Positions 1-64,000 of a DNA stretch of 64,000 nt are shown here, one piece after another (the first letter of the stretch is position 1; every line of letters starts with the position of its first letter). Source of the DNA: Caballeronia arationis. GTDB taxonomy: Bacteria > Pseudomonadota > Gammaproteobacteria > Burkholderiales > Burkholderiaceae. The DNA lies in assembly GCF_001544975.2 (NCBI RefSeq), contig NZ_FCOG02000028.1, forward strand, positions 1 to 64,000. Reading direction: 5' to 3'. Both the position numbers and the translations under genes were made by a program. The notes beneath the pieces are model-generated. The model was not told where the DNA came from and did no database searches. It saw nothing but the letters and a program-made list of their open reading frames with translations.

Positions 1-83
1 CAGAAATCGCGCTTTATCATGCACTTGGAAAACTACCCGAGCCTCCGTCGACCCACAGTTTTTACTGACGAACCAAAGTTCTG

Positions 84-260
84 TGAGGGCAACACTTAGG
101 CGCTGGGCCAATCGCTATTGCCAGTGCGTTGCCGTCCTAAGACTGTTGCCTGAAAAAGCTGCTTTCTTTGGTTACTTTCTTTGCAGCAGCAAAGAAAGTA
201 ACTGCCGCCCCGCACAGGGGCGAGCTAATAGACCAAGGCAAAGCAAGTTCTATAGAAGCG
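84..260 (+). repeat. Dispersed palindromic repeat, copy 1
   Basis: This non-coding repeat is about 180 bp long. It starts with a GGGCAACACTTAGGCGCTGG-like end and contains a perfect 30-bp palindrome at 172-201 (13-bp arms, 4-base loop). A GC hairpin (CCCCGCACAGGGG) follows, and the repeat ends near the GAAGCG motif. Related copies lie at 30394-30573, 30838-31019, 45471-45555 with 56003-56118 (split), and 56383-56563. This copy lies just past the 3' end of the MFS gene, so its hairpins may act as a terminator. Short open frames across it are judged non-coding. Bases 1-83 hold nothing I can recognise. Confidence 0.85.
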
Positions 261-294
261 TCAGGAACATCGGTCGGTGCAGCCCAGCTGCACC

Positions 295-1599
295 TTAATC
301 GAGCGTCTTGCCGCGAGTCTCGGGCATCCGTGCATAGACCACAAAGCCGACCGCACACACCGCAGCGACATAGACCCACACGTACTGCGACAAGCCCGAC
401 GTCGACATGGCCGTCATGATGTAGGGCAGCGTGCCGCCGAACACCGCCGCCGATATCGCGTACGGCAACGCCACGCCGGTCGCGCGCACGTGCGCCGGGA
501 ACTGCTCGGCCATCACGGTCGCGCAGGTCGCCGCGAAGCCCGACGAGAGCAGCATGCCGATCGTGACGATGGCGGTCGCGGTCCAGAAGTCGCTGGAGAG
601 GAAGTGCAGTGCAGGCCACGCGAAGAGCGCGGAGCCGCCCGCGAACACCAGCAGCACCGGCTTGCGTCCGATGCGGTCCGACAGCATCCCGATCAGCGGA
701 ATCGCAACGAGCGATGCGACGATCGAAATGACGCTAGCGCTGAACGCATCGCGCAATGCGATGCCCGTACGCAGGTGAGCGAAGGTCGGGAACAGCACGA
801 GCCAGAGATAGACGCAGAGATTGCCAGCCATAGCGATGCCGATCACGCGCAGCGCTGCACGCCGGTGATCGCGCAGGATCACGAGCAACGGATGGCCGCC
901 CTGCCGGTGCGACGCGGCAGTGCGCTTGAACGCATCGGTCTCGGCGACGGAGAGGCGCACCCACAGCGCGACGAAGCCCATCAGCCCGGCCACTGCGAAC
1001 GCAATGCGCCAGCCCCAGCTCGCCATGTCCGGCGCGGCGATAGTCGAGGTCAGGATGTAGCCGATCAACGCGGCGACGAGCACGCCCGCATTCACGGCGA
1101 AGTGCTGCCATGAGCCGGCGAAACCACGCCGCGATGGCGCCGCCGATTCGATCAGGAACGTCGAGGCCGAGCCGAACTCGCCACCCGCTGCGAAACCCTG
1201 CACGAGCCGCGCGAGCACCAGGATCAGCGGCGCCGCGATGCCGATCGTCGCGTAGCCGGGACACATCGCGATGACGAGCGAGCTGCCCGCCATCAGCGCC
1301 ACCGACAGCGCGAGGCCGTTCTTGCGGCCGTGCCGGTCCGCGTAGGCGCCAAGCAATGCACCGCCGATCGGCCGCATCACGAAGCCAACCGCGAACACGG
1401 CGAACGCGGAGAGCAGCGAGACACGGTCGTTGTGAGCGGGAAAGAAGTGGCGCGAGAAGAGGGACGCGAAGGTCGCGTAAATGATCCAGTCGGTGAATTC
1501 GACGATGGTGCCGAGCGTCGCCGCGACGATGGCTTTTCGCTGCGCTCGCGTGAGCGGTGTCGCCGATGCCTCGACGATGCCTTCAAGGGTGCTTTCCAT
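295..1599 (-). CDS. MFS transporter, metabolite:H+ symporter (MHS) type
   Basis: This is an inner-membrane secondary carrier of about 434 residues with many hydrophobic segments. It has the MHS/MFS loop signature after TM2 (GAYADRHGRKNGL) and a second DRIGRK loop in the C-terminal half, as in proton symporters for organic acids. I chose the ATG at 1599 because GGAGACAGC sits directly upstream; an ATG 30 bases earlier lacks a good ribosome site. It is transcribed divergently from the SDR/enoyl-CoA hydratase pair and shares a symmetric regulatory region with it. It probably imports the substrate of that pathway. The substrate cannot be read from the sequence. Confidence 0.88.
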   Translation of the reverse strand: MESTLEGIVEASATPLTRAQRKAIVAATLGTIVEFTDWIIYATFASLFSRHFFPAHNDRVSLLSAFAVFAVGFVMRPIGGALLGAYADRHGRKNGLALSVALMAGSSLVIAMCPGYATIGIAAPLILVLARLVQGFAAGGEFGSASTFLIESAAPSRRGFAGSWQHFAVNAGVLVAALIGYILTSTIAAPDMASWGWRIAFAVAGLMGFVALWVRLSVAETDAFKRTAASHRQGGHPLLVILRDHRRAALRVIGIAMAGNLCVYLWLVLFPTFAHLRTGIALRDAFSASVISIVASLVAIPLIGMLSDRIGRKPVLLVFAGGSALFAWPALHFLSSDFWTATAIVTIGMLLSSGFAATCATVMAEQFPAHVRATGVALPYAISAAVFGGTLPYIMTAMSTSGLSQYVWVYVAAVCAVGFVVYARMPETRGKTLD

Positions 1600-1694
1600 T
1601 GCTGTCTCCGGTATGTGTTTGTCATGCATGAGGCGGTGTGCGTGCTCCGGCGCGAATACACGCGCAGATGAAGCGAAGCTCGTTGCATGAACGC

Positions 1695-1761
1695 ATCGTA
1701 GGTAGGCACACGGCCCGCGCGCAAACGACTTTTTCTGCGTTCTCGATTGATTTTTTATGCG
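1695..1761 (-). promoter_or_regulatory. Divergent LysR-type promoter for the MFS gene
   Basis: Read on the minus strand, TCAATCGA (from 1750) and TCGTTTG (from 1728) occur 22 bases apart, exactly as in the plus-strand promoter at 1805-1870. The 14-mer GAAAAAGTCGTTTG at 1735-1722 is the perfect inverted copy of 1831-1844. A TACGAT -10-like hexamer follows at 1700-1695. The distal TTGAG half-site is not conserved here. The element is inferred to be bound by the LysR protein encoded at 3509-4408. Confidence 0.55.
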
Positions 1762-1804
1762 GTCATCGCGCGGCGCGTTCCTGCACTAGGGCGCGTTCCT
1801 TCGA

Positions 1805-1870
1805 TTGAGCACAGGTCAATCGAACGCGTCGAAAAAGTCGTTTGAGCGGCGGGCAAGGGCGCCCTAGCAT
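1805..1870 (+). promoter_or_regulatory. LysR box and promoter for the SDR/enoyl-CoA hydratase operon
   Basis: The LysR-type box TTGAGCACAGGTCAA lies at 1805-1819. A -35-like TTGAGC at 1842-1847 is separated by 17 bp from a -10-like TAGCAT at 1865-1870. The box centre would fall near -65 of the predicted start, the usual LysR recognition position. The same box, TCGTTTG block and spacing recur at 4477-4542 upstream of the CoA-transferase gene, which is strong internal evidence of function. Confidence 0.65.
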
Positions 1871-1907
1871 CGAAGCGTCCAAGTCATTCATTCCACCGGG
1901 AAACGCC

Positions 1908-2675
1908 ATGAACACGTCCGAACAGCATCGTTCCGCCGAAGTCGCCATCGTCACAGGGGGCGCAAAAGGCATCGGCCTGGGCATCGCCGCGGCGCTCGCG
2001 CGCACGGGCCGCCGCATCGCACTGTTCGATCTGGACCGCGCGAGCCTCGACGAAGCCTGCAGCACGCTCGCCGCGGCGGGCAGCGAGGTCGTTGGCCTGG
2101 CGGTCGACGTGACGAAGAGCGACTCCGTCAATCAGGCGGTGGCGGCGGTCGTCGAGCGCTTTGGCCGCGCGGACCTGCTCGTGAACAACGCGGGGATCGT
2201 GCGCGACAAGCGCATCACGAAGATGAGCGACGAGGACTGGGAGGCCGTCATCGACGTGAACCTGAAATCGCAGTTCCTGTGCTGCCGCGCGGTGCTCGCA
2301 CACATGAGCGAGGCGCGCTACGGGCGCATCGTGAACATCTCGTCGCGTGCGTGGCTCGGCGGCGCCGGGCAGTCGAACTATTCGGCGGCGAAGGGCGGCG
2401 TGGTGAGCCTCACGCGCAGCCTGGCGCTGGAATGGGCGAGCGCCGGCGTCACGGTCAACGCGATTGCGCCGGGCATCGTCGACACGCCGCTCTTTCGCGC
2501 ATTCGACGACGCTCTTCAGGAGCGGCTCAAGAAATCCGTGCCGGTGCAGCGCATCGGCACGCCCGAGGACATCGCGCAGGCCGTGCTGTTCTTCGCGCAG
2601 CGGGAGGCGTCGTACATCACCGGGCAGACGCTCTATGTGTGCGGCGGCCGGTCGCTGTCCTCGGCAAGCGTTTGA
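1908..2675 (+). CDS. SDR family NAD(P)-dependent oxidoreductase
   Basis: This is a classical short-chain dehydrogenase of 255 residues. The cofactor motif TGGAKGIG is at residues 16-23, NNAG follows, and the catalytic YSAAK has Tyr158 and Lys162 with a preceding NISS serine. The start at 1908 is the ATG beginning MNTSEQ; an upstream in-frame start would lie in the promoter. The gene is followed after 11 bases by an enoyl-CoA hydratase gene, so it plausibly oxidises a hydroxyacyl-CoA or hydroxy-acid intermediate, FabG/HbdH-like. The exact substrate is unknown. The upstream LysR-type promoter is described separately. Confidence 0.9.
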   Translation: MNTSEQHRSAEVAIVTGGAKGIGLGIAAALARTGRRIALFDLDRASLDEACSTLAAAGSEVVGLAVDVTKSDSVNQAVAAVVERFGRADLLVNNAGIVRDKRITKMSDEDWEAVIDVNLKSQFLCCRAVLAHMSEARYGRIVNISSRAWLGGAGQSNYSAAKGGVVSLTRSLALEWASAGVTVNAIAPGIVDTPLFRAFDDALQERLKKSVPVQRIGTPEDIAQAVLFFAQREASYITGQTLYVCGGRSLSSASV

Positions 2676-2686
2676 GGGAGACGACG

Positions 2687-3490
2687 ATGACCATCCACTA
2701 CGCGGTATCGAATCACATTGCCACCATCGCGCTCGATCGTCCGGAAGCGCTCAACGCGCTCGATCTGGACAGCCTGCGCGAACTGCGCGCCGCACTCTCG
2801 GCGGCCCGCGACGATGACGACGTGCGCGTGATCGTGCTCACGGGCGCGGGACACAAGTCATTCTGCGTCGGCGCGGATCTGAAGAACACGCTGCCGCCCG
2901 CGACGAGCTTCAGTTCGTCGTTCGTCAAATCGATCGATCGCGCGGCGGCCGAGGGCGTCTATGTCCGGATGATGGACCTGAGTTCGCTGCGCATTTTCAA
3001 GCCGGTCATCGGCGCGATCAACGGCTATTGCCTCGGCGGCGGACTGGAACTGGCGCTGCAGTGCGACTTGCGGATCGCGTCGGGCAACGCGGTATTCGGA
3101 TTGCCGGAGGCCGTCGTGGCGAGCATTCCGGCCGTGTGCGGTATTCAGGCGCTGCAGAAAGCCGTGCCTTCGGCCATCGCGATGAAGATGCTCCTCAGCG
3201 GCAGCAGGATCGACGCGGCCTACGCGGAGCGCATCGGTCTGATCTCCGACGTGACCGAGCCAGAAGCGCTGATGGACAAGGCGCTCGAACTGGCGGCGGC
3301 AATCGCGGCGAACGGCCCGCTCGCGGTGCAGATGATCAAGAAGATCGCGGAAACGAGCAGCAACGTGCCGCTCACGCAGGCGATCGAATTCACCGAGCTT
3401 GCCTGGGGTGCGATGCGCGAATCGGAAGACCGGGTCGAAGGACGCAAGGCGTTCGCGGAGAAGCGCAAGCCGCATTTCAAGGGGCGTTGA
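2687..3490 (+). CDS. Enoyl-CoA hydratase/isomerase (crotonase) family protein
   Basis: This 267-residue crotonase has the oxyanion-hole region (FCVGADL) and both catalytic glutamates of true hydratases: the Glu of GGGLELAL and the Glu of FGLPEA. It lies 11 bases after the SDR gene, with GGGAG at the junction serving as ribosome site, so the two are one operon. Family knowledge predicts hydration of an enoyl-CoA thioester, which fits the nearby CoA-transferase that would make the thioester. The end is convergent with the LysR gene, only 18 bases apart. Confidence 0.9.
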   Translation: MTIHYAVSNHIATIALDRPEALNALDLDSLRELRAALSAARDDDDVRVIVLTGAGHKSFCVGADLKNTLPPATSFSSSFVKSIDRAAAEGVYVRMMDLSSLRIFKPVIGAINGYCLGGGLELALQCDLRIASGNAVFGLPEAVVASIPAVCGIQALQKAVPSAIAMKMLLSGSRIDAAYAERIGLISDVTEPEALMDKALELAAAIAANGPLAVQMIKKIAETSSNVPLTQAIEFTELAWGAMRESEDRVEGRKAFAEKRKPHFKGR

Positions 3491-3508
3491 AGCGACCGGC
3501 GAAAAGCG

Positions 3509-4408
3509 TCACGAACGCTGGTCGCAGGTCGAGAGCAGCCAGGTGCGGAACGCCGCGAACTCGGGATTCGCGAGATGGGCGGGCGGATAGACGAGGTAGT
3601 AAGTGTACGTGCCCAGATCCAGGACGAAGGAAAAGGGCATCACGAGCGTGCCGGCCGCAAGCTGGTCGGCGACCAGCACGCGTTGCGCGATGGCGATGCC
3701 GTGTCCCTGCGTCGCGGCGAAATACGCGAGGATCGAGCTTTCGTAGCTTAGGCCAGAGAGCGGATTGACGCCGCGCACGCCCGCGGCATCGAGCCATTTC
3801 GCCCAGTCTTCGCGGCGCGCGAGCGAATGCAGCAGGGACACCTTGCGCAGGCTTTCGGGCGTCGCATCGTTGAGATCGGGATGGGCGCGCAGGAACTCGG
3901 GGCTGCACACCGGCACGAGTTCGTTCGGCACGAGCCGGTCCGCGCCCACATCGGACGAGGGCGCGTGCGAAAGCCGGATCGCGGCGTCGACGTGGTCCAC
4001 GTTGAAGTCCACCGGTTGCAGCGAGGTCGTCAGGCTCACTTCGATGTCGGGATGATCGCGATGAAACGTCGAGAGCCGCGGCAGCAGCCAGTTCATGGAA
4101 AAGGTGGTGTAGGCGCGGATTTTCAGCGTGCGGCGGCGGCGCGCCTCGGTGAGATTGATGGTCGCGGTGCGCATCGTTTCGAAGCCGCGCACGATGTCCG
4201 TCAGATAGCGCTCGCCCATCGGCGTCAGCGTGATCGCCCGATGTCCGCGCTCGAAGAGCATAACGCCGAGCTGGTCCTCCAGCAACTTGATCTGCCGGCT
4301 GACGGCAGCGGGCGTGACGTTCAGCTCGTCAGCCGCGAGCTGAACGCTCAAGAGACGCCCGCAGACTTCGAAGGCGCGCAGCGCGTTGAGGGACGGGAGC
4401 GTTCGCAT
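3509..4408 (-). CDS. LysR family transcriptional regulator, GcvA-like
   Basis: This 299-residue LysR protein has an N-terminal winged helix-turn-helix (roughly residues 8-65, with ADELNVTPAAVSRQIKLLE) followed by a periplasmic-binding-like effector domain. The PSLNALRAFEV start is typical of the GcvA/AmpR branch. It is divergent from the CoA-transferase gene, whose upstream region carries a perfect TTGAG-N5-CTCAA box. An equivalent box at the same spacing precedes the SDR operon. It is therefore the best candidate for activating MFS, SDR-hydratase and CoA-transferase promoters together. The co-inducer is unknown. Confidence 0.92.
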   Translation of the reverse strand: MRTLPSLNALRAFEVCGRLLSVQLAADELNVTPAAVSRQIKLLEDQLGVMLFERGHRAITLTPMGERYLTDIVRGFETMRTATINLTEARRRRTLKIRAYTTFSMNWLLPRLSTFHRDHPDIEVSLTTSLQPVDFNVDHVDAAIRLSHAPSSDVGADRLVPNELVPVCSPEFLRAHPDLNDATPESLRKVSLLHSLARREDWAKWLDAAGVRGVNPLSGLSYESSILAYFAATQGHGIAIAQRVLVADQLAAGTLVMPFSFVLDLGTYTYYLVYPPAHLANPEFAAFRTWLLSTCDQRS

Positions 4409-4476
4409 TCGAAAATGGTAGCACGGGCGTCGTGCGCCGCGACCGGGAAACGAACAGGATGCTCCGCCGGCGTCGC

Positions 4477-4542
4477 TTGAGCAAAACTCAATCGAGTGCC
4501 GAGGAAATGTCGTTTGTCCGGCGCTGCCTTGCGACGTATCGT
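4477..4542 (+). promoter_or_regulatory. LysR box and promoter for the CoA-transferase operon
   Basis: The palindrome TTGAGCAAAACTCAA (T-N11-A type) lies at 4477-4491. TCGTTTG follows at 4510-4516, a -35-like TTGTCC at 4514-4519 and, after 17 bp, a -10-like TATCGT at 4537-4542. Offsets from the box match the promoter at 1805 base for base (33 to TCGTTTG, 42 to CGGCG). The LysR gene is divergent, so autoregulation is likely. Confidence 0.68.
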
Positions 4543-4619
4543 TGATTCAAGGGTCGGGCGCAACGAGCAGCGTGAGTAACGCGAGCGTGGCGCATCCCGC
4601 GATACTCAAGGAGACGGCA

Positions 4620-6602
4620 ATGCTGGACGGTGTGCGAATTCTCGCGTGGGGTGCACGCAGTGCGGTGAAACTGAGCGCGACGCTCTTCGAACGGTCCGGC
4701 GCCGAGGTCCACGTCACCGATGCAGCGCACATCGGCGATTTCGGCTACGACGCGATCGTCGTTTCATCGGATGTGGGCACGGCGGCGCAGCGAGGCGTCA
4801 TCGCCGAACTGAAGGCGGCGGGTGAGCACGTGATCTGCGACATCACCGCGACCGGCGCACAAGGATCGCGCGCCGGCGTGCGCTGGTCCGATGCAGAGAT
4901 TCAGGCGATGACCGGCCTCATGGACACGACCGGATTCGCAAGCGGCCAGCCGGTGCGCATCGGCGTGCCGTTCACGGAGATGTCGGCGGCGATGTATGCG
5001 TGCGCTGGGGTCGCATCGGCGATTCGCGTTGCGCGGCTGCGCGGCATCCGGCAGAACATCGACGTGACGCTGTTCGGCTGCGCGGCGAGCGCGCTGACCA
5101 CGTTCCTGCCGGCCGCGTTCACGCAGGGCACGGCGGGACGCGTCGGCAACCGGCATCCGGCCTGCGCGCCCTGGAACGCCTACCGGACGCTCGACGGCTG
5201 GATACTCATCTGCACGAGCACCGAAGAGCAATGGCGCAAGATCAGGAGCGTCGCCGGCGTGCCGCAACTGGACGACGGGCGCTTCGCCACCCTTGCCGAC
5301 CGGGTTCGCCATGTCGATGAACTCGACCGCCTGATCGAAGCATGGACCACGACGCTCACCACCGAAGCATGCACGCGTCTTTGCGAGCGAATCGGCGTGG
5401 CGGCCGGGCCGATCGTCGGCGTAGCGGACCTGTCGCGCGAGGCCAACTTTCGCCTGCGCCACGCGTTCGCGGCGAAGCAGATCGAGGCGCATGGCATCGG
5501 GCGCGACACCTATCGCGACGTTTCCGTGTTCCGGACGCAACCGCTGACGGCCGATGCAGCGGGCGCGCTTCCCGCTGTGTCGTCGAACGTCGAGCGTGAC
5601 GACGATGCCGGACCGCTCGCCGGTGTAAAGGTCGTCGAGATCGGCCAGTACACGACGGCGCCGCTCGTCGGCAAGCATCTCGCCGCGCTCGGTGCTCAGG
5701 TCGTCAAGATCGAGCCCCCCGATGGCGAGATCGCGCGGGCGTGGGTGCCGGGTCAGGGCGGCACGAGCTATTTCTTCGCGCTCAACAACACGGACAAGCA
5801 GACCCTCTCGCTCGACCTCAGGCACGAGCGCGACCGCGCGTATCTGCGCACGCTGCTCGCCTCGGCGGACGTGCTCGTCGAAAACCTTCGGCCCGGCGCG
5901 GTTGCGAAGCTCGGCTTTGATCGCGCAGCGCTCGCTGCGATCAACCCGAAGCTGATCTATTGCTCCATCTCGGGCTTCGGCACCGAGTCTGCATATCCGG
6001 GCCGTCCCGCATTCGACACCGTGATCCAGGCGATGGGCGGACTCATGGACCTCACCCGCAGCGAGGGCGAGCCGGTGAAGCTCGGCGCATCCGGCGCGGA
6101 CATTCTCGGCGGACAGGCCGCGCTCTTCGCCATCGTCGCGAGCCTCGTCGAGGCATCGCGTGAAGCGGGATCGTTCATAGAGATTTCGATGCAGGACGTC
6201 GCCGCGTGGTGTGCGCTCTTTGCGACGGGCAATCCGGAGCCGCAAGGCGTAGCCGTCGCATGCGCGGATGGTCACGTCTGGCTGGAATGCGACAGTCATC
6301 ACGCACCAGAATCATTGAAGGCGCACGCGATGGAAGCGAAGTGCAGCGCTCTCACGAGACAGCGCGCCGTCGCGAGCCTGCGTGCAGCGGGGGTACGCGC
6401 GGTGGCGGTCGCGCGGGTGAACGAACTGGTCGAAGACGGCGACTTTCTCGCCGATGTGCTGAGCGTCGCACGCGATGCGAACGGTGCGTTCTGGCCCGTC
6501 CTCAAGGTTCCCTACCGGCTCTCGCGCACGCCCGCCCGGGTTCGCGCGGTGCCGGGCGCGCCCGAGTGCGTGTGCGCGCCGGCGGTTGTTACGCCGCAGT
6601 AG
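4620..6602 (+). CDS. Double-domain class III (CaiB/BaiF) CoA-transferase
   Basis: This protein of about 660 residues contains two family III CoA-transferase units in tandem. The complete C-terminal unit begins near residue 333 (LAGVKVVEIGQYTTAPLVG) and has the probable catalytic Asp494 in GASGADILGG. The N-terminal unit is shorter and at the equivalent place has GVPFTEMS, with Glu120 where Asp is expected. The start at 4620 follows AAGGAGACGGCA. The family moves CoA between carboxylic acids through an aspartyl anhydride. Here it probably activates the carboxylic acid that the SDR and hydratase degrade. An SDR gene follows after 56 bases. Confidence 0.88.
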   Translation: MLDGVRILAWGARSAVKLSATLFERSGAEVHVTDAAHIGDFGYDAIVVSSDVGTAAQRGVIAELKAAGEHVICDITATGAQGSRAGVRWSDAEIQAMTGLMDTTGFASGQPVRIGVPFTEMSAAMYACAGVASAIRVARLRGIRQNIDVTLFGCAASALTTFLPAAFTQGTAGRVGNRHPACAPWNAYRTLDGWILICTSTEEQWRKIRSVAGVPQLDDGRFATLADRVRHVDELDRLIEAWTTTLTTEACTRLCERIGVAAGPIVGVADLSREANFRLRHAFAAKQIEAHGIGRDTYRDVSVFRTQPLTADAAGALPAVSSNVERDDDAGPLAGVKVVEIGQYTTAPLVGKHLAALGAQVVKIEPPDGEIARAWVPGQGGTSYFFALNNTDKQTLSLDLRHERDRAYLRTLLASADVLVENLRPGAVAKLGFDRAALAAINPKLIYCSISGFGTESAYPGRPAFDTVIQAMGGLMDLTRSEGEPVKLGASGADILGGQAALFAIVASLVEASREAGSFIEISMQDVAAWCALFATGNPEPQGVAVACADGHVWLECDSHHAPESLKAHAMEAKCSALTRQRAVASLRAAGVRAVAVARVNELVEDGDFLADVLSVARDANGAFWPVLKVPYRLSRTPARVRAVPGAPECVCAPAVVTPQ

Positions 6603-6658
6603 TTGCAGGCTCCTTTGCGGAGTCCCTTTCACTGACCGAACTGAAGGAGACATCGATC

Positions 6659-7504
6659 ATGTCCCAATCGAATACTGGCAAGGTGTGGTTCATCACGGGT
6701 GCCTCGCGCGGCTTCGGCGCGCTCGTCGCAAAACAGGCGCTCGACCGGGGCGATCGCGTTGTCGCGACGGCGCGCAAGCCGCAGACAGTGACCGAGCGCC
6801 TCGGCGAACAGCCGAACCTGCTCGCGGTGAAACTCGACGTCACGAACGAGGCCGACGCGCAGCAGGCCGTGCAGCACGCGGTCGAGCGCTTCGGACGCAT
6901 CGATGTGCTCGTCAACAACGCGGGCTATGGGTTGCTCGGCGCCGTCGAGGAATCGAGCGACAGCGAAGTGCGAGCGGTCTTCGGTACGAACGTGTTCGGT
7001 CTCTTGAACGTGACACGTGCCGTGCTGCCGCAGATGCGCGCGCAACGCAGCGGTCACGTGATCAACATTTCGTCGATCGGCGGCTATTCGTCGTATCAGG
7101 GCTGGGGCGTCTACGGCGCGACGAAGTTCGCCGTGGAAGGCCTGAGTGAAGCGCTGTCTCGCGAGCTGGCGCCACTCGGCATCTTCGCGACGGTTGTCGA
7201 GCCGGGCTTCTTCCGTACGGATTTCCTCAACGACAATTCGCTGGTCTCGACGAAACTGCATATCGACGACTACGCAGAAACCGTGGGCGCGATGCGGGAT
7301 TTCGCGGCCGGTGCGAACCATCAGCAGCCGGGCGATCCGGCGCGGCTCGCGGCGGCGATGATGAAACTCGCCGACAGCCCGAAGCCGCCCGTGCGTCTGC
7401 CGCTCGGCACCGACACAATTGCGCGTATCGAGGAAAAGAACCGTTTTGTCGATGCCGAACTGAAGGCATGGCACGACGTCGCGATCTCTACCGATCACGC
7501 GTGA
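6659..7504 (+). CDS. SDR family oxidoreductase
   Basis: This 281-residue short-chain dehydrogenase has TGASRGFG at residues 13-20, NNAGYG, NISS and YGATK with Tyr152 and Lys156. The ATG at 6659 follows GAAGGAGA. The sequence resembles the large 'oxidoreductase/short-chain dehydrogenase' group often found as single genes (extended C-terminus, EPGFFRTDF), so its role in the CoA pathway is not certain. It lies 56 bases downstream of the CoA-transferase and may be co-transcribed with it. A short GGGCGT/ACGCCC inverted repeat follows its stop. Confidence 0.88.
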   Translation: MSQSNTGKVWFITGASRGFGALVAKQALDRGDRVVATARKPQTVTERLGEQPNLLAVKLDVTNEADAQQAVQHAVERFGRIDVLVNNAGYGLLGAVEESSDSEVRAVFGTNVFGLLNVTRAVLPQMRAQRSGHVINISSIGGYSSYQGWGVYGATKFAVEGLSEALSRELAPLGIFATVVEPGFFRTDFLNDNSLVSTKLHIDDYAETVGAMRDFAAGANHQQPGDPARLAAAMMKLADSPKPPVRLPLGTDTIARIEEKNRFVDAELKAWHDVAISTDHA

Positions 7505-7598
7505 GCGGCACGGGACCGGTGGCCGGGGCGTCCGACGCCCACTCGCACGCTCCGCCGCGCTATGATTCGGCTAATCGATCCAACGCGACCAACTGGCC

Positions 7599-8501
7599 AT
7601 GCCCAAGCAAGACAAGCAGCAAGAGGGGACCCGCATCACCGATTCGTCCGATGACGACGCGGGCGCGTCCGCATCGACCTACCTCGTGCCGGGGCTCGAA
7701 CGCGGCTTGCGCATCCTCGCTGAATTCTCCGCGCGCGAGCCCGTGCTCGGCGCGCCGGAATTGTCGAAGCGTATCGGCATTCCGCGCACGACGACGTTTC
7801 GCCTGCTGCAGACGCTCGAAGCGCTCGGTTTTCTCGAACGCGTGAACGGCGACCGCAACTTCCGGCTGGGCGTCGCGGTGTTGCGGCTCGGCTTCGAATA
7901 TCTGAGCTCGCTCGAACTCACCGACTTCGGCACGCCCGTGCTCCAACGCCTGCGCGCTGTAACCGGCCTCACCACGCATCTGCTGATCCGCGATCAACGC
8001 GATGTCGTGTTCGTCGCGAAGGCGCAGAGTCACGAGCCGATGTTCAGCTCGGTGAAGGTTCACGTCGGCACTCGGCTGCCCGCGCACGCGACGGTGCACG
8101 GCCATGTGCTGATGGGCGACCTCACGCTCGACGCGCTGCGCCAGCTTTATCCCGAAGGCAAGCTCGAACAGTTCACCGAGCGCACGCCATCGACGGTCGA
8201 GGAACTGGATCTGCGCGTGCGCGAATGCGCGGCGGCTGGCTTCGGACTGAGCGAGGCATCGTTCGAACGCGGTATCTCCGTCGTGACCGCGCCGGTGCGC
8301 GACGGCGCGGGCGCGATCGTCGCGGCGATCACGGCGACCGTGCCGCGTTCCGAGATCGGCGCGACGGAGGACGAGAAAAACCGGCTGATCGAAGCGGTGT
8401 GCGGCGCGGCGATCGAACTCTCGGCGCGCCTCAATCATCGCCCGGACGCCGACGATCCGACCGCCCGCCTCGCGCGCCGTCACGCGGCCGCCGCGCACTA
8501 A
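7599..8501 (+). CDS. IclR family transcriptional regulator (paralogue 1)
   Basis: This 300-residue IclR protein has an N-terminal winged helix (APELSKRIGIPRTTTFRLLQ) and a C-terminal GAF-like effector domain (RGISVVTAPVRDG). It closely resembles the second IclR gene at 13957, with most residues shared across both domains, so the two arose by duplication. It lies between the CoA-transferase cluster and the porin. The porin and Rieske promoters carry a common GTTCC-N6-GGAAC type operator, which one or both paralogues could bind. That link is inference. Confidence 0.92.
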   Translation: MPKQDKQQEGTRITDSSDDDAGASASTYLVPGLERGLRILAEFSAREPVLGAPELSKRIGIPRTTTFRLLQTLEALGFLERVNGDRNFRLGVAVLRLGFEYLSSLELTDFGTPVLQRLRAVTGLTTHLLIRDQRDVVFVAKAQSHEPMFSSVKVHVGTRLPAHATVHGHVLMGDLTLDALRQLYPEGKLEQFTERTPSTVEELDLRVRECAAAGFGLSEASFERGISVVTAPVRDGAGAIVAAITATVPRSEIGATEDEKNRLIEAVCGAAIELSARLNHRPDADDPTARLARRHAAAAH

Positions 8502-8515
8502 AGCCCGGCCCCCGC

Positions 8516-9589
8516 TCAGAACGAGTGGTGGATGCCCGCGAGCACGATCACCTGATTGGCCGTGCTCGACACCCCGGCCGTGAAGAACGCGCCCTTCGCG
8601 CCCGAGCTGCCGTGCTCGTAGAGCGCGTTCACATAGAGCTGCGTCGACTTCGAGAGCAGGTAGATATCGCCGATCTCGAACTGCGTCCAGCGCTTGCCTT
8701 CGAGGGTTGTCGTGGCCGCGCCGCCCGCAATCCAGTTCGTCGGGATCACCTTCCAGGTCGCGCCGACGTCTTAGCTCTGGAACGTATCGGAGAAGCCGTT
8801 CGATTCGAGCTTCACACGCGTATAGAGCCCATGCACGAGCACGTTGCCGATCTCGTATGAGAGGCCTGCGCCCATGTTCTGCAGCTTGTCGGCGACGTAG
8901 GTCGCGGCCGGCTGGCCCTGGAACGTGGTGATGCCGGTCGTCGCGATCGCCGGCGTGCGGTTGTGCTCGTTGGAATAGGTCGCGGCCGCCCTGAATGGAC
9001 CATTCGCATAGCTCACACCGAAGCCGAGCGTCTTGCCGAACGAAAAGTTCGTCGTGTTGCCGAGTCCCATCATCGCGCCGAACGTGAACCCGCCGAAGCT
9101 CGCCGAACGGAACTTGGCGGAGTTGTCGTAGGGCACGACGCCGGTGTCCGCCAGCGCGTCGATGTTGCCCGGGTGGAACGCGTACCAGCTCGCGGCCTGA
9201 TAGGCCGTCGATAGCGGACCGAGCATGTCGAAGCTAAAGGGCGTCTGATGGCCGAAGGTCACCGTGCCGATATCGTCGTGGCTCAGGCCCACGTACGCCT
9301 GCCGGTTCCATAGCACGCCGCTCTTCGCCATCATGCCGGTGTTCGTATAGAACCCGTTCTCCAGTTGCGCGACGGTCTTCAGCTTCCCGCCCAGATCCTC
9401 AACGATCCGCAGACCCCAGCGGTCGGGCTGCATGTTGCCCTGTTCCTCGATCCACTTCGGATGGCCGCCCGCGTTGTTGATGTACGCGATGCCGGCATCC
9501 AGACTGCCGTACAGCGTCACGCTGCTTTGCGCCCACGCGCCCGATGCGACTGCGGCTCCGATCAGCCCGGCTGCAATGATGTGCTTCAC
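8516..9589 (-). pseudogene. Outer-membrane porin broken by one in-frame stop
   Basis: The frame encodes a Burkholderia-type trimeric porin: signal peptide (MKHIIAAGLIG...WAQ), SSVTLYGSLDAG first strand, and a C-terminal GIHHSF ending in the phenylalanine typical of outer-membrane barrels. A TAA at 8771-8773 interrupts it after ...DTFQS. The same frame continues immediately with DVGATWKVIPTNW to the natural stop at 8516. Only that codon is wrong (TAC to TAA would explain it), giving about 357 codons in all. Truncation would remove the last strands and probably abolish assembly. It could be a recent null allele, or a sequencing error. It is divergent from the Rieske operon. Confidence 0.85.
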
Positions 9590-9704
9590 CCTTCGCTCTC
9601 CTAACCGTGTGGTACATGAGCGGGACCGTTTCCCGCCGCTGTCTTGCTCTTCTGTTCGCTTGCCGGGACCACTTCCGTCCGCAGCGGCAGTCGTCTCTTC
9701 GTCT

Positions 9705-9720
9705 GTTCCATATATGGATC
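9705..9720. promoter_or_regulatory. Operator-like inverted repeat in the porin leader
   Basis: GTTCC-ATATAT-GGATC spans 9705-9720 and contains the perfect 12-bp palindrome TCCATATATGGA (9707-9718). It matches the 5-6-5 layout of the repeat at 9988-10003 with one changed base. It lies between the likely porin promoter and the porin start. Control by an IclR protein is inferred from the neighbouring IclR genes. Confidence 0.5.
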
Positions 9721-9940
9721 GACGTACTGCCTATGGAAAAGTATAGTGAGTTTGCAGCAGGAAAAAATAAAGTTTTGAGACGGGAAAACGGGAGGCCTTG
9801 AGGCCTGCGGTGGGCGCGCAATATGCGTCACTGCCTTATTGGTAAAGCCTTTGGGTGCACTTTGCCGGTACCTGTTGGTGTCGATGGCGGACATTTTTGG
9901 GACGTCGCGTCGGTGTTTTCACCTATCGGGCAAGTTTTTA

Positions 9941-10003
9941 TTTTCTCCCGGCAAAACGGCTCCTATAATGACCATACATAAACTATCGTTCCTTATGTGG
10001 AAC
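9941..10003 (+). promoter_or_regulatory. Rieske operon promoter with operator
   Basis: A perfect TATAAT (-10) at 9964-9969 lies 17 bp after a weak -35 (TTTTCT, 9941-9946). The inverted repeat GTTCC-TTATGT-GGAAC at 9988-10003 lies just downstream of the expected start site, where a bound protein would block transcription. The poor -35 suggests dependence on an activator or a modest basal level. Confidence 0.6.
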
Positions 10004-10030
10004 ATAGTCGAACCAGAGAAAGGGTGAAAG

Positions 10031-10348
10031 ATGTCTGAACAATGGCGCTGCGCCGGACATGCCGGTGACCTGTCGGAAGACGCTCCGATCGAGTTCAAGC
10101 TCGGTGACGGAGTGGAAGTCGGGATCTACAAGGTGGGCGACGAGGTATATGGGCTCGAGAACGTCTGTCCGCACGCGTATGCGCTGCTGACGCAGGGCTT
10201 CGTCGATGGCGACACGGTCGAGTGCCCGCTGCACGAAGCCGTGTTCCACATCCCGACAGGCAAATGCCTGAAAGAGCCCGGTGGCCGCGACCTGAAGATG
10301 TATTCGGTGCGGCTCGCCGGTGAAGAAATCCAGATCAAGGTGGAATGA
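10031..10348 (+). CDS. Rieske [2Fe-2S] ferredoxin of an oxygenase system
   Basis: This small 105-residue electron carrier has the Rieske motif Cys46-x-His48 and Cys65-x2-His68, which binds a [2Fe-2S] cluster through two Cys and two His. The length and lack of other domains match the ferredoxin of three-component ring-hydroxylating oxygenases. It is the first gene of a long operon, and the oxygenase follows after one small gene. The matching flavoprotein reductase is encoded at 20581-21810. It should pass electrons from that reductase to the oxygenase in the cytoplasm. Confidence 0.93.
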   Translation: MSEQWRCAGHAGDLSEDAPIEFKLGDGVEVGIYKVGDEVYGLENVCPHAYALLTQGFVDGDTVECPLHEAVFHIPTGKCLKEPGGRDLKMYSVRLAGEEIQIKVE

Positions 10349-10349
10349 C

Positions 10350-10661
10350 ATGAGAGAGGTCGTCGTGAACTTCAATCCCTTCCTCAAGCCGTGGCTCGCG
10401 CCGCAGCCGAACAACGTCGCCGGCAAGGGCGTGATCGAGAAGCCGGGCGAAACCGAAAACTTCATCTGGCAGACGCGCCGTGCCGAGCCGACGCAGTACG
10501 AGAACGACTTCGGCGATGCGCTCGAACAGGTGTTCGAAGCGGGCGCGCTGGAGCTGGAGCAGGTCGTCGAAGGCCTGAACCGCATCGGCTTTCGCACGCC
10601 CGAGGGCAGCGCGTGGACGTCCGACCGGCTCGCGACGGAACTGCGCACGCTTGCCGAATGA
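10350..10661 (+). CDS. Small protein with recombinase-like helix-turn-helix
   Basis: This 103-residue protein begins 1 base after the ferredoxin stop and is therefore translationally coupled to it. The C-terminal half (GLNRIGFRTPEGSAWTSDRL) resembles the helix-turn-helix segment seen after the catalytic domain of serine recombinases. No catalytic domain is present. Placed between ferredoxin and oxygenase genes, it may be a structural or regulatory accessory of the oxygenase rather than a recombinase. The function is unknown. Confidence 0.75.
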   Translation: MREVVVNFNPFLKPWLAPQPNNVAGKGVIEKPGETENFIWQTRRAEPTQYENDFGDALEQVFEAGALELEQVVEGLNRIGFRTPEGSAWTSDRLATELRTLAE

Positions 10662-10700
10662 ACGCGGCCACATCAACGAAAACGCATTCGGAGTTTGTTC

Positions 10701-11783
10701 ATGACGTCCCCCACTATGAATACCGCCCCGGCCGATGAAGTGCAGGCCTATCTCGACCGCGGTCTGCGCAACTACTGGTATCCCGTCGCGCCGAGCTGGC
10801 AGGTCGCGAATGCGCCGATCGGCCTGACGCGTCTGGGCGACCAGATCGTGCTGTGGCGCGATCAGGAAGGCAAAGTCCACGCGCTCGAAGACCGCTGCCC
10901 GCATCGCGGCGCGCGCCTGTCGCTCGGCTGGAATCTCGGCGGCAGCGTCGCATGCTGGTATCACGGCATCGAAGTCGATGGCAGCGGTACCGTGCAGAAA
11001 GTGCCGGCGGTGTCGGCCTGTCCGCTCGAAGGGCAGAAGTGCGTGAAGTCGTATCCGGTCGAAGAGCGCGCGGGCGCGATCTTCCTCTGGTTCGGCGACG
11101 ACGCGAACAAGGAACCGGCGCCGCTCGTGCTGCCGGTAGAACTCGCCGGCGACGAATACGCGAGCTTTCTCTGCATGTCGCACTGGAAGTGCAATTACCA
11201 GTACGCGATCGACAACGTGATGGACCCGATGCACGGCGCGTATCTGCATGCCACCTCGCATTCGATGGCAGAAGGCGACAAGCAGGCCGACATGCGAGTG
11301 CGCAAGACCGATACGGGTCTGATGTTCGAAAAGGTCGGCCAGCGCGACGTCAACTTCGACTGGGTCGAACTGGGCGAGACAGGGTGCCTCTGGATGCGCC
11401 TCGCGATTCCGTACAAGAAGAAGTTTGGTCCGGGCGGCAACTTCGGGATCATCGGCTTTGCGGTTCCCGTCGATGAAGACAACTGCCAGGTCTACTTCTG
11501 GCGCACGCGCAAGGTTTCGGGCTGGCAGCGCGATGCATGGCGCTTCATGTACCGCAACCGGCTGGAAGGCCTGCACTGGGCCGTGCTCGAACAGGACCGC
11601 TACGTTCTGGAAAGCATGGCGCCGCATGCGCGCGATCACGAATTCCTCTATCAGCACGACGTCGGCATGACGCGCGTGCGCCGCATGCTCAAGCAGCGCG
11701 GCCAGCAGCATCTCGCGGCGCTGGCAGCGCACCGAGAGGAACAAGCCAGGGCCAAGGCGCAAGCGGAGCAATCCCATGCATGA
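10701..11783 (+). CDS. Rieske non-haem iron oxygenase, catalytic subunit
   Basis: This 360-residue oxygenase has an N-terminal Rieske domain with Cys66-x-His68 and Cys85-x2-His88. A catalytic domain follows with DNVMDPMHGAYLH, in which Asp171 bridges the centres and His178 and His183 ligate the mononuclear iron. The single-subunit form and overall sequence style recall the vanillate demethylase/phenoxybenzoate dioxygenase branch, so it may hydroxylate or O-demethylate an aromatic acid. The ATG at 10701 follows CGGAG; a TTG two codons earlier is less likely. It overlaps the next gene by 8 bases. Confidence 0.93.
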   Translation: MTSPTMNTAPADEVQAYLDRGLRNYWYPVAPSWQVANAPIGLTRLGDQIVLWRDQEGKVHALEDRCPHRGARLSLGWNLGGSVACWYHGIEVDGSGTVQKVPAVSACPLEGQKCVKSYPVEERAGAIFLWFGDDANKEPAPLVLPVELAGDEYASFLCMSHWKCNYQYAIDNVMDPMHGAYLHATSHSMAEGDKQADMRVRKTDTGLMFEKVGQRDVNFDWVELGETGCLWMRLAIPYKKKFGPGGNFGIIGFAVPVDEDNCQVYFWRTRKVSGWQRDAWRFMYRNRLEGLHWAVLEQDRYVLESMAPHARDHEFLYQHDVGMTRVRRMLKQRGQQHLAALAAHREEQARAKAQAEQSHA

Positions 11784-12531
11784 CGCGCTTGCAGGCCGAC
11801 GCGTATTTGTGACGGGCGGGGCGCGCGGACTCGGCGTCGCGTTCGTGACGACGTTAGCCGGGCGCGGCGCGAAGGTCGCATTCGGCGACGTGCTCGAAGC
11901 CGAAGGCCGCGCGCTTGCCGCGACGCTCACCGAAGCGGGCCATGCCGCGCATTTCATCCCGCTCGATCTCGCCGATCCGGCCAGCATCGAAGCGTGCATC
12001 GCGATGAGCGTGGAGAAGCTCGGCGGCCTCGACGGGCTCATCAACAACGCGGCGATCACCAACTCGGGCGGCAAGTTCGCCGACGAGCTGACCACCGAAA
12101 CGTGGGACGCCGTGATGAACGTGAACGTGCGCGGCACCTGGCTCGCGAGCACGGCGGCCATGCCGCATCTGCGCGACTCGGGGCGCGGCGCGATCGTCAA
12201 CATCGCCTCCGATACCGCTTTGTGGGGCGCACCGAAGCTGCTCGCCTACGTGGCGAGCAAGGGTGCGGTGATCGCGATGACGCGTTCGCTCGCGCGCGAG
12301 TTCGGCGCGTACGGCGTGACGGTCAATGCGATCGCGCCCGGCCTCACCGAAGTGGAAGCGACGGCGTATGTCCCGGCCGAGCGCCACGAGTACTACCTGA
12401 AGGGCCGCGCGCTCAACCGCGCGCAGGTTCCCGACGACGTGAACGGCCCGGTGCTGTTCCTGTTGTCCGATGCGGCGCGCTTCGTGACCGGCCAGTTGTT
12501 GCCGGTCAACGGCGGCTTCGTGATGAATTGA
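11776..12531 (+). CDS. SDR family oxidoreductase
   Basis: This 251-residue classical SDR has TGGARGLG at residues 13-20, NNAA, and a catalytic YVASK with Tyr158 and Lys162. Its start lies inside the oxygenase 3' end (8-base overlap), which implies coupled translation. The likely role is dehydrogenation of the oxygenase product, such as a cis-diol or an alcohol. The substrate cannot be told from sequence. The intact catalytic site contrasts with the degenerate SDR at 14814. Confidence 0.9.
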   Translation: MHDALAGRRVFVTGGARGLGVAFVTTLAGRGAKVAFGDVLEAEGRALAATLTEAGHAAHFIPLDLADPASIEACIAMSVEKLGGLDGLINNAAITNSGGKFADELTTETWDAVMNVNVRGTWLASTAAMPHLRDSGRGAIVNIASDTALWGAPKLLAYVASKGAVIAMTRSLAREFGAYGVTVNAIAPGLTEVEATAYVPAERHEYYLKGRALNRAQVPDDVNGPVLFLLSDAARFVTGQLLPVNGGFVMN

Positions 12532-12558
12532 ATTTGTCTGGCTGACTAGGAGAAACAG

Positions 12559-13086
12559 ATGGCGGATGCAGATATCGAACGCAAGTCGTGGGATCAACCC
12601 GCAGGCGCGAGCTTCGCGCAGTGGATGGAATCGCGCGTCGCGCGGCTCGAAACCCGCAAGTACGACTGGGACGCACTGAAGTTCCAGGCCGACTACGATC
12701 CGAAATATCGCCGCGCGCAGATGCGCTATGTCGGCACGGGCGGCACCGGCGTCGCGAAGGATGTGAACACGGTCCCGGCCGGCGGCTTCACGTTCTCGAC
12801 GATGGTCATCCCCGCCGGCAACATCGGCCCGAGCCACATCCACATGGATGTCGAAGAGATCTTCTTCGTGATTCGCGGAAAGATGAAGGTGATCCTCGAG
12901 AAAGACGGCGACACGTGGGAGACGATCGTCGGCGAGCGCGACCTGATTTCCGTGCCGCCGGGCGTGTATCGCACGGAAGTGAACATCGGCGAGGAAGACG
13001 CGCTGATGTGCGTGATGCTCGGCGCACCGAAGCCGGTCACGCCGACGTATCCGCCCGATTCGCCCCTCGCCAGGCTCAAGCGCTAA
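12559..13086 (+). CDS. Cupin domain-containing protein
   Basis: This 175-residue protein has a single cupin barrel with the metal motif HIHMDVEE (His93, His95, Glu99 or Glu100) followed by FFVIRGKMKVIL. Such proteins include small dioxygenases, isomerases and sensors. It begins 27 bases after the SDR with AGGAGAAACAG as ribosome site, and is followed after 3 bases by an alpha/beta hydrolase. In this operon it could cleave or isomerise a ring-derived intermediate. That is inference from position only. Confidence 0.85.
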   Translation: MADADIERKSWDQPAGASFAQWMESRVARLETRKYDWDALKFQADYDPKYRRAQMRYVGTGGTGVAKDVNTVPAGGFTFSTMVIPAGNIGPSHIHMDVEEIFFVIRGKMKVILEKDGDTWETIVGERDLISVPPGVYRTEVNIGEEDALMCVMLGAPKPVTPTYPPDSPLARLKR

Positions 13087-13089
13087 GCC

Positions 13090-13956
13090 ATGTCCACGCC
13101 TACGCTCACTCACGCCGACGCGCTCGCCTCGTTCCCCGAAGCGCGCATCGACACTGCGCATCGCACGATCGGTTATCGCGAGGCAGGTGCAGCGCATCTG
13201 CGCACCATGCCGGTCGTGCTGCTGCACGGGATCGGGTCAACCGCGGCTTCGTGGGTGCGGCAGATGGAATCGCTCGGCGCGACACGGCGCGTGCTCGCAT
13301 GGGACGCGCCGGGGTATGGCGCATCGAGTCCGGTCGAACCGGTGTCGCCGGCTGCATCGGACTACGCGGCAGCGCTCGTCGACTGGCTCGATGCGCTCGA
13401 TCTCGAACGCTGCTTGATCGTCGGGCATTCGCTCGGCGCAATCGTCGCGGGCGCGTTCGCGGCGGAGCATGCATCGCGCGTCGCGGGCCTGATGCTCGTG
13501 TCGCCGGCGGGCGGATACGGCGCGGCATCGATCGAGGTGCGCGAAGAGAAGCGCGATGCACGTCTCGCGATGCTTGCCGAACTCGGTCCGCGAGGACTCG
13601 CGGATAAGCGCAGCGCCAACATGCTCTCGGCGCACGCAAGCGAAGATGCCCGAGCCTGGGTGCGCTGGAACATGGCGCGCATCGTCCCGGCCGGCTACGC
13701 GCAGGCGACCCATCTGCTAGCGAACGCGGATCTCGCGTCGGACCTGGCGCGCTATCGCGGACGCATCGCGGTGGCCGTCGGCGCCGACGACACGATCACG
13801 CCGCCCGCCGCGTGCGAGCGCATTGCAGAAGCCGCGCGTGTGAGCCTGCGGGTGATCCCGCATGCGGGACACGCGGGCTACGTCGAATCACCCGCCGCCT
13901 ACACGACGCTGATCGAAGCGTTCTGCCGGGCGAGCGGAGCACCACGGAGCATTTGA
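13090..13956 (+). CDS. Alpha/beta-fold hydrolase
   Basis: This 288-residue hydrolase has the oxyanion-region motif LLHGIGSTAASW, the nucleophile elbow GHSLGA (Ser) and a late GHAGYVES histidine. These features are shared by meta-cleavage C-C hydrolases, enol-lactonases and esterases. It lies 3 bases after the cupin gene and directly abuts the IclR gene (stop at 13956, ATG at 13957). In the pathway it would hydrolyse a ring-fission or lactone product. Confidence 0.9.
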   Translation: MSTPTLTHADALASFPEARIDTAHRTIGYREAGAAHLRTMPVVLLHGIGSTAASWVRQMESLGATRRVLAWDAPGYGASSPVEPVSPAASDYAAALVDWLDALDLERCLIVGHSLGAIVAGAFAAEHASRVAGLMLVSPAGGYGAASIEVREEKRDARLAMLAELGPRGLADKRSANMLSAHASEDARAWVRWNMARIVPAGYAQATHLLANADLASDLARYRGRIAVAVGADDTITPPAACERIAEAARVSLRVIPHAGHAGYVESPAAYTTLIEAFCRASGAPRSI

Positions 13957-14817
13957 ATGACACCCGACACGATCAGCGCGACATCCGACGATGCCGATAA
14001 AGCCGACACGAACTACATGGTGCCGGGCCTCGAACGCGGTCTGAAAATCCTGACCGAGTTTTCGCCGCGCGAGCCGGTGCTCGGCGCGCCCGAGTTGTCG
14101 AAGCGCCTGAAGATTCCTCGCACGACGGTGTTTCGCCTCTTGCAGACGCTCGAATCGCTGGGCTTTCTGGAGCGCGCCGACAAGGACCGCAATTACCGGC
14201 TCGGCGTCGCGGTGCTGCGGCTCGGCTTCGAGTACCTGAGTTCGCTGGAACTCACCGACCTTGGGCTGCCAATCATCGAAGGACTGCGCGATTCGACCGG
14301 ACTCACGAGCCACATTCTGATTCGTGATGGCCGCGATGTCGTATTCGTCGCGAAGGCGCAGAGCCACGCGCCGATCTTCAGTTCGGTGAAGGTGAACGTC
14401 GGCACGCGCCTGCCCGCGCATGCGACGACTCACGGCCACGTGCTGATGGGCGATCTCACGCTCGATGAACTTCGCGCGTTGTATCCCGAGAAGCCTCTGG
14501 AACGCTTCACGAAGCTCACGCCGGAAACGGTCGAGGAACTCTACGAGCGCGTGCGCGAGGACGCCGAGCGTGGCTATGCGATCAGCCAGTCGTCGTTCGA
14601 ACGTGGCATTTCGGTCGTCACGGCGCCGGTGCGCAACGACACGGGACGCATCGTCGCCGTCATCACGACGACGATCCCGCGCCCCGAGATCGACGCGACG
14701 CTCTTCGACAGCGGTCTCGTCGACAAGGTGCGCCATGCGGCGGCCGAACTCTCGCGGCGCCTGAACTACCGGCCCGCCGCGGAAAGCAAATACATGAAGT
14801 CCTTGGGGTTGCAATGA
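13957..14817 (+). CDS. IclR family transcriptional regulator (paralogue 2)
   Basis: This 286-residue IclR protein is very similar to the gene at 7599. The recognition helices PELSKRLKIPRTTVFRLLQ and PELSKRIGIPRTTTFRLLQ differ at only a few positions. It is embedded in the catabolic operon, between hydrolase and SDR, and overlaps the next gene by 4 bases, so it is co-transcribed with its presumed targets. It is the likely local sensor of the pathway substrate and a candidate for the GTTCC-N6-GGAAC operator at 9988. Confidence 0.93.
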   Translation: MTPDTISATSDDADKADTNYMVPGLERGLKILTEFSPREPVLGAPELSKRLKIPRTTVFRLLQTLESLGFLERADKDRNYRLGVAVLRLGFEYLSSLELTDLGLPIIEGLRDSTGLTSHILIRDGRDVVFVAKAQSHAPIFSSVKVNVGTRLPAHATTHGHVLMGDLTLDELRALYPEKPLERFTKLTPETVEELYERVREDAERGYAISQSSFERGISVVTAPVRNDTGRIVAVITTTIPRPEIDATLFDSGLVDKVRHAAAELSRRLNYRPAAESKYMKSLGLQ

Positions 14818-15611
14818 TCCAGATCGATCTCTCAGGCCAGATGGCGGTGGTGACGGGCGGCTCGTCCGGCATCGGTCTCGCAACGGCCGAACTGTTTCTG
14901 CGCGCGGGCGCATCGGTCGCGATATGCGGTCGCGACGCGGGACGGCTCGAAGCGGCAGAGGCCGCGCTGAAGGCGAAGTTTCCAGAGGCGCAACTGCTCG
15001 CCGCGCGCTGCGACGTGCTCGATGCCGACGATGTCGCCGCATTTGCCGCGCAGGTGCAGAAGCGCTTTGGCCGCACCGACATGCTGGTGAACAACGCAGG
15101 CCAGGGCCGCGTCTCGACCTTCGCCGATACCACCGACGACGCCTGGCGCGAGGAACTGGAGCTGAAGTACTTCAGCGTCATCCGCCCGACGCGCGCATTC
15201 CTGCCGATGCTGCGCGAATCGCAAACGCCGTCGATCGTCTGCGTGAATTCGCTGCTTGCGTTGCAGCCCGAGCCGCACATGGTCGCGACCTCGTCGGCGC
15301 GCGCGGGCACGCTGAGCCTAGTGAAGTCGCTGGCGGTGGAACTCGCGCCCGAGCGCATCCGCGTGAACTCGATTCTGATCGGCATCGTCGAGTCGGGGCA
15401 ATGGCGGCGGCGCTTCGAGACGCAGGCGGCGCCCGGCCAGAGCTGGGAAGACTGGACCAGCGAACTCGCACGCAAGAAAAACATTCCGCTCGGCCGCTTC
15501 GGACGTCCCGAAGAAGCGGCGCAGGCGCTTTTTTATCTGGCCACGAGCCTGTCGTCCTACACGACCGGCAGCCATATCGATGTCTCTGGAGGCGTTGCTC
15601 GACATGTCTAA
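14814..15611 (+). CDS. SDR-fold protein with altered catalytic residues
   Basis: This 265-residue SDR has a normal cofactor site (TGGSSGIG from residue 14, NNAG) but lacks YxxxK. At the expected place the sequence is TSSARAG, with Thr159 in the Tyr position and Arg163 in the Lys position. Fold-defining parts downstream (VKSLAVELAPERIRVNS, IDVSGG) are intact. It may bind NAD(P) without classical hydride transfer, or use other residues. It overlaps IclR by 4 bases and the ThDP gene by 8 bases (ATGTCTAA), so translation is coupled on both sides. Confidence 0.85.
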   Translation: MIQIDLSGQMAVVTGGSSGIGLATAELFLRAGASVAICGRDAGRLEAAEAALKAKFPEAQLLAARCDVLDADDVAAFAAQVQKRFGRTDMLVNNAGQGRVSTFADTTDDAWREELELKYFSVIRPTRAFLPMLRESQTPSIVCVNSLLALQPEPHMVATSSARAGTLSLVKSLAVELAPERIRVNSILIGIVESGQWRRRFETQAAPGQSWEDWTSELARKKNIPLGRFGRPEEAAQALFYLATSLSSYTTGSHIDVSGGVARHV

Positions 15612-17271
15612 CACCACCACCGTCGGCGAACTGATCGCCGCCTTCCTCGAACAATGCGGCGTGCGCACGGCGTTCGGCGTGATCTCGATCCACAACATGC
15701 CGATCCTCGACGCGATCGGCCGGCGCGGCAACATCCGCTATGTCGGCGCGCGCGGCGAAGCGGGCGCGCTCAACATGGCCGACGGCCTCGCCCGTGTCTC
15801 GGGCGGTCTCGGCGTCGCGTTCACGTCGACGGGCACGGCCGCGGGCAACGCGGCAGGCGCGATGGTCGAGGCACTGACCGCCGGCACCGCGCTCCTGCAC
15901 GTCACCGGGCAGATCGAAACCGAATACCTCGATCAGGACCTCGCCTACATCCACGAAGCGCCGGATCAACTGTCGATGCTCTCGTCGATATCGAAGGCCG
16001 CGTTCCGCGTGCGCTCGGTCGAGACCGCGCTGCCGACGATCCGCGAAGCCGTGCGCGCTGCGCAAGCCGCGCCGAGCGGTCCGGTGAGCGTCGAGATTCC
16101 GATCGACATTCAGGCGGCGCAAATCGAATGGCCCGCCGATCTGGCCGCGCCGCACGTCACGCGCCTCACGCACGACAGCGCGCGCATCGAGCAGCTTGCC
16201 GAAGCGTTGGCGCGTGCGAAGCGGCCGCTCCTGTGGCTTGGCGGCGGCACGCGTCATGCGCGTTCGGCGGTCGAGCGGCTCGTCGCGCTCGGCTTCGGCG
16301 TGGTGACGAGCGTGCAGGGACGCGGCGTGCTGCCGGAAGACCATCCGGCGACGCTCGGCGCGTTCAACGTGCATCCGTCGGTGGAAAGCTTCTACAAGAC
16401 CTGCGATGCGATGCTCGTGGTCGGCTCGCGTTTGCGCGGCAACGAGACGCTGAAGTACAAGCTCGCGCTGCCGCAGCCTTTGTATCGCATCGACGCCGAC
16501 GCTCTCGCGGACAGCCGCGGCTATCGCAACGAACTCTTCGTGCATGGCGACGCGGCATCGGCCCTCGATGAACTTGCGACGCGCCTCGAAGGGCGCCTGA
16601 AGGTCGACCCGAAGTTCGCGGGCGATCTCGCCGCAGCGCGCGAGACGGCCGGCGCCGATGTCGCGAAGGGACTCGGGCCGTACAAGCGCCTCGTCGAAGC
16701 GCTGCAGCGCGCGGTGGGCCGCGACTACAACTGGGTGCGTGACGTCACGATTTCGAACAGCACGTGGGGCAATCGCCTGCTGAAGGTGTTCCAGCCGCGC
16801 GCGGGCGTGCATGCGCTCGGCGGCGGCATCGGGCAGGGCATGCAGATGGCGATTGGCGCGGCGCTCGCGCATTCGGCTGCGAAGACCGTATGTCTCGTCG
16901 GCGATGGCGGGTTGATGGTGAACGTCGGCGAACTCGTCACCGCCGTGCAGGAAAAGGCCAACGTGATGATCGTGCTGATGAACGATCAATGCTACGGCGT
17001 GATCCGCAACATTCAGGACGCGCAATATGGCGGCCGCCGCATGTTCGTCGACCTGCACCAGCCGGATTTCGCGCAGTTCTGCGCAAGCTTCGGCCTTGCG
17101 CACCGGCGCATCGCGTCGCTCGATCACGCCGACGACATCATCCGCGAAGGTCTCGCGGTGGATGGCCCGGTGCTCGTCGAAGTGGACATGCTGTCGGTCG
17201 GCTCGTTCGCGACCGCGTTCGCCGGTCCGCCCGTCAAGAAGGAAGAACCGAAGGAGCCGGAATATGCATAA
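15604..17271 (+). CDS. Thiamine diphosphate-dependent decarboxylase/synthase family enzyme
   Basis: This protein of about 555 residues has the acetolactate-synthase/benzoylformate-decarboxylase layout. It has an N-terminal PYR domain with the activating glutamate (GARGEAG, Glu52), a central Rossmann domain, and a C-terminal PP domain with the ThDP/Mg motif GDGGLMVN...MNDQ near residue 433. The start at 15604 follows GGAGGC. It probably decarboxylates a 2-oxo acid, feeding the aldehyde dehydrogenase two genes downstream. It overlaps the aspartate-dehydrogenase-like gene by 8 bases. The substrate is unknown. Confidence 0.88.
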
Positions 17272-18091
17272 CGGACAGCATCGGCCGCATGCGGCGATCG
17301 ACGTCGCAATGATCGGCTTCGGCGCGATCGGCTCGGCGGTGTATCGCGCGGTCGCGGCCGATCCGCAGGTTCACGTCTCGCATGTGATCGTGCCGGAGCG
17401 CTACATGGCGCAGGTGCGCGCGACTGTCGGCGCGGAAGTGGACGTCGTGTCGTCGGTGGCGGCGCTGTCGAGCCATCCGCAGTTCGCGCTCGAATGCGCG
17501 GGCCACAGTGCGCTCGTCGATCACGTTGTGCCGCTCCTCAAGTCGGGCACCGACTGCGCGGTGGCATCCATCGGCGCGCTCTCCGACATGAGCCTGCTCG
17601 ACGCGCTCTCGAACGCAGCGGGCGAAGGCGCGGCCACGCTCACGCTGCTGTCGGGCGCGATCGGCGGTGTCGACGCGCTTGCCGCAGCGAAAGAAGGCGG
17701 CCTGGACGAAGTGCTGTACACGGGCCGAAAGCCGCCGACCGGCTGGCTCGGCACGCCTGCGGAAGACGTGTGCGACCTGCGCGCGCTGACCGAAGCGCGC
17801 GTGATCTTCGAAGGCAGTGCGCGCGATGCGGCACGGCTCTATCCGAAGAACGCCAACGTCGCGGCGACCATCGCGCTCGCGGGCCTCGGCCTCGATGAAA
17901 CCATCGTGCGCCTGATCGCCGACCCGGCTGTCGAGCGCAACGTGCACCGGATCGTCGCGCGCGGCGCGTTCGGCGAGATGTCGCTGGAAATGAGCGGCAA
18001 GCCGTTGCCCGACAACCCGAAGACCTCCGCATTGACCGCGTTCAGCGCGATCCGGGCGCTGCGCAATCGCGCCGCGCGCTGCGTGATCTGA
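17264..18091 (+). CDS. Aspartate dehydrogenase (NadX/AspDH) family protein
   Basis: This 275-residue NAD(P)-dependent amino-acid dehydrogenase homologue has an N-terminal Rossmann motif ([11 protein letters not shown]). Its C-terminal half carries the family landmarks [30 protein letters not shown] and NVHRI. Known members interconvert L-aspartate with iminoaspartate or oxaloacetate plus ammonia. Some feed NAD synthesis. Here it is translationally coupled to a ThDP enzyme inside an oxygenase operon, so a catabolic role on aspartate or a related imine is more likely than NAD synthesis. The ATG at 17264 overlaps the preceding stop (ATGCATAA). Confidence 0.85.
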
Positions 18092-18121
18092 ACCAAGCTG
18101 AGCATTGAAGGAACCTGAGAG

Positions 18122-19612
18122 ATGAATCAACCCGAATCCAGTCTGCTCGCATCGAGCGACATCTTCATCGGCGGCGAGTGGCGTGTGGGCAAGGGCACGC
18201 CGTACGCGAGCCTCTATCCCGCCGATCAGTCGATCAACGCCGAGATTACCGCGGCCAACGCCGATGACGCGCGCGAAGCCGTCGAAGCCGCCGATGCCGC
18301 GTGGCGCAAGCCGAACTGGTCGGGGTTGAAGCCGCATCAGCGCGCGGCCGTGCTTCATCGCATCGCGGACCTGATCGGCTCGCGTCACGAAGCGCTCGCG
18401 CAACTGCAGCGGCGCGACAACGGCAAGCCCATCAGCGAAACCCGCGGACTCGTCACGAGCGCGGCGAACACGTTCCGCTATTTCGCGGCGTGCGTCGAGA
18501 CCTTCGAGGAGACGCTGACGCCCTCGCGCGGCGACTTCATGACGATGAGCGTGCACGAACCGCTCGGCGTTGTCGCGGCGATCACGCCGTGGAATTCGCC
18601 GATTGCATCGGACGCGCAGAAGCTCGCGCCCGCGCTTGCCGCCGGCAACGCGGTCGTGCTGAAGCCCGCCGAAGTGACGCCGCTTGCGTCGCTCGCACTC
18701 GCTCGCATCTGTGAGGAAGCGGGCGTGCCGCGCGGCGTGATCAGCGTGCTGCCGGGCAAGGGCTCGATCGTCGGCGATGCGCTCGTGCGTCATCCGCTCG
18801 TCAGGAAGATTGCGTTCACGGGCGGTACCGAAGTAGGGCGCGGCATCGCGCGGTTAGCGGCTGACAAGTTGATGCCGGTGTCGCTGGAACTCGGCGGCAA
18901 GTCGCCGACCATCGTCTTCGCCGATGCCGATCTCGATCATGCGGTGAACGGCGTGCTGTACGGCATCTTCAGTTCGTCGGGCGAATCGTGCATCGCGGGC
19001 TCGCGGCTCTTCGTGCAGCGTTCGGTCTACAAGGAGTTTGTGTCGCGTCTCGCGGATGGCGCGCGCAAGCTGCGCGTCGGCGATCCGTCGCGCGAAGACA
19101 CGCAGATGGGGCCGCTAATCACGGGACAGCATCGCGAATCGGTGGAGCGCTATGTCGCGCTCGGTCTCGAAGAAGGCGGCAAGCTCCTGTGCGGCGGCGA
19201 ACGTCCGACCGGCGACGGCCGCGAGCAGGGCTTCTTCTATCTGCCGACGATCCTCGACGGCCTCACCAACGACGCGCGCATCTGCCAGGAAGAGATCTTC
19301 GGACCGGTGCTGGTCGTGCTGCCTTTCGACGACGAAGCGTCGCTGCTGAAGGAAGCGAACGACAGCGTGTTCGGCCTCGCCGCCGGCATCTGGACCGCCG
19401 ACTACAAGCGCGCCTGGCGCATCGGCCGCGCGCTCGAAACGGGCACGGTCTGGATCAACACGTACAAGCAGTTTTCGATTTCGACGCCTTTCGGCGGCTG
19501 GAAGGACAGCGGCATGGGCCGCGAGAAGGGGCGCCTCGGCATCTGCGAGTACATGCAGCAAAAGAGCATGTACTGGGGCCTCAATGACGCGCCGCTGCCG
19601 TGGGCGAACTGA
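18122..19612 (+). CDS. Aldehyde dehydrogenase family protein
   Basis: This 496-residue ALDH has the general-base glutamate in LELGGKSP, the catalytic cysteine in SSGESCIAGS and the C-terminal FGGWKDSGMGRE signature. It begins 30 bases after the AspDH-like gene, within the same operon. It probably oxidises the aldehyde made by the preceding ThDP decarboxylase to an acid, with NAD(P). The length is standard for the superfamily. Confidence 0.9.
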   Translation: MNQPESSLLASSDIFIGGEWRVGKGTPYASLYPADQSINAEITAANADDAREAVEAADAAWRKPNWSGLKPHQRAAVLHRIADLIGSRHEALAQLQRRDNGKPISETRGLVTSAANTFRYFAACVETFEETLTPSRGDFMTMSVHEPLGVVAAITPWNSPIASDAQKLAPALAAGNAVVLKPAEVTPLASLALARICEEAGVPRGVISVLPGKGSIVGDALVRHPLVRKIAFTGGTEVGRGIARLAADKLMPVSLELGGKSPTIVFADADLDHAVNGVLYGIFSSSGESCIAGSRLFVQRSVYKEFVSRLADGARKLRVGDPSREDTQMGPLITGQHRESVERYVALGLEEGGKLLCGGERPTGDGREQGFFYLPTILDGLTNDARICQEEIFGPVLVVLPFDDEASLLKEANDSVFGLAAGIWTADYKRAWRIGRALETGTVWINTYKQFSISTPFGGWKDSGMGREKGRLGICEYMQQKSMYWGLNDAPLPWAN

Positions 19613-19622
19613 AGGAGCATTC

Positions 19623-20588
19623 ATGACGATTCTGGGCATTGAACAGATTACCTACGGCGTGACCGACCTCGCGACCTGCCGGCGCTTCTTCGCCGACTGG
19701 GGCCTGACGGAAGTCGCGCATGACGAGACGCAAGCGCGCTTCGAGTCGCTCAACGGCTGTACGATCCTCGCCGTCGATGCGAACGATCCGTCGCTGCCGC
19801 CCGCTTTCGAACCAGGTCCGACCTTGCGTGAAGTGACATGGGGCGTGGCGACGCGCGCGGAACTCGATGCGCTGCGCGGGCGCTTCGCGGGCCAGCCGGG
19901 CCACTTCGAGAACGACGAGGCCGTCGGCTGCATCGATCCGAACGGCATGGCGATCCGCGTCGAAGTGACAAGAAAGCGTGCCATCGACGTGAAGGGTTCG
20001 CCTTCGAACGTCTGGGGCCAGACGCTTCGCATCGATACGCCGAGCCCCGTGTACGAACGTGCGCAGCCGGTTGAAGTGGGACATGTGGTGTTCTTCACGA
20101 ACTGCGTCGCGGAGCAGGAGAAGTTCTATCACGACCTGCTCGGCTTCGAGACCTCCGACCGCTATCCGGGCCGAGGCGCATTCATGCGCTGCGCACCGCA
20201 CGGCGGCCATCACGACCTGTTCCTGCTGCAACTGCCGGACGGCAAGCGCGGCCTGAACCACGTCGCGTTCACCGTGCGGGACATCCATGAAGTGTTCGGC
20301 GGCGGCCTGCACATCAGCCGCTGCGGGTGGACGACGCAACTCGGGCCGGGCCGGCATCCGGTGTCGTCGGCGTACTTCTGGTACTTCCAGAATCCGGCGG
20401 GCGGCCTGATCGAGTACTACGCGGACGAGGACATCCTCACGCCGGACTGGCAGCCGCGCGACTTCGAACCGGGTCCGACCGTGTTCGCGGAATGGGCGGT
20501 CGATGGTGGGCTCGATGGCAATACGCGGCGGCAGAAGAACGCCAGGGCGCCGGAGGGCAAGTTCATGACGGAGCGTAAAAATGACTGA
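19623..20588 (+). CDS. VOC/glyoxalase-fold protein, extradiol dioxygenase-like
   Basis: This 321-residue protein is built of two VOC modules: an N-terminal one (GIEQITYGVTDLATCRRFF) and a C-terminal one (VGHVVFFTNCVAEQEKFYHDLLGF). The latter has the candidate metal residues His of GHVVFF, His of GLNHVAF and Glu of GLIEYYADED. This matches type I extradiol dioxygenases, which cleave catechol-like rings, although some relatives have other activities. The ATG at 19623 follows GAAGGAG. It overlaps the reductase gene by 8 bases. It is a good candidate for the ring-opening step. Confidence 0.82.
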   Translation: MTILGIEQITYGVTDLATCRRFFADWGLTEVAHDETQARFESLNGCTILAVDANDPSLPPAFEPGPTLREVTWGVATRAELDALRGRFAGQPGHFENDEAVGCIDPNGMAIRVEVTRKRAIDVKGSPSNVWGQTLRIDTPSPVYERAQPVEVGHVVFFTNCVAEQEKFYHDLLGFETSDRYPGRGAFMRCAPHGGHHDLFLLQLPDGKRGLNHVAFTVRDIHEVFGGGLHISRCGWTTQLGPGRHPVSSAYFWYFQNPAGGLIEYYADEDILTPDWQPRDFEPGPTVFAEWAVDGGLDGNTRRQKNARAPEGKFMTERKND

Positions 20589-21810
20589 TGAACGCGTTGA
20601 GGATGCGCCGCGCACGATCGTCGTGATCGGTGGCGGACAGGCGGCGGGATGGATCGTGAAGACCTTGCGCAAGGAAGGTTTCGACGGGCGCCTCGTGATG
20701 ATCGCCGACGAGATCCATCTGCCTTACGAGCGTCCGCCGCTGTCCAAGGCCGTGCTGTCCGGCGATGCCGATATCGACACCGTGCGCCTCGTCACGACCG
20801 ACGACTTCGATGCGCTGAACGTCGAAGCATGGCAGCCGGATCGCGCGGTATCGATCGATCGCGAGGCGCGCATTGTGCGCACCGCAAGCGGCCGCGAGGT
20901 GCAGTACGACCGCCTAGTGATCGCGACGGGCGGCGCCGCGCGCCGCCTGCCCGATTCGCTCGTCAGGACTTCGCACGTCACTTATCTGCGTACGCTCGAC
21001 GATGCGGTCGCGCTCGGTTCGCGGCTTCGTCAAAGCCGCCGTGTGCTCGTGATCGGCGGCGGCTGGATCGGGCTCGAAGTGGCGGCGACCGCGCGCAAGC
21101 TCGGCGTGGACGTGACGGTCGTCGAAGGTGCGCCGCGTCTTTGCGGGCGCTCGGTGCCGCAGGGCGTGTCGGATTTCCTGCTTGATCTGCATCGCTCGAA
21201 CGGCGTCGATGTGCGTCTCGACGCTTCGCTCGTCGCGCTGACCGATCACGGCGACGGCGTGCGCGCCACCTTCGCGGACGGCACGACGCTCGACGCCGAC
21301 TTCGCGGTCGCGGGCATCGGCCTCACGCCGCACACGGACATCGTCGAAGCAGCGGGCATCGAAGTGAACGACGGCATCGTCGTCGACGAATTCGGCGCGA
21401 CCGCCGACCCGTACGTGTTCGCATGCGGCGATGTCGCGAATCACCCGAACGCGTGGCTGAAGCGCCGCGTGCGACTCGAATCGTGGGCGAACGCTCAGAA
21501 CCAGGCGATCGCGACCGCCAAGGCCTTGATGGGCGTGCGCGCGCCGTATGCGGAGATTCCGTGGTTCTGGTCGGATCAGTACGACGTGAACCTGCAGATT
21601 CTCGGCGACATTCCCGCGGGCATCGAGCCGGCCGTGCGCGGCGACTTGCAGGCGCGGCGCGCGACGCTCTTCTTCATCGAGCACGACATGATTCGCGGCG
21701 TCATCGCGATCAATTCGCCGCGCGACCTGAAGCTCGCGCGCAAATGGATGGGCCAGGGGCGCGCGGTGGATGTCGCGACGCTCGTCGACGCGGGCAAGGC
21801 GCTCGCGTAA
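20581..21810 (+). CDS. FAD-dependent ferredoxin reductase of the oxygenase
   Basis: This 409-residue flavoprotein has two dinucleotide-binding motifs: VVIGGGQAAG near residues 14-23 for FAD and VLVIGGGWIGLE for NAD(P)H. It also has LPYERPPLSKAVL and the FAD-binding YVFACGDVAN segment. These are hallmarks of ferredoxin reductases of ring-hydroxylating oxygenases and cytochrome P450 systems. It completes a three-component system with the ferredoxin at 10031 and oxygenase at 10701, although it lies 9 kb away at the far end of the operon. Confidence 0.92.
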   Translation: MTDERVEDAPRTIVVIGGGQAAGWIVKTLRKEGFDGRLVMIADEIHLPYERPPLSKAVLSGDADIDTVRLVTTDDFDALNVEAWQPDRAVSIDREARIVRTASGREVQYDRLVIATGGAARRLPDSLVRTSHVTYLRTLDDAVALGSRLRQSRRVLVIGGGWIGLEVAATARKLGVDVTVVEGAPRLCGRSVPQGVSDFLLDLHRSNGVDVRLDASLVALTDHGDGVRATFADGTTLDADFAVAGIGLTPHTDIVEAAGIEVNDGIVVDEFGATADPYVFACGDVANHPNAWLKRRVRLESWANAQNQAIATAKALMGVRAPYAEIPWFWSDQYDVNLQILGDIPAGIEPAVRGDLQARRATLFFIEHDMIRGVIAINSPRDLKLARKWMGQGRAVDVATLVDAGKALA

Positions 21811-21847
21811 CTCTATGCAGCAGACAGGCACACGACAGGGAACAGGC

Positions 21848-23251
21848 ATGAGAACTATCGGCAACACCATCGCGGAGCAGGGCGGCGCCAGTGTCTCGGG
21901 CACGGTGACCCGTGGCTCGATCATCGCGCGCATCGAGCGCCTGCCGGCCAACGCCATGCAGGTGCGCGCGCGGCTCCTGATCGGCGCGGCGACCTTCTTC
22001 GACGGCTTCGACGTCATCACCATCGCAGCCACGCTGCCGCTCCTGATCCAGAAGTGGGGATTGACGCCGGGGCAGGTCGGCTTCCTGATCGCGTCGGGCT
22101 CGATCGGGCAACTGATCGGCGCGTTCCTGTTTCCGTCGCTTGCCGAACGCTACGGCCGCGTGCGGGCGATTGCGTGGAGCTCGGGCATCATCGGTCTGAC
22201 GAGCATCGCGTGCGGCTTCGCGCCGAGCTTCGCGGTGTTCGTCGCGCTTCGCATCGTGCAGGGTCTCGGGCTCGGCGGCGAATTGCCGGTGGCCGCGACC
22301 TACATCAACGAGATCACGCGCGCTCACGGACGCGGGCGCTTCGTGCTGCTCTACGAGATCGTGTTCCCGATCGGCCTGCTTGCATCGAATGCGCTCGGCG
22401 CGTGGATCGTGCCGCGCTTCGGCTGGGAAGCGATGTACTTCATCGGCGGCGTGCCGCTCGTGCTGTTCTTCATGCTGCGCGTGCTCGTGCCCGAGTCGCC
22501 GCGCTGGCTCGGCGAGCGCGAGCGCATGACCGAAGCGGATCGCGCGCTCCGCGCGTTCGAAGCGAGCGTGAAGGGCCCGTTGCCGCCCGTCGGCAGCATC
22601 GCCGAATTCGAAGCGATGGTGCATCGCCATCCGAAGCGCCGCACGCTCGACCTGTTCGGCCGCGCCTACATCAAGCGCACGGTGGCGGTGGCGTTCCTGT
22701 GGATGACTTGCGGCGTGATCCAGTACGGCCTCTCGACGTGGCTCCCGACGATCTACAAGACCGTCTATCACGCGCCGCTGCAACTCGCGCTGAACCTGGC
22801 CGTCGCGGCATCGGTGCTAGGCGTGATCGGTTCGCTGACCTGCGCGCTGATCGTCGACAAGGTTGGCCGCAAGCCGGTGATCAACTGGTCGTTCGTGCTG
22901 TGCGCGATGTCGCTCGTGCTGGCCGGCGTGTTCCATGCGCAGTCGGTGTATGTCGTCGCGACGTTCTGCGCGCTGGCGCTGGGCTTCATGGCGTGCGGCT
23001 TCATCACTGCCTACGTCTATACGCCCGAGCTTTACCCAACGAGCATCCGTGCCTTCGGCTGCGGACTCGGCGGCGCATGGCTCAAGGTAGCGGCGATCTT
23101 CGCGCCGGCGCTCGTCGGCAAGACGCTGGTCGGCGGCAATCTGGACGTGGCGTTCTACACGCTCGCCGCCGTGCCGATGCTGGCCGCCGTCGCGGTGCAT
23201 TTCCTCGGCATCGAGACGAAGGGCAAGGTGCTGGAACAACTCGAAGCGTAA
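21848..23251 (+). CDS. MFS transporter, aromatic acid:H+ symporter (AAHS) type
   Basis: This is a 12-segment inner-membrane carrier of about 467 residues. The first membrane segment has FFDGFDVITIA, matching the DGxD motif of the AAHS family (PcaK, BenK, VanK relatives), and a typical GxLADRxG-like loop follows (FPSLAERYGRVRAI). I chose the ATG at 21848 after AGGGAACAG; an in-frame ATG at 21815 is possible. It ends the Rieske operon and is followed by a strong terminator hairpin. It is the probable importer of the aromatic substrate. Confidence 0.88.
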   Translation: MRTIGNTIAEQGGASVSGTVTRGSIIARIERLPANAMQVRARLLIGAATFFDGFDVITIAATLPLLIQKWGLTPGQVGFLIASGSIGQLIGAFLFPSLAERYGRVRAIAWSSGIIGLTSIACGFAPSFAVFVALRIVQGLGLGGELPVAATYINEITRAHGRGRFVLLYEIVFPIGLLASNALGAWIVPRFGWEAMYFIGGVPLVLFFMLRVLVPESPRWLGERERMTEADRALRAFEASVKGPLPPVGSIAEFEAMVHRHPKRRTLDLFGRAYIKRTVAVAFLWMTCGVIQYGLSTWLPTIYKTVYHAPLQLALNLAVAASVLGVIGSLTCALIVDKVGRKPVINWSFVLCAMSLVLAGVFHAQSVYVVATFCALALGFMACGFITAYVYTPELYPTSIRAFGCGLGGAWLKVAAIFAPALVGKTLVGGNLDVAFYTLAAVPMLAAVAVHFLGIETKGKVLEQLEA

Positions 23252-23256
23252 ATGAA

Positions 23257-23287
23257 AAGCGGGGCGCATCGTCGATGCGCCCCGCTT
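23257..23287. terminator. Bidirectional terminator hairpin
   Basis: A perfect inverted repeat with 15-bp arms (AAGCGGGGCGCATCG and its complement) and a one-base loop lies between the convergent MFS and cupin genes. It can end transcription from both sides. No long T run is present, so efficiency is a guess. Confidence 0.8.
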
Positions 23288-23302
23288 GAGCATTTGCGTC
23301 CT

Positions 23303-23647
23303 TCAGAGGATCACATAGATCTTGCGCATCGTCTCTTCGACTTCCCACAAGCCTTCTGTATTCGCTTCGAAGAACAGCGTATCACCGCCCTTGAAGTGGA
23401 TCGTCTCTTCGCCGTCGGGCGTAAAGCGGCCTCGTCCGGCGAGCATGTGCATCACTTCCGCCTGCTTCACCGCGCGACGATAGGTGCCCGGCGTGCATTC
23501 GAACACGCCGGTGTCGATGGAATCGTTGCCCGGTATCACGCGCTGCACGCCCGACACCCTGATCTCCGGCGTGCCGGGAAGCCCGGCCGTGCCCCAGTCC
23601 TCCAGTCCCTGCAATTCGATGCTCTGCCTGATCTGCTGTACTTTCAT
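23303..23647 (-). CDS. Cupin domain-containing protein
   Basis: This 114-residue single-domain cupin has a strand pattern and turn (MHMLAGRGRFTPDGEETIHFKGGDTLFFEA) like that of the ethanolamine-utilisation/DUF861-type cupins, which often lack strict metal ligands. It is the last gene of a minus-strand operon after the amidohydrolase (30-base gap) and ends at the shared terminator. It may be a small isomerase or a ligand-binding partner. No specific activity is supported. Confidence 0.82.
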   Translation of the reverse strand: MKVQQIRQSIELQGLEDWGTAGLPGTPEIRVSGVQRVIPGNDSIDTGVFECTPGTYRRAVKQAEVMHMLAGRGRFTPDGEETIHFKGGDTLFFEANTEGLWEVEETMRKIYVIL

Positions 23648-23677
23648 GTCGCTCGTCTAGGAATGGTGATGAGTGGA

Positions 23678-24655
23678 TTAGCGTGAAGCCGCGATGCGCT
23701 GTTCGATCCTGCCGAGCCGCACGACCGTCACGCCCGGGCGCAATTGCCTGAGCGACGGCATCACGAGCATGCAGTCGTCGTAGGGCGTAGAAACCGCTTC
23801 GCCATTCGACCAGCCGATCACGCTGCCCGCCTTGTCGAAGACTTCGAGGCCGGTGTATTCGCCAGCGAACCTGAAGTCCATGCTGTCCGCGACGACCGGC
23901 TCCGTCACGCGCACCACGAGCATTTCGTCGGGCAGCGGAGCGAACCAGTCTTGCGGCAGATCGTCCGCATCGACCACGCCCGAGAGCGCGAGAAAACGCG
24001 CGGTGACATCGCGTGCGACATCGACGGCGCTCGCTTCCCAGTGCTGCCCGCATTCGATCAGGAGCGCGTTCTTCGGACTCGACGGATCGCCGAAACCTTC
24101 GTAATCGCGCATGCGGCGGCCTTCCGGATGGCCTTCGTCGCAGATGACCGTCGCGGGCGTGCCGAGCTTCGCGGCCAGTTCGATGCCCTTCGCGAGCGGT
24201 CCCGCGACGATCAGCGGCGCGCTCTTCTCGTGCATCGAATGCAGGTCGAGCAGCAGGTCGACCGTATCGATCACGGGACGCATCGCGCGCGCGCGTTCGA
24301 GTTCACTCGAAACGCGCGAGGTGTCGTCGAGCGTCTTCGCTGTCCACACGCGATTGAAGTCCTGATCGACGAAGCGCGCGGCATCGGGCTTCGTCGCATC
24401 GAAGCTCCCGTACGCCGCCACGTTCGCGAACGCGAGCGTGAGCCGGCCGCGCCGCGGTCGCAGCTTCGCGCGCAGAAGTGCATCGACGACGATCGCGCCG
24501 CACACTTCGTTGCCATGCGTGAGCGCGTTGATCATCACATGCGGGCCGGCCACGCCCGAGTCGAACGTGTGCACGTACGCGATGCCGGAGTCGCTCGCTT
24601 CGTGGGCGCCGATGTCCGGGAACGCGATCTCGATCGGATAGGCTTGGCTGCTCAT
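23678..24655 (-). CDS. Succinylglutamate desuccinylase/aspartoacylase family hydrolase
   Basis: This 325-residue zinc carboxypeptidase-like enzyme has the family zinc ligands: His and Glu in LTHGNEVCG and a later His in LLDLHSMHEK. Substrate-type arginine (FNRVWT) and the C-terminal Glu region (LIECGQHWE) are also present. Members hydrolyse N-acyl amino acids such as N-succinylglutamate or N-acetylaspartate. It overlaps the semialdehyde dehydrogenase gene by 4 bases (ATGA), which implies coupled expression. The partner genes suggest release of an amino acid or dicarboxylate that is then oxidised. Confidence 0.88.
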   Translation of the reverse strand: MSSQAYPIEIAFPDIGAHEASDSGIAYVHTFDSGVAGPHVMINALTHGNEVCGAIVVDALLRAKLRPRRGRLTLAFANVAAYGSFDATKPDAARFVDQDFNRVWTAKTLDDTSRVSSELERARAMRPVIDTVDLLLDLHSMHEKSAPLIVAGPLAKGIELAAKLGTPATVICDEGHPEGRRMRDYEGFGDPSSPKNALLIECGQHWEASAVDVARDVTARFLALSGVVDADDLPQDWFAPLPDEMLVVRVTEPVVADSMDFRFAGEYTGLEVFDKAGSVIGWSNGEAVSTPYDDCMLVMPSLRQLRPGVTVVRLGRIEQRIAASR

Positions 24656-26124
24656 TCCAGTCCGCCCTGGCAGAGATACTTGATCGACAGGTAATCGTCG
24701 AGGCCGTACTTCGAGCCTTCGCGGCCGTAGCCCGATTCCTTCACGCCGCCGAAGGGCGCGGCCTCGCTTGCGAGCGCGCCTTCGTTGATGCCGACGATGC
24801 CCGCTTCGAGCTGCCGTGCGACCCGGTCGATGCGGCGCACGTCGTTGCTGTAGAAATACGACGCAAGGCCGAACGGTGTGTCGTTGGCTGCGCGGATCGC
24901 TTGCTCTTCGTCGTCGAAGCGAAAGAGCGGCACCACCGGGCCGAAGGTTTCCTCGCAGCTCAGTTGCATGTCGCTTGTTGCGTCAGCGAGGACGGTCGGC
25001 GCGTAGTAGTTCGGTCCGAGCGTGGTCAGTCGCTTGCCGCCGGCGACCACTCGTGCGCCCTTGTTCACGGCGTCGTCGACGTGGCGCGCGATCTTGTCGA
25101 TCGCGCGGGCGTTGATCATCGGGCCGATCTGCGCGTCGGGGTCGGTGGCGGGCGCGACTTTCAGCGCCGCGACGCGTGTGGCGAGCAGGTCCGCGAACTT
25201 CTCATACACGCCCGACTGCACGTACACGCGATTCGGGCACACGCAGGTCTGCCCGCCGTTGCGGAACTTCGATGCGAGCAGGCCCGCCACGGCGGCGTCG
25301 AGATCGGCGTCGTCGAAGACGATGAAGGGCGCGTTGCCTCCGAGTTCCAGCGAAAGCTTCTTGAGCGTTTCCGCCGATTCGCGCGCGAGATACTTGCCGA
25401 CCGGCGTCGAACCGGTGAAGGTGATCTTGCGCACGCGGCCGTCGTGCAGCCAGTCCGCAACCGCTGGCACCGCGTTCTCGCGCGATGCCGAGATCAGGTT
25501 CAGCACGCCCGGCGGCACGCCCGCTTCATGCGCGAGCAGCACGAGCGCGAGCGCGGTGAGCGGCGTGTCCTCGGCGGGCTTGCCAACCACCGTGCAGCCA
25601 GCCGCGAGCGCAGGCGCGATCTTGCGCGCGATCATCGCGAGCGGAAAATTCCACGGCGTGATCGCCGCGACGATGCCGATCGGTTCCTTGATCGCGCTCA
25701 TCCGCTTGCCGCGCTGCTGCTGCGGGATGATGTCGCCGTAGATGCGCGTCGCTTCATCCGCGAACCACGCGACATACGATGCGCCGTACAGCACTTCGCC
25801 GCGTCCTTCCGCGAACGGCTTGCCCTGTTCGAGCGAGATCAGCCGGCCGAGCGCGTCGGCGTTGTCCAGCATCAGCGCGTGCCAGCGATGCAGCACGGCC
25901 GCGCGCTCTTTCGGTAGCGCATCGCGCCATGCGGGGAAGGCGCGCGCGGCGGCGTCGGTGGCGGCGCGGGCATCGGCTTCGCCGCTGTCGGCGACATCGG
26001 CGATCACTTCGCCTGTTGCCGGGTTCGTCACGCCGAAGCGCTTGCCGCTTGCGGCGGCGACCCATTTGCCGTCGATGAAATTGTCTGCGCGGATCAGGTC
26101 TTTCAGTTCGAACTTGGTTGTCAT
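24652..26124 (-). CDS. gabD: NAD(P)-dependent succinate-semialdehyde dehydrogenase-like ALDH
   Basis: This protein of about 490 residues has the GabD-type sequence: PWNFPLAMI, GSTPVGKYL, general base in LELGGNAPFIVFDDAD and nucleophile in GGQTCVCPNRVYVQ. The start at 26124 leaves 7 bases after AAGGAGC; the ATG at 26130 is too close to that site. It is flanked by a beta-decarboxylating dehydrogenase and an amidohydrolase in one operon, so its true substrate may be another short semialdehyde rather than that of the GABA pathway. Confidence 0.85.
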   Translation of the reverse strand: MTTKFELKDLIRADNFIDGKWVAAASGKRFGVTNPATGEVIADVADSGEADARAATDAAARAFPAWRDALPKERAAVLHRWHALMLDNADALGRLISLEQGKPFAEGRGEVLYGASYVAWFADEATRIYGDIIPQQQRGKRMSAIKEPIGIVAAITPWNFPLAMIARKIAPALAAGCTVVGKPAEDTPLTALALVLLAHEAGVPPGVLNLISASRENAVPAVADWLHDGRVRKITFTGSTPVGKYLARESAETLKKLSLELGGNAPFIVFDDADLDAAVAGLLASKFRNGGQTCVCPNRVYVQSGVYEKFADLLATRVAALKVAPATDPDAQIGPMINARAIDKIARHVDDAVNKGARVVAGGKRLTTLGPNYYAPTVLADATSDMQLSCEETFGPVVPLFRFDDEEQAIRAANDTPFGLASYFYSNDVRRIDRVARQLEAGIVGINEGALASEAAPFGGVKESGYGREGSKYGLDDYLSIKYLCQGGLE

Positions 26125-26140
26125 CGCCATGCTCCTTGAA

Positions 26141-27223
26141 TCACGCGAGCCGTTCGGCAATGGCCTTGCCGACGTCGGTCGTGCTGGCGCGGCCGCCGAG
26201 GTCGCCGGTATGCGGACCTTCCTTCAGCACCGCTTCGATCGCGGCGAGGATCGCGTCGTGCGCTTCGCGCTCCGGGCCCCGGCCGTTGCCGAGGAAATCG
26301 AGCATCATGCCCGCCGACCAGATCATCGCGATTGGATTGGCGATGTTCTTGCCCGAGATGTCCGGCGCCGAGCCGTGCACCGGCTCGAAGAGCGACGGGA
26401 ACGTGCGTTCGGGATTCAGGTTGCCCGAAGGCGCGATGCCGATCGTGCCGGTGCAGGCGGGGCCGAGGTCGGAAAGAATGTCGCCGAAGAGGTTGGTCGC
26501 GACCACGACGTCGAAGCGGTCCGGATTCAGCACGAAGCGCGCACAGAGAATGTCGATGTGCTGCTTGTCCCACTTCACGTCCGGATGCAGCGCGGCGACT
26601 TCGGCGGCACGCGCATCCCACCAAGGCATGCTGATCGAGATGCCGTTGCTCTTCGTCGCGACCGTGATCTTCTTCTCGCGACGCTCGGCCAGATCGAATG
26701 CGAACTTCAGCACGCGCTCGGAGCCCTTGCGCGTGAAGATCGACTGCTGCGTCACGAACTCGCGATCCGTGCCCTCGAACATCGTGCCGCCCACCGACGA
26801 ATACTCGCCTTCGGTGTTCTCGCGCACGATCATCATGTCGATGTCGCCCGCCTTGCGGCCCGCGAGCGGCGAAGGCACGCCGTCGAAGAGACGCGCCGGG
26901 CGCAGGTTGATGTACTGGTCGAATTCGCGGCGGAACTTGAGCAGCGAGCCCCAGAGCGAGATGTGATCGGGCACCGTGTCGGGCCAGCCGACCGCGCCGA
27001 ACAGGATCGCATCCGCGCCTTCGAGTTGCGCCTTCCAGTCGTCGGGCATCATCTGGCCGTGCTTCGCGTAGTAATCGCAGCTCGCCCACTCGATGTGCTG
27101 GTATTCCAGCGCGATGCCGAAGCGCTTGCCGACAGCGTCGAGCGCGCGCAGCCCTTGGGGCATCACTTCACGGCCGATGCCGTCTCCGGGAATTACGGCG
27201 ATGCGATACGTTTTGCTGGTCAT
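26141..27223 (-). CDS. ttuC: Tartrate/D-malate dehydrogenase (beta-decarboxylating family)
   Basis: This 360-residue member of the isocitrate/isopropylmalate dehydrogenase fold family has IPGDGIGREVMP at the N-terminus and substrate residues in LRPARLFDG and RENTEGEYSSVGG. Metal-binding aspartates lie in the NLFGDILSDL segment, and EPVHGSAPDISGK precedes NPIAMI. The pattern fits TtuC/DmlA enzymes, which oxidise tartrate or D-malate with NAD. It is first in the minus-strand operon, with GGAGACCCGC before its ATG and a divergent LysR gene like that of DmlR/DmlA pairs. Confidence 0.82.
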   Translation of the reverse strand: MTSKTYRIAVIPGDGIGREVMPQGLRALDAVGKRFGIALEYQHIEWASCDYYAKHGQMMPDDWKAQLEGADAILFGAVGWPDTVPDHISLWGSLLKFRREFDQYINLRPARLFDGVPSPLAGRKAGDIDMMIVRENTEGEYSSVGGTMFEGTDREFVTQQSIFTRKGSERVLKFAFDLAERREKKITVATKSNGISISMPWWDARAAEVAALHPDVKWDKQHIDILCARFVLNPDRFDVVVATNLFGDILSDLGPACTGTIGIAPSGNLNPERTFPSLFEPVHGSAPDISGKNIANPIAMIWSAGMMLDFLGNGRGPEREAHDAILAAIEAVLKEGPHTGDLGGRASTTDVGKAIAERLA

Positions 27224-27287
27224 GCGGGTCTCCTGATCGAAATGTCGATAACGATTAGTTTATTCCTGCTGGATCGTCATAAAATTC

Positions 27288-27303
27288 GGCTTTTGGTTAA
27301 GCC
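27288..27303. promoter_or_regulatory. LysR-type inverted repeat between ttuC-like and lysR genes
   Basis: GGCTT-TTGGTT-AAGCC forms a perfect 5-6-5 inverted repeat 15 bases before the LysR start and 65 bases before the divergent gene. That is the usual place for a LysR recognition site. Binding is inferred. Confidence 0.45.
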
Positions 27304-27317
27304 ACTATGCACGAATC

Positions 27318-28232
27318 GTGAAGAAAGCGCCGAACCCCACGCCGAACCTCGACGACCTGCGCGTGTTCTGCCTCGTCGCCCGCAAGGCCAGCTTCAGCGC
27401 GGCGGCGGACGCGCTCGCGGTATCGGCGGCGTATGTCAGCAAGCGCGTGAGCGTGCTCGAAGCCGATCTCGGCACGCGCCTCTTGCATCGCTCGACACGC
27501 CGCGTCGCGATCACCGAGGCGGGTGAGCGCGTCTACGCGTGGGCCGAGAAGATTCTGGACGACGTCGACCAGCTCGTCGAGGACGTTTCGACTACCCGGC
27601 GGCTTCCGCGCGGCACGCTTTCCGTGTCGAGCAGCTTCGGCTTCGGGCGGCATGTGGTCGCGCCGGCGCTCTCGCGCCTGACCGAGCGCTATCCGCAACT
27701 GAGCGTGCGGTTCGAACTGTTCGACCGCATCGTCGATGTGGCGGGCGAGGGCTTCGATCTCGATGTGCGCATCGGCGACGAGATCGCGCCGCATCTGATC
27801 GCGAAGCGCCTTGCGTCAAATTACCGGGTCCTGTGCGCATCGCCCGCTTATCTGGAGCGGCACGGCGCGCCGCGTGCGCTTGCCGATCTCGCGGCGCATC
27901 CGTGCCTTGCAATCAAGGAACGCGATCATCCGTTCGGCGTGTGGCGGCTTTCCGTGCGCGCCGAAACCACTTCGATCCGCGTGACGGGGCCGCTCTCGAC
28001 CAATCACGGCGAAGTGGCCGTGCAATGGGCGGTGGAGGGGCGCGGCATCGTGCTGCGTTCGATGTGGGACGTGCGGCCATTGCTTGCGAACGGCACGCTC
28101 GTGCAGGTGCTGCCGGAGGCGACGCAGAGCGCGAACGTGTGGGCCGTCTATCCGGAGCGGCTCGCGACGTCGGCGAAGGTGAGGGTGTGCGTGGATTTCC
28201 TGAGCGAGGAGTTCGCGCGCTGGCCCGGCTGA
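27318..28232 (+). CDS. LysR family transcriptional regulator, DmlR-like
   Basis: This 304-residue regulator has an N-terminal winged helix (FSAAADALAVSAAYVSKRVSVLE) and the LLHRSTRRVAITEAGERVY hinge region common to the DmlR/AaeR branch. The frame opens with GTG at 27318. An ATG at 27307 runs straight into a stop, so the GTG start is the first usable one, although no strong ribosome site is seen. It is divergent from the dehydrogenase operon and is its probable activator. It is convergent with the Lrp gene, 19 bases apart. Confidence 0.9.
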   Translation: MKKAPNPTPNLDDLRVFCLVARKASFSAAADALAVSAAYVSKRVSVLEADLGTRLLHRSTRRVAITEAGERVYAWAEKILDDVDQLVEDVSTTRRLPRGTLSVSSSFGFGRHVVAPALSRLTERYPQLSVRFELFDRIVDVAGEGFDLDVRIGDEIAPHLIAKRLASNYRVLCASPAYLERHGAPRALADLAAHPCLAIKERDHPFGVWRLSVRAETTSIRVTGPLSTNHGEVAVQWAVEGRGIVLRSMWDVRPLLANGTLVQVLPEATQSANVWAVYPERLATSAKVRVCVDFLSEEFARWPG

Positions 28233-28251
28233 AGCGGGCACATCGCGCGAT

Positions 28252-28749
28252 TCAGGGATGATGCTGCGAGAAGAGCGTTTCGAGCGGATAGTGCGACTTC
28301 ACGAACGGCGACTTGATGATCACGTAGCTGAAGTACTTTTCGATGCCGATATCGCGTTCGAGCAGCCCTTCGATGATGCTCTGATAGTGGCTCACGCTGC
28401 GCGTCACGAACTTGAGCAGGTAATCGTAGCCGCCGCTCGCGAGATGACACTCGACGATCTCGTCGATATCCTTGATCGCGTTGACGAACTTGATGAAGTC
28501 TTCGCGGCGATGATCGGCGAGCGTCACTTCGGTGAAGACGATCTGCACGTCGCCGAGCTTTTCGAGCGCGATCTGCGCGCCGTAGCCGATGATATAGCCC
28601 GCCTTCTCCAGGCGCTTCACGCGGATGAGGCAGGGGCTCGGCGACAGACCGACGGCATCGGCAAGCTCGACGTTGGTGATGCGGCCTTTCTTTTGCAATT
28701 GCGAAAGGATCCGCAGGTCGATACGGTCAAGCTTGCTGTCGTTGCTCAT
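28252..28749 (-). CDS. Lrp/AsnC family transcriptional regulator
   Basis: This 165-residue protein has an AsnC-type helix-turn-helix near residues 20-60 (RITNVELADAVGLSPSPCLIRVKRLE) and a C-terminal RAM effector domain (VECHLASGGYDYLLKF). Such proteins sense amino acids. It lies 59 bases downstream of the aminotransferase on the same strand and probably controls it. Paired TTTTTTACCA/TGGTAAAAAA sequences upstream of the aminotransferase are possible sites. Confidence 0.92.
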   Translation of the reverse strand: MSNDSKLDRIDLRILSQLQKKGRITNVELADAVGLSPSPCLIRVKRLEKAGYIIGYGAQIALEKLGDVQIVFTEVTLADHRREDFIKFVNAIKDIDEIVECHLASGGYDYLLKFVTRSVSHYQSIIEGLLERDIGIEKYFSYVIIKSPFVKSHYPLETLFSQHHP

Positions 28750-28808
28750 TGTGTTGGATCGTAGGGCATCTTTGAAAAACGTCCGCCGATCTTATCACGC
28801 GATTTTTC

Positions 28809-30218
28809 TCACGCAGCCGCGCGTGCGGGCGCCTTGCCTGCGGCGTTGAGCGCGGCGCGCACGTCGGCTTGCGCGAGCACGTCGTCGAGCGTCTTTTCGA
28901 GGCGTTCGAACAGCATGTCGAATTCGCTTTCCGTATAGCAGAGCGCGGGCGCGAAGCCGAGGATGTTGTCGTTGAAGGCGCGGAACACGAGCCGGTTCTG
29001 ATAGGCGGCGGTCGCGATGCGCTCGGAGAGCTTGAGCGACGGATCGAAGCCCGCCTTGTTCTCCTTGTCCGCGACGAGTTCGAGCGCGCCGAGCAGGCCG
29101 CGATGCCGCGAATCGCCGACGAGCGGATGCGCCGTGAGCGCGTCGAGCCCGAGAGCAAAGCGCGGCGCGCGTGCCTGGCCGTTGGCGAGCAGGCAGCCCT
29201 CGTGATAGAGGCGCATCACTTCGAGGCCGATTGCGGCGCTGACCGGATGCGCCGAATACGTGTGCCCGTGACCGATCGCGGCGGCCGGATCTCCGCCATC
29301 GGCGATGCCCTGGTAGATCGCGTCGGACATGAGGACGGCGCCCATCGGCGCGTAGCCTGCGGTAAGACCCTTCGCGACGGTCATCAGGTCCGGCTCGACG
29401 CCTTCGCCTTCGCAGGCGAAGAGCGGGCCGGTGCGCCCGAAGCCCGTGATGACTTCATCGGCGACGAAGAGAATGTCGAGCTTGCGGCAGGCTTCGCGCA
29501 TCGCTTTCAGCCAGCCGGCCGGCGGCACGATGACGCCGCCCGAGCCCTGGATCGGCTCGCAGAAGAAGGCCGCGACGTTTTCCGCGCCGAGCGCGGCCAC
29601 CTTTGCTTCGAGCGCGGCGACGGAGGCGGCGATCAGGGCGTTGTCATCGGCGAAGGTGTTGCGGTACGCATAGGGCGACGCGATGTGATGCTGATGGGGC
29701 AGCGGCAGGTCGAAGTGGCGGTGGAAGGCGGGCAGCGCGGTGAGCCCGGCACCGATCGACGACGAGCCGTGATAGCCGCGTTCGAGCGCGATGATGTGCT
29801 TCTTCGACGGGCGGCCGGTCGCGTTGAAATAGTGCGTGATGAAGCGCAGCGCGGAATCGACCGCATCGGAGCCGCCCAGCGTGAAGTAGACGTGCTGCAA
29901 CGAAGCGGGTGCTTTTTCGACGAGCTTCGCGGCCAGTTCGATGGCCGGTTCCGAGCCGAAGTGGAAATAGCTGGTGGCGTAGGGGAGCCGCGTCATCTGC
30001 TCGGTGGCGGCCTTGACGATGCTCTCGTGGCCGTAGCCCGTATTGACGCACCAGAGGCCCGAAAAGGCGTCGAGCAGTTCGTTGCCGTCGATGTCGCGCA
30101 GGAACACGCCGTGGGCCGATTCGAGCACGGTGACACCGCGGGCTTCGTGGGCGCGGTAGCTGACTACCGGGTGGATCAGGTGCTTGCGGTCGGCTTCGAT
30201 AAGCGATTGGGTCGACAT
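28809..30218 (-). CDS. Class III (omega) aminotransferase
   Basis: This 469-residue PLP enzyme has LWCVNTGYGH near the N-terminus, the cofactor-binding aspartate in FVADEVITGFGRTG and the Schiff-base lysine Lys283 in VAKGLTAGYAP. It matches the aspartate-aminotransferase-family omega-transaminases such as beta-alanine:pyruvate or putrescine-type enzymes. It probably deaminates an amine or omega-amino acid to an aldehyde. The nearby Lrp gene suggests amino-acid-responsive control. The AT-rich promoter is described separately. Confidence 0.9.
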   Translation of the reverse strand: MSTQSLIEADRKHLIHPVVSYRAHEARGVTVLESAHGVFLRDIDGNELLDAFSGLWCVNTGYGHESIVKAATEQMTRLPYATSYFHFGSEPAIELAAKLVEKAPASLQHVYFTLGGSDAVDSALRFITHYFNATGRPSKKHIIALERGYHGSSSIGAGLTALPAFHRHFDLPLPHQHHIASPYAYRNTFADDNALIAASVAALEAKVAALGAENVAAFFCEPIQGSGGVIVPPAGWLKAMREACRKLDILFVADEVITGFGRTGPLFACEGEGVEPDLMTVAKGLTAGYAPMGAVLMSDAIYQGIADGGDPAAAIGHGHTYSAHPVSAAIGLEVMRLYHEGCLLANGQARAPRFALGLDALTAHPLVGDSRHRGLLGALELVADKENKAGFDPSLKLSERIATAAYQNRLVFRAFNDNILGFAPALCYTESEFDMLFERLEKTLDDVLAQADVRAALNAAGKAPARAAA

Positions 30219-30241
30219 GGACGGTCCTCGGACGGGGTGGG

Positions 30242-30295
30242 TTTTTTACCATTCCATGGTACGGGGTTGCTTCGCTCGCGCGTGGTGGTAAAAAA
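30242..30295 (-). promoter_or_regulatory. Inverted AT-rich repeat upstream of the aminotransferase
   Basis: TTTTTTACCA (30242-30251) and TGGTAAAAAA (30286-30295) are perfect inverted 10-mers about 34 bases apart. TACCAT...ATGGTA lies within the left part. They lie just upstream of the aminotransferase start and resemble Lrp-type AT-rich operators. The Lrp gene downstream is the likely partner. Confidence 0.45.
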
Positions 30296-30393
30296 ATGGC
30301 CAAACCGTTTGGACGATGCGTTTTTTCTTGCTCTACAGCATTTTGTGCTGGGGGGCGGGGGTGGGGTGTTGTTGAACACCGTCTGATGGTTCT

Positions 30394-31019
30394 GCGCTTC
30401 TATGGAACTTGCTTTGTTAGTGGTCTATTAGCACTGCCCCTGTCCGGGGCGGGACTTACTTTCTTTGCTGCTGCAAAGAAAGTAAGCAAAGAAAGCAGCT
30501 AGGAGGCCAACGGTATTAGGACGTGACCACACCAGCAGTACCGAGTGGCCCAGCGCCTAAGTGTCGCCCCCAAAGGACCACCGGGCTTGGCGCGCGCACG
30601 CACTGACACCCCTCGCAGTCCAACAGAGTGGTAAGCACTGCGTTCCGGTCCGTCCACGCTTCGCTCGGACGACGGGCACAACGAGAACCAGTGGATCGCA
30701 ATCTCGACCGCGAAGCTCAACTGCGCGGCTGGATGTACCTCTTGTCCAGCGAAGCGAAAACGGATGAATGACTGCTGTGCCAATTTGTTGGCTGTGCTAT
30801 GACACAGTGCGTGCCGCGCGCCAAGCCCCTTAAGTTCTTTGAGGACGACACTTAGGCGGTATGTCCACTCAGTCCTTCAAAAGCGTTGCCGTCCTAAGAC
30901 TGCTGCATGAAAAGCTGCTTTCTTTGCTTACTTTGTTTGCAGAAGCAAAGAAAGTAAGTCCCGCCCCGGACAGGGGCAGAGCAAATAGACCACAAAGAAA
31001 GCAAGTTCAATAGAAGCGC
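30394..31019. repeat. Composite repeat: arm (copy 2) - core - inverted arm (copy 3)
   Basis: Copy 2 of the dispersed repeat spans 30394-30573 in minus orientation, with its palindrome at 30456-30485. A 264-base core follows, then copy 3 at 30838-31019 in plus orientation, where the palindrome (30927-30958) has decayed by a few substitutions. The core is the reverse complement, with differences, of 56119-56382. Together they form a large inverted repeat between the aminotransferase promoter and the 3' end of the GhrA-like gene. I see no secure gene, although a 68-codon frame (30561-30767) is kept in both cores. Confidence 0.85.
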
Positions 31020-31071
31020 AAAACCATCCGACGGTGTTATCCCGCGAGCGGACGCAAGAACCCACGTCTAT

Positions 31072-31998
31072 TCAATACCCGCGCGAGCGATCAACCTGTC
31101 CAATCATGTTCAACCCCGCCCGATGCCGTCGAATATTCTCAAGCACGACATCGACGGCAGTCTCGGGCCGGGTGGCGCTGGCGATATGGGGCGTGATGCG
31201 CACGCGCGGATGCGTCCACAAAGGATGGTCAGCAGGCAAAGGCTCCGGCTCGGTAACATCGAGAATCGCGCTATCGAGATGCCCGCTCGCAAGCGCCGCA
31301 AGCAAATCCTCCTGATTCAGATGCGGCCCGCGCCCGACGTTGACAACAGAAGCGCCCTTCGGCAAGGAAGAAAAAACCCGCGCATTCAACATCCCGCGCG
31401 TAGCGTCCGTCAGCGGCAGAAGACAGATCAGCACGTCCGTGCGCCCGAGAAACGCATCGAGTGAATCGATACCCGCAAAACACTCGACGCCATCGATCGC
31501 CCGCCCCGAGCGGCTCCATCCCGCGCAGGGAAACCCAAACAGACGCAGCCGTTCAAGAACCGCCGTCCCCAGTACGCCAAGCCCGAGCACGCCGATACGC
31601 CGTGAAGCCGCTGCGCGCACCGGCATTTCGCGCCACTCGCGCTTCTGCTGAAACCCGGCGTAGTCGAAGAGATCGCGGTGAATCGTGAGCACCGCCTGCG
31701 TCACATACTCGACCATCCCCTCGACAATGCCCGGTTCGATCATCCGCACCACCGGCACATGCGCCGGCACGCCCGACAGGTCGAACTGATCGATGCCCGC
31801 GCCCACCGAAAAGATCACCTGGAGATTCGGCAGCGTGCGCGTCGGATCGTCGGGCGGCATCCACGCGGCAAGATAACGGACCGATGCGGGATCGCCGACG
31901 TCCGGCCACAGCCGAAAACCCAGTTCCGGCGCCTTCTGTGCAAAGAGCCGCGCCCATTGTTCGCCGCGCGCGGGATCGGCTTTATAGAGGAACGTCAT
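31072..31998 (-). CDS. ghrA: 2-hydroxyacid dehydrogenase, glyoxylate/hydroxypyruvate reductase A-like
   Basis: This 308-residue D-2-hydroxyacid dehydrogenase has a Rossmann motif GVLGLGVLG, the VNVGRGPHL arginine loop, Glu of DVTEPEPLP and catalytic His of ITPHIAS. Length and sequence match GhrA, which reduces glyoxylate and hydroxypyruvate. The gene starts 3 bases after the GNAT stop, so the two form an operon. A composite repeat lies just past its end and may terminate transcription. Confidence 0.85.
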   Translation of the reverse strand: MTFLYKADPARGEQWARLFAQKAPELGFRLWPDVGDPASVRYLAAWMPPDDPTRTLPNLQVIFSVGAGIDQFDLSGVPAHVPVVRMIEPGIVEGMVEYVTQAVLTIHRDLFDYAGFQQKREWREMPVRAAASRRIGVLGLGVLGTAVLERLRLFGFPCAGWSRSGRAIDGVECFAGIDSLDAFLGRTDVLICLLPLTDATRGMLNARVFSSLPKGASVVNVGRGPHLNQEDLLAALASGHLDSAILDVTEPEPLPADHPLWTHPRVRITPHIASATRPETAVDVVLENIRRHRAGLNMIGQVDRSRGY

Positions 31999-32001
31999 GG
32001 T

Positions 32002-32883
32002 TCAACAGACCGCCTGGTTGATGATGCCGAATTGTCTGACTTCACGATCGACCGCAAGCACGCCGTTCTTCGCCATCTTCACCACCGTGTCGACGCGCGC
32101 GAGCCCGAGTCCTTCCAGCCACTCCGAAAGTCCGCTGTCACCGGGTGTGTCGATACGCACGAACACGCCCGCGTTGAGCGCCAGCCAGTGGCTGATAAGC
32201 GCTTTCGCGCGGCTCGAATCGGCGGAGTCGGGCGCGACCACCGGCCCGATCGCATAACCGCGTCCGAAGCGGCGGAACAGCGCGAAGCCGAGAAGTTCGC
32301 CGTCACGGTCGAGCGCGATGCTGCCCGCCACGTCGAGCAGCGCGGGCAACAATGCGCTGCGATCCAGCCCGCTCGCGCGCGAAGCCAGTTCGATCAGGCG
32401 CGGCGCGTCGTTCGCGCCGATCGGGCGCAGCCGCTCGCCGGGCGGCAGCGAAACCAGCGGCGGCTGGAACGCGGCGCCCTGATGCTGATGGATCGTGCCG
32501 ATCTCGCGAAAGCCGAGCCTCTCGTAGAGCGGCTTGCCGGCGGGCGTCGCGTGCAGGATGGTCGTGCGCTCGCCGAGTTCTTCGAGCAGCAGTTCCATCA
32601 GCCGCCGTCCGATCCCGGCTCCCTGCCGCGCGGGCGACACGATCACCATGCCGAGCGACGCCGTATCGCGCCCGTACTTCCAGCAGAGCGCCGTGCCGAC
32701 TACCCCGCTCGCATCCTCGGCGACGAAACCCTTGCCCGCGTCGACGACGAAACGCCAGTCGTCCGCGCGATGCGGCCAGTTCAGTTCGGTCGTGAGCGCA
32801 TGCGCGGCGCCGATGTCGTCGGCGGTGAACGGTCTGTACGTGGGCGCTTCGGGTTGCGCTTGCTTCTCTCTCAGGTCGGACAC
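32002..32883 (-). CDS. GNAT family N-acetyltransferase (two GNAT domains)
   Basis: This 293-residue protein has an N-terminal GNAT domain with the acetyl-CoA loop VSPARQGAGIGRRLM and a second, weaker GNAT-like half (LDRSALLPALLD, GYAIGPVVAPDS). This is the usual layout of the double-GNAT 'GNAT family N-acetyltransferase' group. The substrate is unknown. It is first in a two-gene operon with the hydroxyacid dehydrogenase. An ALDH gene diverges 241 bases away; that gap holds no gene. Confidence 0.85.
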   Translation of the reverse strand: MSDLREKQAQPEAPTYRPFTADDIGAAHALTTELNWPHRADDWRFVVDAGKGFVAEDASGVVGTALCWKYGRDTASLGMVIVSPARQGAGIGRRLMELLLEELGERTTILHATPAGKPLYERLGFREIGTIHQHQGAAFQPPLVSLPPGERLRPIGANDAPRLIELASRASGLDRSALLPALLDVAGSIALDRDGELLGFALFRRFGRGYAIGPVVAPDSADSSRAKALISHWLALNAGVFVRIDTPGDSGLSEWLEGLGLARVDTVVKMAKNGVLAVDREVRQFGIINQAVC

Positions 32884-33124
32884 GCCGGCCTCCTTTGTCT
32901 AAAGACTCACGCCGTCACTCTCGCATTGCAGTGCAGCGTTGACTAGGACGATCTTTCTATCGCATCCGCGTTCGCCGTGCACGATGCGAATCGATGCAAA
33001 ACATGAAGTCGGCGGGTCCACAACGAGCGCGTTGTGCTGAATCCCCCTTTTTGTCAGCGACATATGCCGGCCCCGCAGGCCTACGATTTGAGGCATCACA
33101 CGACACGAGTCAAGGACCCACGCA

Positions 33125-34603
33125 ATGGACAGTTTCGATCCGGCCAGCATCGTCGTGCGCGGCGGGCATTTCATCGGCGGCGAGTATGTGGACGATGATG
33201 CGGCGCGCATCGATGTCGCGCGGCCTTCGGATGGCGTCGTCTACGCATCGGTGCCGATCGCCGACGCCGCCATGATCGACCGGGCAGTGGAGAACGCCTG
33301 GACGGCGTATCGAACGAGCGGCTGGCCAGGCATGGCGCCGCGCGAACGCGCGCGCATCCTGCGGCGCTTAGCCGACCTCGTCGCCGCCGATGCCGGGACG
33401 CTCGCGCCGCTCGAAGCGCTCGGCTCGACGCGGCCGGTCCGCGATGCATTCGCCTGGGACGTCCCGTACACGGCCGAGGGTATCCGGTTCTACGCGGAGT
33501 TCGCCGACAAGCTTGGCGGCGAGGTGATCGCGACCAGTCACGATCACCTCGGCATGACGATCGCGGAGCCTTATGGCGTGATCGGTGCCATCGCTCCGTG
33601 GAATTTTCCGCTTGTGATGGCGTCGTGGAAGATCGCGCCCGCGCTCGCAGCAGGCAATGCGGTCGTGCTGAAACCCTCGGAGATGACGCCGTTCTCGGTG
33701 CTGCGCCTGGCCGAACTGGCGGTCGAGGCGGGCGTGCCGAAGGGCATCTTCAACGTCGTGCAGGGCGACGGTCGCACGACCGGGGACGCGCTCGTGCGCC
33801 ATCCGCGCATCGGCAAGGTCACTTTCACCGGATCGACAAAAACGGGTGCCGCGATCATGGCCGCGTGCGCCCAGACCGGCACGAAGCCCGTCACGCTCGA
33901 ACTTGGCGGCAAGAGCCCGCAACTCGTCTTTGCCGATGCGCCGCGTCTCGACGATGTCGCGCGCCGCATCGCGGGCGCGATCGCGGGCAATGCGGGGCAG
34001 GTGTGCAACGCGGGCTCACGGTTGATCGTCGAACGCTCGGTCGCGGACGATCTCACGGCGCGCATTCGCCGTATCTTCGCCGAACTCACGCCGGGCACGA
34101 CCTGGACGCCCGGCACGACGCTGCCGCCGATCATCTCCGAGCCGCAGGCAGCGCGCATCGAGGCCATCGTGGAAAGGACAGTCGCGAGCGGCGCGCATCT
34201 CCAGTGCGGCGGCACGCGCGCCGACGGCAGAGCGCCCGGCGCCTTCTATTCCCCGACGATCCTTTCGAATGTGACTGCGCAATCCGAAGCGGTGCGCGAG
34301 GAAGTGTTCGGCCCGGTCCTGACGGTTCAGACCTTCGATACCGAAGAAGAAGCGCTCGCCCTCGCGCAGCATCCCGACTACGGGCTCGCGGCGGGCGTGC
34401 ATACGGCTGACATCGGGCGGGCGCTGCGGCTCGTGCGCGGCATCGAGGCGGGCACCGTGTGGGTGAACCGCTACGGACGCACCAGCGACTTCATGATCCC
34501 GACCGGCGGCTACAAACGCTCGGGCATTGGCAAGGACCTCGGTCGGCAGGCGTATGAGGCGAATCTGCGCTTCAAGAGCGTGCTGATCGACCTGCAGTCT
34601 TAA
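33125..34603 (+). CDS. Aldehyde dehydrogenase family protein
   Basis: This 492-residue ALDH has PWNFPLVMA, the general base in LELGGKSPQLVF, the catalytic Cys in GNAGQVCNAGS and the C-terminal GGYKRSGIGKD. AAGGA precedes its start. It is followed, after a 195-base gap with two inverted repeats, by an HAD gene and an amine/amino-acid oxidase gene. It may oxidise the aldehyde released by that oxidase. The same trio (HAD, oxidase, ALDH) occurs again at 58.8-64 kb. Confidence 0.88.
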   Translation: MDSFDPASIVVRGGHFIGGEYVDDDAARIDVARPSDGVVYASVPIADAAMIDRAVENAWTAYRTSGWPGMAPRERARILRRLADLVAADAGTLAPLEALGSTRPVRDAFAWDVPYTAEGIRFYAEFADKLGGEVIATSHDHLGMTIAEPYGVIGAIAPWNFPLVMASWKIAPALAAGNAVVLKPSEMTPFSVLRLAELAVEAGVPKGIFNVVQGDGRTTGDALVRHPRIGKVTFTGSTKTGAAIMAACAQTGTKPVTLELGGKSPQLVFADAPRLDDVARRIAGAIAGNAGQVCNAGSRLIVERSVADDLTARIRRIFAELTPGTTWTPGTTLPPIISEPQAARIEAIVERTVASGAHLQCGGTRADGRAPGAFYSPTILSNVTAQSEAVREEVFGPVLTVQTFDTEEEALALAQHPDYGLAAGVHTADIGRALRLVRGIEAGTVWVNRYGRTSDFMIPTGGYKRSGIGKDLGRQAYEANLRFKSVLIDLQS

Positions 34604-34652
34604 GCGCCCGATGCACTGATCGTGGCCACCGCAGACTCTGCTGTGAAGCCCC

Positions 34653-34775
34653 CTCAAAACGCAGCGATTGTGTTTTTGAGCGCCCCTAATCAGCGACACC
34701 CCCGGTTTTTGCGCTGTTTAAATCTTCAACAGGAATGAGCTTCCCTGTTTTCGCCACTGAACTCCGCGGGAGTTC
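34653..34775 (+). promoter_or_regulatory. Leader with two inverted repeats before the HAD/oxidase/ABC operon
   Basis: CTCAAAA (34653-34659) and TTTTGAG (34674-34680) form one inverted repeat that may end the ALDH transcript or act as an operator. A second, GAACTCC-GCG-GGAGTTC at 34759-34775, is perfect and lies 23 bases before the HAD start. It could be an operator or a leader hairpin for the operon. I could not place a convincing promoter. Confidence 0.45.
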
Positions 34776-34798
34776 ACATCAACGATAGGACCATCATC

Positions 34799-35467
34799 AT
34801 GATCGATTTCGAGCCGAAGTACATCACGTTCGACTGCTACGGCACGCTCACCAAGTTCCGCATGGCCGACATGACGCGCGAGATGTACGCGGACCGCCTG
34901 CAGGGCGCGGATATGGAGAAGTTCGTCGCGTTCTTCTCGGGCTATCGCCGCGACGAGGTGCTCGGCGCCTGGAAGCCGTATCGCGACGTCATTGTGAACG
35001 CGGTGCGCCGCACGTGCGAGCGCATGGGCGTGGAGTTCAACGAAGCCGAAGCCGAGAAGTACTACACGGCCGTGCCGACCTGGGGCCCGCATCCGGACGT
35101 GCCGGAAGGCCTGTCGCGCCTCGCGAAGAAGTACAAGCTCGCGATTCTGTCGAATGCGTCGGACAATCAGATCCAGAGCAACGTCGACAAGCTCGGCGCG
35201 CCTTTCCACAAGGTCTTCACCGCGCAACAGGCGCAGTCGTACAAGCCGCGCATGCAGGGCTTCGAGTACATGTTCGACCAGCTGGACTGCAACCCGGAAG
35301 ACGTGCTGCACGTGTCGTCGAGCCTGCGCTACGACCTGATGACCGCGCACGACATGGGCGTGAAGCACAAGGCGTTCGTCAAGCGCGGGCACGAGCCGTC
35401 AACGCCGTACTACGACTATTACGAAGTCGACGACATCGGCGGCCTCGCGACGCTGCTCGGCCTGTAA
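34799..35467 (+). CDS. HAD-superfamily hydrolase, haloacid dehalogenase type II-like
   Basis: This 222-residue HAD protein has nucleophile Asp12 in FDCYGTLT, motif II serine in LSNASDN, a Lys in SYKPRMQGF and a final acidic-type loop in HVSSSLRYDLM. Family members include L-2-haloacid dehalogenases and phosphatases. A real dehalogenase role is doubtful here, because it opens an operon with an amine/amino-acid oxidase and peptide-type ABC transporter. A related HAD gene occupies the same kind of position at 58816. The true substrate is unknown. Confidence 0.85.
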   Translation: MIDFEPKYITFDCYGTLTKFRMADMTREMYADRLQGADMEKFVAFFSGYRRDEVLGAWKPYRDVIVNAVRRTCERMGVEFNEAEAEKYYTAVPTWGPHPDVPEGLSRLAKKYKLAILSNASDNQIQSNVDKLGAPFHKVFTAQQAQSYKPRMQGFEYMFDQLDCNPEDVLHVSSSLRYDLMTAHDMGVKHKAFVKRGHEPSTPYYDYYEVDDIGGLATLLGL

Positions 35468-35492
35468 GACGCCCACCGCCCGAGGATACCCG

Positions 35493-36767
35493 ATGAAGCT
35501 CGATTCCTATTGGCTCGACACCGCGCCCATTTGTTCGTTCGCGAGCGAGGGGCTGGTCGAAGGTCATGCCGACGTCGCCGTGATCGGCGGCGGCTTCACC
35601 GGCCTTTCGGCGGCGCTCGCACTCGCCAAGCGCGGCGCGTCGGTCGTCGTGCTCGATGCGGGGCGTCTTGCGGGCGGCGCGTCGGGCCGCAATGGCGGGC
35701 AGTGCAACACGGGCGTCGCGCAGGACTATGCGGCGCTTTACGCGCAACTCGGCGCCGAGCGGGCGCGCGGCTGTTATCGCGCGTATGCGTCGGCGGTCGA
35801 AACGGTCGAGCGGTTGATCCGCGAAGAAGCGATCGATTGCGACTACCTGGCCTCGGGCAAGCTCAAGCTCGCTTCGAAGCCGCATCACTTCGAACATCTG
35901 GAGAAGACCGCCGAGCTGATCCGGCGCGAAGTCGATCCCGACATCGAACTGATAGGACGCGACCGGATAGCGAGCGAAGTCGGCTCGGACCGTTTCCACG
36001 GCGGCCTGTTGCAGAAGCACGGCGGGCAGATGCACATGGGCAAGTTCGGCGTCGGCCTCGCCAACGCGGCCGCACGCTACGGCGCGCGGCTTTTCGAACA
36101 TGCCGAAGTCACGTCGATCGAGAAGGACGGCGGCGCTTATCGCATCGCTTCCGCGCGCGGCGAACTGCGCGCGCAGCAGGTGCTGATCGCGACCGGGCCG
36201 TCGCGGCATGGCCCGTTCGGCTGGTATCGCAGGAGGCTCGCGCCGGTCGGTTCGTTCATCGTCGTGACCGAGCCGCTGCCGCCGGCCGAACTCGCGCGTC
36301 TCTTGCCGAAGCGCCGTTCGTACACGACGAGCCGTTTGATGCACAACTATTTTCGCGTGACGCCGGATACGCGGCTGCTCTTCGGCGGACGCGCGCGCTT
36401 TACCGCGTCCGAGCGCCCCTCCGACGAGAAGAGCGGCCGCATCCTGCAGGCGAATCTCGCACAGATGTTCCCGAGTCTCGCGAGCGCCCGCATCGACTAC
36501 TGCTGGGGCGGCCTCGTCGACATCACGGCGGACCGCCTGCCGCGCGCGGGCCAGCATGACGGCCTCTACTTTTCGATGGGTTACAGCGGCCACGGCACAC
36601 AAATGGCCACGCACATGGGCCAGATGATGGCCGAGGTGATCGGCGGCAACGGCGAGGCGAATCCTTGGCGCGAGTTCGACTGGCCCGCGATTCCCGGACA
36701 TACCGGCAAGCCCTGGTTCCTGCCGCTCGTCGGCACGTACTACCGCATCAAAGATGTTTTCTATTGA
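35493..36767 (+). CDS. FAD-dependent amine/amino-acid oxidoreductase (PuuB/DAO family)
   Basis: This 424-residue flavoenzyme has the FAD motif VIGGGFTGLSAALALAKRG, GGASGRNGGQCNTG and the C-terminal GYSGHGTQMATHMG. These are typical of gamma-glutamylputrescine oxidase and related D-amino-acid oxidase-fold enzymes. It should oxidise a secondary amine or amino acid, giving an aldehyde or oxo acid. It starts 25 bases after the HAD gene. A paralogue lies at 59533 in the second amine module. Confidence 0.88.
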   Translation: MKLDSYWLDTAPICSFASEGLVEGHADVAVIGGGFTGLSAALALAKRGASVVVLDAGRLAGGASGRNGGQCNTGVAQDYAALYAQLGAERARGCYRAYASAVETVERLIREEAIDCDYLASGKLKLASKPHHFEHLEKTAELIRREVDPDIELIGRDRIASEVGSDRFHGGLLQKHGGQMHMGKFGVGLANAAARYGARLFEHAEVTSIEKDGGAYRIASARGELRAQQVLIATGPSRHGPFGWYRRRLAPVGSFIVVTEPLPPAELARLLPKRRSYTTSRLMHNYFRVTPDTRLLFGGRARFTASERPSDEKSGRILQANLAQMFPSLASARIDYCWGGLVDITADRLPRAGQHDGLYFSMGYSGHGTQMATHMGQMMAEVIGGNGEANPWREFDWPAIPGHTGKPWFLPLVGTYYRIKDVFY

Positions 36768-36844
36768 TTGACCGACTGACCTAAAGACCCGATCGCAGAT
36801 TCAGAACTGCGCACCCCACGCCACCCTCACGCGGAGATGTTTCC

Positions 36845-38464
36845 ATGACCAAGGACAAATCGCTGGACGCTGTTGCCAACGCTGGCATCCGTCTCGAAGA
36901 GCTGACTCGCCGCGGGGCCTCGCGCCGCGACGTCCTGCGCGCGCTGGCCGCGGGCGGCCTGATGTCGATGACCGGTGCGGGCCTCCTCGCCGCGAGCGGC
37001 GCCGCGCTCGCCCAGGATGCGAAGCCGAAGCAGGGCGGCCGGATCCGCGTCGCAACGCAGTCCGCGTCCGCGGCCGATACGCTCGATCCGGCAAAGGGCG
37101 CGCTCGGCACCGACTACGTGCGCGCCAACATGTTCTACAACGGCCTGACCGAACTCGATTCGCATCTCGGCGCGCGGATGGCGCTTGCCGAGTCGCTCGA
37201 AACGAAGGATGCGACCGTGTGGGTCGTGAAGCTCCGAAGCGGCGTGCAATTCCACGACGGCAAGTCGCTCACGCCCGCCGACGTCGTCTATTCGATCATG
37301 CGCCACAAGGACCCGGCGACGGCATCGAAGGCGAAGACGCTCGCGGACCAGGTGAAGGAAGTGAAGGCCACCGGCCCGAACGAAGTGACGATCACGCTCG
37401 AAGGCGCGAACGCCGACCTGCCGGTGATCCTCGCGACGTCGCACTTCCTCATCATCAAGGACGGCACCAAGGACTTCAAGACGGCCATCGGCACGGGCCC
37501 GTTCAAGGTCAAGGAATTCTCGCCGGGCGTGCGCACGGTCGGTGTGAGAAACGAGAAGTACTGGAAGCCGGGCATGCCGCATCTGGACGAGATCGAACTG
37601 ATCGGCATCGGCGACGAACCCGCGCGCGTGAACGCGCTCCTCTCCGGCGACGTGCAATTGATCAACGCGGTGAGCCCGCGCTCGACCGAGCGCATCAAGG
37701 GCACGAGCGGCTACACGATCCTGGAGACGAAGACGGGCACCTACACCGACCTCATCGTGCGCGACGAGGGCGGCATCACCGGCACCGAGGATTTCCGCCG
37801 CGGCATGATGTACCTGATGGACCGCGAGCAGATCCGCCGCGCGGTGTTCCGCGGCTATGGCGCGATCGGCAACGACCAGCCGATCGATCCGACCAACAAG
37901 TACTACATGGCGGGCCTGCCGCAACGCGGCTTCGATCCCGACAAGGCCAAGTTCCACTTCCAGAAGGCCAAGCTCGGCAGCGCGCCGGTGCAGATCGTGG
38001 CGTCGCCGGCGGCGGACGGCTCCATCGAAATGGCGATGTTGCTGCAACAGGTCGCGCCGCAGGCGGGCCTCAACCTGCAGGTGACGCGCGTTCCAGCCGA
38101 CGGCTACTGGTCGAATCACTGGATGAAGCATCCGCTCGGCTTCGGGTCGGTGAATGGACGCCCGAGCGCGGACGTGATCTTCACGCAGTTCTTCAAGTCC
38201 GACGCGCCCTGGAACGAGGCGAACTGGAAGAGCCCGCAGTTCGACCAGATGCTGGTCGCCGCGCGCGGCGAGCCGGACGACGCGAAGCGCAAGAAGATCT
38301 ACGGCGACATGCAGGTGCTCGTGAACCAGACGGGCGGCGTCGGCATTCCGCTGTTCCAGAGCTCGATCGATGCGCATACGACCAAGCTGAAGGGCCTCGG
38401 TTCGGTTCCGCTCGCGGGCCTGATGGGCTTCGCGTTCGCGGAGAACGTCTGGCTCGAAGCCTGA
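36845..38464 (+). CDS. ABC transporter substrate-binding protein, dipeptide/oligopeptide (SBP_5) type
   Basis: This 539-residue periplasmic protein has an N-terminal twin-arginine-like signal (GASRRDVLRAL, then a hydrophobic stretch ending ASGAALAQ), so Tat export is likely. The mature part shows the family landmarks DTLDPAKG, LRSGVQFHDGKSLTPADVVYS and DREQIRRAVFRGYG. It precedes two permeases and a fused ATPase. The ligand is probably a peptide, opine or modified amino acid, given the oxidases around it. Confidence 0.92.
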   Translation: MTKDKSLDAVANAGIRLEELTRRGASRRDVLRALAAGGLMSMTGAGLLAASGAALAQDAKPKQGGRIRVATQSASAADTLDPAKGALGTDYVRANMFYNGLTELDSHLGARMALAESLETKDATVWVVKLRSGVQFHDGKSLTPADVVYSIMRHKDPATASKAKTLADQVKEVKATGPNEVTITLEGANADLPVILATSHFLIIKDGTKDFKTAIGTGPFKVKEFSPGVRTVGVRNEKYWKPGMPHLDEIELIGIGDEPARVNALLSGDVQLINAVSPRSTERIKGTSGYTILETKTGTYTDLIVRDEGGITGTEDFRRGMMYLMDREQIRRAVFRGYGAIGNDQPIDPTNKYYMAGLPQRGFDPDKAKFHFQKAKLGSAPVQIVASPAADGSIEMAMLLQQVAPQAGLNLQVTRVPADGYWSNHWMKHPLGFGSVNGRPSADVIFTQFFKSDAPWNEANWKSPQFDQMLVAARGEPDDAKRKKIYGDMQVLVNQTGGVGIPLFQSSIDAHTTKLKGLGSVPLAGLMGFAFAENVWLEA

Positions 38465-38538
38465 GGCTTTCCCTCGCACGAAGTACGAAGCACGCCGCGT
38501 CGATGCGGCGTGCGCCCCCAACCCAGGAGGCGATACCG

Positions 38539-39495
38539 ATGAAAGCACACGCGCAACGACTCATCGCCGCGCGCCTCGGACTCGCGCTGCTCACGCTGCT
38601 GCTGGTGTCGGCGGTGGTGTTCGCGATCACCGGCCTGCTTCCCGGCGACGCCGCGCAGCAGGCGCTCGGCCAGGCGGCCACGCCGGAAGCCGTGGCTGCG
38701 CTGCGGCATCAGTTCGGGCTCGACCAGCCCGCGCTCTCGCGCTACTTCCAGTGGCTCTTTCATATCGTGAGCGGCAACTTCGGCACCTCGCTGTCGAACA
38801 ACCTGCCGGTCAGCGAACTGATTGCCACGCGCCTGCCGAATTCGCTCGTGCTCGCCGGACTGACCGCGCTCGTCTCCGTGCCGATCGCGCTCGTGATCGG
38901 CATCTCGTCGGCGATGTTCCGCGGCTCGCTCCTCGACCGCGCGCTCAACGTGCTCACGCTCTCGACGGTTGCCGTGCCCGAGTTCCTGATCGCGACCGTC
39001 GCGGTGCTGATCTTCGCGGTGAAGCTGCGCTGGCTGCCGGCGCTGTCGTATCTGTCGGAGGTGTCGTCGTTCGGGGCGCTCCTGCGCATCTACGCGATGC
39101 CCGTGATGACGCTGTGCTGCGTGATCGTCGCGCAGATGGCGCGCATGACGCGCGCCGCCGTGCTCGACCAGCTGAACGCGTCGTATGTGGAGATGGCGCT
39201 GCTCAAGGGCGCCTCGCCGATGCGCATCGTGCTGCGCCACGTGCTGCCGAACACCATCGGTCCGATTGCCAACGCGGTTGCGCTCTCGCTGTCGTATCTG
39301 TTCGGCGGCGTGGTGATCGTCGAGTCGATCTTCAACTATCCGGGGCTCGCGAGCCTGATGGTCGATGCCGTCACCAACCGCGACATGCCGCTCGTGCAGG
39401 GCTGCGTGATGGTGTTCTGCGTCGCGTACCTGACGCTCGTGCTGATTGCCGACCTGTGCCAAATCGTATCCAACCCGAGGCTGCGTCAACGATGA
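38539..39495 (+). CDS. ABC transporter permease, DppB type
   Basis: This inner-membrane protein of 318 residues has six or so hydrophobic segments, an early periplasmic loop (FGLDQPALSRYFQWLFHI) and the EAA coupling loop (YVEMALLKGASPMRIVLRHVLPN). AGGAGG precedes its ATG at 38539. It overlaps the next permease gene by 4 bases. It is the first half of the translocation channel. Confidence 0.92.
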   Translation: MKAHAQRLIAARLGLALLTLLLVSAVVFAITGLLPGDAAQQALGQAATPEAVAALRHQFGLDQPALSRYFQWLFHIVSGNFGTSLSNNLPVSELIATRLPNSLVLAGLTALVSVPIALVIGISSAMFRGSLLDRALNVLTLSTVAVPEFLIATVAVLIFAVKLRWLPALSYLSEVSSFGALLRIYAMPVMTLCCVIVAQMARMTRAAVLDQLNASYVEMALLKGASPMRIVLRHVLPNTIGPIANAVALSLSYLFGGVVIVESIFNYPGLASLMVDAVTNRDMPLVQGCVMVFCVAYLTLVLIADLCQIVSNPRLRQR

Positions 39496-40445
39496 TCCGA
39501 CCCGCCACCACTCCCCACGCCACCACCGTTCTATACGCGGTCTCGGAAAACGAAGCCGACGTGGCCGCGCCCGCGCTGCAGGAACCGCTGCCCGAAGTGA
39601 TCGCCGTGCGGCCCGGCGTGCTGCGCCGCCTGACGCACCGCTTCTCCGTGCTCGGCCTGATCGGCCTCGTGATCGTCGTGTTCTGGCTCGTCGTCGCGTT
39701 CATCGGGCCGCTCGTCGCGCCGTACAAGGGCGGCGTGCTGACCTCGACGGAAATCTTCGGCACCTACAGCGCCGCCTATCCGCTCGGCACCGATTACCTG
39801 GGCCGCGACATGCTGAGCCGCATTCTCTACGGCACGCGCTATACGGTCGGGCTGGCGCTCGCGGCGGCCGTCCTCGCGAGTTGCATCGGCATCTTCTTCG
39901 GGCTGGTTGCGGCCGTGTCGGGCCGCTGGGTCGACGAGATCCTGAGCCGCCTCTTCGACGCGCTGATCTCGATTCCGAGCAAGGTGCTCGCGCTCGTCGT
40001 GATCGCCGCGTTCGGCTCGTCGATTCCGATGCTCACGATGGTGGCCGCGCTCGCCTACATTCCCGGCGCGTTCCGTATCTCGCGCTCGCTCGCGGTCAAC
40101 CTGATGACGCTCGAATACGTGCAGGTGGCGCGGGCGCGCGGCGAAGGGCTGTTCTACATCGCGGGCGTCGAAGTGCTGCCGAACATGATCCACCCGATGC
40201 TCGCGGACTTTGGCCTGCGCTTCGTGTTCATCGTGCTGCTGTTGAGCGGCCTCAGCTTCCTGGGGCTCGGCGTGCAGCCGCCGAACGCCGACTGGGGCTC
40301 GCTCGTGCGCGAGAACATCGGCGGCCTCGCGGAAGGCGCGCCCGCCGTGCTGATGCCGGCCGTGGCGATTGCAACGCTGACCATCGGCGTGAATCTCTTG
40401 ATCGACAATCTGCGCCGCAAGAGCGGGCGCGGGGGAGCCGCATGA
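39492..40445 (+). CDS. ABC transporter permease, DppC type
   Basis: This 317-residue permease has a cytoplasmic N-terminal tail, the typical DppC entry (LGTDYLGRDMLSRILYGTRYT) and the EAA loop (YVQVARARGEGLFYIAGVEVLPN). The start at 39492 overlaps the DppB-type stop (ATGA), and the stop overlaps the ATPase start in the same way, so the three are translated together. It forms the channel with the preceding protein. Confidence 0.92.
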   Translation: MIRPATTPHATTVLYAVSENEADVAAPALQEPLPEVIAVRPGVLRRLTHRFSVLGLIGLVIVVFWLVVAFIGPLVAPYKGGVLTSTEIFGTYSAAYPLGTDYLGRDMLSRILYGTRYTVGLALAAAVLASCIGIFFGLVAAVSGRWVDEILSRLFDALISIPSKVLALVVIAAFGSSIPMLTMVAALAYIPGAFRISRSLAVNLMTLEYVQVARARGEGLFYIAGVEVLPNMIHPMLADFGLRFVFIVLLLSGLSFLGLGVQPPNADWGSLVRENIGGLAEGAPAVLMPAVAIATLTIGVNLLIDNLRRKSGRGGAA

Positions 40446-42274
40446 TGAACATGATCGAAGTGAAGGGCCTGCGCGTGACTGGCGGCGTGGCGCCGGACGC
40501 GGTCGTCGAGATCGTGAAGGGCGTCGATTTCACGGTGAAGAAAGGCGAAGTGCTCGCGCTGATCGGCGAATCGGGTTCGGGCAAGACGACCATCGCGCTG
40601 TCGCTGCTCGGCCATGCACGCTCGGGTTGCTCGATTTCGGGCGGCTCGGTGCGCGTCGGCGAACTCGACGTGCTCTCGCTCGACGAGCGCGGCCGGCGCG
40701 CGCTGCGTGCGCGCACCGTCGCGTATGTGGCGCAGAGCGCCTCTGCCGGCTTCAACCCGGCGCGCACGATCATGGATCAGGTGACCGAGCCCGCGCTCCT
40801 GCACAAACTGACGACGCCCGCCGCCGCGCGCGAGAAGGCCATCGGCCTGTTTCGCTCGCTCGCGCTGCCGGCGCCGGAGACGATCGGCGCGCGCTATCCG
40901 CATCAGGTGTCGGGCGGGCAATTGCAGCGCCTGATGGCGGCGATGGCCCTGATCACCGATCCGGCCGTCGTCGTGTTCGACGAACCGACGACCGCGCTCG
41001 ATGTCACCACGCAGATCGAAGTGCTCGCGGCGTTCAAGAAGGTGATCCGCGAACTCGGCACGACAGCGGTGTATGTGTCGCACGATCTCGCGGTGGTCGC
41101 GCAGATGGCGGACCGCATCGTCGTGCTGAACGGCGGCACGGTGCGCGAGAATGGCACGACGGCGCAAGTGCTCGATGCCCCCGCCGATGCCTACACGCGT
41201 CAGCTGCTGGCGGCCACGCGCCGTCCCGAGCCCGAAGCCGTGGCGGTGTCGAAGGACACGGTGCCGCCGCTCCTCGAAATCCGCGGGCTGAGTGCGGGCT
41301 ACGGGCGCATCGACAGCAAGGGCGTGCCCGCCGTGCGCGTGCTTGACGACGTCAGCCTGAAGATCGCGCGCGGCAGCACGCTCGGCGTGATCGGCGAATC
41401 GGGCTCGGGCAAGACGACACTTGCGCGCGTGGTCGCGGGTCTCGTCGATCGCGCGCGCGGCGACGTGCTGCTCGATGGCAAGCCGCTGCCCGCGCAGTTG
41501 TCGAAACGCACGCTCGATCAGTACCGGCGCATCCAGATCGTGTTCCAGAACGCCGATACCGCGCTGAACCCGAGCCGCACGATCGCCGACATCCTCGCGC
41601 GGCCGATGAACTTCTATCACGGCCTGCGGGGCAACGCCGCGCAAAAGCGCATGCTCGAACTGCTCGATCTGGTCAAGCTGCCCGCATCGATTGCGAAGCG
41701 TCAGCCGGGCGGCCTGTCGGGCGGACAGAAGCAGCGCGTGAATCTCGCACGCGCGCTCGCCGCCGATCCGGCGCTCATCCTTTGCGACGAGGTGACGTCG
41801 GCGCTCGATACGGTCGTCGGCGCGGCGATCCTCGAACTGCTCGCCGAATTGCGCCGCGAGCTGGGCGTGTCGTACATGTTCATCAGCCACGACATCTCGA
41901 CGGTGCGCGCGATCTGCGACGAAGTCATCGTGCTCTATGCCGGCCAGCGTGTGGAAGCGGGCCAGCGCGACGTGCTCGCCGCGCCGCCGTATCACCCGTA
42001 CACGGGGCTGCTCGTCGATTCGGTGCCCGCGCTGCAGCCGGGCTGGCTCGACGCGCGCCGCGAGATCGCGGGCGCCGTGCTCCCGCCGATGGGCGCAAGC
42101 AGCGGTCTCGGCGAACTGTGCAGTTTCCGCGCGCGCTGTCCGGTGCGCATCGACGGCAAGTGCAACGTCACGCCGCCATCGATGAAGAAGCTGCCTTCGG
42201 GCGCAGAGATCCTGTGCCATCACTCCGGCGCGGAACTGAACCGCATGCAGACAGCCGATCCGGTGGCCGCATGA
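40442..42274 (+). CDS. Fused double ABC ATPase (DppD-DppF type)
   Basis: This protein of 610 residues carries two complete nucleotide-binding domains. Domain 1 has Walker A GESGSGKTTIA, signature VSGGQLQRL and Walker B VVVFDEPTTALD. Domain 2 has GESGSGKTTLA, LSGGQKQRV and LILCDEVTSALD. A C-terminal cysteine-rich oligopeptide-transporter tail is also present (CSFRARCPV, CHHSG). It powers the peptide-type transporter. A fused form is common among proteobacterial importers of this family. It overlaps the ferredoxin-like gene by 4 bases. Confidence 0.92.
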   Translation: MMNMIEVKGLRVTGGVAPDAVVEIVKGVDFTVKKGEVLALIGESGSGKTTIALSLLGHARSGCSISGGSVRVGELDVLSLDERGRRALRARTVAYVAQSASAGFNPARTIMDQVTEPALLHKLTTPAAAREKAIGLFRSLALPAPETIGARYPHQVSGGQLQRLMAAMALITDPAVVVFDEPTTALDVTTQIEVLAAFKKVIRELGTTAVYVSHDLAVVAQMADRIVVLNGGTVRENGTTAQVLDAPADAYTRQLLAATRRPEPEAVAVSKDTVPPLLEIRGLSAGYGRIDSKGVPAVRVLDDVSLKIARGSTLGVIGESGSGKTTLARVVAGLVDRARGDVLLDGKPLPAQLSKRTLDQYRRIQIVFQNADTALNPSRTIADILARPMNFYHGLRGNAAQKRMLELLDLVKLPASIAKRQPGGLSGGQKQRVNLARALAADPALILCDEVTSALDTVVGAAILELLAELRRELGVSYMFISHDISTVRAICDEVIVLYAGQRVEAGQRDVLAAPPYHPYTGLLVDSVPALQPGWLDARREIAGAVLPPMGASSGLGELCSFRARCPVRIDGKCNVTPPSMKKLPSGAEILCHHSGAELNRMQTADPVAA

Positions 42275-42585
42275 GCGGACGCTTCGTGCGGGTAGCGGAA
42301 CAGGGCCGCAAGACCTTTGCGATCCAGATCGATGGCGTGATGGCGCAGGCCGCCGAGGGCGACACGCTGATGGTCGCGCTCCTCACCGCGCAGGACGCCT
42401 TGCGTGATTCCGAATTCGGCGATGGCCGCCGGGCCGGCTTTTGCCTGATGGGCGCGTGCCAGGACTGCTGGGTGTGGACGGCCGACGGCAGCCGCATGCG
42501 TGCCTGCACGACGCCGGCCGCGCCCGGCATGTCGATCGTGACGCGGCTTTCTGCTGCCGGGGAGGGTGTATGGCCGCGCGGGTAG
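42271..42585 (+). CDS. (2Fe-2S)-binding small subunit, HcnA/gamma-like
   Basis: This 104-residue protein has a plant-type [2Fe-2S] cluster motif spaced CLMGACQDC and a further Cys in MRACTTP. It matches the small subunit of HcnABC hydrogen cyanide synthase, opine oxidase and D-hydroxyproline or proline dehydrogenase complexes. It overlaps the preceding ATPase gene by 4 bases and the next subunit gene by 16 bases, so the three-subunit enzyme is made together with its transporter. Confidence 0.88.
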   Translation: MSGRFVRVAEQGRKTFAIQIDGVMAQAAEGDTLMVALLTAQDALRDSEFGDGRRAGFCLMGACQDCWVWTADGSRMRACTTPAAPGMSIVTRLSAAGEGVWPRG

Positions 42586-43952
42586 TCGTGATCGGGGCGG
42601 GGCCCGCGGGCGTGCGCGCGGCCCAGGCGCTCGTGGAGGCGGGGCTGACGCCGGTCGTCATCGACGAAGGGCGGCGTGACGGCGGGCAGATCTATCGACG
42701 GCAGCCGGACGGCTTCTCGCGTTCGTACGAAACGCTCTACGGCACGGAAGCCGGGCGCGCTGCGGCGTTGCATCGCGACTTCGACGCGCTCAAAGGCCGC
42801 ATCGACTATCGGGCGGATACGCTCGTCTGGAACATTGGCGCGAAGCACTTGCATCTCGTCAGCGGCACGCAGTACAGCGAACTCGCCTTCGATGCGCTGA
42901 TCGTCTGCAGCGGCGCGACCGACCGCCTGATGCCCGTGCCCGGCTGGCACCTCGCCGGCACCTATAGCCTCGGCGGCGCGCAGGTCGCGCTGAAGTCGCA
43001 GGGCTGCGCGATCGGGAAGCGTGTCGTGATGATGGGCAGCGGTCCGTTGCTGTACCTCGTCGCCGCACAGTACGTGAAGGCGGGCGCGACGGTCGCGGCG
43101 GTCCTCGATACTTCTACCGCGATGCAACGTCTGCGCGCGTTGCCGCAGTTGCTCGCAATTCCTGCCGCCTTGAAGAAGGGCATCGCGCTGATCGGCGTAT
43201 TGAAGCGCTCGCGCGTGCCGGTCCACCGCGGTGTGACGCCGGTGCGCATCGACGGGACGACGGAACATGGTGTCGCGGGCGTGCAGGTTGCGCTCGCCAA
43301 CGGCTCGAAGCTCGACATTGCGTGCGACGCCGTCGCGCTCGGTTATCACCTGCGTCCCGAAACGCAGCTCGCGGATCTCGCTGGCTGCGAGTTCACTTTC
43401 GACGACGCCGCGCAGCAGTGGCTGCCGCAGATCGACGAAGACGGCCGGAGCAGCGTGAAGGGCGTGTATCTCGCAGGCGACGGCGCACGCGTGCGCGGCG
43501 CCGATGCGGCCGAACGCTCCGGCCGTCTGGCGGCGCTGTCCGCGCTTGCCGACCTCGGCATCCGGGCCGCAAGCCCCGCAACCTTGCGCGCCGACCTCGC
43601 GCGCTTCACGCGCTTCGCCGCCGGCTTGCGCGCAGCGTTTCCGTGGCCTGCGCGCTTCGCGGCGAGCCTGCCGGACGACACCATGGTGTGCCGCTGCGAA
43701 GCGATCACGGCCGGAGAACTGAGGCGCGTCGTGCGCGAGACGGGCGCTGCCGAAGCAAATCGCGCGAAGGCGTTCTCGCGCGTCGGCATGGGACGCTGCC
43801 AAGGGCGTTTCTGCGCCCACGCCGGCGCCGAAGTGATCGCGGCGGAGGCGCGTGTGCCATTGTCGTCGGTCGGTCGCTTGCGCGGACAGGCGCCCGTCAA
43901 GCCGATGCCGGTGGCCATCGAGGAGCAGGCAACGGAGGAGAGCACGCAATGA
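42570..43952 (+). CDS. FAD/NAD(P)-binding subunit, HcnB/OoxA-like
   Basis: This 460-residue flavoprotein has the dinucleotide motif VVIGAGPAGVRAAQAL at the N-terminus, a second one (RVVMMGSGPLLYLVAA) and a C-terminal BFD-like [2Fe-2S] domain with CRCEAIT...GMGRCQGRFC. This is the layout of the large subunit of HcnABC and octopine/nopaline oxidases. The ATG at 42570 follows GGAGGGT and lies inside the small-subunit gene. It overlaps the third subunit by 4 bases. It probably relays electrons to the chain. Confidence 0.88.
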   Translation: MAARVVVIGAGPAGVRAAQALVEAGLTPVVIDEGRRDGGQIYRRQPDGFSRSYETLYGTEAGRAAALHRDFDALKGRIDYRADTLVWNIGAKHLHLVSGTQYSELAFDALIVCSGATDRLMPVPGWHLAGTYSLGGAQVALKSQGCAIGKRVVMMGSGPLLYLVAAQYVKAGATVAAVLDTSTAMQRLRALPQLLAIPAALKKGIALIGVLKRSRVPVHRGVTPVRIDGTTEHGVAGVQVALANGSKLDIACDAVALGYHLRPETQLADLAGCEFTFDDAAQQWLPQIDEDGRSSVKGVYLAGDGARVRGADAAERSGRLAALSALADLGIRAASPATLRADLARFTRFAAGLRAAFPWPARFAASLPDDTMVCRCEAITAGELRRVVRETGAAEANRAKAFSRVGMGRCQGRFCAHAGAEVIAAEARVPLSSVGRLRGQAPVKPMPVAIEEQATEESTQ

Positions 43953-45100
43953 GCGAGCAGGCCGATGTGATCGTGATCGGCGGCGGCATCATGGGAGCGT
44001 CGACGGCGTTCTTCCTGAGGCGCCGCAAGCGTTCCGTGATCCTGCTCGAGCGCGGCCTGACGGGTCAGCAGGCGAGCGGCGTCAACTTCGGCGGCATTCG
44101 CCGGCAGGGACGCGCGCTGCCGCAACTCGCGATGGCAAATCGCGCGCTCGATACGTGGCGGCGCTCGAAGGAACTGTTGAAAGAAAACGTCGAGTTCCTC
44201 GCGTCGAGCCATACGCGCGTCTGCTATCACGCCCACGACGCCGAATACTTCGATCGCTACGCCGCCGACGCCCGCGCCTATGGCCTCGACCTCGAAGTGC
44301 TGCATGGCGCCGCGATGTTCGAGCGTTTTCCGTTTCTCGGACGCGAGGTGCTGGCCGCATCGATCTCGCCGCTCGACGGCCACGCGAACCCGCGCCTTGC
44401 CGCGCCAGCGTTCGCGCGCGCGGCCGCGCGGCTCGGTGCGCGCATCGTCGAGAATACGGAGATCGTGCGCGTGGAGAAGGAGGGTGGCGGCTTTCGCGTC
44501 GAGAGTTCGGCGGGCGACGTCTATCGCGCGGCGCAGCTCGTGATCTGCGCGGGCGCGTGGGCGAGCGCGCTTACGCGGCAGTTCGGCGAGCCGGTGCCAC
44601 TCGTCGCGCGCGGGCCGCAGATGGCGGTTACCGAGCCGGTGCCGTACGTGTTCAGGTCGTCGATGGGCGTGTACACGTCGGTGAAGGCGGAGAGCATCTA
44701 TTTCCGGCAGATTCCGCGCGGCAACATCATCCTGGGCGGCGGGCCGCCCGGTCCCGCCGATGCCGCCACGCGCCGCGCGTCGGTGCTGCCGCACAACACG
44801 GTGGGCCAGCTTGCGCAGTTGCGCCGCCTCGTGCCCGCGATGGCGCCGCTCAACGTGATCCGCGTGTGGAGCGGTGTTGAGAGCTATCTGCCGGACTCGG
44901 AGCCAGTGATCGGTCCCAGTTCGAAGGTCGACGGCCTGTTCTATGCGTTCGGCTTCAGCGGTTCGGGCTTTCAGATCGGGCCGGGCGTGGGCGAGACGCT
45001 GGCCGAACTCGTCGATACCGGTGCGACGCCGATCCCGCTCGATTCGTTTTCCATCCGGCGTTTTGCCGTCGCGCCGTCTACTCCGGTGCTTTCGACATGA
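43949..45100 (+). CDS. FAD-dependent oxidase subunit, HcnC/OoxB-like (DAO fold)
   Basis: This 383-residue DAO-fold flavoprotein has VIVIGGGIMGASTAFFLRRR and the ASGVNFGGIRRQGR substrate-side loop, and ends with AFGFSGSGFQIGPGVGE. It is the substrate-oxidising subunit of a three-protein complex with the two genes before it. By family it should oxidise the C-N bond of glycine, proline, an N-substituted amino acid or an opine. The adjoining transporter favours a peptide- or opine-like compound. The regulator gene overlaps its stop by 4 bases. Confidence 0.88.
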   Translation: MSEQADVIVIGGGIMGASTAFFLRRRKRSVILLERGLTGQQASGVNFGGIRRQGRALPQLAMANRALDTWRRSKELLKENVEFLASSHTRVCYHAHDAEYFDRYAADARAYGLDLEVLHGAAMFERFPFLGREVLAASISPLDGHANPRLAAPAFARAAARLGARIVENTEIVRVEKEGGGFRVESSAGDVYRAAQLVICAGAWASALTRQFGEPVPLVARGPQMAVTEPVPYVFRSSMGVYTSVKAESIYFRQIPRGNIILGGGPPGPADAATRRASVLPHNTVGQLAQLRRLVPAMAPLNVIRVWSGVESYLPDSEPVIGPSSKVDGLFYAFGFSGSGFQIGPGVGETLAELVDTGATPIPLDSFSIRRFAVAPSTPVLST

Positions 45101-45432
45101 TTCCCACCAAGACAGCGGCACCGCTCGACGATGTCCTCGCGTTCATCGAAGCGCATTTCGACGAGCCGGTGCGGCTTGCGCAGCTTGCAGAGCTTTCGGC
45201 GCTTTCGGTATCGCGGTTTGCGACCGTGTTCCGGCAGCAGATTGGGTTGTCGCCGTATCGGTATCTGTGCGGCGTGCGGATCCGGCGCGCGCAGACGCTC
45301 TTGCTCGCAGGCGTGCCGGGGTCGGTGGTCGCGGCCGAGGTCGGGTTCTTCGACCAGAGTCATTTCGCAAGGCACTTCAAGCGGTTTTGCGGGATGACGC
45401 CGAGTTCGTTCTTGCAGAGCGCGGGGCGGTAG
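45097..45432 (+). CDS. AraC-type regulator consisting of the DNA-binding domain only
   Basis: This 111-residue protein has both AraC helix-turn-helix motifs (LAQLAELSALSVSRFATVFRQ and VVAAEVGFFDQSHFARHFKRFCG) and no ligand domain. It starts inside the preceding oxidase gene (ATGA), so it is the last cistron of the transporter/oxidase operon. With no sensing domain it may act constitutively or through its own level, like MarA/SoxS. It may feed back on the operon. Confidence 0.88.
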   Translation: MIPTKTAAPLDDVLAFIEAHFDEPVRLAQLAELSALSVSRFATVFRQQIGLSPYRYLCGVRIRRAQTLLLAGVPGSVVAAEVGFFDQSHFARHFKRFCGMTPSSFLQSAGR

Positions 45433-45470
45433 GGCTGGGGCGAGCCGCGGTCGCACCGTTTGATTTTGAC

Positions 45471-45555
45471 GTGCTTCTATGGAACTTGTATTTTTATTGG
45501 TCTATTAGCTCTGCCCCTGTGCGGGGCGGCAGTCACTTTCTTTGCTGCTGCAAAG
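45471..45555 (-). repeat. Dispersed repeat copy 4, left half
   Basis: This segment has the same end as copy 2 (GTGCTTCTATGGAACTTG) and the GC hairpin, then stops within the palindrome at ...CTGCTGCAAAG (45555), where foreign sequence begins. The missing half is found at 56003-56118, on the far side of the integrated element. Joining the halves regenerates a regular repeat. Confidence 0.8.
45535..45555 (+). repeat. Putative attL core
   Basis: ACTTTCTTTGCTGCTGCAAAG is repeated at 56003-56022 with one base missing. Its outer side is normal repeat sequence and its inner side is element sequence. Confidence 0.65.
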
Positions 45556-45611
45556 CGAGGAATCGACCGTAAAACCTTATCAGGCGGGGTTTTCACGGAA
45601 AAATACCCTCT

Positions 45612-45634
45612 TTCACCCCCATTTCTACCCCCCT
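45612..45634 (+). repeat. C-rich direct repeat, left element end
   Basis: This 23-base sequence (TTCACCCCCATTTCTACCCC, then CCT) recurs at 55837-55859 with a single substitution and in the same orientation. It lies 56 bases inside the left end. It is probably an integrase arm-type binding site, or alternatively a second att candidate. Confidence 0.55.
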
Positions 45635-45709
45635 GATGAACTTGTTGGGAATATGCGAAAAACCCGCTGCCCGAAAATTCCGAAAATGTACGCGAGAGTG
45701 CGCGCGCAG

Positions 45710-46216
45710 TCATTTTGAGCATCCTCGCGGCAGGACTGTGTCCCGGACGCTAGCGCCACGCGAATAAAGCAGCTTCCCTTGCCCATTCCTCGCATCCGTA
45801 TTCATGTCGATAGCGGTTTCTTCGCCATTGTGAACCCACGTCATCATAACGCCGTTCATATTCCCGCCGACCGGCCAAGGATAGTGGTAGACCTTTATCA
45901 CGGGCTGTCCGTACTGCCGTAGAAATCGTGCGAGAGTAGCGGTGTAATCTGCATCGAAGTCAATTATCCGCAAGTAAGACGTTACGCCCCGCGACGGGCA
46001 TACGACAAAGGTTCCGTCTACGGACGGTCCGATTCGATTCAAGAAACGATAGGTATGGTCCGATTCATCGCCTGACATGATTAGGCCACGTCTCTCCGCG
46101 ATTGCACGCAACTCGCTCAAGGACATCCCTGAACGAATTCCATCAACATCAAATGAATAACTAGGCCCCGAAAGAAAGGAAAGCGAAACCGCGCATACTG
46201 CGAACGCTGCTCTCAT
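45710..46216 (-). CDS. Hypothetical secreted protein
   Basis: This 168-residue protein has an N-terminal signal peptide (MRAAFAVCAVSLSFLSGPSYSF). The mature region, DVDGIRSGMSLSELRAIAERRG, resembles the short 'GMS...L' repeats seen in small periplasmic proteins of unknown function. I chose the ATG at 46216 because AAGGTGAC precedes it; an upstream in-frame start would put the signal sequence in the interior. Base composition is less GC-rich than the flanking chromosome. It is an accessory cargo gene of the element with no assigned role. Confidence 0.65.
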   Translation of the reverse strand: MRAAFAVCAVSLSFLSGPSYSFDVDGIRSGMSLSELRAIAERRGLIMSGDESDHTYRFLNRIGPSVDGTFVVCPSRGVTSYLRIIDFDADYTATLARFLRQYGQPVIKVYHYPWPVGGNMNGVMMTWVHNGEETAIDMNTDARNGQGKLLYSRGASVRDTVLPRGCSK

Positions 46217-46574
46217 CTTGTCACCTTGGAGAATTCGATTCGCGTACGTTGCGTCCGCCACGCGCGCGTCGCGAAATTATTCCATTCCAACTTTCCGCAA
46301 GAATCTTTCAGCAGGTGCCTGGTTGAGCCAATCCGCGCCGGGTCGGGGTAGCGGGCGAAGCGGGAATGGCCCGACAAGGGTCCACTCGGCGAACTAGAAA
46401 CCGCTCGTGAAGGTGGGTGCAGATGGTAGGGCCACCGCACCCTTCCAGCGGCTTCTGCGCGAGGTTTTGTGCACGACTGTTCGTGGCATGGCTCGCAGCC
46501 GACCCAGAGCGGAAGTTGTTCAGTTGAAATAGCAGACATTCAACATCCCCTAGAAGGAAAGGTTGAGCATCGAT
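46217..46574. other. 358-bp cargo spacer with one doubtful small frame
   Basis: No convincing gene is present. A minus-strand frame (46213-46539) has AGGGG eight bases before its ATG and starts MSAISTEQLPLWVGCEPCHE. It then becomes low-complexity and overlaps the next gene's start. It may be a decayed or spurious gene. Confidence 0.3.
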
Positions 46575-47105
46575 CTATTGAATGTGGTTGTCAGCAAAGA
46601 ATCTCTCCCAAACACCAATGACCTCCGAAACAAGATCTTCTGCTGCGATTTTGGAGCCATCTTTCATTTGGATCTTCAGCCGCCAAGGTGGTTGTGATGT
46701 AGGTGCAATTCCTTGTTCGCCCGCCTGTTCCGATACCTCCGCTATATGGAGCCGGCTGGTTTGCGCGGTAGGTGAAATATTGACGTTGGCAACTATGGGA
46801 GGATGCTCCCGATACGGACCGCGCTCCAAGGTAAGGATCAAGTGCTTACTGGCGTTGCAGAGATCGCGACATGCCCCGAGCGAATCCGAACCATTGAGTA
46901 GGGCGGTAACTGTTCCCTTCAACTCAGGGCGAAATGCCTTGACCCAGTCCAGAAGATGGTAGGCACTGATTGCAAAATTGAACAGCGAGTCGCGAACCGC
47001 CGATTGATCGCAAATGCTCAGCGCTTGAGTTAAGGCCTCGCCGTCGCGCCTCGCCTTGTCGAGCAGCTCTACGGGACTGCCGTAGATAGCACTAAGAAGT
47101 TTCAT
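46575..47105 (-). CDS. Hypothetical helical protein with YHLLDW...LCNASKH motifs
   Basis: This 176-residue soluble protein has no signal peptide. Conserved-looking motifs FAISAYHLLDWVKA and CRDLCNASKHLIL suggest a helical bundle, in the style of HEPN-like or other small nucleic-acid-associated folds. I cannot assign a family, and it lacks an obvious R-x4-6-H HEPN ribonuclease signature. It lies among lower-GC cargo genes at the left end of the element. A defence or fitness role is possible from context only. Confidence 0.62.
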   Translation of the reverse strand: MKLLSAIYGSPVELLDKARRDGEALTQALSICDQSAVRDSLFNFAISAYHLLDWVKAFRPELKGTVTALLNGSDSLGACRDLCNASKHLILTLERGPYREHPPIVANVNISPTAQTSRLHIAEVSEQAGEQGIAPTSQPPWRLKIQMKDGSKIAAEDLVSEVIGVWERFFADNHIQ

Positions 47106-47199
47106 GTCGACCCCAATGTAGGTTCACGTGGCAGGCATGTTGTTGCCGGAATTGACCGGCGCTGGAATAGGCTCATTATTTTGAATCACATTTCTCTGC

Positions 47200-47664
47200 T
47201 TAGAACGGCAGCCAATCAAGCTGCGAACATCGCCTCACCCTCTGCATCGTGTCCGTGGTGCATGCGTTCATGCATTGCATAGGATTGGGCTTGTTCTGAC
47301 ATGTCGCCATGCATTGGGTTGCTTCCGTCAAAGCTCGCTGCGAATCGTCCTTCCCTTGAGCCATAGCGGCAAGCAATGCTGTTGAATCAAGATAGGGCAT
47401 GCGAGGCACGAGATAGCGCTGTAATCGGGCAAGGTTTTGCTGCGCGTCAGCGGCGAGCTTTTTTATCGCCTGATCAACCTGGGAATTAGAAGGCGGTTCT
47501 GTCATTGCGTTCTGGTAGATATCGACCTGGTTTCTCACGATCGGCACGCAATACGCCGCCCGAAGATCGACATCGTTCGGCGGCTGCAGTTGTTGCTGCG
47601 CGAAGCCATGAATGGGTATCTGGGCGAAGAGGAGAACCGCGAGCTTTTTCTTTAGAGATTTCAT
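47200..47664 (-). CDS. Hypothetical secreted cysteine-containing protein
   Basis: This 154-residue protein has a lysine-rich start and hydrophobic signal (MKSLKKKLAVLLFAQIPIHGFAQ), so export to the periplasm is likely. The C-terminal part has five cysteines in a cluster (CMATCQNKPNPMQCMNAC, then a further C), which suggests disulphides. No family is recognised. It is a cargo gene of the integrated element with low GC relative to the flanks. Confidence 0.6.
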   Translation of the reverse strand: MKSLKKKLAVLLFAQIPIHGFAQQQLQPPNDVDLRAAYCVPIVRNQVDIYQNAMTEPPSNSQVDQAIKKLAADAQQNLARLQRYLVPRMPYLDSTALLAAMAQGKDDSQRALTEATQCMATCQNKPNPMQCMNACTTDTMQRVRRCSQLDWLPF

Positions 47665-47718
47665 TCTTACTCTTCAAAAAAAGGCGAGTGTCCCTGTTAG
47701 AGCACACCCGCCTTTGCG

Positions 47719-48156
47719 TCATTCCGTGCTGTCGCTTTTGACGATCCGGCGCAGCGTGTCGCCTTCGACATACCGCCAGTTGATTGCGCCGTCTGGCATC
47801 GACTCATCAGGCGCGTCATACACGCCAGCGAAGCCCAAGCCATTTTCGTCGATGAACAGCAGCAGAAGCCTGCCATCCACTCGTGAACGCATCAAGCGAG
47901 CATGATCAAAATCACACGCGTCAGGCTGAGTCTGAAGAAAGTGCCACACGGTTACATCGCATATTTTCACCGCTTCTTCTTGGCTCAGGCCACAGCCCGT
48001 TTCCAACACAAGTTGATACCCCTTCGAGGGATTCACCATCGCTTCTCTCCATTGAGGGTTGAAGTAATGGCGAACGGCGGGCGCTATGTTCCGGGCTATA
48101 AGCGTGCCGTGCGCCCGCACCCCAAATCGAATGATCCAAGTGTACGTAACGCCCAT
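47719..48156 (-). CDS. Hypothetical protein
   Basis: This 145-residue cytoplasmic protein has mixed strand/helix character (DGRLLLLFIDENGLGFAGVYDAPDE) and no known motif. CGGAG precedes the ATG at 48156. It is the innermost of the left-end cargo genes. Its start region overlaps the doubtful frame at 48096-48356. Confidence 0.55.
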   Translation of the reverse strand: MGVTYTWIIRFGVRAHGTLIARNIAPAVRHYFNPQWREAMVNPSKGYQLVLETGCGLSQEEAVKICDVTVWHFLQTQPDACDFDHARLMRSRVDGRLLLLFIDENGLGFAGVYDAPDESMPDGAINWRYVEGDTLRRIVKSDSTE

Positions 48157-48356
48157 ACCACTCCGCGATCCGGTGCATCGAGAGCGCGCTTGCCATCAGC
48201 GCGAGAGCGACGCATTGAAGCCTTCCGGCCAGAACACCGGGTAAATGATGGGCCGTTTTGCGTGTTCAGAGGAACCGGGTATACCCGCGGAAAACGCTTC
48301 ACGCCCTTGCCGCGCTTGCGCACATCCTTCTCAAGCCAGAACGGCGAATCGGTCAT
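48096..48356 (-). CDS. Doubtful, probably truncated phage protein
   Basis: This 86-codon frame starts by ATGA overlap with the 76-residue gene upstream, a real coupling signal. Its first 30 or so residues (MTDSPFWLEKDVRKRGKGVK, then RFPRVYPVP) look protein-like. The rest is arginine-rich and overlaps the next gene, as expected if the original gene was cut or frameshifted here. It marks the boundary where further morphogenesis genes would be expected. Confidence 0.35.
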   Translation of the reverse strand: MTDSPFWLEKDVRKRGKGVKRFPRVYPVPLNTQNGPSFTRCSGRKASMRRSRADGKRALDAPDRGVVWALRTLGSFDLGCGRTARL

Positions 48357-48583
48357 CGGCGTGGCACGTAGGCGCGCACGAAGTTCTCATCGGTGGTCGG
48401 TCCCGCGACGGCGGGCACCGGCTCGGGCATCGCGGGCGGCTCAGTCACCTTCAGTTCGCGCAAGCGGTCGGTGACAAGCTCGCCGCAGGCTTCTTCAAGC
48501 GGCATGTTCTCGCTCTTCGCGTAGCTTTCGAGCAAGCGCCGGGTGCCCGGTGTGAGCCATGCGATTGTGGGATGCGAAGCCAT
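48353..48583 (-). CDS. Small hypothetical phage protein
   Basis: This 76-residue protein starts at the ATG at 48583 after GGGAGA. The N-terminal half (TPGTRRLLESYAKSENMPLEEACGELVTDRLREL) resembles a short ribbon-helix-helix-like or small structural helix pair; the tail is proline-rich. It lies between the small terminase and the left boundary of the phage module. Confidence 0.55.
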   Translation of the reverse strand: MASHPTIAWLTPGTRRLLESYAKSENMPLEEACGELVTDRLRELKVTEPPAMPEPVPAVAGPTTDENFVRAYVPRR

Positions 48584-48730
48584 CGACCATCTCCCGTGAA
48601 GAGGATGAAGGGTGCGCGGTAACTCGCGGTGCCGCGCCACCGCCGCACGCTGCGTGTTGACCGTCACGAAGTGTGCGGTGCCGACTGATGGAACGCGCTT
48701 AACCGAACATCATCCGGCCCGAAGCTGGTT

Positions 48731-49162
48731 TCAAGCCCACGGCTTCTTCGAGGTCGGCGCGGCGTTGGCCTTCGTCGCGGCGGTGTCGCAGCGCATCCGC
48801 GAAGACGGCGTGAGGCGAAGCTTCATCCCCACTGCGCACAGCACCGCCGCGCTCGTGCTCATCACGAACACCGCCGGATGCGTCACCCGGCGCCCGCGCG
48901 GGCCGTCGATCACCGCACCATCGCGGGCAATTTCCGCCGCCGCGCTTTCCAAGTTAGCGCTCGCGCACACGAAGGCCCGCAACAGCGGCATATCACGCGC
49001 AGTGAAGAAGTCGGCGGGCAGCGAGCCAACCACTTCGCGCCACGTGCGCCGGGCGGCCGGTGACAGCCCGGGCGGTGCCGCAAGCGGTGCCCGTGCCACC
49101 AGTTGCAGTGGTGGGGCTTCGAGTTCGGACGCCGATTGGCGTCCACGATGGCGAGCGGGCAT
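48731..49162 (-). CDS. Phage terminase small subunit, P27 family
   Basis: This protein of about 143 residues has the P27 hallmarks: a proline-rich entry (APPGLSPAARRTWREVV), then LPADFFTARDMPLLRAFVCA, with a late HPAVFVMSTSAAVLCAVG helix region. AAGGAG precedes the ATG at 49162. The small subunit recognises phage DNA for packaging. Its usual partner, the large terminase ATPase/nuclease, is not next to it or anywhere in the element, so packaging would need a helper phage or has been lost. Confidence 0.8.
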   Translation of the reverse strand: MPARHRGRQSASELEAPPLQLVARAPLAAPPGLSPAARRTWREVVGSLPADFFTARDMPLLRAFVCASANLESAAAEIARDGAVIDGPRGRRVTHPAVFVMSTSAAVLCAVGMKLRLTPSSRMRCDTAATKANAAPTSKKPWA

Positions 49163-49389
49163 AGTCGAACTCCTTGGCTTCGGTACCACTGGCTTCGAGC
49201 CAGATTGCGGCCCGGTTCGAGCCGAGGTAGTGGCACCTTCAATCGTGCCGATTATGCGCCAATTTGAGGGGCCAATTCATGCAAATAGTGCGGCCCACTT
49301 TTAGGGCTTTTGAGAAGCGGAGGGGCTCACGGGGTTCCCAAAAGCCGTCTTGCTTCTTAGGGTATACCCGCCCCTGTCTCTTCCCCCGA

Positions 49390-49683
49390 TTATTTGAACC
49401 GCGGGTGCGTATCGTCCATCGGCAAGCCGCTCGCGTCGCACCAAAGTCTTCGCTTGCCTTGCTCTTCGAGTGTCTTCTTCGCGTGGCACGTAGTGCATAA
49501 GCTTTGCAAGTTGTCTTCGTAATCGGTGCCACCGTGAGCGAGCGGCACGCGGTGATCAACTTCGGTGGCTTCCGTGAGTAAGCCTTGCGCTTCGCAATGC
49601 GCGCACAACGGGAAGCGCCGAAGTTGACGCTCGCGGATAGCGGACCATGCACGGCCGCGTGTGCGGTTGGTGTACTTGCTCAT
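49390..49683 (-). CDS. HNH endonuclease
   Basis: This 97-residue nuclease has zinc-binding Cys pairs (LCAHC and LCTTCH) around the HNH core EVDHRVPLAHGG...DNLQSLC. Such small HNH proteins sit beside terminase and capsid genes in many phages and are needed for DNA packaging cleavage. It precedes the small terminase gene by 227 bases; that gap shows no gene. The position fits a packaging module. Confidence 0.88.
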   Translation of the reverse strand: MSKYTNRTRGRAWSAIRERQLRRFPLCAHCEAQGLLTEATEVDHRVPLAHGGTDYEDNLQSLCTTCHAKKTLEEQGKRRLWCDASGLPMDDTHPRFK

Positions 49684-49722
49684 CTAGTCCACCCCTGCAA
49701 TGAAGAAGCGATTCGAGTCCTC

Positions 49723-49947
49723 TCAACCGTAGGCGAAGCGCATCAGTTGCGCTGCCGTCCAGCCGTGGAAGCGCATGCGCTCGTCGTCCGCAAGCAAAGC
49801 ATCGAGGCTTCGGAAATAGGCGATGCAGTGCGCCGCGTTGTCTCTGTCGAAGGCAGTGCCATAGCGTGCGGCAACAGTGGCTTCGGCCGCGCTCTTCGTT
49901 GCTTCGTAGAGTTCGCGGGCTTGGAGTTTTGTCGTGAAGTAGTCCAT
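49723..49947 (-). CDS. Small hypothetical phage protein
   Basis: This protein of about 74 residues (MDYFTTKLQARELYEATKSA, helical) may start upstream at 49965 instead; ribosome-site evidence is weak for both. The sequence is alanine-rich with a C-terminal FHGWTAAQLMRFAYG. No family is recognised. It lies between capsid-associated genes and the HNH gene. Confidence 0.5.
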   Translation of the reverse strand: MDYFTTKLQARELYEATKSAAEATVAARYGTAFDRDNAAHCIAYFRSLDALLADDERMRFHGWTAAQLMRFAYG

Positions 49948-49986
49948 GCCCGCGCATAACGGCATCACGTCCGGAAACTTGAGCGG

Positions 49987-50310
49987 TCATCGATACAGAC
50001 CGGGGCGCGTGGTGAAGATGCTCGTGCCGGTGCTCGCGGCGTACTCCTTCTTCGCCTTGGCACTGTCGGTGATGCGTCCGACCACCAGACCACCGGGCAG
50101 CATGAAGAGCGCGGCATCGACACCGGGCGCGAACTCACGCAGCACCACGGCATTGCGATCCAGTGCGAGCCCGCACTTGAGTGCATCGCGTAGTTGGTGG
50201 GTGAGGTCGGTGCGCGCGGCCTTGATGATGTCGAGTGAGTCGAGTGTGGCCGGTTGCAGAATCACGATGCGTTCGCCCGCAACAGGTGGTGCTTTGGATA
50301 GCTTGCTCAT
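49987..50310 (-). CDS. Hypothetical phage protein
   Basis: This 107-residue protein starts by ATGA overlap with the upstream 109-residue gene. Its N-terminal half (GERIVILQPATLDSLDIIKAARTDLTHQLRDAL) and beta-rich centre give no family assignment. It lies in the capsid-proximal operon of the element, where head-assembly or connector proteins are usual. Confidence 0.6.
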   Translation of the reverse strand: MSKLSKAPPVAGERIVILQPATLDSLDIIKAARTDLTHQLRDALKCGLALDRNAVVLREFAPGVDAALFMLPGGLVVGRITDSAKAKKEYAASTGTSIFTTRPGLYR

Positions 50311-50636
50311 CGTGCGTCTCCTTGTTGGCGCAATAGGCGGATGGTGTGCGTGGCATCGTCTTCGTCATCCTGATCATCGGGCGGTGGTGGTCGCGGATGG
50401 TCATCGAGCGCGGCATCAACGAAGACGGCAAAGCTTGGGAACACGGGCGCGCAGTGATGCCGGGTGAGCACGGTGCGCACGGCAGCATCAAACACGGTGC
50501 TGGCGTGCACGGCACTGAGCGATGAGCTGCCATGCTTGCGCCATGCGCTCACGTGTTGCTCGGCAAGCGCCATCGCCTCTTCGAGCATGGTGGTGCGCTC
50601 GGCATCGTCGGCGGGTAACAGCAAGTCGGTGTGCAT
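50307..50636 (-). CDS. Hypothetical phage protein with acidic tail
   Basis: This 109-residue protein starts at 50636 after GGAGACATATC. The N-terminal part is helical (DDAERTTMLEEAMALAEQHV) and the C-terminal part has a proline/aspartate-rich stretch (RPPPPDDQDDEDD). It follows the capsid gene by 14 bases and is coupled to the next gene. A small head-associated role is inferred from position only. Confidence 0.58.
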   Translation of the reverse strand: MHTDLLLPADDAERTTMLEEAMALAEQHVSAWRKHGSSSLSAVHASTVFDAAVRTVLTRHHCAPVFPSFAVFVDAALDDHPRPPPPDDQDDEDDATHTIRLLRQQGDAR

Positions 50637-50650
50637 GATATGTCTCCGGG

Positions 50651-51703
50651 TCACTTGCCACGCGCGACGGCAGCCGCCGGGAATACACCACCGAGCACCA
50701 CCGCCGCGCCGGGTCGTGCGGTCCAGTTGACATACGCAATCGAGCGCGCGCCGATCAGGTTTTCTTGCCACAGGTTCAGCCATTCGGAACCGCCGCCTTC
50801 GATTTGCATTTCCACCGCCGCTTCGGTGCTCGGATCAATGTCGATCACGGGGCCAGCCACCGCGACGCTCGAAGGATCGAGCAGGATCAGGGTGTTAGCG
50901 GGCACGCCTTGATTCGCGATGGCAGGTAAGCCCGCTAAGCGGCTCACGCCACCCGTCATGAGGTCCGCCGCGCCGATGCCAGCGCCCATCATGCCGAAGG
51001 CGAAGGCCAAGCCGGGATTCATCAGCCACACCGCCGAAGCCAGATCGCCATCGAAGGCTTCGATCATCTCAGCCATATCGCCGCTCAGGTCCGCCGCCGA
51101 GCTTCCCGAACTTGCGATCACGGTGGCATCGGCGGTGACGCTCGCGGGCTTCTCGCCGGGCACACCCGCGTTCGCCGGGTCCGCGAAGGCTTTGGCTATC
51201 TCGGCGTTATTCCCCGCCGACAGTCCGCGCGCAATCGCAAGATCAGCGACCGGGCCGAACGTGCGCATCTGCTCGATGGGCGCGAAATAGAGCGATCCCA
51301 CCTTGAGCACATCGAGCGAATGCAGCGACAGGCCGCCACCAGACACCGGCAGCGGCGTGCCTTCGCCCACCCATGCGCCGGTAGCGCCCGAGTCTTGCAG
51401 CAGGAAGCGGGAATTGAAGCCAACCTGAAGAAGCCCGCCACTCGCCGCGTTGATTTGCCCGAGCAAGTTGCTGCGCGGAGACACGCCGAGCAAGCCGGTG
51501 CTCGCGAGACGCGCGGTGCTGTCGTCAACGATTGAGCCGGTGCCGTCGATGTCACGCTGCACCAGCCGATATGGGATTGAGTTCGCGCCGTGGTTCGCTT
51601 CGATAAAGGCGCGGGCGCTGAGAAAATCGCCTTTGCTCAGCGCGACGGCGCGCGCCATCCGCGCATACGCCAAGGGCACTTCATCCGCGATCAGGTTTGC
51701 CAT
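50651..51703 (-). CDS. Major capsid protein, HK97-fold type
   Basis: This 350-residue protein has the layout of the HK97 capsid family without a large scaffolding domain: an extended N-arm, a central GAWVGEGTPLPVS segment (typical E-loop/spine region), a PVADLAIARGLSAGNNAEIAK middle and a C-terminal strand region (ENLIGARSIAYVNW). GGAGC precedes the ATG. It would form the shell of a particle. A private capsid with no portal or tail genes nearby is the main reason to consider a satellite. Confidence 0.75.
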   Translation of the reverse strand: MANLIADEVPLAYARMARAVALSKGDFLSARAFIEANHGANSIPYRLVQRDIDGTGSIVDDSTARLASTGLLGVSPRSNLLGQINAASGGLLQVGFNSRFLLQDSGATGAWVGEGTPLPVSGGGLSLHSLDVLKVGSLYFAPIEQMRTFGPVADLAIARGLSAGNNAEIAKAFADPANAGVPGEKPASVTADATVIASSGSSAADLSGDMAEMIEAFDGDLASAVWLMNPGLAFAFGMMGAGIGAADLMTGGVSRLAGLPAIANQGVPANTLILLDPSSVAVAGPVIDIDPSTEAAVEMQIEGGGSEWLNLWQENLIGARSIAYVNWTARPGAAVVLGGVFPAAAVARGK

Positions 51704-51820
51704 GTTGGTGCTCCATTGAGGGGTTAAGGTGAGCGCTCAGCATCGCGCGGGCATCGAGCGCGCACCAGAGGTTGAAACGGTCTCAAACCGGGTGAAACGG
51801 CTTCGAGCGGCCCGGCGCTT

Positions 51821-52120
51821 TCAATCGCGGCGCGTCACGTTCTCATCGATCATGGCGTCATAGCCAGTCTCAACGAAGAGCGCGCACGAAGCGAGGTCGT
51901 AGAGATACGAGCGCCCAAGACGGCGCACCCTGAGCAGCGGAGATAACCGGCCTTCGGCACGTTGCACCGCGAGCGCTTCGGTGCCGCGATAGCCCACAGC
52001 GCGAGTCGCGGCTTCTTCGGATATTTCGCCGCCCGGTGTCACGTCGATGCCTTCCTTGCGGCACCACGCACGCAAGGTGCTCAGGCGGCGCGTCACGCGC
52101 TCATCGAGGTCGGCGGTCAT
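51821..52120 (-). CDS. Small putative DNA-binding protein
   Basis: This 99-residue basic protein has a likely helix-turn-helix in WCRKEGIDVTPGGEISEEAA...VGYRGTEALAVQ followed by a basic strand pair (RVRRLGRSYLY). It resembles small excisionase-like or winged-helix proteins of mobile elements. It overlaps the next upstream gene by 4 bases. No exact family is recognised. Confidence 0.55.
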   Translation of the reverse strand: MTADLDERVTRRLSTLRAWCRKEGIDVTPGGEISEEAATRAVGYRGTEALAVQRAEGRLSPLLRVRRLGRSYLYDLASCALFVETGYDAMIDENVTRRD

Positions 52121-52554
52121 GGTGTCGTCACCTTCGACACCTTTGCGCCGTCCGTCGATGACTTCACGTGGATCACCTTGCGGCCGGTCGCGGTGCGTTG
52201 CTGATCGGCTTGCCGGGTGGCGGTGGCGGCTCGCAAGGCTTCCAGCGCGGCATCATGCGCGAGGTTTGCCCGGTAGGCTTGGACAAGCGCATCGTCGGCA
52301 TGAAGCGGCTCCTTCGGCCAGTAACGCCCGCACAGGTCATCGTGAAACACCACCGGCCACACGCCGCGCACGTTGCCGTGCCCTTCCCCACAAGCCGGAT
52401 CAAGCCAGGGCGGATCGTGGCGGCAGAAGAATTCCCCGTCCAGATTCACGGCGGTGGCATAGCGACAAGTTGCGCAGTTCGCGAGGTCTTCCAAGCGCGG
52501 CCCGAGCGGCAGCGGCTCACCGAGCACGAATACTTCGGATTCCGGTTTATTCAT
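52117..52554 (-). CDS. Hypothetical protein with a cysteine cluster
   Basis: This 145-residue protein has an N-terminal metal-site-like cluster CATCRYA...FFCRHDP and further cysteines (PACGEG, DLCGRYWPKE). It has a helical, alanine-rich middle and a basic tail. The CxxC...C..H pattern suggests zinc or iron binding. It overlaps the following gene by 4 bases (ATGA). The function is unknown; similar small proteins occur in phage replication modules. Confidence 0.58.
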   Translation of the reverse strand: MNKPESEVFVLGEPLPLGPRLEDLANCATCRYATAVNLDGEFFCRHDPPWLDPACGEGHGNVRGVWPVVFHDDLCGRYWPKEPLHADDALVQAYRANLAHDAALEALRAATATRQADQQRTATGRKVIHVKSSTDGAKVSKVTTP

Positions 52555-52588
52555 GGCGTAGCTCGATCAGAAGGCATCATCGAGGGTG

Positions 52589-52714
52589 TCATCGAGCAAC
52601 AGCGCCTTCCTGTGCGGCGCGAAGCTTGGCGGTCACGAAGCGGTGCTTGCCGTCGCGCGAAGTGCGTTCGACCGCCACGCCGTAGAGTTTTCCAGCGAGC
52701 AAGGTGGTGATCAT
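52589..52714 (-). pseudogene. Truncated SSB-like protein (41 codons)
   Basis: This short frame starts by ATGA overlap with the replication gene. Its sequence (MITTLLAGKLYGVAVERTSR, then DGKHRFVTAKLRA) matches my recollection of the first strands of single-stranded-DNA-binding-like proteins in mobile elements, which are normally more than 100 residues long. Another frame reading into the same DNA ends ...LLLDDTLDDAF, an acidic tail of the SSB kind. The gene may have lost its middle and shifted frame. Confidence 0.45.
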
Positions 52715-53664
52715 GAACGGTCTCCTTTCGAGCGCTTTACCGAGCGCGCGCAGAGCAAGCCAGTGACCATCGACGCGAACTCGCATATCGACTCGCGTGC
52801 ATTGGGATCGCGGTCGGTCGCATACACGGTGAAGGCTTCGGCAAGCATGCCGATGTTAACGCGCGGATCGGCCGCCCATTGCTTAATCACGGCGGGCACG
52901 GCGGTGCGCTTGATGACGCCGAGCGCGCGCAGATAGGACGCCATCGACTTGGTGCGCTCGCGTACTTCCAACGGGGTGAGTGCGTCACCTTGCGATAGCA
53001 AAGCGCTTTTCTTGCTGCGCTGCACAGTGGGCGCTTTCTTCGTCCGTTCGCGCTCATTGTTATCGTCGGGCAGAGAAGCCGCCGACGCCGAAGGCGGCAC
53101 CTCACGCGCGCGCGTGTTCAGCGGTGCGTGGCTATGCCGCTCCTGCCCCGTGTGCTTTAACCGCGTACTTTTACCGTGTATGTGGCTCACTGGTGAGCCC
53201 ATTAGAGATGAGCAAATGAGCCCTTTACCGTTAGGCAAATGAGCCCATTTCACGCCGTTAATAGGCTCATCAGTGAGCCCATTTCCGGTCACTGTAATAG
53301 GCTCAGCAGTGAGCCCATTAGAAGGCTCGTCGTGGTCATCCGGAAGGCTCCTTTGGGCGAGTCGTTCCTTCATTTTATTGCGCAGTGCGGCAAGCGGCGG
53401 AACGTGGAATTCATAAGCGTGAATGCGCCCGGTCTTGCCGACCCGCTTCCCGGTATCGATCAAGATGCCGAGCTTGCGAAGGGTCGCAAAGTGACGCTTC
53501 ACTTGCGCGCGACTGAAGCCGGTGCGCGCACACAGGTGGTCGATTGATGGAAAGAGCTTGTCGTCTTTTCGGTCTCGGACCATATCGGCCAGCACGAAGG
53601 CGAGCGGCCATGCCGGGCCGAGTTCCGGCATCAGCGCGACAGAGGCAAGGGTGGTGAAGGTCAC
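52711..53664 (-). CDS. Replication initiator-like protein with winged-helix domain
   Basis: This 317-residue protein has an N-terminal winged helix (residues about 35-90: FPSIDHLCARTGFSRAQVKR, then HFATLRKLGIL), as in phage O-type initiators. A flexible central region is encoded by repeated DNA, and the C-terminal part (residues about 230-317) is helical and may bind partners. The five repeats inside the gene (53184-53320) look like origin iterons, the lambda O arrangement. It lies after the AlpA-like gene with 289 bases between, which hold an opposite-strand terminator. Confidence 0.65.
   Translation of the reverse strand: MTFTTLASVALMPELGPAWPLAFVLADMVRDRKDDKLFPSIDHLCARTGFSRAQVKRHFATLRKLGILIDTGKRVGKTGRIHAYEFHVPPLAALRNKMKERLAQRSLPDDHDEPSNGLTAEPITVTGNGLTDEPINGVKWAHLPNGKGLICSSLMGSPVSHIHGKSTRLKHTGQERHSHAPLNTRAREVPPSASAASLPDDNNERERTKKAPTVQRSKKSALLSQGDALTPLEVRERTKSMASYLRALGVIKRTAVPAVIKQWAADPRVNIGMLAEAFTVYATDRDPNARESICEFASMVTGLLCARSVKRSKGDRS
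53184..53320. repeat. Iteron-like repeats inside the replication gene (candidate origin)
   Basis: TGAGCCC(A/T)TT occurs five times, with TGAGCCC starting at 53194, 53217, 53240, 53274 and 53310. The first three are spaced exactly 23 bases. Three copies carry the larger unit GGCTCA-N3-GTGAGCCCATT, itself an inverted repeat. The repeats fall in the middle of the initiator coding sequence, as in lambdoid origins. Confidence 0.7.
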
Positions 53665-53730
53665 GGCGTGCCCCGCTCGGTCTTCACCACGTGGGGAAGG
53701 TGCTCACTGGCGCGCGAGCGGGTGCGGCGG

Positions 53731-53824
53731 TACGATAGCGACTGCATCGCGGTCTTTCTCCAAATCTGTAGAACGCGAAGGCAACATCGAGCGGCCCGGA
53801 ATACTCCTCCGGTGCCGCTTTTTT
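53731..53824 (+). ncRNA. Candidate small RNA opposite to the replication operon
   Basis: A plus-strand TACGAT -10-like hexamer (53731-53736; -35 weak) is followed about 55 bases later by a strong intrinsic terminator. This predicts an RNA of roughly 80 bases with no coding frame. Its direction is opposite to the alpA-rep transcript that crosses the same DNA. P4-type satellites use a small RNA for immunity, so a regulatory role is plausible but unproven. Confidence 0.4.
53791..53824 (+). terminator. Intrinsic terminator on the plus strand
   Basis: GCGGCCCGGA pairs with TCCGGTGCCGC around a 7-base loop (one mismatch/bulge) and is followed by six T residues. No annotated plus-strand gene ends here. 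Confidence 0.72.
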
Positions 53825-53953
53825 ATTGCCTTCGTCCGGGCCGCATCGGCCTTAGCTCTCATCGGATTTGATCAAGACTCGCTCGCCGCTCGTTGAACAT
53901 GTCGGCAAGGGTTAAGAGGCGGCGGCTCTGCGGCCACTCGCTTGTGTTGAGGA

Positions 53954-54262
53954 TTACGCAGCGTCATCAGCGCCTTCGCGCTTTGCTCGTTTTGCTTCCT
54001 GTGCGCGCCGCGCTTTCATCCTGAGATAAGCATCGAAGTCTTCTTCGAGCCATGCCTCATTACCCACGAGCTTGAATGAGGTCGGGAAGTCCGGGTCGGA
54101 GTTTGCCAAGCGGCGCGCGGTGGTGCGTGAGCGTCCGATCTTGCTTGCGATGCCGTTAATGTTGATCACACGCAGGGGTTTGACTGCCTCCGCAGGAAGG
54201 TCCGGCTCTTGGATATTTCGCGGTCGGCCCGGTCCACGCTTCGCTTCGATTTGCTCGCTCAT
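53954..54262 (-). CDS. AlpA-like transcriptional regulator with AT-hook-like N-terminus
   Basis: This 102-residue protein has GPGRPRN (an AT-hook-like motif) at residues 10-16. An AlpA/MerR-type helix-turn-helix follows (GIASKIGRSRTTARRLANSD), then the conserved FKLVGNEAWLEEDFDAYL wing. I chose the ATG at 54262 after GGGAG. AlpA proteins activate integrase/excision and replication genes of P4-like elements. It has a good promoter at 54303-54331 and is probably the first gene of the element's leftward operon. Confidence 0.85.
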   Translation of the reverse strand: MSEQIEAKRGPGRPRNIQEPDLPAEAVKPLRVININGIASKIGRSRTTARRLANSDPDFPTSFKLVGNEAWLEEDFDAYLRMKARRAQEAKRAKREGADDAA

Positions 54263-54302
54263 GGCGCTCCCTGCATCGCTTTGATTCGAATTGCTTAGCG
54301 AA

Positions 54303-54331
54303 ATAATGTGCGAAAATCGGATACTTTTCAA
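54303..54331 (-). promoter_or_regulatory. Promoter of the AlpA-like gene
   Basis: On the minus strand, TTGAAA (54331-54326) and CATTAT (54308-54303) are separated by 17 bp and lie about 40 bases before the ATG. This is a good sigma-70 match in an AT-rich stretch. Confidence 0.65.
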
Positions 54332-54514
54332 GGTCACATTCCCGCCATGCAGAGACTTCGAAGAGAAGGATTTTTCGCGAACGGCGAGCGGGATTCGTTT
54401 GCGAAGTATGTGCAGATGCGTGGCATTGATGTGCATAGTGATGCACAGCGATGCAACTTGTGGCAGAAGATTCAGCAGCCGTGCGGGAAGCTTTTTCTCG
54501 TTCGTGTGAAGCGG

Positions 54515-54542
54515 CGCTCATTTATTTTTATTTCAATGAGCG
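54515..54542. terminator. Hairpin after the integrase gene
   Basis: CGCTCATT and AATGAGCG form 8-bp arms around a 12-base AT-rich loop, starting 8 bases past the integrase stop. It may end the integrase transcript, although there is no T run. Confidence 0.4.
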
Positions 54543-54549
54543 GCCGTCT

Positions 54550-55812
54550 TCACATCGCATGCGCGGCTTCGAGCGGTTCGCGAAACACAGTGCCGAGCGG
54601 CAGCACCTTGGCGGCGGGTTCGCGCAAGTAATCGGCCCACGCTTGCATCAGCATCACGCGCGCATCGAAGTGCCGGGTGCGCTCATATGCCTTTTGCACC
54701 GCACCGCGCTTGTCATGCGCGAGCACGCTCTCAGCGATGTCGGCATCCACCTTGAGACGTTCAGTGAGGAAGGTGCGCAGCGATGAGCGCATTCCGTGGG
54801 TGGTCACGGTGCCGAGCGCATAGCCAAGCTTGCGCAACAGGCCCGCGAGGTCCGCATCCCAATGCGCGCGGCCGGTGCCCGAAGGAAACACCAGCGCTTC
54901 GGCACCACGTGCGCCCGGCAGCGCTTCGAGCAAGGCGAGCGCAGCATCACAGAGCGGCACATCGTGAGCGCGCTTGGTGGCCTTTCGGCCCTTCATGCGC
55001 GCGGCCGGGATGCGCCACACCTTCGCATCGGCGTCGATCTCGCCCCACACCCCGCCGCTCGCTTCGCCCGCGCGCACACCGGTAAGCACGAGAAATTCCA
55101 TCAACCGGGCGAGGTTGCCATCGACGGCGCGCAACTTCGCCATGAAGCCGGGCATCTCGCGCCATGCGAGCGCGGCGCGGTGCTCGATGGCTTCGCCCAC
55201 GGCGGGCATCAGGTTTTCAAGGTGCCCGGACCAGCGCGCCGGGTTCTCGCCTTCGCGATAGCCCGCGCTCTTCGCCCAATCGAGCACGCTCTCGATGCGT
55301 TGGCGCAGCAAGGTCGCGGTGGCGTGCTTCTTCGTCCAGATCGGCTCAAGCACTTTGAGCACGTGAGTGGTGTCAATCTCGCTCACGTCGAGGCGGCCGA
55401 TGATCGGGTTTGCGTGCAATTCGAACCCGCGCCGCCATGCGTGTGTGTTGGCGTCGCTCCACCCGCTCTTTTGCAAGTCGATGTACTTCGTCGCCGCCTC
55501 CGCGACGGCGAGTCGCTTGGCAAGCGCGGCGCGCGCCACCTTGCGGGCGTGTTGCTTCTGTCCGAGCGGATCGATGCCGCTTGCCTTGAGCTTGCGGGCA
55601 TCGGCGGCTTTTTCGCGTGCTTGCGCGAGCGTGATGGCCGGGAAGGGGCCAAGACCCATCTCGCGCTTGCGCCCGTGCAAGCCGTAGCAATAGAGCCAGC
55701 TTTTGGAGCCGGACGGCGTGACTTGTAGAATCAAGCCCGCGCCGTCTGGGTGATAGCCCGGCTCTGTGAGAGACTTGATGGCGGAAGCAGTGAGGCGGTG
55801 GATACTACGCAT
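54550..55812 (-). CDS. Tyrosine-type site-specific integrase (P4 family)
   Basis: This integrase of about 420 residues has an N-terminal arm-binding DUF4102-like domain (LTEPGYHPDGAGLILQVTPS, then GSKSW). The catalytic set includes Arg247 (LTGVRAGEA), His339 and Arg342 (THGMRSSLR), His366 (LAHDKRG) and nucleophile Tyr376 (AYERT). The start at 55812 follows GGAG. It lies at the right end of the element, 190 bases from the putative attR, as P4-type integrases do. Tandem 10-mers and a C-rich repeat between gene and end are probable integrase binding sites. Confidence 0.93.
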   Translation of the reverse strand: MRSIHRLTASAIKSLTEPGYHPDGAGLILQVTPSGSKSWLYCYGLHGRKREMGLGPFPAITLAQAREKAADARKLKASGIDPLGQKQHARKVARAALAKRLAVAEAATKYIDLQKSGWSDANTHAWRRGFELHANPIIGRLDVSEIDTTHVLKVLEPIWTKKHATATLLRQRIESVLDWAKSAGYREGENPARWSGHLENLMPAVGEAIEHRAALAWREMPGFMAKLRAVDGNLARLMEFLVLTGVRAGEASGGVWGEIDADAKVWRIPAARMKGRKATKRAHDVPLCDAALALLEALPGARGAEALVFPSGTGRAHWDADLAGLLRKLGYALGTVTTHGMRSSLRTFLTERLKVDADIAESVLAHDKRGAVQKAYERTRHFDARVMLMQAWADYLREPAAKVLPLGTVFREPLEAAHAM

Positions 55813-55836
55813 GAGGATTCTCCGAGGCGGCGTCAC

Positions 55837-55859
55837 TTCACCCCCCTTTCTACCCCCCT
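55837..55859 (+). repeat. C-rich direct repeat, right element end
   Basis: This is the partner of 45612-45634 with one substitution (22 of 23 identical), in direct orientation. It lies just upstream of the integrase start. Confidence 0.55.
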
Positions 55860-55870
55860 CAAAGCGTGAG

Positions 55871-55920
55871 GCGGTTTGAATCGGTTTGAAGCGATCTGAA
55901 GCGATCTGAAGCGATCTGAA
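55871..55920 (+). repeat. Five tandem 10-bp repeats near the right end
   Basis: The units are GCGGTTTGAA, TCGGTTTGAA and three copies of GCGATCTGAA, contiguous and in phase with one DNA turn. They lie between the integrase gene and the putative attR. They are likely binding sites for the integrase arm domain or a regulator. Confidence 0.6.
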
Positions 55921-56002
55921 GCGGAGAATTGTACTAAATTCGTTGATCCATAAGGGTTTATCGGGCGTCTCGCCGCTTCACGCTTGGATCGAGTGTAGGC
56001 TT

Positions 56003-56022
56003 ACTTTCTTTCTGCTGCAAAG
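56003..56022 (+). repeat. Putative attR core
   Basis: ACTTTCTTTCTGCTGCAAAG matches 45535-45555 except for one missing G. From 56012 rightward the sequence continues as the second half of dispersed repeat copy 4. Confidence 0.65.
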
Positions 56023-56563
56023 AAAGTAACCAAAGAAAGCAGCTTTTTCAGGCAACAGTCTTAGGACGGCAACGCACTGGCAATACCGATTGGCCCAGCG
56101 CCTAAGTGTCGCCCTCAAAGGACCATAGGGGCTTGGTGCGCGGCACGCACTGTGAAATCGCACAGTGAACAAGTTGGCACAGCGGTCATTCATCCGTTTT
56201 CGCTTCGCTGGACGAGAGGTACATCAGTCGCACGGTTGAGGTTCGCGGTCGAGGTTGCAATCCACTGGTTTTCGGTTGTGCCGTTCGTCCAAGCGAAGCG
56301 CGGACGGACCGGAACGAAGTGCATACCACTCTGTTGGAGTGCGAGAGGTGTCAGTGCGTGCGCGCGCCAAGCCCAGTGGTCCTTTGAGGGCGACACTTAG
56401 GCGCTGGGCCAGTTAGTGATGCGAGGGCGGTGACGTTTTGTGACTGCTGCCTGAAAAAGCTGCTTTCTTTGCTTACTTTCTTTGCAGCAGCAAAGAAAGT
56501 AAGTCCCGCCCCGGACAGGGGCAGAGCTAATAGACCAAAAAGAAAGCAAGTTCCACAGAAGCC
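56003..56563. repeat. Composite repeat: right half of copy 4 - core - copy 5
   Basis: The second half of repeat copy 4 (56003-56118) is followed by a 264-base core in inverted orientation relative to 30574-30837, then by intact copy 5 (56383-56563), whose 30-bp palindrome is at 56473-56502. Before the element integrated, this locus was an arm-core-arm unit like the one at 30394-31019. It lies past the 3' ends of the AraC-type and LysR genes. A GTG-started 68-codon frame (56396-56190, minus) is kept in step with its counterpart in the other core. Confidence 0.82.
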
Positions 56564-56572
56564 CAAAGCGCA

Positions 56573-57559
56573 TCACAACGGCTTGACCACGTCCACGACA
56601 AGCCCATTCTCCGCGAGCGCCTCGCGCAGCCCCAACCCCGGATACGCGCGATCGACGATCGCCATATCCGCGCGCGTCTCCTCGATGATCCAGTCTCGCA
56701 GATCGGCGACGACCGGCCGCAGCGGCCGGTTCTCCGGCCACACGAGGCAGCAGCGCCGGTTCGTCACGACGACTTCCTGCTCCGCGGGCAGCAAGGCGCC
56801 CTGGGAAAGCCAGTGCGACACCACATTGAGCCAGCCAAGCGCGATGCCCTGCCCGAGCAGCGCCGCCTGCACGACGATCGCGTAGTCGTTGAAACTCAGC
56901 ATGCCCGCCGAGTGCCGTCCGTGCCCGGCGAACGTGGCGAAGCGCTCGTGCCAGCCGCGCTCGCCGTCGTCCATGACGATCACCGTATCGCCCTGCTCGC
57001 GGCCCGCCGCAGTCCCCGACGTCTCGTGATAACGCTGGTTGCAGACCGGCAGCAGCGTCTCCGGCATCACGAGCACGCCGTTGTCGCCGATTTCGTCCTC
57101 GCGCATGAAGCGCATGCCGAGATCGACATCGACGAGCGGTCCGCCGATGCGCCCCGAAATCAGCTGGAACCGCAGATCGACCGACGGAAACGCCTGGTTC
57201 AGCCGGCTCATGCGCGGCATCAGCCAGTGCGTGGTGAACGCGGTGGACACCGAAAGCGTGACCGATTCCACGCCCGTCGCGCGTGCCTCGATCTCGCGGA
57301 TCGCGCTTTCTATCCCGTTGAAGCCTTCGGAAATTTTCCGGTAGAGAATCCTGCCGTTCTCGGTCAGTTCGATGCCGCCGCGCACGCGCTCGAACAAACG
57401 CACGCCCAGATGGTCTTCCATGCGTGACAGCATTCGGCTCACGGCGGGCTGGCTGACATACAGTTCCTGTGCGGCGCGCGTGAAGTTCCCGCAGCGCGCA
57501 GCGGCCTCGAAGACGAAGAGCGCATTGGCGCTCGGCAGTTTTTTGCGAAGGTTCGGCAT
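56573..57559 (-). CDS. LysR family transcriptional regulator
   Basis: This 328-residue regulator has a winged helix near residues 10-70 (AARCGNFTRAAQELYVSQPAVSRMLSRME) and an effector domain of GcvA/TrpI style (VSTAFTTHWLMPRMSRLNQAF). It diverges from the polyamine-type ABC operon across a 101-base promoter region that contains two inverted repeats. It is the probable regulator of that operon. Its 3' end abuts repeat copy 5. Confidence 0.92.
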   Translation of the reverse strand: MPNLRKKLPSANALFVFEAAARCGNFTRAAQELYVSQPAVSRMLSRMEDHLGVRLFERVRGGIELTENGRILYRKISEGFNGIESAIREIEARATGVESVTLSVSTAFTTHWLMPRMSRLNQAFPSVDLRFQLISGRIGGPLVDVDLGMRFMREDEIGDNGVLVMPETLLPVCNQRYHETSGTAAGREQGDTVIVMDDGERGWHERFATFAGHGRHSAGMLSFNDYAIVVQAALLGQGIALGWLNVVSHWLSQGALLPAEQEVVVTNRRCCLVWPENRPLRPVVADLRDWIIEETRADMAIVDRAYPGLGLREALAENGLVVDVVKPL

Positions 57560-57583
57560 GACCTGATGTTATGCCTGATCCAA

Positions 57584-57623
57584 CAATTTGGGAATTGCCG
57601 CCAAAAAAGAGGCGGCCTATATT
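57584..57623 (+). promoter_or_regulatory. Promoter of the polyamine-type ABC operon with two operators
   Basis: TTGCCG (-35, 57595-57600) and TATATT (-10, 57618-57623) are spaced 17 bp. CAATT-TGGG-AATTG (57584-57597) overlaps the -35, and GCCGCC-N8-GGCGGC (57597-57616) fills the spacer. Either could bind the divergent LysR protein or another repressor. Confidence 0.6.
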
Positions 57624-57660
57624 TTCTTCAACGCAGGCTTTTCAGCGAGACAAAGACGCA

Positions 57661-58737
57661 ATGGACGCACGAGCGAAAACAGGTGTTTCGATCCGATCGG
57701 CAGCGAAGCGTTACGGCCCGGTCGTGGCCCTCGACGACGTTTCGCTCGACATCGCCCCCGGCGAATTCGTGTCGCTGCTCGGGCCCTCGGGATCGGGCAA
57801 GACCACGCTGCTCGGCATCCTCGGCGGCTTCGTGCAGCCGAGTTCCGGCGCGGTCTGGGTCGGCGAGCGCGACATTACATTTGCGCCGCCGCACAAGCGC
57901 GACATCGGCATCGTGTTCCAGAACTACGCGCTGTTCCCGCACATGACCGTCGGGGAGAACGTCGCGTTTCCGCTGCGCGCTCGCCGTCAGCCGAAATCGA
58001 CGTGGGCGAAGAAAGTCGCCGATGCGCTCGCGATGGTCGAACTGTCGGGCTACGAAAACCGCGGCATCGGCCAGCTTTCCGGCGGCCAGCGCCAGCGCGT
58101 GGCGCTCGCCCGCGCGATGGTCTTCGAGCCGCAACTGATCCTGATGGACGAGCCGCTTTCCGCGCTCGACAAGCAGTTGCGCGAAACCATGCAGATCGAA
58201 TTGCGGCGCCTGCATCGCAAGCTCGGCGCGACGATCGTCTATGTCACGCACGACCAGCGCGAGGCGCTCACGATGAGCGACCGCGTCGCCGTGCTGAAGA
58301 ACGGCCGGCTCGTGCAGATCGACACGCCCGAGCGTCTGTACGACCGTCCGTGCGATGCGTTCGTCGCGAGTTTCATCGGCGAGGCGACGCTGCTTCACGT
58401 GACGCGCGCCGGCGACGATGCCGTGCGTCTCGGCGATACCGTCTTGCGCACCGCGCATCCGCTGCCGCGCGGCGACAAGCTGCTGCTCGCGGTGCAGACG
58501 GAAAAACTCGTGATCGACAGCGGCGACGCGACGAACGGCGTGAACCGTCTTTCATGCCGCGTCACCGAGGTGCTGTATCAGGGCGAGAGCCTGCGCGTGT
58601 TCGCCGCGCTCGCCGACGGCACGCCGATCAGTCTCAGGCAGCCGGGCAGCCACGACGCACGCCGGCGCATTCCGGAACCGGGCGCGCAGATGAGCGTCGC
58701 GCTCGATCCGCAGGACACGATCGTCGTGCCCGCCTGA
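57661..58737 (+). CDS. ABC transporter ATP-binding protein, PotA/spermidine-putrescine type
   Basis: This 358-residue ATPase has Walker A GPSGSGKTTLLG, Q-loop FQNYALFPHMTVGEN, signature LSGGQRQRVALARAM, Walker B LILMDEPLSALD and a C-terminal TOBE domain. It closely follows the PotA/CysA pattern for polyamine-like importers. The ATG at 57661 starts MDARAKTG. It opens an operon with an HAD gene, an oxidase and two permeases. The substrate-binding protein is not in the window and may follow the ALDH. Confidence 0.9.
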   Translation: MDARAKTGVSIRSAAKRYGPVVALDDVSLDIAPGEFVSLLGPSGSGKTTLLGILGGFVQPSSGAVWVGERDITFAPPHKRDIGIVFQNYALFPHMTVGENVAFPLRARRQPKSTWAKKVADALAMVELSGYENRGIGQLSGGQRQRVALARAMVFEPQLILMDEPLSALDKQLRETMQIELRRLHRKLGATIVYVTHDQREALTMSDRVAVLKNGRLVQIDTPERLYDRPCDAFVASFIGEATLLHVTRAGDDAVRLGDTVLRTAHPLPRGDKLLLAVQTEKLVIDSGDATNGVNRLSCRVTEVLYQGESLRVFAALADGTPISLRQPGSHDARRRIPEPGAQMSVALDPQDTIVVPA

Positions 58738-58815
58738 ATCCTTTCCGTATTTTTAGCCGCCCGCGCTTCGGGCATTCCTCTCCCGATTCATAGCAAACTG
58801 CACAAGGATGATTTC

Positions 58816-59529
58816 ATGAAGCTCACCGATTTCAAGGTCCTGACGTTCGACGTCGTCGGCACGCTGATCGACTTCGAGCGCGGCGTGCTCGCCTCCGTGC
58901 GCCGTCTCGGCGGCGCGGCGGCGAAGGACCTGACCGACGACCAGATCTTCGAGCCGTACATGCGCGGCCGCGCCACGTATCCGGGCCGTTCGAGCCACGA
59001 AATGGCGAACGTCTATCTGTCGCTTGCGAAGGAACTCGGTCTGCCCGACGATCCGCAATCGGCCGCCGCCTTCCAGCGCGACGTGCTCGAATGGCCGGCG
59101 TTCGCGGATTCGGTCGCGGCCCTGAAGCGCCTGCGCAAGCACTATCGCCTGGTCGCAATGACGAATGCGGATCGCGTGGCATTGTCGGCGTATGCGCACA
59201 CGCTCGGCGATCCGTTCGACGACACCGTTTGCTGCGACGAAACCGGCGTCGCCAAGCCCGATCCGCAATTCTTCGCGTATAACCGCGGCCGTCAGGCGGC
59301 GTTCGGCTACAAGTTCGGCGAGATCCTGCACACGGCGCAGAGCCAGTATCACGACATCGGCATCGCGACGCAGCTCGGCTACGCGACCTGCTGGATCCAG
59401 CGCCGTCAGAACCAGAAGGGCTTCGGCGCGACGCCGGTCCCCGAGGCCGTCACGACACCGACCTTCAAGTTCGCGACGCTCGCCGCGCTCGCGGATGCAG
59501 TCGAAGCCGAAGCGCGCCAGGCCGCCTGA
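58816..59529 (+). CDS. HAD-superfamily hydrolase, haloacid dehalogenase type II-like
   Basis: This 237-residue HAD protein has nucleophile Asp12 in FDVVGTLID, motif II threonine in AMTNADR, a Lys in VAKPDPQFF and HTAQSQYHDIG as the late loop. It is related in layout to the HAD at 34799, and in both places the next gene is an amine oxidase-like flavoenzyme. The repeated pairing argues for a shared role in amine catabolism rather than dehalogenation. It ends 3 bases before the oxidase start. Confidence 0.85.
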   Translation: MKLTDFKVLTFDVVGTLIDFERGVLASVRRLGGAAAKDLTDDQIFEPYMRGRATYPGRSSHEMANVYLSLAKELGLPDDPQSAAAFQRDVLEWPAFADSVAALKRLRKHYRLVAMTNADRVALSAYAHTLGDPFDDTVCCDETGVAKPDPQFFAYNRGRQAAFGYKFGEILHTAQSQYHDIGIATQLGYATCWIQRRQNQKGFGATPVPEAVTTPTFKFATLAALADAVEAEARQAA

Positions 59530-59532
59530 TCC

Positions 59533-60855
59533 ATGCTCGCGCCGACGACACCCGGAAGGCCGCAACCCGATTCGCTCTGGCGCGCGCTCGCGGCGGATGC
59601 TCCCTTGAGTCCGGGCGCACCGCTCGCGCGCGATCTCGCCGTCGAGGTTGCTGTGATCGGCGCGGGTTATTCGGGCCTCGCCGCCGCGTATGCGCTGCAA
59701 AAGCGCGGCGTCGAATGCGTGGTGCTCGATGCGAACCCGGTCGGCTGGGGCGCGAGCGGGCGCAACGGCGGCGTGGTGTCGTCGAAATTCAGGCTGTCGT
59801 TTCCCACGATCCACAAGCTGCACGGCCTCGATACCGCGAAGCGCATGCACCGGCTCGCGCACGAGGGCGTGCGGGTGGTCGAATCGTTCGTCGATGAATT
59901 CAGGATCGACCGCGCGCGCTTCGAACATACGGGCAGCCTGCGCTGCGCGCATACGGAACGCGCGCTGGACGCGATCTGCGCCGAGGCCGACTGGGTGCGC
60001 ACGACGCTCAACGATACGTCGATGACCGTGCAGTCGCGCGCCGAAGTCGAGCGCGAGACCGGCTCGAAGGGCTTCGTCGGCGGCGTGCTGAGCGCGGATG
60101 CGGGCACGATCCTGCCGCTCGAATACGTGCGAGGGCTCGCGCGCGGCATGACGGCGCGCGGCGTGCCGATCTACGAATCGACGCCGGTGCTGAAGATGCA
60201 TCGCGCGGCGGGCGATGCGCATGTAACGCTCGTCACGCCGGGGGGCACGGTGCGGGCGAAGCAGGTGATCGTCGCGACCAATGCGTATTCGGATCTCACC
60301 TCGGCAACGTCGCCCTATCAGCGTGAACTCGTGCCGTTCCGCAGCGCGATGATCGCGACCGAGTGCCTTCCCGCCGATCTCGACGCGCGCCTGATGGTCG
60401 AGCGCCGCAGTTACACCGAGACGCGGCGCATGATGAAGTGGTTCCGGAAAGTGGACGGGCGCATGCTGTTCGGCGGACGCGACGCGTTCGGCAAGGAAGG
60501 GCAGATGACCGGCTTCGATGCGTTGCAGCGCGCAATGGTGTCGCTCTTTCCCGATCTCGCGGACGTGCGCATCGAGTATCGCTGGTCGGGTTATGTCGGC
60601 ATGACGTTCAATTCGCTGCCGCACGTCGGACGCAGCGACGATGCCACGACCTTTTGTCTGGGGTATAACGGTGCGGGCGTCGCGATGGCGAGCCTGCTCG
60701 GCCAGCATGCCGCGGCGCTCGCACTCGGCGAGACGCCCGAGCTTTCGCTGCTCGGCGCGCCGGGCCTGCGGCCTGTGCCGTTCCATTCACTGCGCGCGCC
60801 GGGCGTGAGGCTCGTTGCCGCGTGGTATCAGATTCTCGACGCCATAGGTGCGTGA
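59533..60855 (+). CDS. FAD-dependent amine oxidoreductase (PuuB-like)
   Basis: This 440-residue DAO-fold enzyme has VAVIGAGYSGLAAAYALQKRG, WGASGRNGGVVSSKF and the C-terminal GYNGAGVAMASLLG. It matches gamma-glutamylputrescine oxidase-like enzymes. The polyamine-type transporter and ALDH in the same operon support oxidation of an imported amine to an aldehyde and then an acid. It is a paralogue of the protein at 35493. Confidence 0.88.
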   Translation: MLAPTTPGRPQPDSLWRALAADAPLSPGAPLARDLAVEVAVIGAGYSGLAAAYALQKRGVECVVLDANPVGWGASGRNGGVVSSKFRLSFPTIHKLHGLDTAKRMHRLAHEGVRVVESFVDEFRIDRARFEHTGSLRCAHTERALDAICAEADWVRTTLNDTSMTVQSRAEVERETGSKGFVGGVLSADAGTILPLEYVRGLARGMTARGVPIYESTPVLKMHRAAGDAHVTLVTPGGTVRAKQVIVATNAYSDLTSATSPYQRELVPFRSAMIATECLPADLDARLMVERRSYTETRRMMKWFRKVDGRMLFGGRDAFGKEGQMTGFDALQRAMVSLFPDLADVRIEYRWSGYVGMTFNSLPHVGRSDDATTFCLGYNGAGVAMASLLGQHAAALALGETPELSLLGAPGLRPVPFHSLRAPGVRLVAAWYQILDAIGA

Positions 60856-60914
60856 CCCATGCTCTCAGGTGCATCATGACGACTGCCAAGCGGATTCTCG
60901 AAGGACCCACACTG

Positions 60915-61781
60915 ATGCAGGCCACCGAGTCCGATCCCGGACTGCGCTACCAGCGCCGCGAGGATCGCACGATGCTTCTTTTGATGACGCCGGCGCTCCT
61001 CGTGATCGTCGTGCTGCTCGTCGTGCCGCTCGCGTGGCTGTCGTGGCAGTCGATCTATCACGACGGCTTCACGCTCGAGAACTATCGGCGCATGTTCACG
61101 GGCGCCTATCTTGACACGTTCCTGCTGACCTTCAAGCTGAGCATCATCGTGACGGTCATCACGCTGCTGCTCGGCTATCCGGTCGCGTACTTCGCTGCCT
61201 CGCTGCCACCGAAGCTGAGCGCACTCGTGCTCGGCATGGTGATCCTGCCGTTCTGGACGAGCGTCCTCGTGCGCACCTACGCGTGGCTCGTGCTGCTGCA
61301 GCGCACCGGCATGATCAACAAGTCGCTGCTGGCGATGGGCCTGATCGACCTGCCGGTTCAGCTCGCCTACAACCAGTTCGGCACGATCATCGCGATGGTG
61401 CACATCCTGTTGCCGTTCATGGTCCTGCCTCTCTATTCGGCGATGCAGAAAATCCCCTCGAATCTCTCGCAGGCGGGCGCGAGCCTCGGCGGCTCGCCGC
61501 TGCATGTGTTCATGCGCGTGTTCCTGCCGCTGTCGATGAGCGGCGTGTTCGCGGGCGTCACGCTCGTGTTCGTGCTGTGCCTCGGCTTCTACATCACGCC
61601 CGAACTGATGGGCGGCGGCAAGTCGATCATGGTGTCGATGGTGGTGAGCCGTAACGTCGAGATTTACAACAGCTGGGGCGCGGCGAGCGCGGTGAGCGTC
61701 GTCCTCCTGATCTGCGTATTCGCGATCTTCTATGCCGCGAGCCGCGTCGTGCCGCTCGAAAAGACCCTGGGGGCGAAATGA
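60915..61781 (+). CDS. ABC transporter permease, PotB type
   Basis: This permease of about 288 residues has six membrane segments, starting with LLLMTPALLVIVVLLVVPLAW, and the EAA-like loop QAGASLGGSPLHVFMRVFLP. I chose the ATG at 60915 after GAAGGA; an in-frame ATG at 60876 after CAGGTG is a close alternative and would add 13 residues. It overlaps the second permease by 4 bases and forms the channel with it. Confidence 0.88.
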   Translation: MQATESDPGLRYQRREDRTMLLLMTPALLVIVVLLVVPLAWLSWQSIYHDGFTLENYRRMFTGAYLDTFLLTFKLSIIVTVITLLLGYPVAYFAASLPPKLSALVLGMVILPFWTSVLVRTYAWLVLLQRTGMINKSLLAMGLIDLPVQLAYNQFGTIIAMVHILLPFMVLPLYSAMQKIPSNLSQAGASLGGSPLHVFMRVFLPLSMSGVFAGVTLVFVLCLGFYITPELMGGGKSIMVSMVVSRNVEIYNSWGAASAVSVVLLICVFAIFYAASRVVPLEKTLGAK

Positions 61782-62575
61782 AGCGCTTCTCGTTCGGACG
61801 CATCGTCCTCGGCGCGACGGTCGCGCTGATTCTCCTCTTCCTGATGCTGCCGGTGCTGATCGTCGTGCCGCTGTCGTTCTCCGACACGCGCTTCATGACC
61901 TTCCCGCCGCCCGCGTATTCGCTGCGCTGGTATCACTCGTTCTTCGACAACCCCGCGTGGATCGATGCAGCGCGCACGACGCTCACCGCTTCCGTGTGCG
62001 CCGCGCTGATCGCGACGCCGCTCGGGGTCGCCGCCGCCTACGCGATCCAGAACGGCACGCACTGGATCATGCGCTATCTGCGCACGCTCCTGATGCTGCC
62101 GCTGATGGTGCCGATCATCATCGTCGCGGTGGGCGTGTTCTTCGTGTATTCGCAGGCGGGCTACGTGAACACGCTCGGCGGCCTGATTCTCGCCGATACG
62201 ATGCTCGGCCTGCCGTATGTCCTGATTTCGGTCGGCGCGGATTTGCGCACCTTCGATCGCACGCAGGAGATGGTCGCGCGCAGTCTCGGCATGAACCGCT
62301 TTCGCAGCTTCATGACGGTCACGCTGCCGCAGATCAAGGCGAGCGTGATTTCCGGTGCGGTGTTCGTGTTCATTCAGGCGCTGGATGAAACGGTCGTCGC
62401 GCTGTTCGTCTCGGGCGGCTCGAACCAGACGCTCACGCGCCGCATGTTCGTGACGCTGCGCGACGAAATCGACCCGACCATCGCCGCGATCAGCACGATG
62501 CTGACCGCGCTGACGCTGTGCCTCGTGATGATCGTCGTCGTGAGCCGGCGTTCTTCGTCGGCGGCGCGCGCCTGA
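61778..62575 (+). CDS. ABC transporter permease, PotC type
   Basis: This 265-residue permease has an N-terminal hydrophobic segment (VALILLFLMLPVLIVVPLSF), then FPPPAYSLRWYHSFF, which is typical of PotC proteins, and the EAA loop VARSLGMNRFRSFMTVTLP. It starts by ATGA overlap with the preceding permease. With the ATPase at 57661 it makes a polyamine-family importer. Confidence 0.92.
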   Translation: MKRFSFGRIVLGATVALILLFLMLPVLIVVPLSFSDTRFMTFPPPAYSLRWYHSFFDNPAWIDAARTTLTASVCAALIATPLGVAAAYAIQNGTHWIMRYLRTLLMLPLMVPIIIVAVGVFFVYSQAGYVNTLGGLILADTMLGLPYVLISVGADLRTFDRTQEMVARSLGMNRFRSFMTVTLPQIKASVISGAVFVFIQALDETVVALFVSGGSNQTLTRRMFVTLRDEIDPTIAAISTMLTALTLCLVMIVVVSRRSSSAARA

Positions 62576-62600
62576 AACCTTCTGAGTGAAACCCTTTCGC

Positions 62601-64000
62601 ATGAACAATGCACTGAAGTTCTATATCGACGGCGCATGGGTCGAGCCGTCCGGCACGGCGCGCCTGCCCGTCATCGATCCCTGCACGGAAGAAGCCCTCG
62701 CCGAAGTGGCGATGGGCACGCCCGCCGACGTCGATCGCGCGGTGACGGCGGCGCGGCGCGCGTTCGCGTCGTTCTCGCAGACGACGCCCGATGAGCGCCT
62801 GGCGCTGATCCGACGCATTCTCGACGTCTTCATGGAGCGCCACGACGAACTCGGCGAAACGATCTCGCGCGAGATCGGCGCGCCGCGTGCGCTCGCGCAT
62901 GCATGGCAGGCGGGCATCGGGCGGCGGCATCTGGAAGAACTGATCCGCACCTGCGAGTCGTTCCAGTGGCAGCGCAGCAAGGGCACGACGCTCGTCAATC
63001 ACGAGCCGGTCGGTGTCGTCGCGCTGATCACGCCGTGGAACTGGCCGATCAACCAGATCGTCTGCAAGGTCGCGCCCGCGATCGCGGCGGGCTGCACGAT
63101 GGTGCTCAAGCCGAGCGAAGTGTCGCCGCTGAACGCCGTGCTGTTCGCGGAGATACTCGATGCGGCGGGTGTGCCGCCCGGCGTCTTCAATCTCGTCAAC
63201 GGCGACGGACCGACCGTCGGCGCGGCGCTCGCGGCGCACCCCGGAGTCGACATGGTGTCGTTCACCGGATCGACGCGCGCGGGTATCGAGATCGCGAAGC
63301 TCGCGGCGCCGACCGTCAAGCGCGTGCATCAGGAACTGGGCGGCAAGTCGGCGAACATCCTGCTCGACGACGTCGATTTCGAAGCGGCCGTGACCGCGGG
63401 CGTCAACTCGTGCTTCGGCAACAGCGGCCAGTCGTGCAATGCGCCCACGCGCATGCTCGTGCCCGAGGCGCGTCACGAAGAAGCGGTGTCGATAGCGCGT
63501 CGCGCGGCCGAGGCGCATCGCGTCGGTCCGGCTAACGACGAGCGCACGACGATGGGTCCTGTCGTCAGCGAACTGCAGTTCGAGCGCGTGGAGCGGCTGA
63601 TCGGCATCGGCATCGACGAAGGCGCGCAGGTTGTGGCGGGCGGTCTCGGGCGTCCGGCGGGTTTGGAGCGCGGCTATTACGTGCGGCCGACGGTGTTCGC
63701 CGGCGTGCGCCCTTCGATGACCATCGCGCGCGACGAGATCTTCGGCCCGGTGCTCGCGATCATGCCGTATCGCGACGAGGAAGATGCGATCGCGATCGCC
63801 AACGATACGCCGTTCGGGCTTGCGGCCTATGTGCAGTCCGCCGATCTGGAGCGCGCCCGGCGTGTGGCGCTCAGGTTGCGCGCGGGCAGCGTCTATCTGA
63901 ACTATCCGTCATGGGATGCGGGCGCGCCGTTCGGCGGGTACAAGCAGTCGGGCAATGGACGTGAATACGGCGAGTGGGGCCTGGAGGCGTTTCTGGAAGT
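62601..64000 (+). CDS. Aldehyde dehydrogenase, 3' end beyond the window
   Basis: An open frame runs from the ATG at 62601 (MNNALKFYIDGAWVEPSG) to the window edge, about 466 codons without a stop. It has TPWNWPINQIVCK, the general base in QELGGKSANILLDD, the catalytic Cys in GNSGQSCNAPTR and the late FGGYKQSGNGREYG, so only the last few residues are missing. It follows the PotC-type gene by 25 bases. It probably oxidises the aldehyde from the PuuB-like oxidase. Confidence 0.9.
   Translation, partial: MNNALKFYIDGAWVEPSGTARLPVIDPCTEEALAEVAMGTPADVDRAVTAARRAFASFSQTTPDERLALIRRILDVFMERHDELGETISREIGAPRALAHAWQAGIGRRHLEELIRTCESFQWQRSKGTTLVNHEPVGVVALITPWNWPINQIVCKVAPAIAAGCTMVLKPSEVSPLNAVLFAEILDAAGVPPGVFNLVNGDGPTVGAALAAHPGVDMVSFTGSTRAGIEIAKLAAPTVKRVHQELGGKSANILLDDVDFEAAVTAGVNSCFGNSGQSCNAPTRMLVPEARHEEAVSIARRAAEAHRVGPANDERTTMGPVVSELQFERVERLIGIGIDEGAQVVAGGLGRPAGLERGYYVRPTVFAGVRPSMTIARDEIFGPVLAIMPYRDEEDAIAIANDTPFGLAAYVQSADLERARRVALRLRAGSVYLNYPSWDAGAPFGGYKQSGNGREYGEWGLEAFLE

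Follow-up and report, generated by a model that had tools for sequence, protein, structure and literature searches.

A phage-satellite-like element with a tyrosine integrase inside a palindrome of a dispersed Caballeronia repeat

Elements that carry an integrase are usually regarded as visiting a single conserved location, for instance a tRNA gene, the target used by the integrase of phage P4, and insertion sequences that target REP repeats exist as well. Among phage-inducible islands, the capsid-forming type (PICI/cfPICI) has a complete set made up of capsid, protease, both terminase subunits and portal/connector genes. According to the available text of one study, many PICI and prophage integrases use tRNA genes, and prophage late genes are the recurrent target of an integrase clade in helper-embedded PICIs (PMC10111431). 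Other insertion sequences target dif, as stated in the accessible part of their report (PMC10132070), and the Neisseria filamentous phages Nf and MDA, in the accessible portions of two papers, integrate in dRS3 repeats, which are abundant short intergenic inverted repeats of 20 bp (PMC4471427, PMC3898611).

We analyzed a 64,000-nt stretch of Caballeronia arationis DNA (contig NZ_FCOG02000028.1, positions 1 to 64,000; hereafter the window), in which an element has very probably been inserted by site-specific tyrosine recombination into the palindrome of a dispersed unit, by an integrase of a group specialized on this repeat. As with Nf and MDA at dRS3, phage-type DNA uses an abundant intergenic inverted repeat as its integration site, but the accessible text on those phages (PMC4471427, PMC3898611) lists a transposase as the recombinase, with a filamentous phage and a 20-bp repeat, whereas here we find a P4-type tyrosine integrase and a unit of ~0.68 kb. 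Phage integration into dispersed repeats is thus already known, at least as far as the available dRS3 text goes, and is seen here with another type of recombinase. The integrase is the same three-domain enzyme as in phage P4/CP4-like systems; unlike those that use tRNA genes, it has a dispersed repeat as its target. A tRNA attachment site was ruled out, with no tRNA gene in the window or at L015. Helper-embedded PICIs, as described in the available text (PMC10111431), are similar in having a clade of integrases fitted to targets of an unusual kind and a doubled motif in attP, but there the targets are prophage genes and here a dispersed host repeat. The likeness to repeat-targeting insertion sequences is that mobile DNA homes to repeats, with a transposase in their case and an integrase in ours.

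Element borders and the interrupted repeat unit

The exact block CTGCTGCAAAG is common to both borders (45545-45555 and 56012-56022), so the element measures 10,467 bp, ends at 56,022 and interrupts a palindrome belonging to a dispersed unit of ~0.68 kb whose inverted ends are long (Table 1). When the element was excised in silico (45400-45555 joined to 56023-56640), the repeat unit was restored without a gap. The joined sequence aligns across the junction with each of the 23 reference sequences, which are units or near-complete units (45 alignments; 83-91% identity for the best per unit), and in 45 of 45 alignments it is gap-free within 20 bases of the junction, several having one gap 21-24 bases away. 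The preliminary description had placed the element inside a dispersed palindromic repeat, bordered by near-identical sequences of 20-21 bp, and these borders (21 and 20 nt) and the gap-free rejoining agree with it. Its claim that the flanks rejoin into a normal repeat copy also holds, except that it put the right flank AAAGTAACC at 56020, a three-base slip from the real start at 56023. The proposal that an inverted-repeat target suits a symmetric recombinase fits only loosely, as the shared block is the left part of the palindrome and lies off-centre (CTTTGCA... in the CAGCAG reading). Shared blocks are unequal among the related elements described below (CTTTGCAGCAG, a 17-nt block, a block ending at CTTTGCA, and TTTGCTGCTGCA), so the crossover would be placed to a block rather than to the base.

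Table 1. Features of the window and lengths of related elements
Feature	Coordinates or length	Strand	Remarks
Complete unoccupied unit	30375..31038		two inverted palindromes
Left part of split unit	45434..45555	+	outer inverted end and left part of palindrome; 83% over 109 nt to unit at 30377-30485
attL	45535..45555	+	21 nt, ACTTTCTTTGCTGCTGCAAAG; includes exact shared block
attR	56003..56022	+	20 nt, ACTTTCTTTCTGCTGCAAAG; one base fewer than attL copy
Right part of split unit	56012..56568	+	second palindrome 56480-56499; 86% to unit at 30365-31048; end near 56568
Distal arm-type site (candidate)	45615..45633	+	doubled C-rich motif ACCCCCATTTCTACCCCCC; the window has just two matches to this pattern, including this one
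Integrase-side arm-type site (candidate)	55840..55858	+	ACCCCCCTTTCTACCCCCC
ORF, 183 aa	45710..46261	-	PHROGs and PADLOC without a family below E 0.01
ORF, 176 aa	46575..47105	-	no family in PHROGs or PADLOC
ORF, 154 aa	47200..47664	-	PHROGs and PADLOC without a family below E 0.01
ORF, 145 aa	47719..48156	-	no family in PHROGs or PADLOC
ORF, 104 aa	48353..48667	-	weak match to PHROG of unknown function (phrog_5333, E 0.0045)
Terminase small subunit, P27/Terminase_4 family	48731..49189	-	PF05119 6.9e-11; TIGR01558 above cut-off
HNH endonuclease	49390..49683	-	PF01844 5.1e-13; phrog_2323
Major capsid-like protein	50651..51703	-	major head protein (phrog_617, 5.8e-17); unmatched in Pfam and NCBIfam
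Replication initiator (O-like)	52711..53664	-	phrog_391 1.6e-11; HTH_36
AlpA/excisionase-like regulator	53954..54436	-	phrog_66 1.3e-5 (weak); no Pfam match
P4/CP4-type tyrosine integrase, 420 aa	54550..55812	-	PF13356, PF22022, PF00589, all above cut-off
G053 element	8,543 bp		both ends in palindrome
G034 element (Caballeronia sp. NK8 pNK81)	15,517 bp		both ends in palindrome; closed replicon ('complete sequence')
G057 element	22,629 bp		both ends in palindrome
G022 element	~42 kb		both ends in palindrome; orientation opposite to other four

The source genome holds ~90 copies of the palindrome (90 + 92 strand matches, compared with 0 + 1 for the reversed control), and the window has four plus-strand matches with up to 3 mismatches versus none in 20 simulated windows, an abundance that is not due to chance. 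That the repeat recurs four other times in the window had been noticed before, but those copies are parts of the larger unit and not a stand-alone repeat. The unit carries a pair of inverted palindromes spaced by ~470 bp (16 such pairs in 24 loci of the same genome), has inverted ends of ~126 nt, is present in dozens of copies, and in this organization appears MITE-like. Three units lie in the window: the complete one, one truncated where the contig begins (78-221) and the one split by the element. An exact 30-mer of the palindrome was found in 29 of 41 Caballeronia genomes and in none of 258 genomes from 24 other genera of the family, with variants present in Paraburkholderia; among the genomes searched, the exact form is apparently restricted to the genus. 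No Rfam family matches anywhere in the window at gathering scores, and titles and abstract openings, a search with subscription papers mostly outside its reach, yielded no paper describing this repeat or this integration target.

Looking for related strains with the empty site, as had been suggested, we found relatives without the element, none of which has an intact repeat here. In the three that could be read cleanly (G053, G013 and G024) the flanks lie together without a unit, and G051 also has none, with an inversion beside the locus. Since relatives that lack the element here lack the unit as well, the insertion is nested. At the G057 locus (best 12 loci), 8 of the 11 others have no unit and three (G009, G017 and G019) have unit sequence beside the left flank, their contigs ending inside or near it; at the G053 locus (best 12 loci), the 11 others comprise G013, whose unit is truncated where the contig begins, and 10 in which no unit is seen. 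No clean empty palindrome was seen at an occupied position among the loci of the window, G057 and G053.

The integrase, its candidate arm-type sites and gene content

The arm-binding, central and catalytic domains of the integrase are all recognized (PF13356, PF22022 and PF00589, respectively), and a CP4-like chain is among its sequence matches in the PDB. It is 31.9% identical to P4 Int and 42-68% identical to the other aligned members of its group. R247, K274, H339, R342, H366 and Y376, which we take to be the catalytic residues, are invariant in the four aligned members (G022's is not in the alignment), and this enzyme presumably catalyzed the insertion. The distal doubled motif has a counterpart at the other element end and is present in G053 and G022 but absent from G034 and G057; doubled G-rich motifs stand at both ends in three of the five elements (window, G053 and G022). 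G034 is without the G-rich motif and has by eye a different doubled motif, and G057 yielded no match to the G-rich motif and none to CCATAAGG. These C-rich repeats look like arm-type sites, which the integrase would bind. A junction at the repeats themselves, which the preliminary description had named as evidence that would tell against its borders, is ruled out: they are internal, lie at both ends and recur at the same position in two relatives.

As in PICIs and cfPICIs, an integrase, an AlpA-like regulator, a replication gene, a capsid-like protein, an HNH endonuclease and a small terminase subunit come together in an element of ~10 kb. The first three make up the core set of phage satellites, the AlpA-like match being weak (1.3e-5), while from the full cfPICI packaging and capsid set the element has the last three only. 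Unlike in those islands, no large terminase or portal gene was recognized among 16 distinct window ORFs compared with PHROGs (10 also with Pfam). A tail gene was not recognized among these ORFs either.

Elements and integrases at the same palindrome

Five elements have both ends mapped in this palindrome, namely that of the window and those of G053, G034, G057 and G022, which come from four other species. Joining the flanks of the relatives restores the unit gap-free in 27 of 27 (G053) and 28 of 28 (G034) spanning alignments, in 41 of 41 alignments for G057 and for 23 of 23 units for G022. Our integrase survey took the best match per genome in 30 Caballeronia genomes and 79 outside genome loci, which are the best of at least 566 and some of which are cut by contig ends. 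In a midpoint-rooted tree built from 18 Caballeronia loci (of 30), 23 genome loci (of 79) and one viral locus (of two), one group of six rows (support 100/99) comprises the five elements and an IMG/VR copy with G022's integrase. By a half-arm test, 5 of 30 Caballeronia integrase loci touch a repeat arm, exactly the five group members; outside this set, none of the 78 loci from other genera touches one, nor does the single additional Caballeronia locus. This test was used instead of strict 20-mer tests (up to 4 mismatches), which overlooked the element of G022, since the arm there breaks off after CTGCTGCA; the G022 junction was read after the tree had placed its integrase with the others. G053 also encodes a second integrase, at 42% identity, and the 20 kb surrounding that gene contain no repeat. 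The survey of related integrases that had been called for therefore returned five distinct elements of one group, all in the palindrome, and no other tested locus, which supports the original view of a tyrosine-integrase element with an abundant intergenic palindrome as attachment site. The cargo differs among the five, being satellite-like, of prophage size or a restriction-modification island. Comparisons by tblastx between elements showed the integrase end to be shared and were too noisy beyond that.

Could the repeat arms instead be part of, or brought by, the element, with movement by transposition or by homologous recombination between repeats? Unit copies are abundant and present or absent between relatives, recombination between them is plausible, and the G051 inversion lies beside the window locus. 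However, five elements with different cargo interrupt the unit within the same short palindrome, their host parts rejoin without a gap in every case, and each has its own inner sequence beside the core, which makes this explanation very improbable. We give hardly any credence to a misjoining of draft contigs at the repeat: although the source genome consists of 629 contigs, several of which end in or near the repeat, the same architecture is found in the closed replicon NK8 pNK81 and in three other independent assemblies, and the independent element of G053 has the same attR core, 1 nt short, as the window. The element could also be a degraded, now immobile prophage or satellite whose site use is a fossil; this would be compatible with integration, and the lack of a recognized large terminase, portal or tail gene among the 16 window ORFs points that way. 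We consider it unlikely, though well worth bearing in mind, given that no catalytic residue is missing from the full-length integrase, that attL, attR and paired end motifs are present, and that a relative with a 68% identical integrase uses the same site in another species; the element may thus still be mobile.

Under site-specific integration into one palindrome of the MITE-like Caballeronia unit, the integrase of this phage-satellite-like element most likely has its core binding sites in the palindrome, around CTTTGCAGCAG, and would also bind the doubled arm sites at both element ends. Strand exchange would occur within the CTTTGCAGCAG block and leave the palindrome split as attL and attR, and the integrase would belong to a group specialized on the repeat and shared by different cargoes. 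On balance we favor a broader picture in which an integrase lineage has specialized on a genus-restricted and itself mobile repeat, the selfish repeat supplying dozens of neutral, self-renewing sites and unrelated cargoes (satellite-like, prophage-size and defence islands) sharing an integrase-plus-attP module. An integrase group that keeps a dispersed repeat as its target, with ~90 candidate sites in the source genome, would make it testable why integrases prefer gene targets, how site copy number relates to element load, and whether one selfish element makes safe harbours for another. It may also offer a natural multi-site integration system for Caballeronia.

Other interrupted palindromes

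A census of broken palindromes with four patterns across 58 genomes of the genus, all four of which missed G022, found no element outside the integrase group, and arms that happen to continue the repeat would escape it. The first pattern gave five places, comprising NK8's end (L206), three single-base variants (L202, L203 and L205) and L204. The last continues into other sequence, with phoR/phoB/phoU-like genes further on by eye. The three places of the second were the window, a diverged copy (L208) and a half copy beside what by eye are metabolic genes (L209). Among 23 places of the third were attR of the window and of G053, two single-base variants (L219 and L225) and 19 IS insertions in 7 genomes, and the fourth matched 33 places, 30 of which were read (3 of G012 were left out) as G057's end and 29 of a unit variant. 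An IS481-family insertion sequence also inserts in this palindrome in these genomes. Of the pattern searches of viral contigs, two gave no place and another gave three, two of them in other sequence (L322 and L323); at the third, on IMG/VR contig L307, an end similar to NK8's distal end adjoins the repeat and is likely the end of a sixth element.

Element borders and the dispersed repeat

The preliminary description had placed the element exactly inside a copy of a dispersed palindromic repeat, and this is confirmed by the border copies (see the table) and by the flanks: when rejoined, the outer flanks align across the junction with 23 of the 23 reference units used, at 83-91% identity for the best alignment of each unit, and the 20 bases on either side of the junction are free of gaps. 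The exact block common to both borders is the 11-mer CTGCTGCAAAG, giving an element length of 10,467 bp.

The repeat unit comprises two oppositely oriented palindromes, about 470 bp apart, within inverted ends of about 126 nt, and in the 16 pairs detected among 24 own-genome loci the outside-to-inside reading is CTGCTG for both palindromes. A palindrome in G054 differs, its asymmetric centre being reversed relative to the outer arm (CAGCAG; CTGCTG in the others), which would fit an inversion of the centre. In the 9.38 Mb of the own genome (629 contigs), we found 90 forward and 92 reverse palindrome matches at up to three mismatches, compared with 0 and 1 for the reversed control; because the palindrome matches on both strands, this corresponds to about 90 sites. 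The exact 30-mer is present in 29 of 41 same-genus genomes, with up to 138 matches in one genome, and in none of 258 genomes from 24 other genera of the family, a genus restriction that holds for the exact 30-mer form. When named plasmids were searched with the unit (blastn), five Caballeronia and two Paraburkholderia records were recovered, the latter with related palindromes of different centre, GCCGCGGC or GCCGCCGC. At 32 places (29 loci read), the unit takes a variant form whose palindrome runs on into CATGGGACCAGAGTA....

Features of the window element and of related loci (G, Caballeronia genomes; L, individual loci)
Feature	Position or locus	Strand	Remarks
Left border copy	45535-45555		ACTTTCTTTGCTGCTGCAAAG
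Right border copy	56003-56022		ACTTTCTTTCTGCTGCAAAG
Tandem ~10-bp repeats (gcgatctgaa)	55880-55930		between attR core and integrase gene
Integrase	window element	minus	three domains above Pfam cut-offs
AlpA/excisionase-like regulator	window element	minus	weak match
Replication protein, O-like	window element	minus	
Major-head-like protein	window element	minus	
HNH	window element	minus	
Small terminase, P27-type	window element	minus	
Segment inverted in G051	56568-64000; L085		right of element
Reversed palindrome centre	L213:5197		G054
Related palindromes, different centre	L296:2501-2566, L297:2501-2568		Paraburkholderia phymatum pBPHY01 and Paraburkholderia sp. PGU19
Unit variant CATGGGACCAGAGTA...	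L238-L267		G012, G038, G039, G047, G048, G049
TGTATAGACCGG... insertion sequence in palindrome	e.g. L216, L217, L236		G001, G005, G013, G017, G034, G038, G048
Element end in palindrome (likely)	L307:654		IMGVR_UViG_2911618728_000002

Related integrases and the host locus

Integrase matches were found in 47 of 58 same-genus genomes, and the best match was retrieved for 30 of the 47. Both borders of the G053 relative (68% integrase identity) lie in the same palindrome, and it shares with the window element a right core that is 1 nt short; borders likewise lie in this palindrome in the G034 and G057 relatives (42-44% identity), the former on pNK81 of Caballeronia sp. NK8, a closed replicon record. 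A tree of 42 integrases contains one six-row group (support 100/99), formed by those of the window, G053, G034, G057 and G022 together with an IMG/VR integrase identical to that of G022. The strict palindrome test failed to detect G022, whose junction was then read directly: a cut palindrome lies there too, and the other element end, about 42 kb away, adjoins the rest of the unit. Use of the repeat is thus common to the five distinct elements in the group. When the test was relaxed to half-arms, a repeat arm was touched by the five group members and by no other among the 30 Caballeronia integrase loci. None of 81 further loci touches one (78 other-genus records, one other Caballeronia record and two IMG/VR loci, the copies of G057 and of G022, which begin at the integrase and so could not show an arm). 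For a second G053 integrase (42% identity, L042), the surrounding 20 kb contains no palindrome.

In G053, G013 and G024, the genes flanking the window element are direct neighbours, unit and element both being absent, and the unit is also missing here from the nearest relative, G051 (93-95%). Relatives without both therefore point to a nested history, with the unit arriving first and the element entering it later. Where the G057 and G053 elements are inserted, some relatives have unit sequence at the corresponding place, with contigs ending inside or near the unit. The earlier claim that the palindrome serves as the integrase's attachment site is supported by the whole group, with qualifications: at the window locus no genome with the unit but without the element was found among the relatives compared, and the shared block is off-centre. 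As a separate observation, G051 has the sequence that follows the element on its right in inverted orientation relative to the left flank; the breakpoint lies in the intergenic region of this locus, with no palindrome within four mismatches.

Predicted integrase sites and gene content

In the window, G053 and G022 elements, a doubled G-rich motif immediately precedes the integrase gene, and an inverted counterpart is found about 50-80 bp in from the opposite end; elsewhere in the 64-kb window the pattern does not occur. By eye, a doubled motif of another kind (TGTTGGA type) stands at similar positions in the NK8 element and is also seen at a likely sixth element end on an IMG/VR contig; the G057 element has neither type. 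This paired layout is that expected of arm-type integrase sites, which would explain the C-rich repeats of the preliminary description. Because host-element identity blocks overlap in the left palindrome part in four elements (CTTTGCA, CAGCAG reading) and lie within TTTGCTGCTGCA in G022, strand exchange is probably off-centre in the palindrome, placed to region rather than base. The integrase would bind the doubled sites at the element ends and exchange strands at that off-centre region. Both insertion orientations occur: relative to the unit, the integrase is on the inner side in four elements, whereas that of G022 is on the outer side.

All recognised genes of the window element, starting with the integrase, are on the minus strand; the remainder are short ORFs with no informative family match. 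Since neither a large terminase nor a portal was recognised in it, we call it satellite-like rather than filing it as a PICI or cfPICI. Cargo varies across the group, with capsid, prohead protease and primase/helicase genes in G053 and a type I restriction-modification system plus a radical-SAM gene in NK8. Over the 11.2 kb available, the G057 element matches a viral contig of IMG/VR, and the G022 contig start and integrase match another. The likely sixth end (L307) lies in the palindrome and resembles the NK8 element's distal end; no integrase was seen with it. The other palindrome of that unit carries an end of the TGTATAGACCGG... insertion sequence.

Published parallels and a second kind of insertion

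Phage integration in dispersed repeats is already known. The closest published parallel found is the integration of a Neisseria filamentous phage in dRS3 repeats, where the recombinase is listed as a transposase (PMC4471427, PMC3898611). Helper-embedded satellites (PMC10111431) resemble the Caballeronia group in that their integrases form a clade adapted to targets of an unusual class. Our literature search by titles and abstract openings returned no description of the Caballeronia repeat or of its use as an integration target. Mobile elements of at least two kinds are attracted to the repeat, since the insertion sequence with ends TGTATAGACCGG... also lands in the palindrome, at TTACTTTCTTTGCAGCAG|, with 19 insertions spread over 7 of the 58 genomes; at L236 the transposase beside it is of IS481 type.
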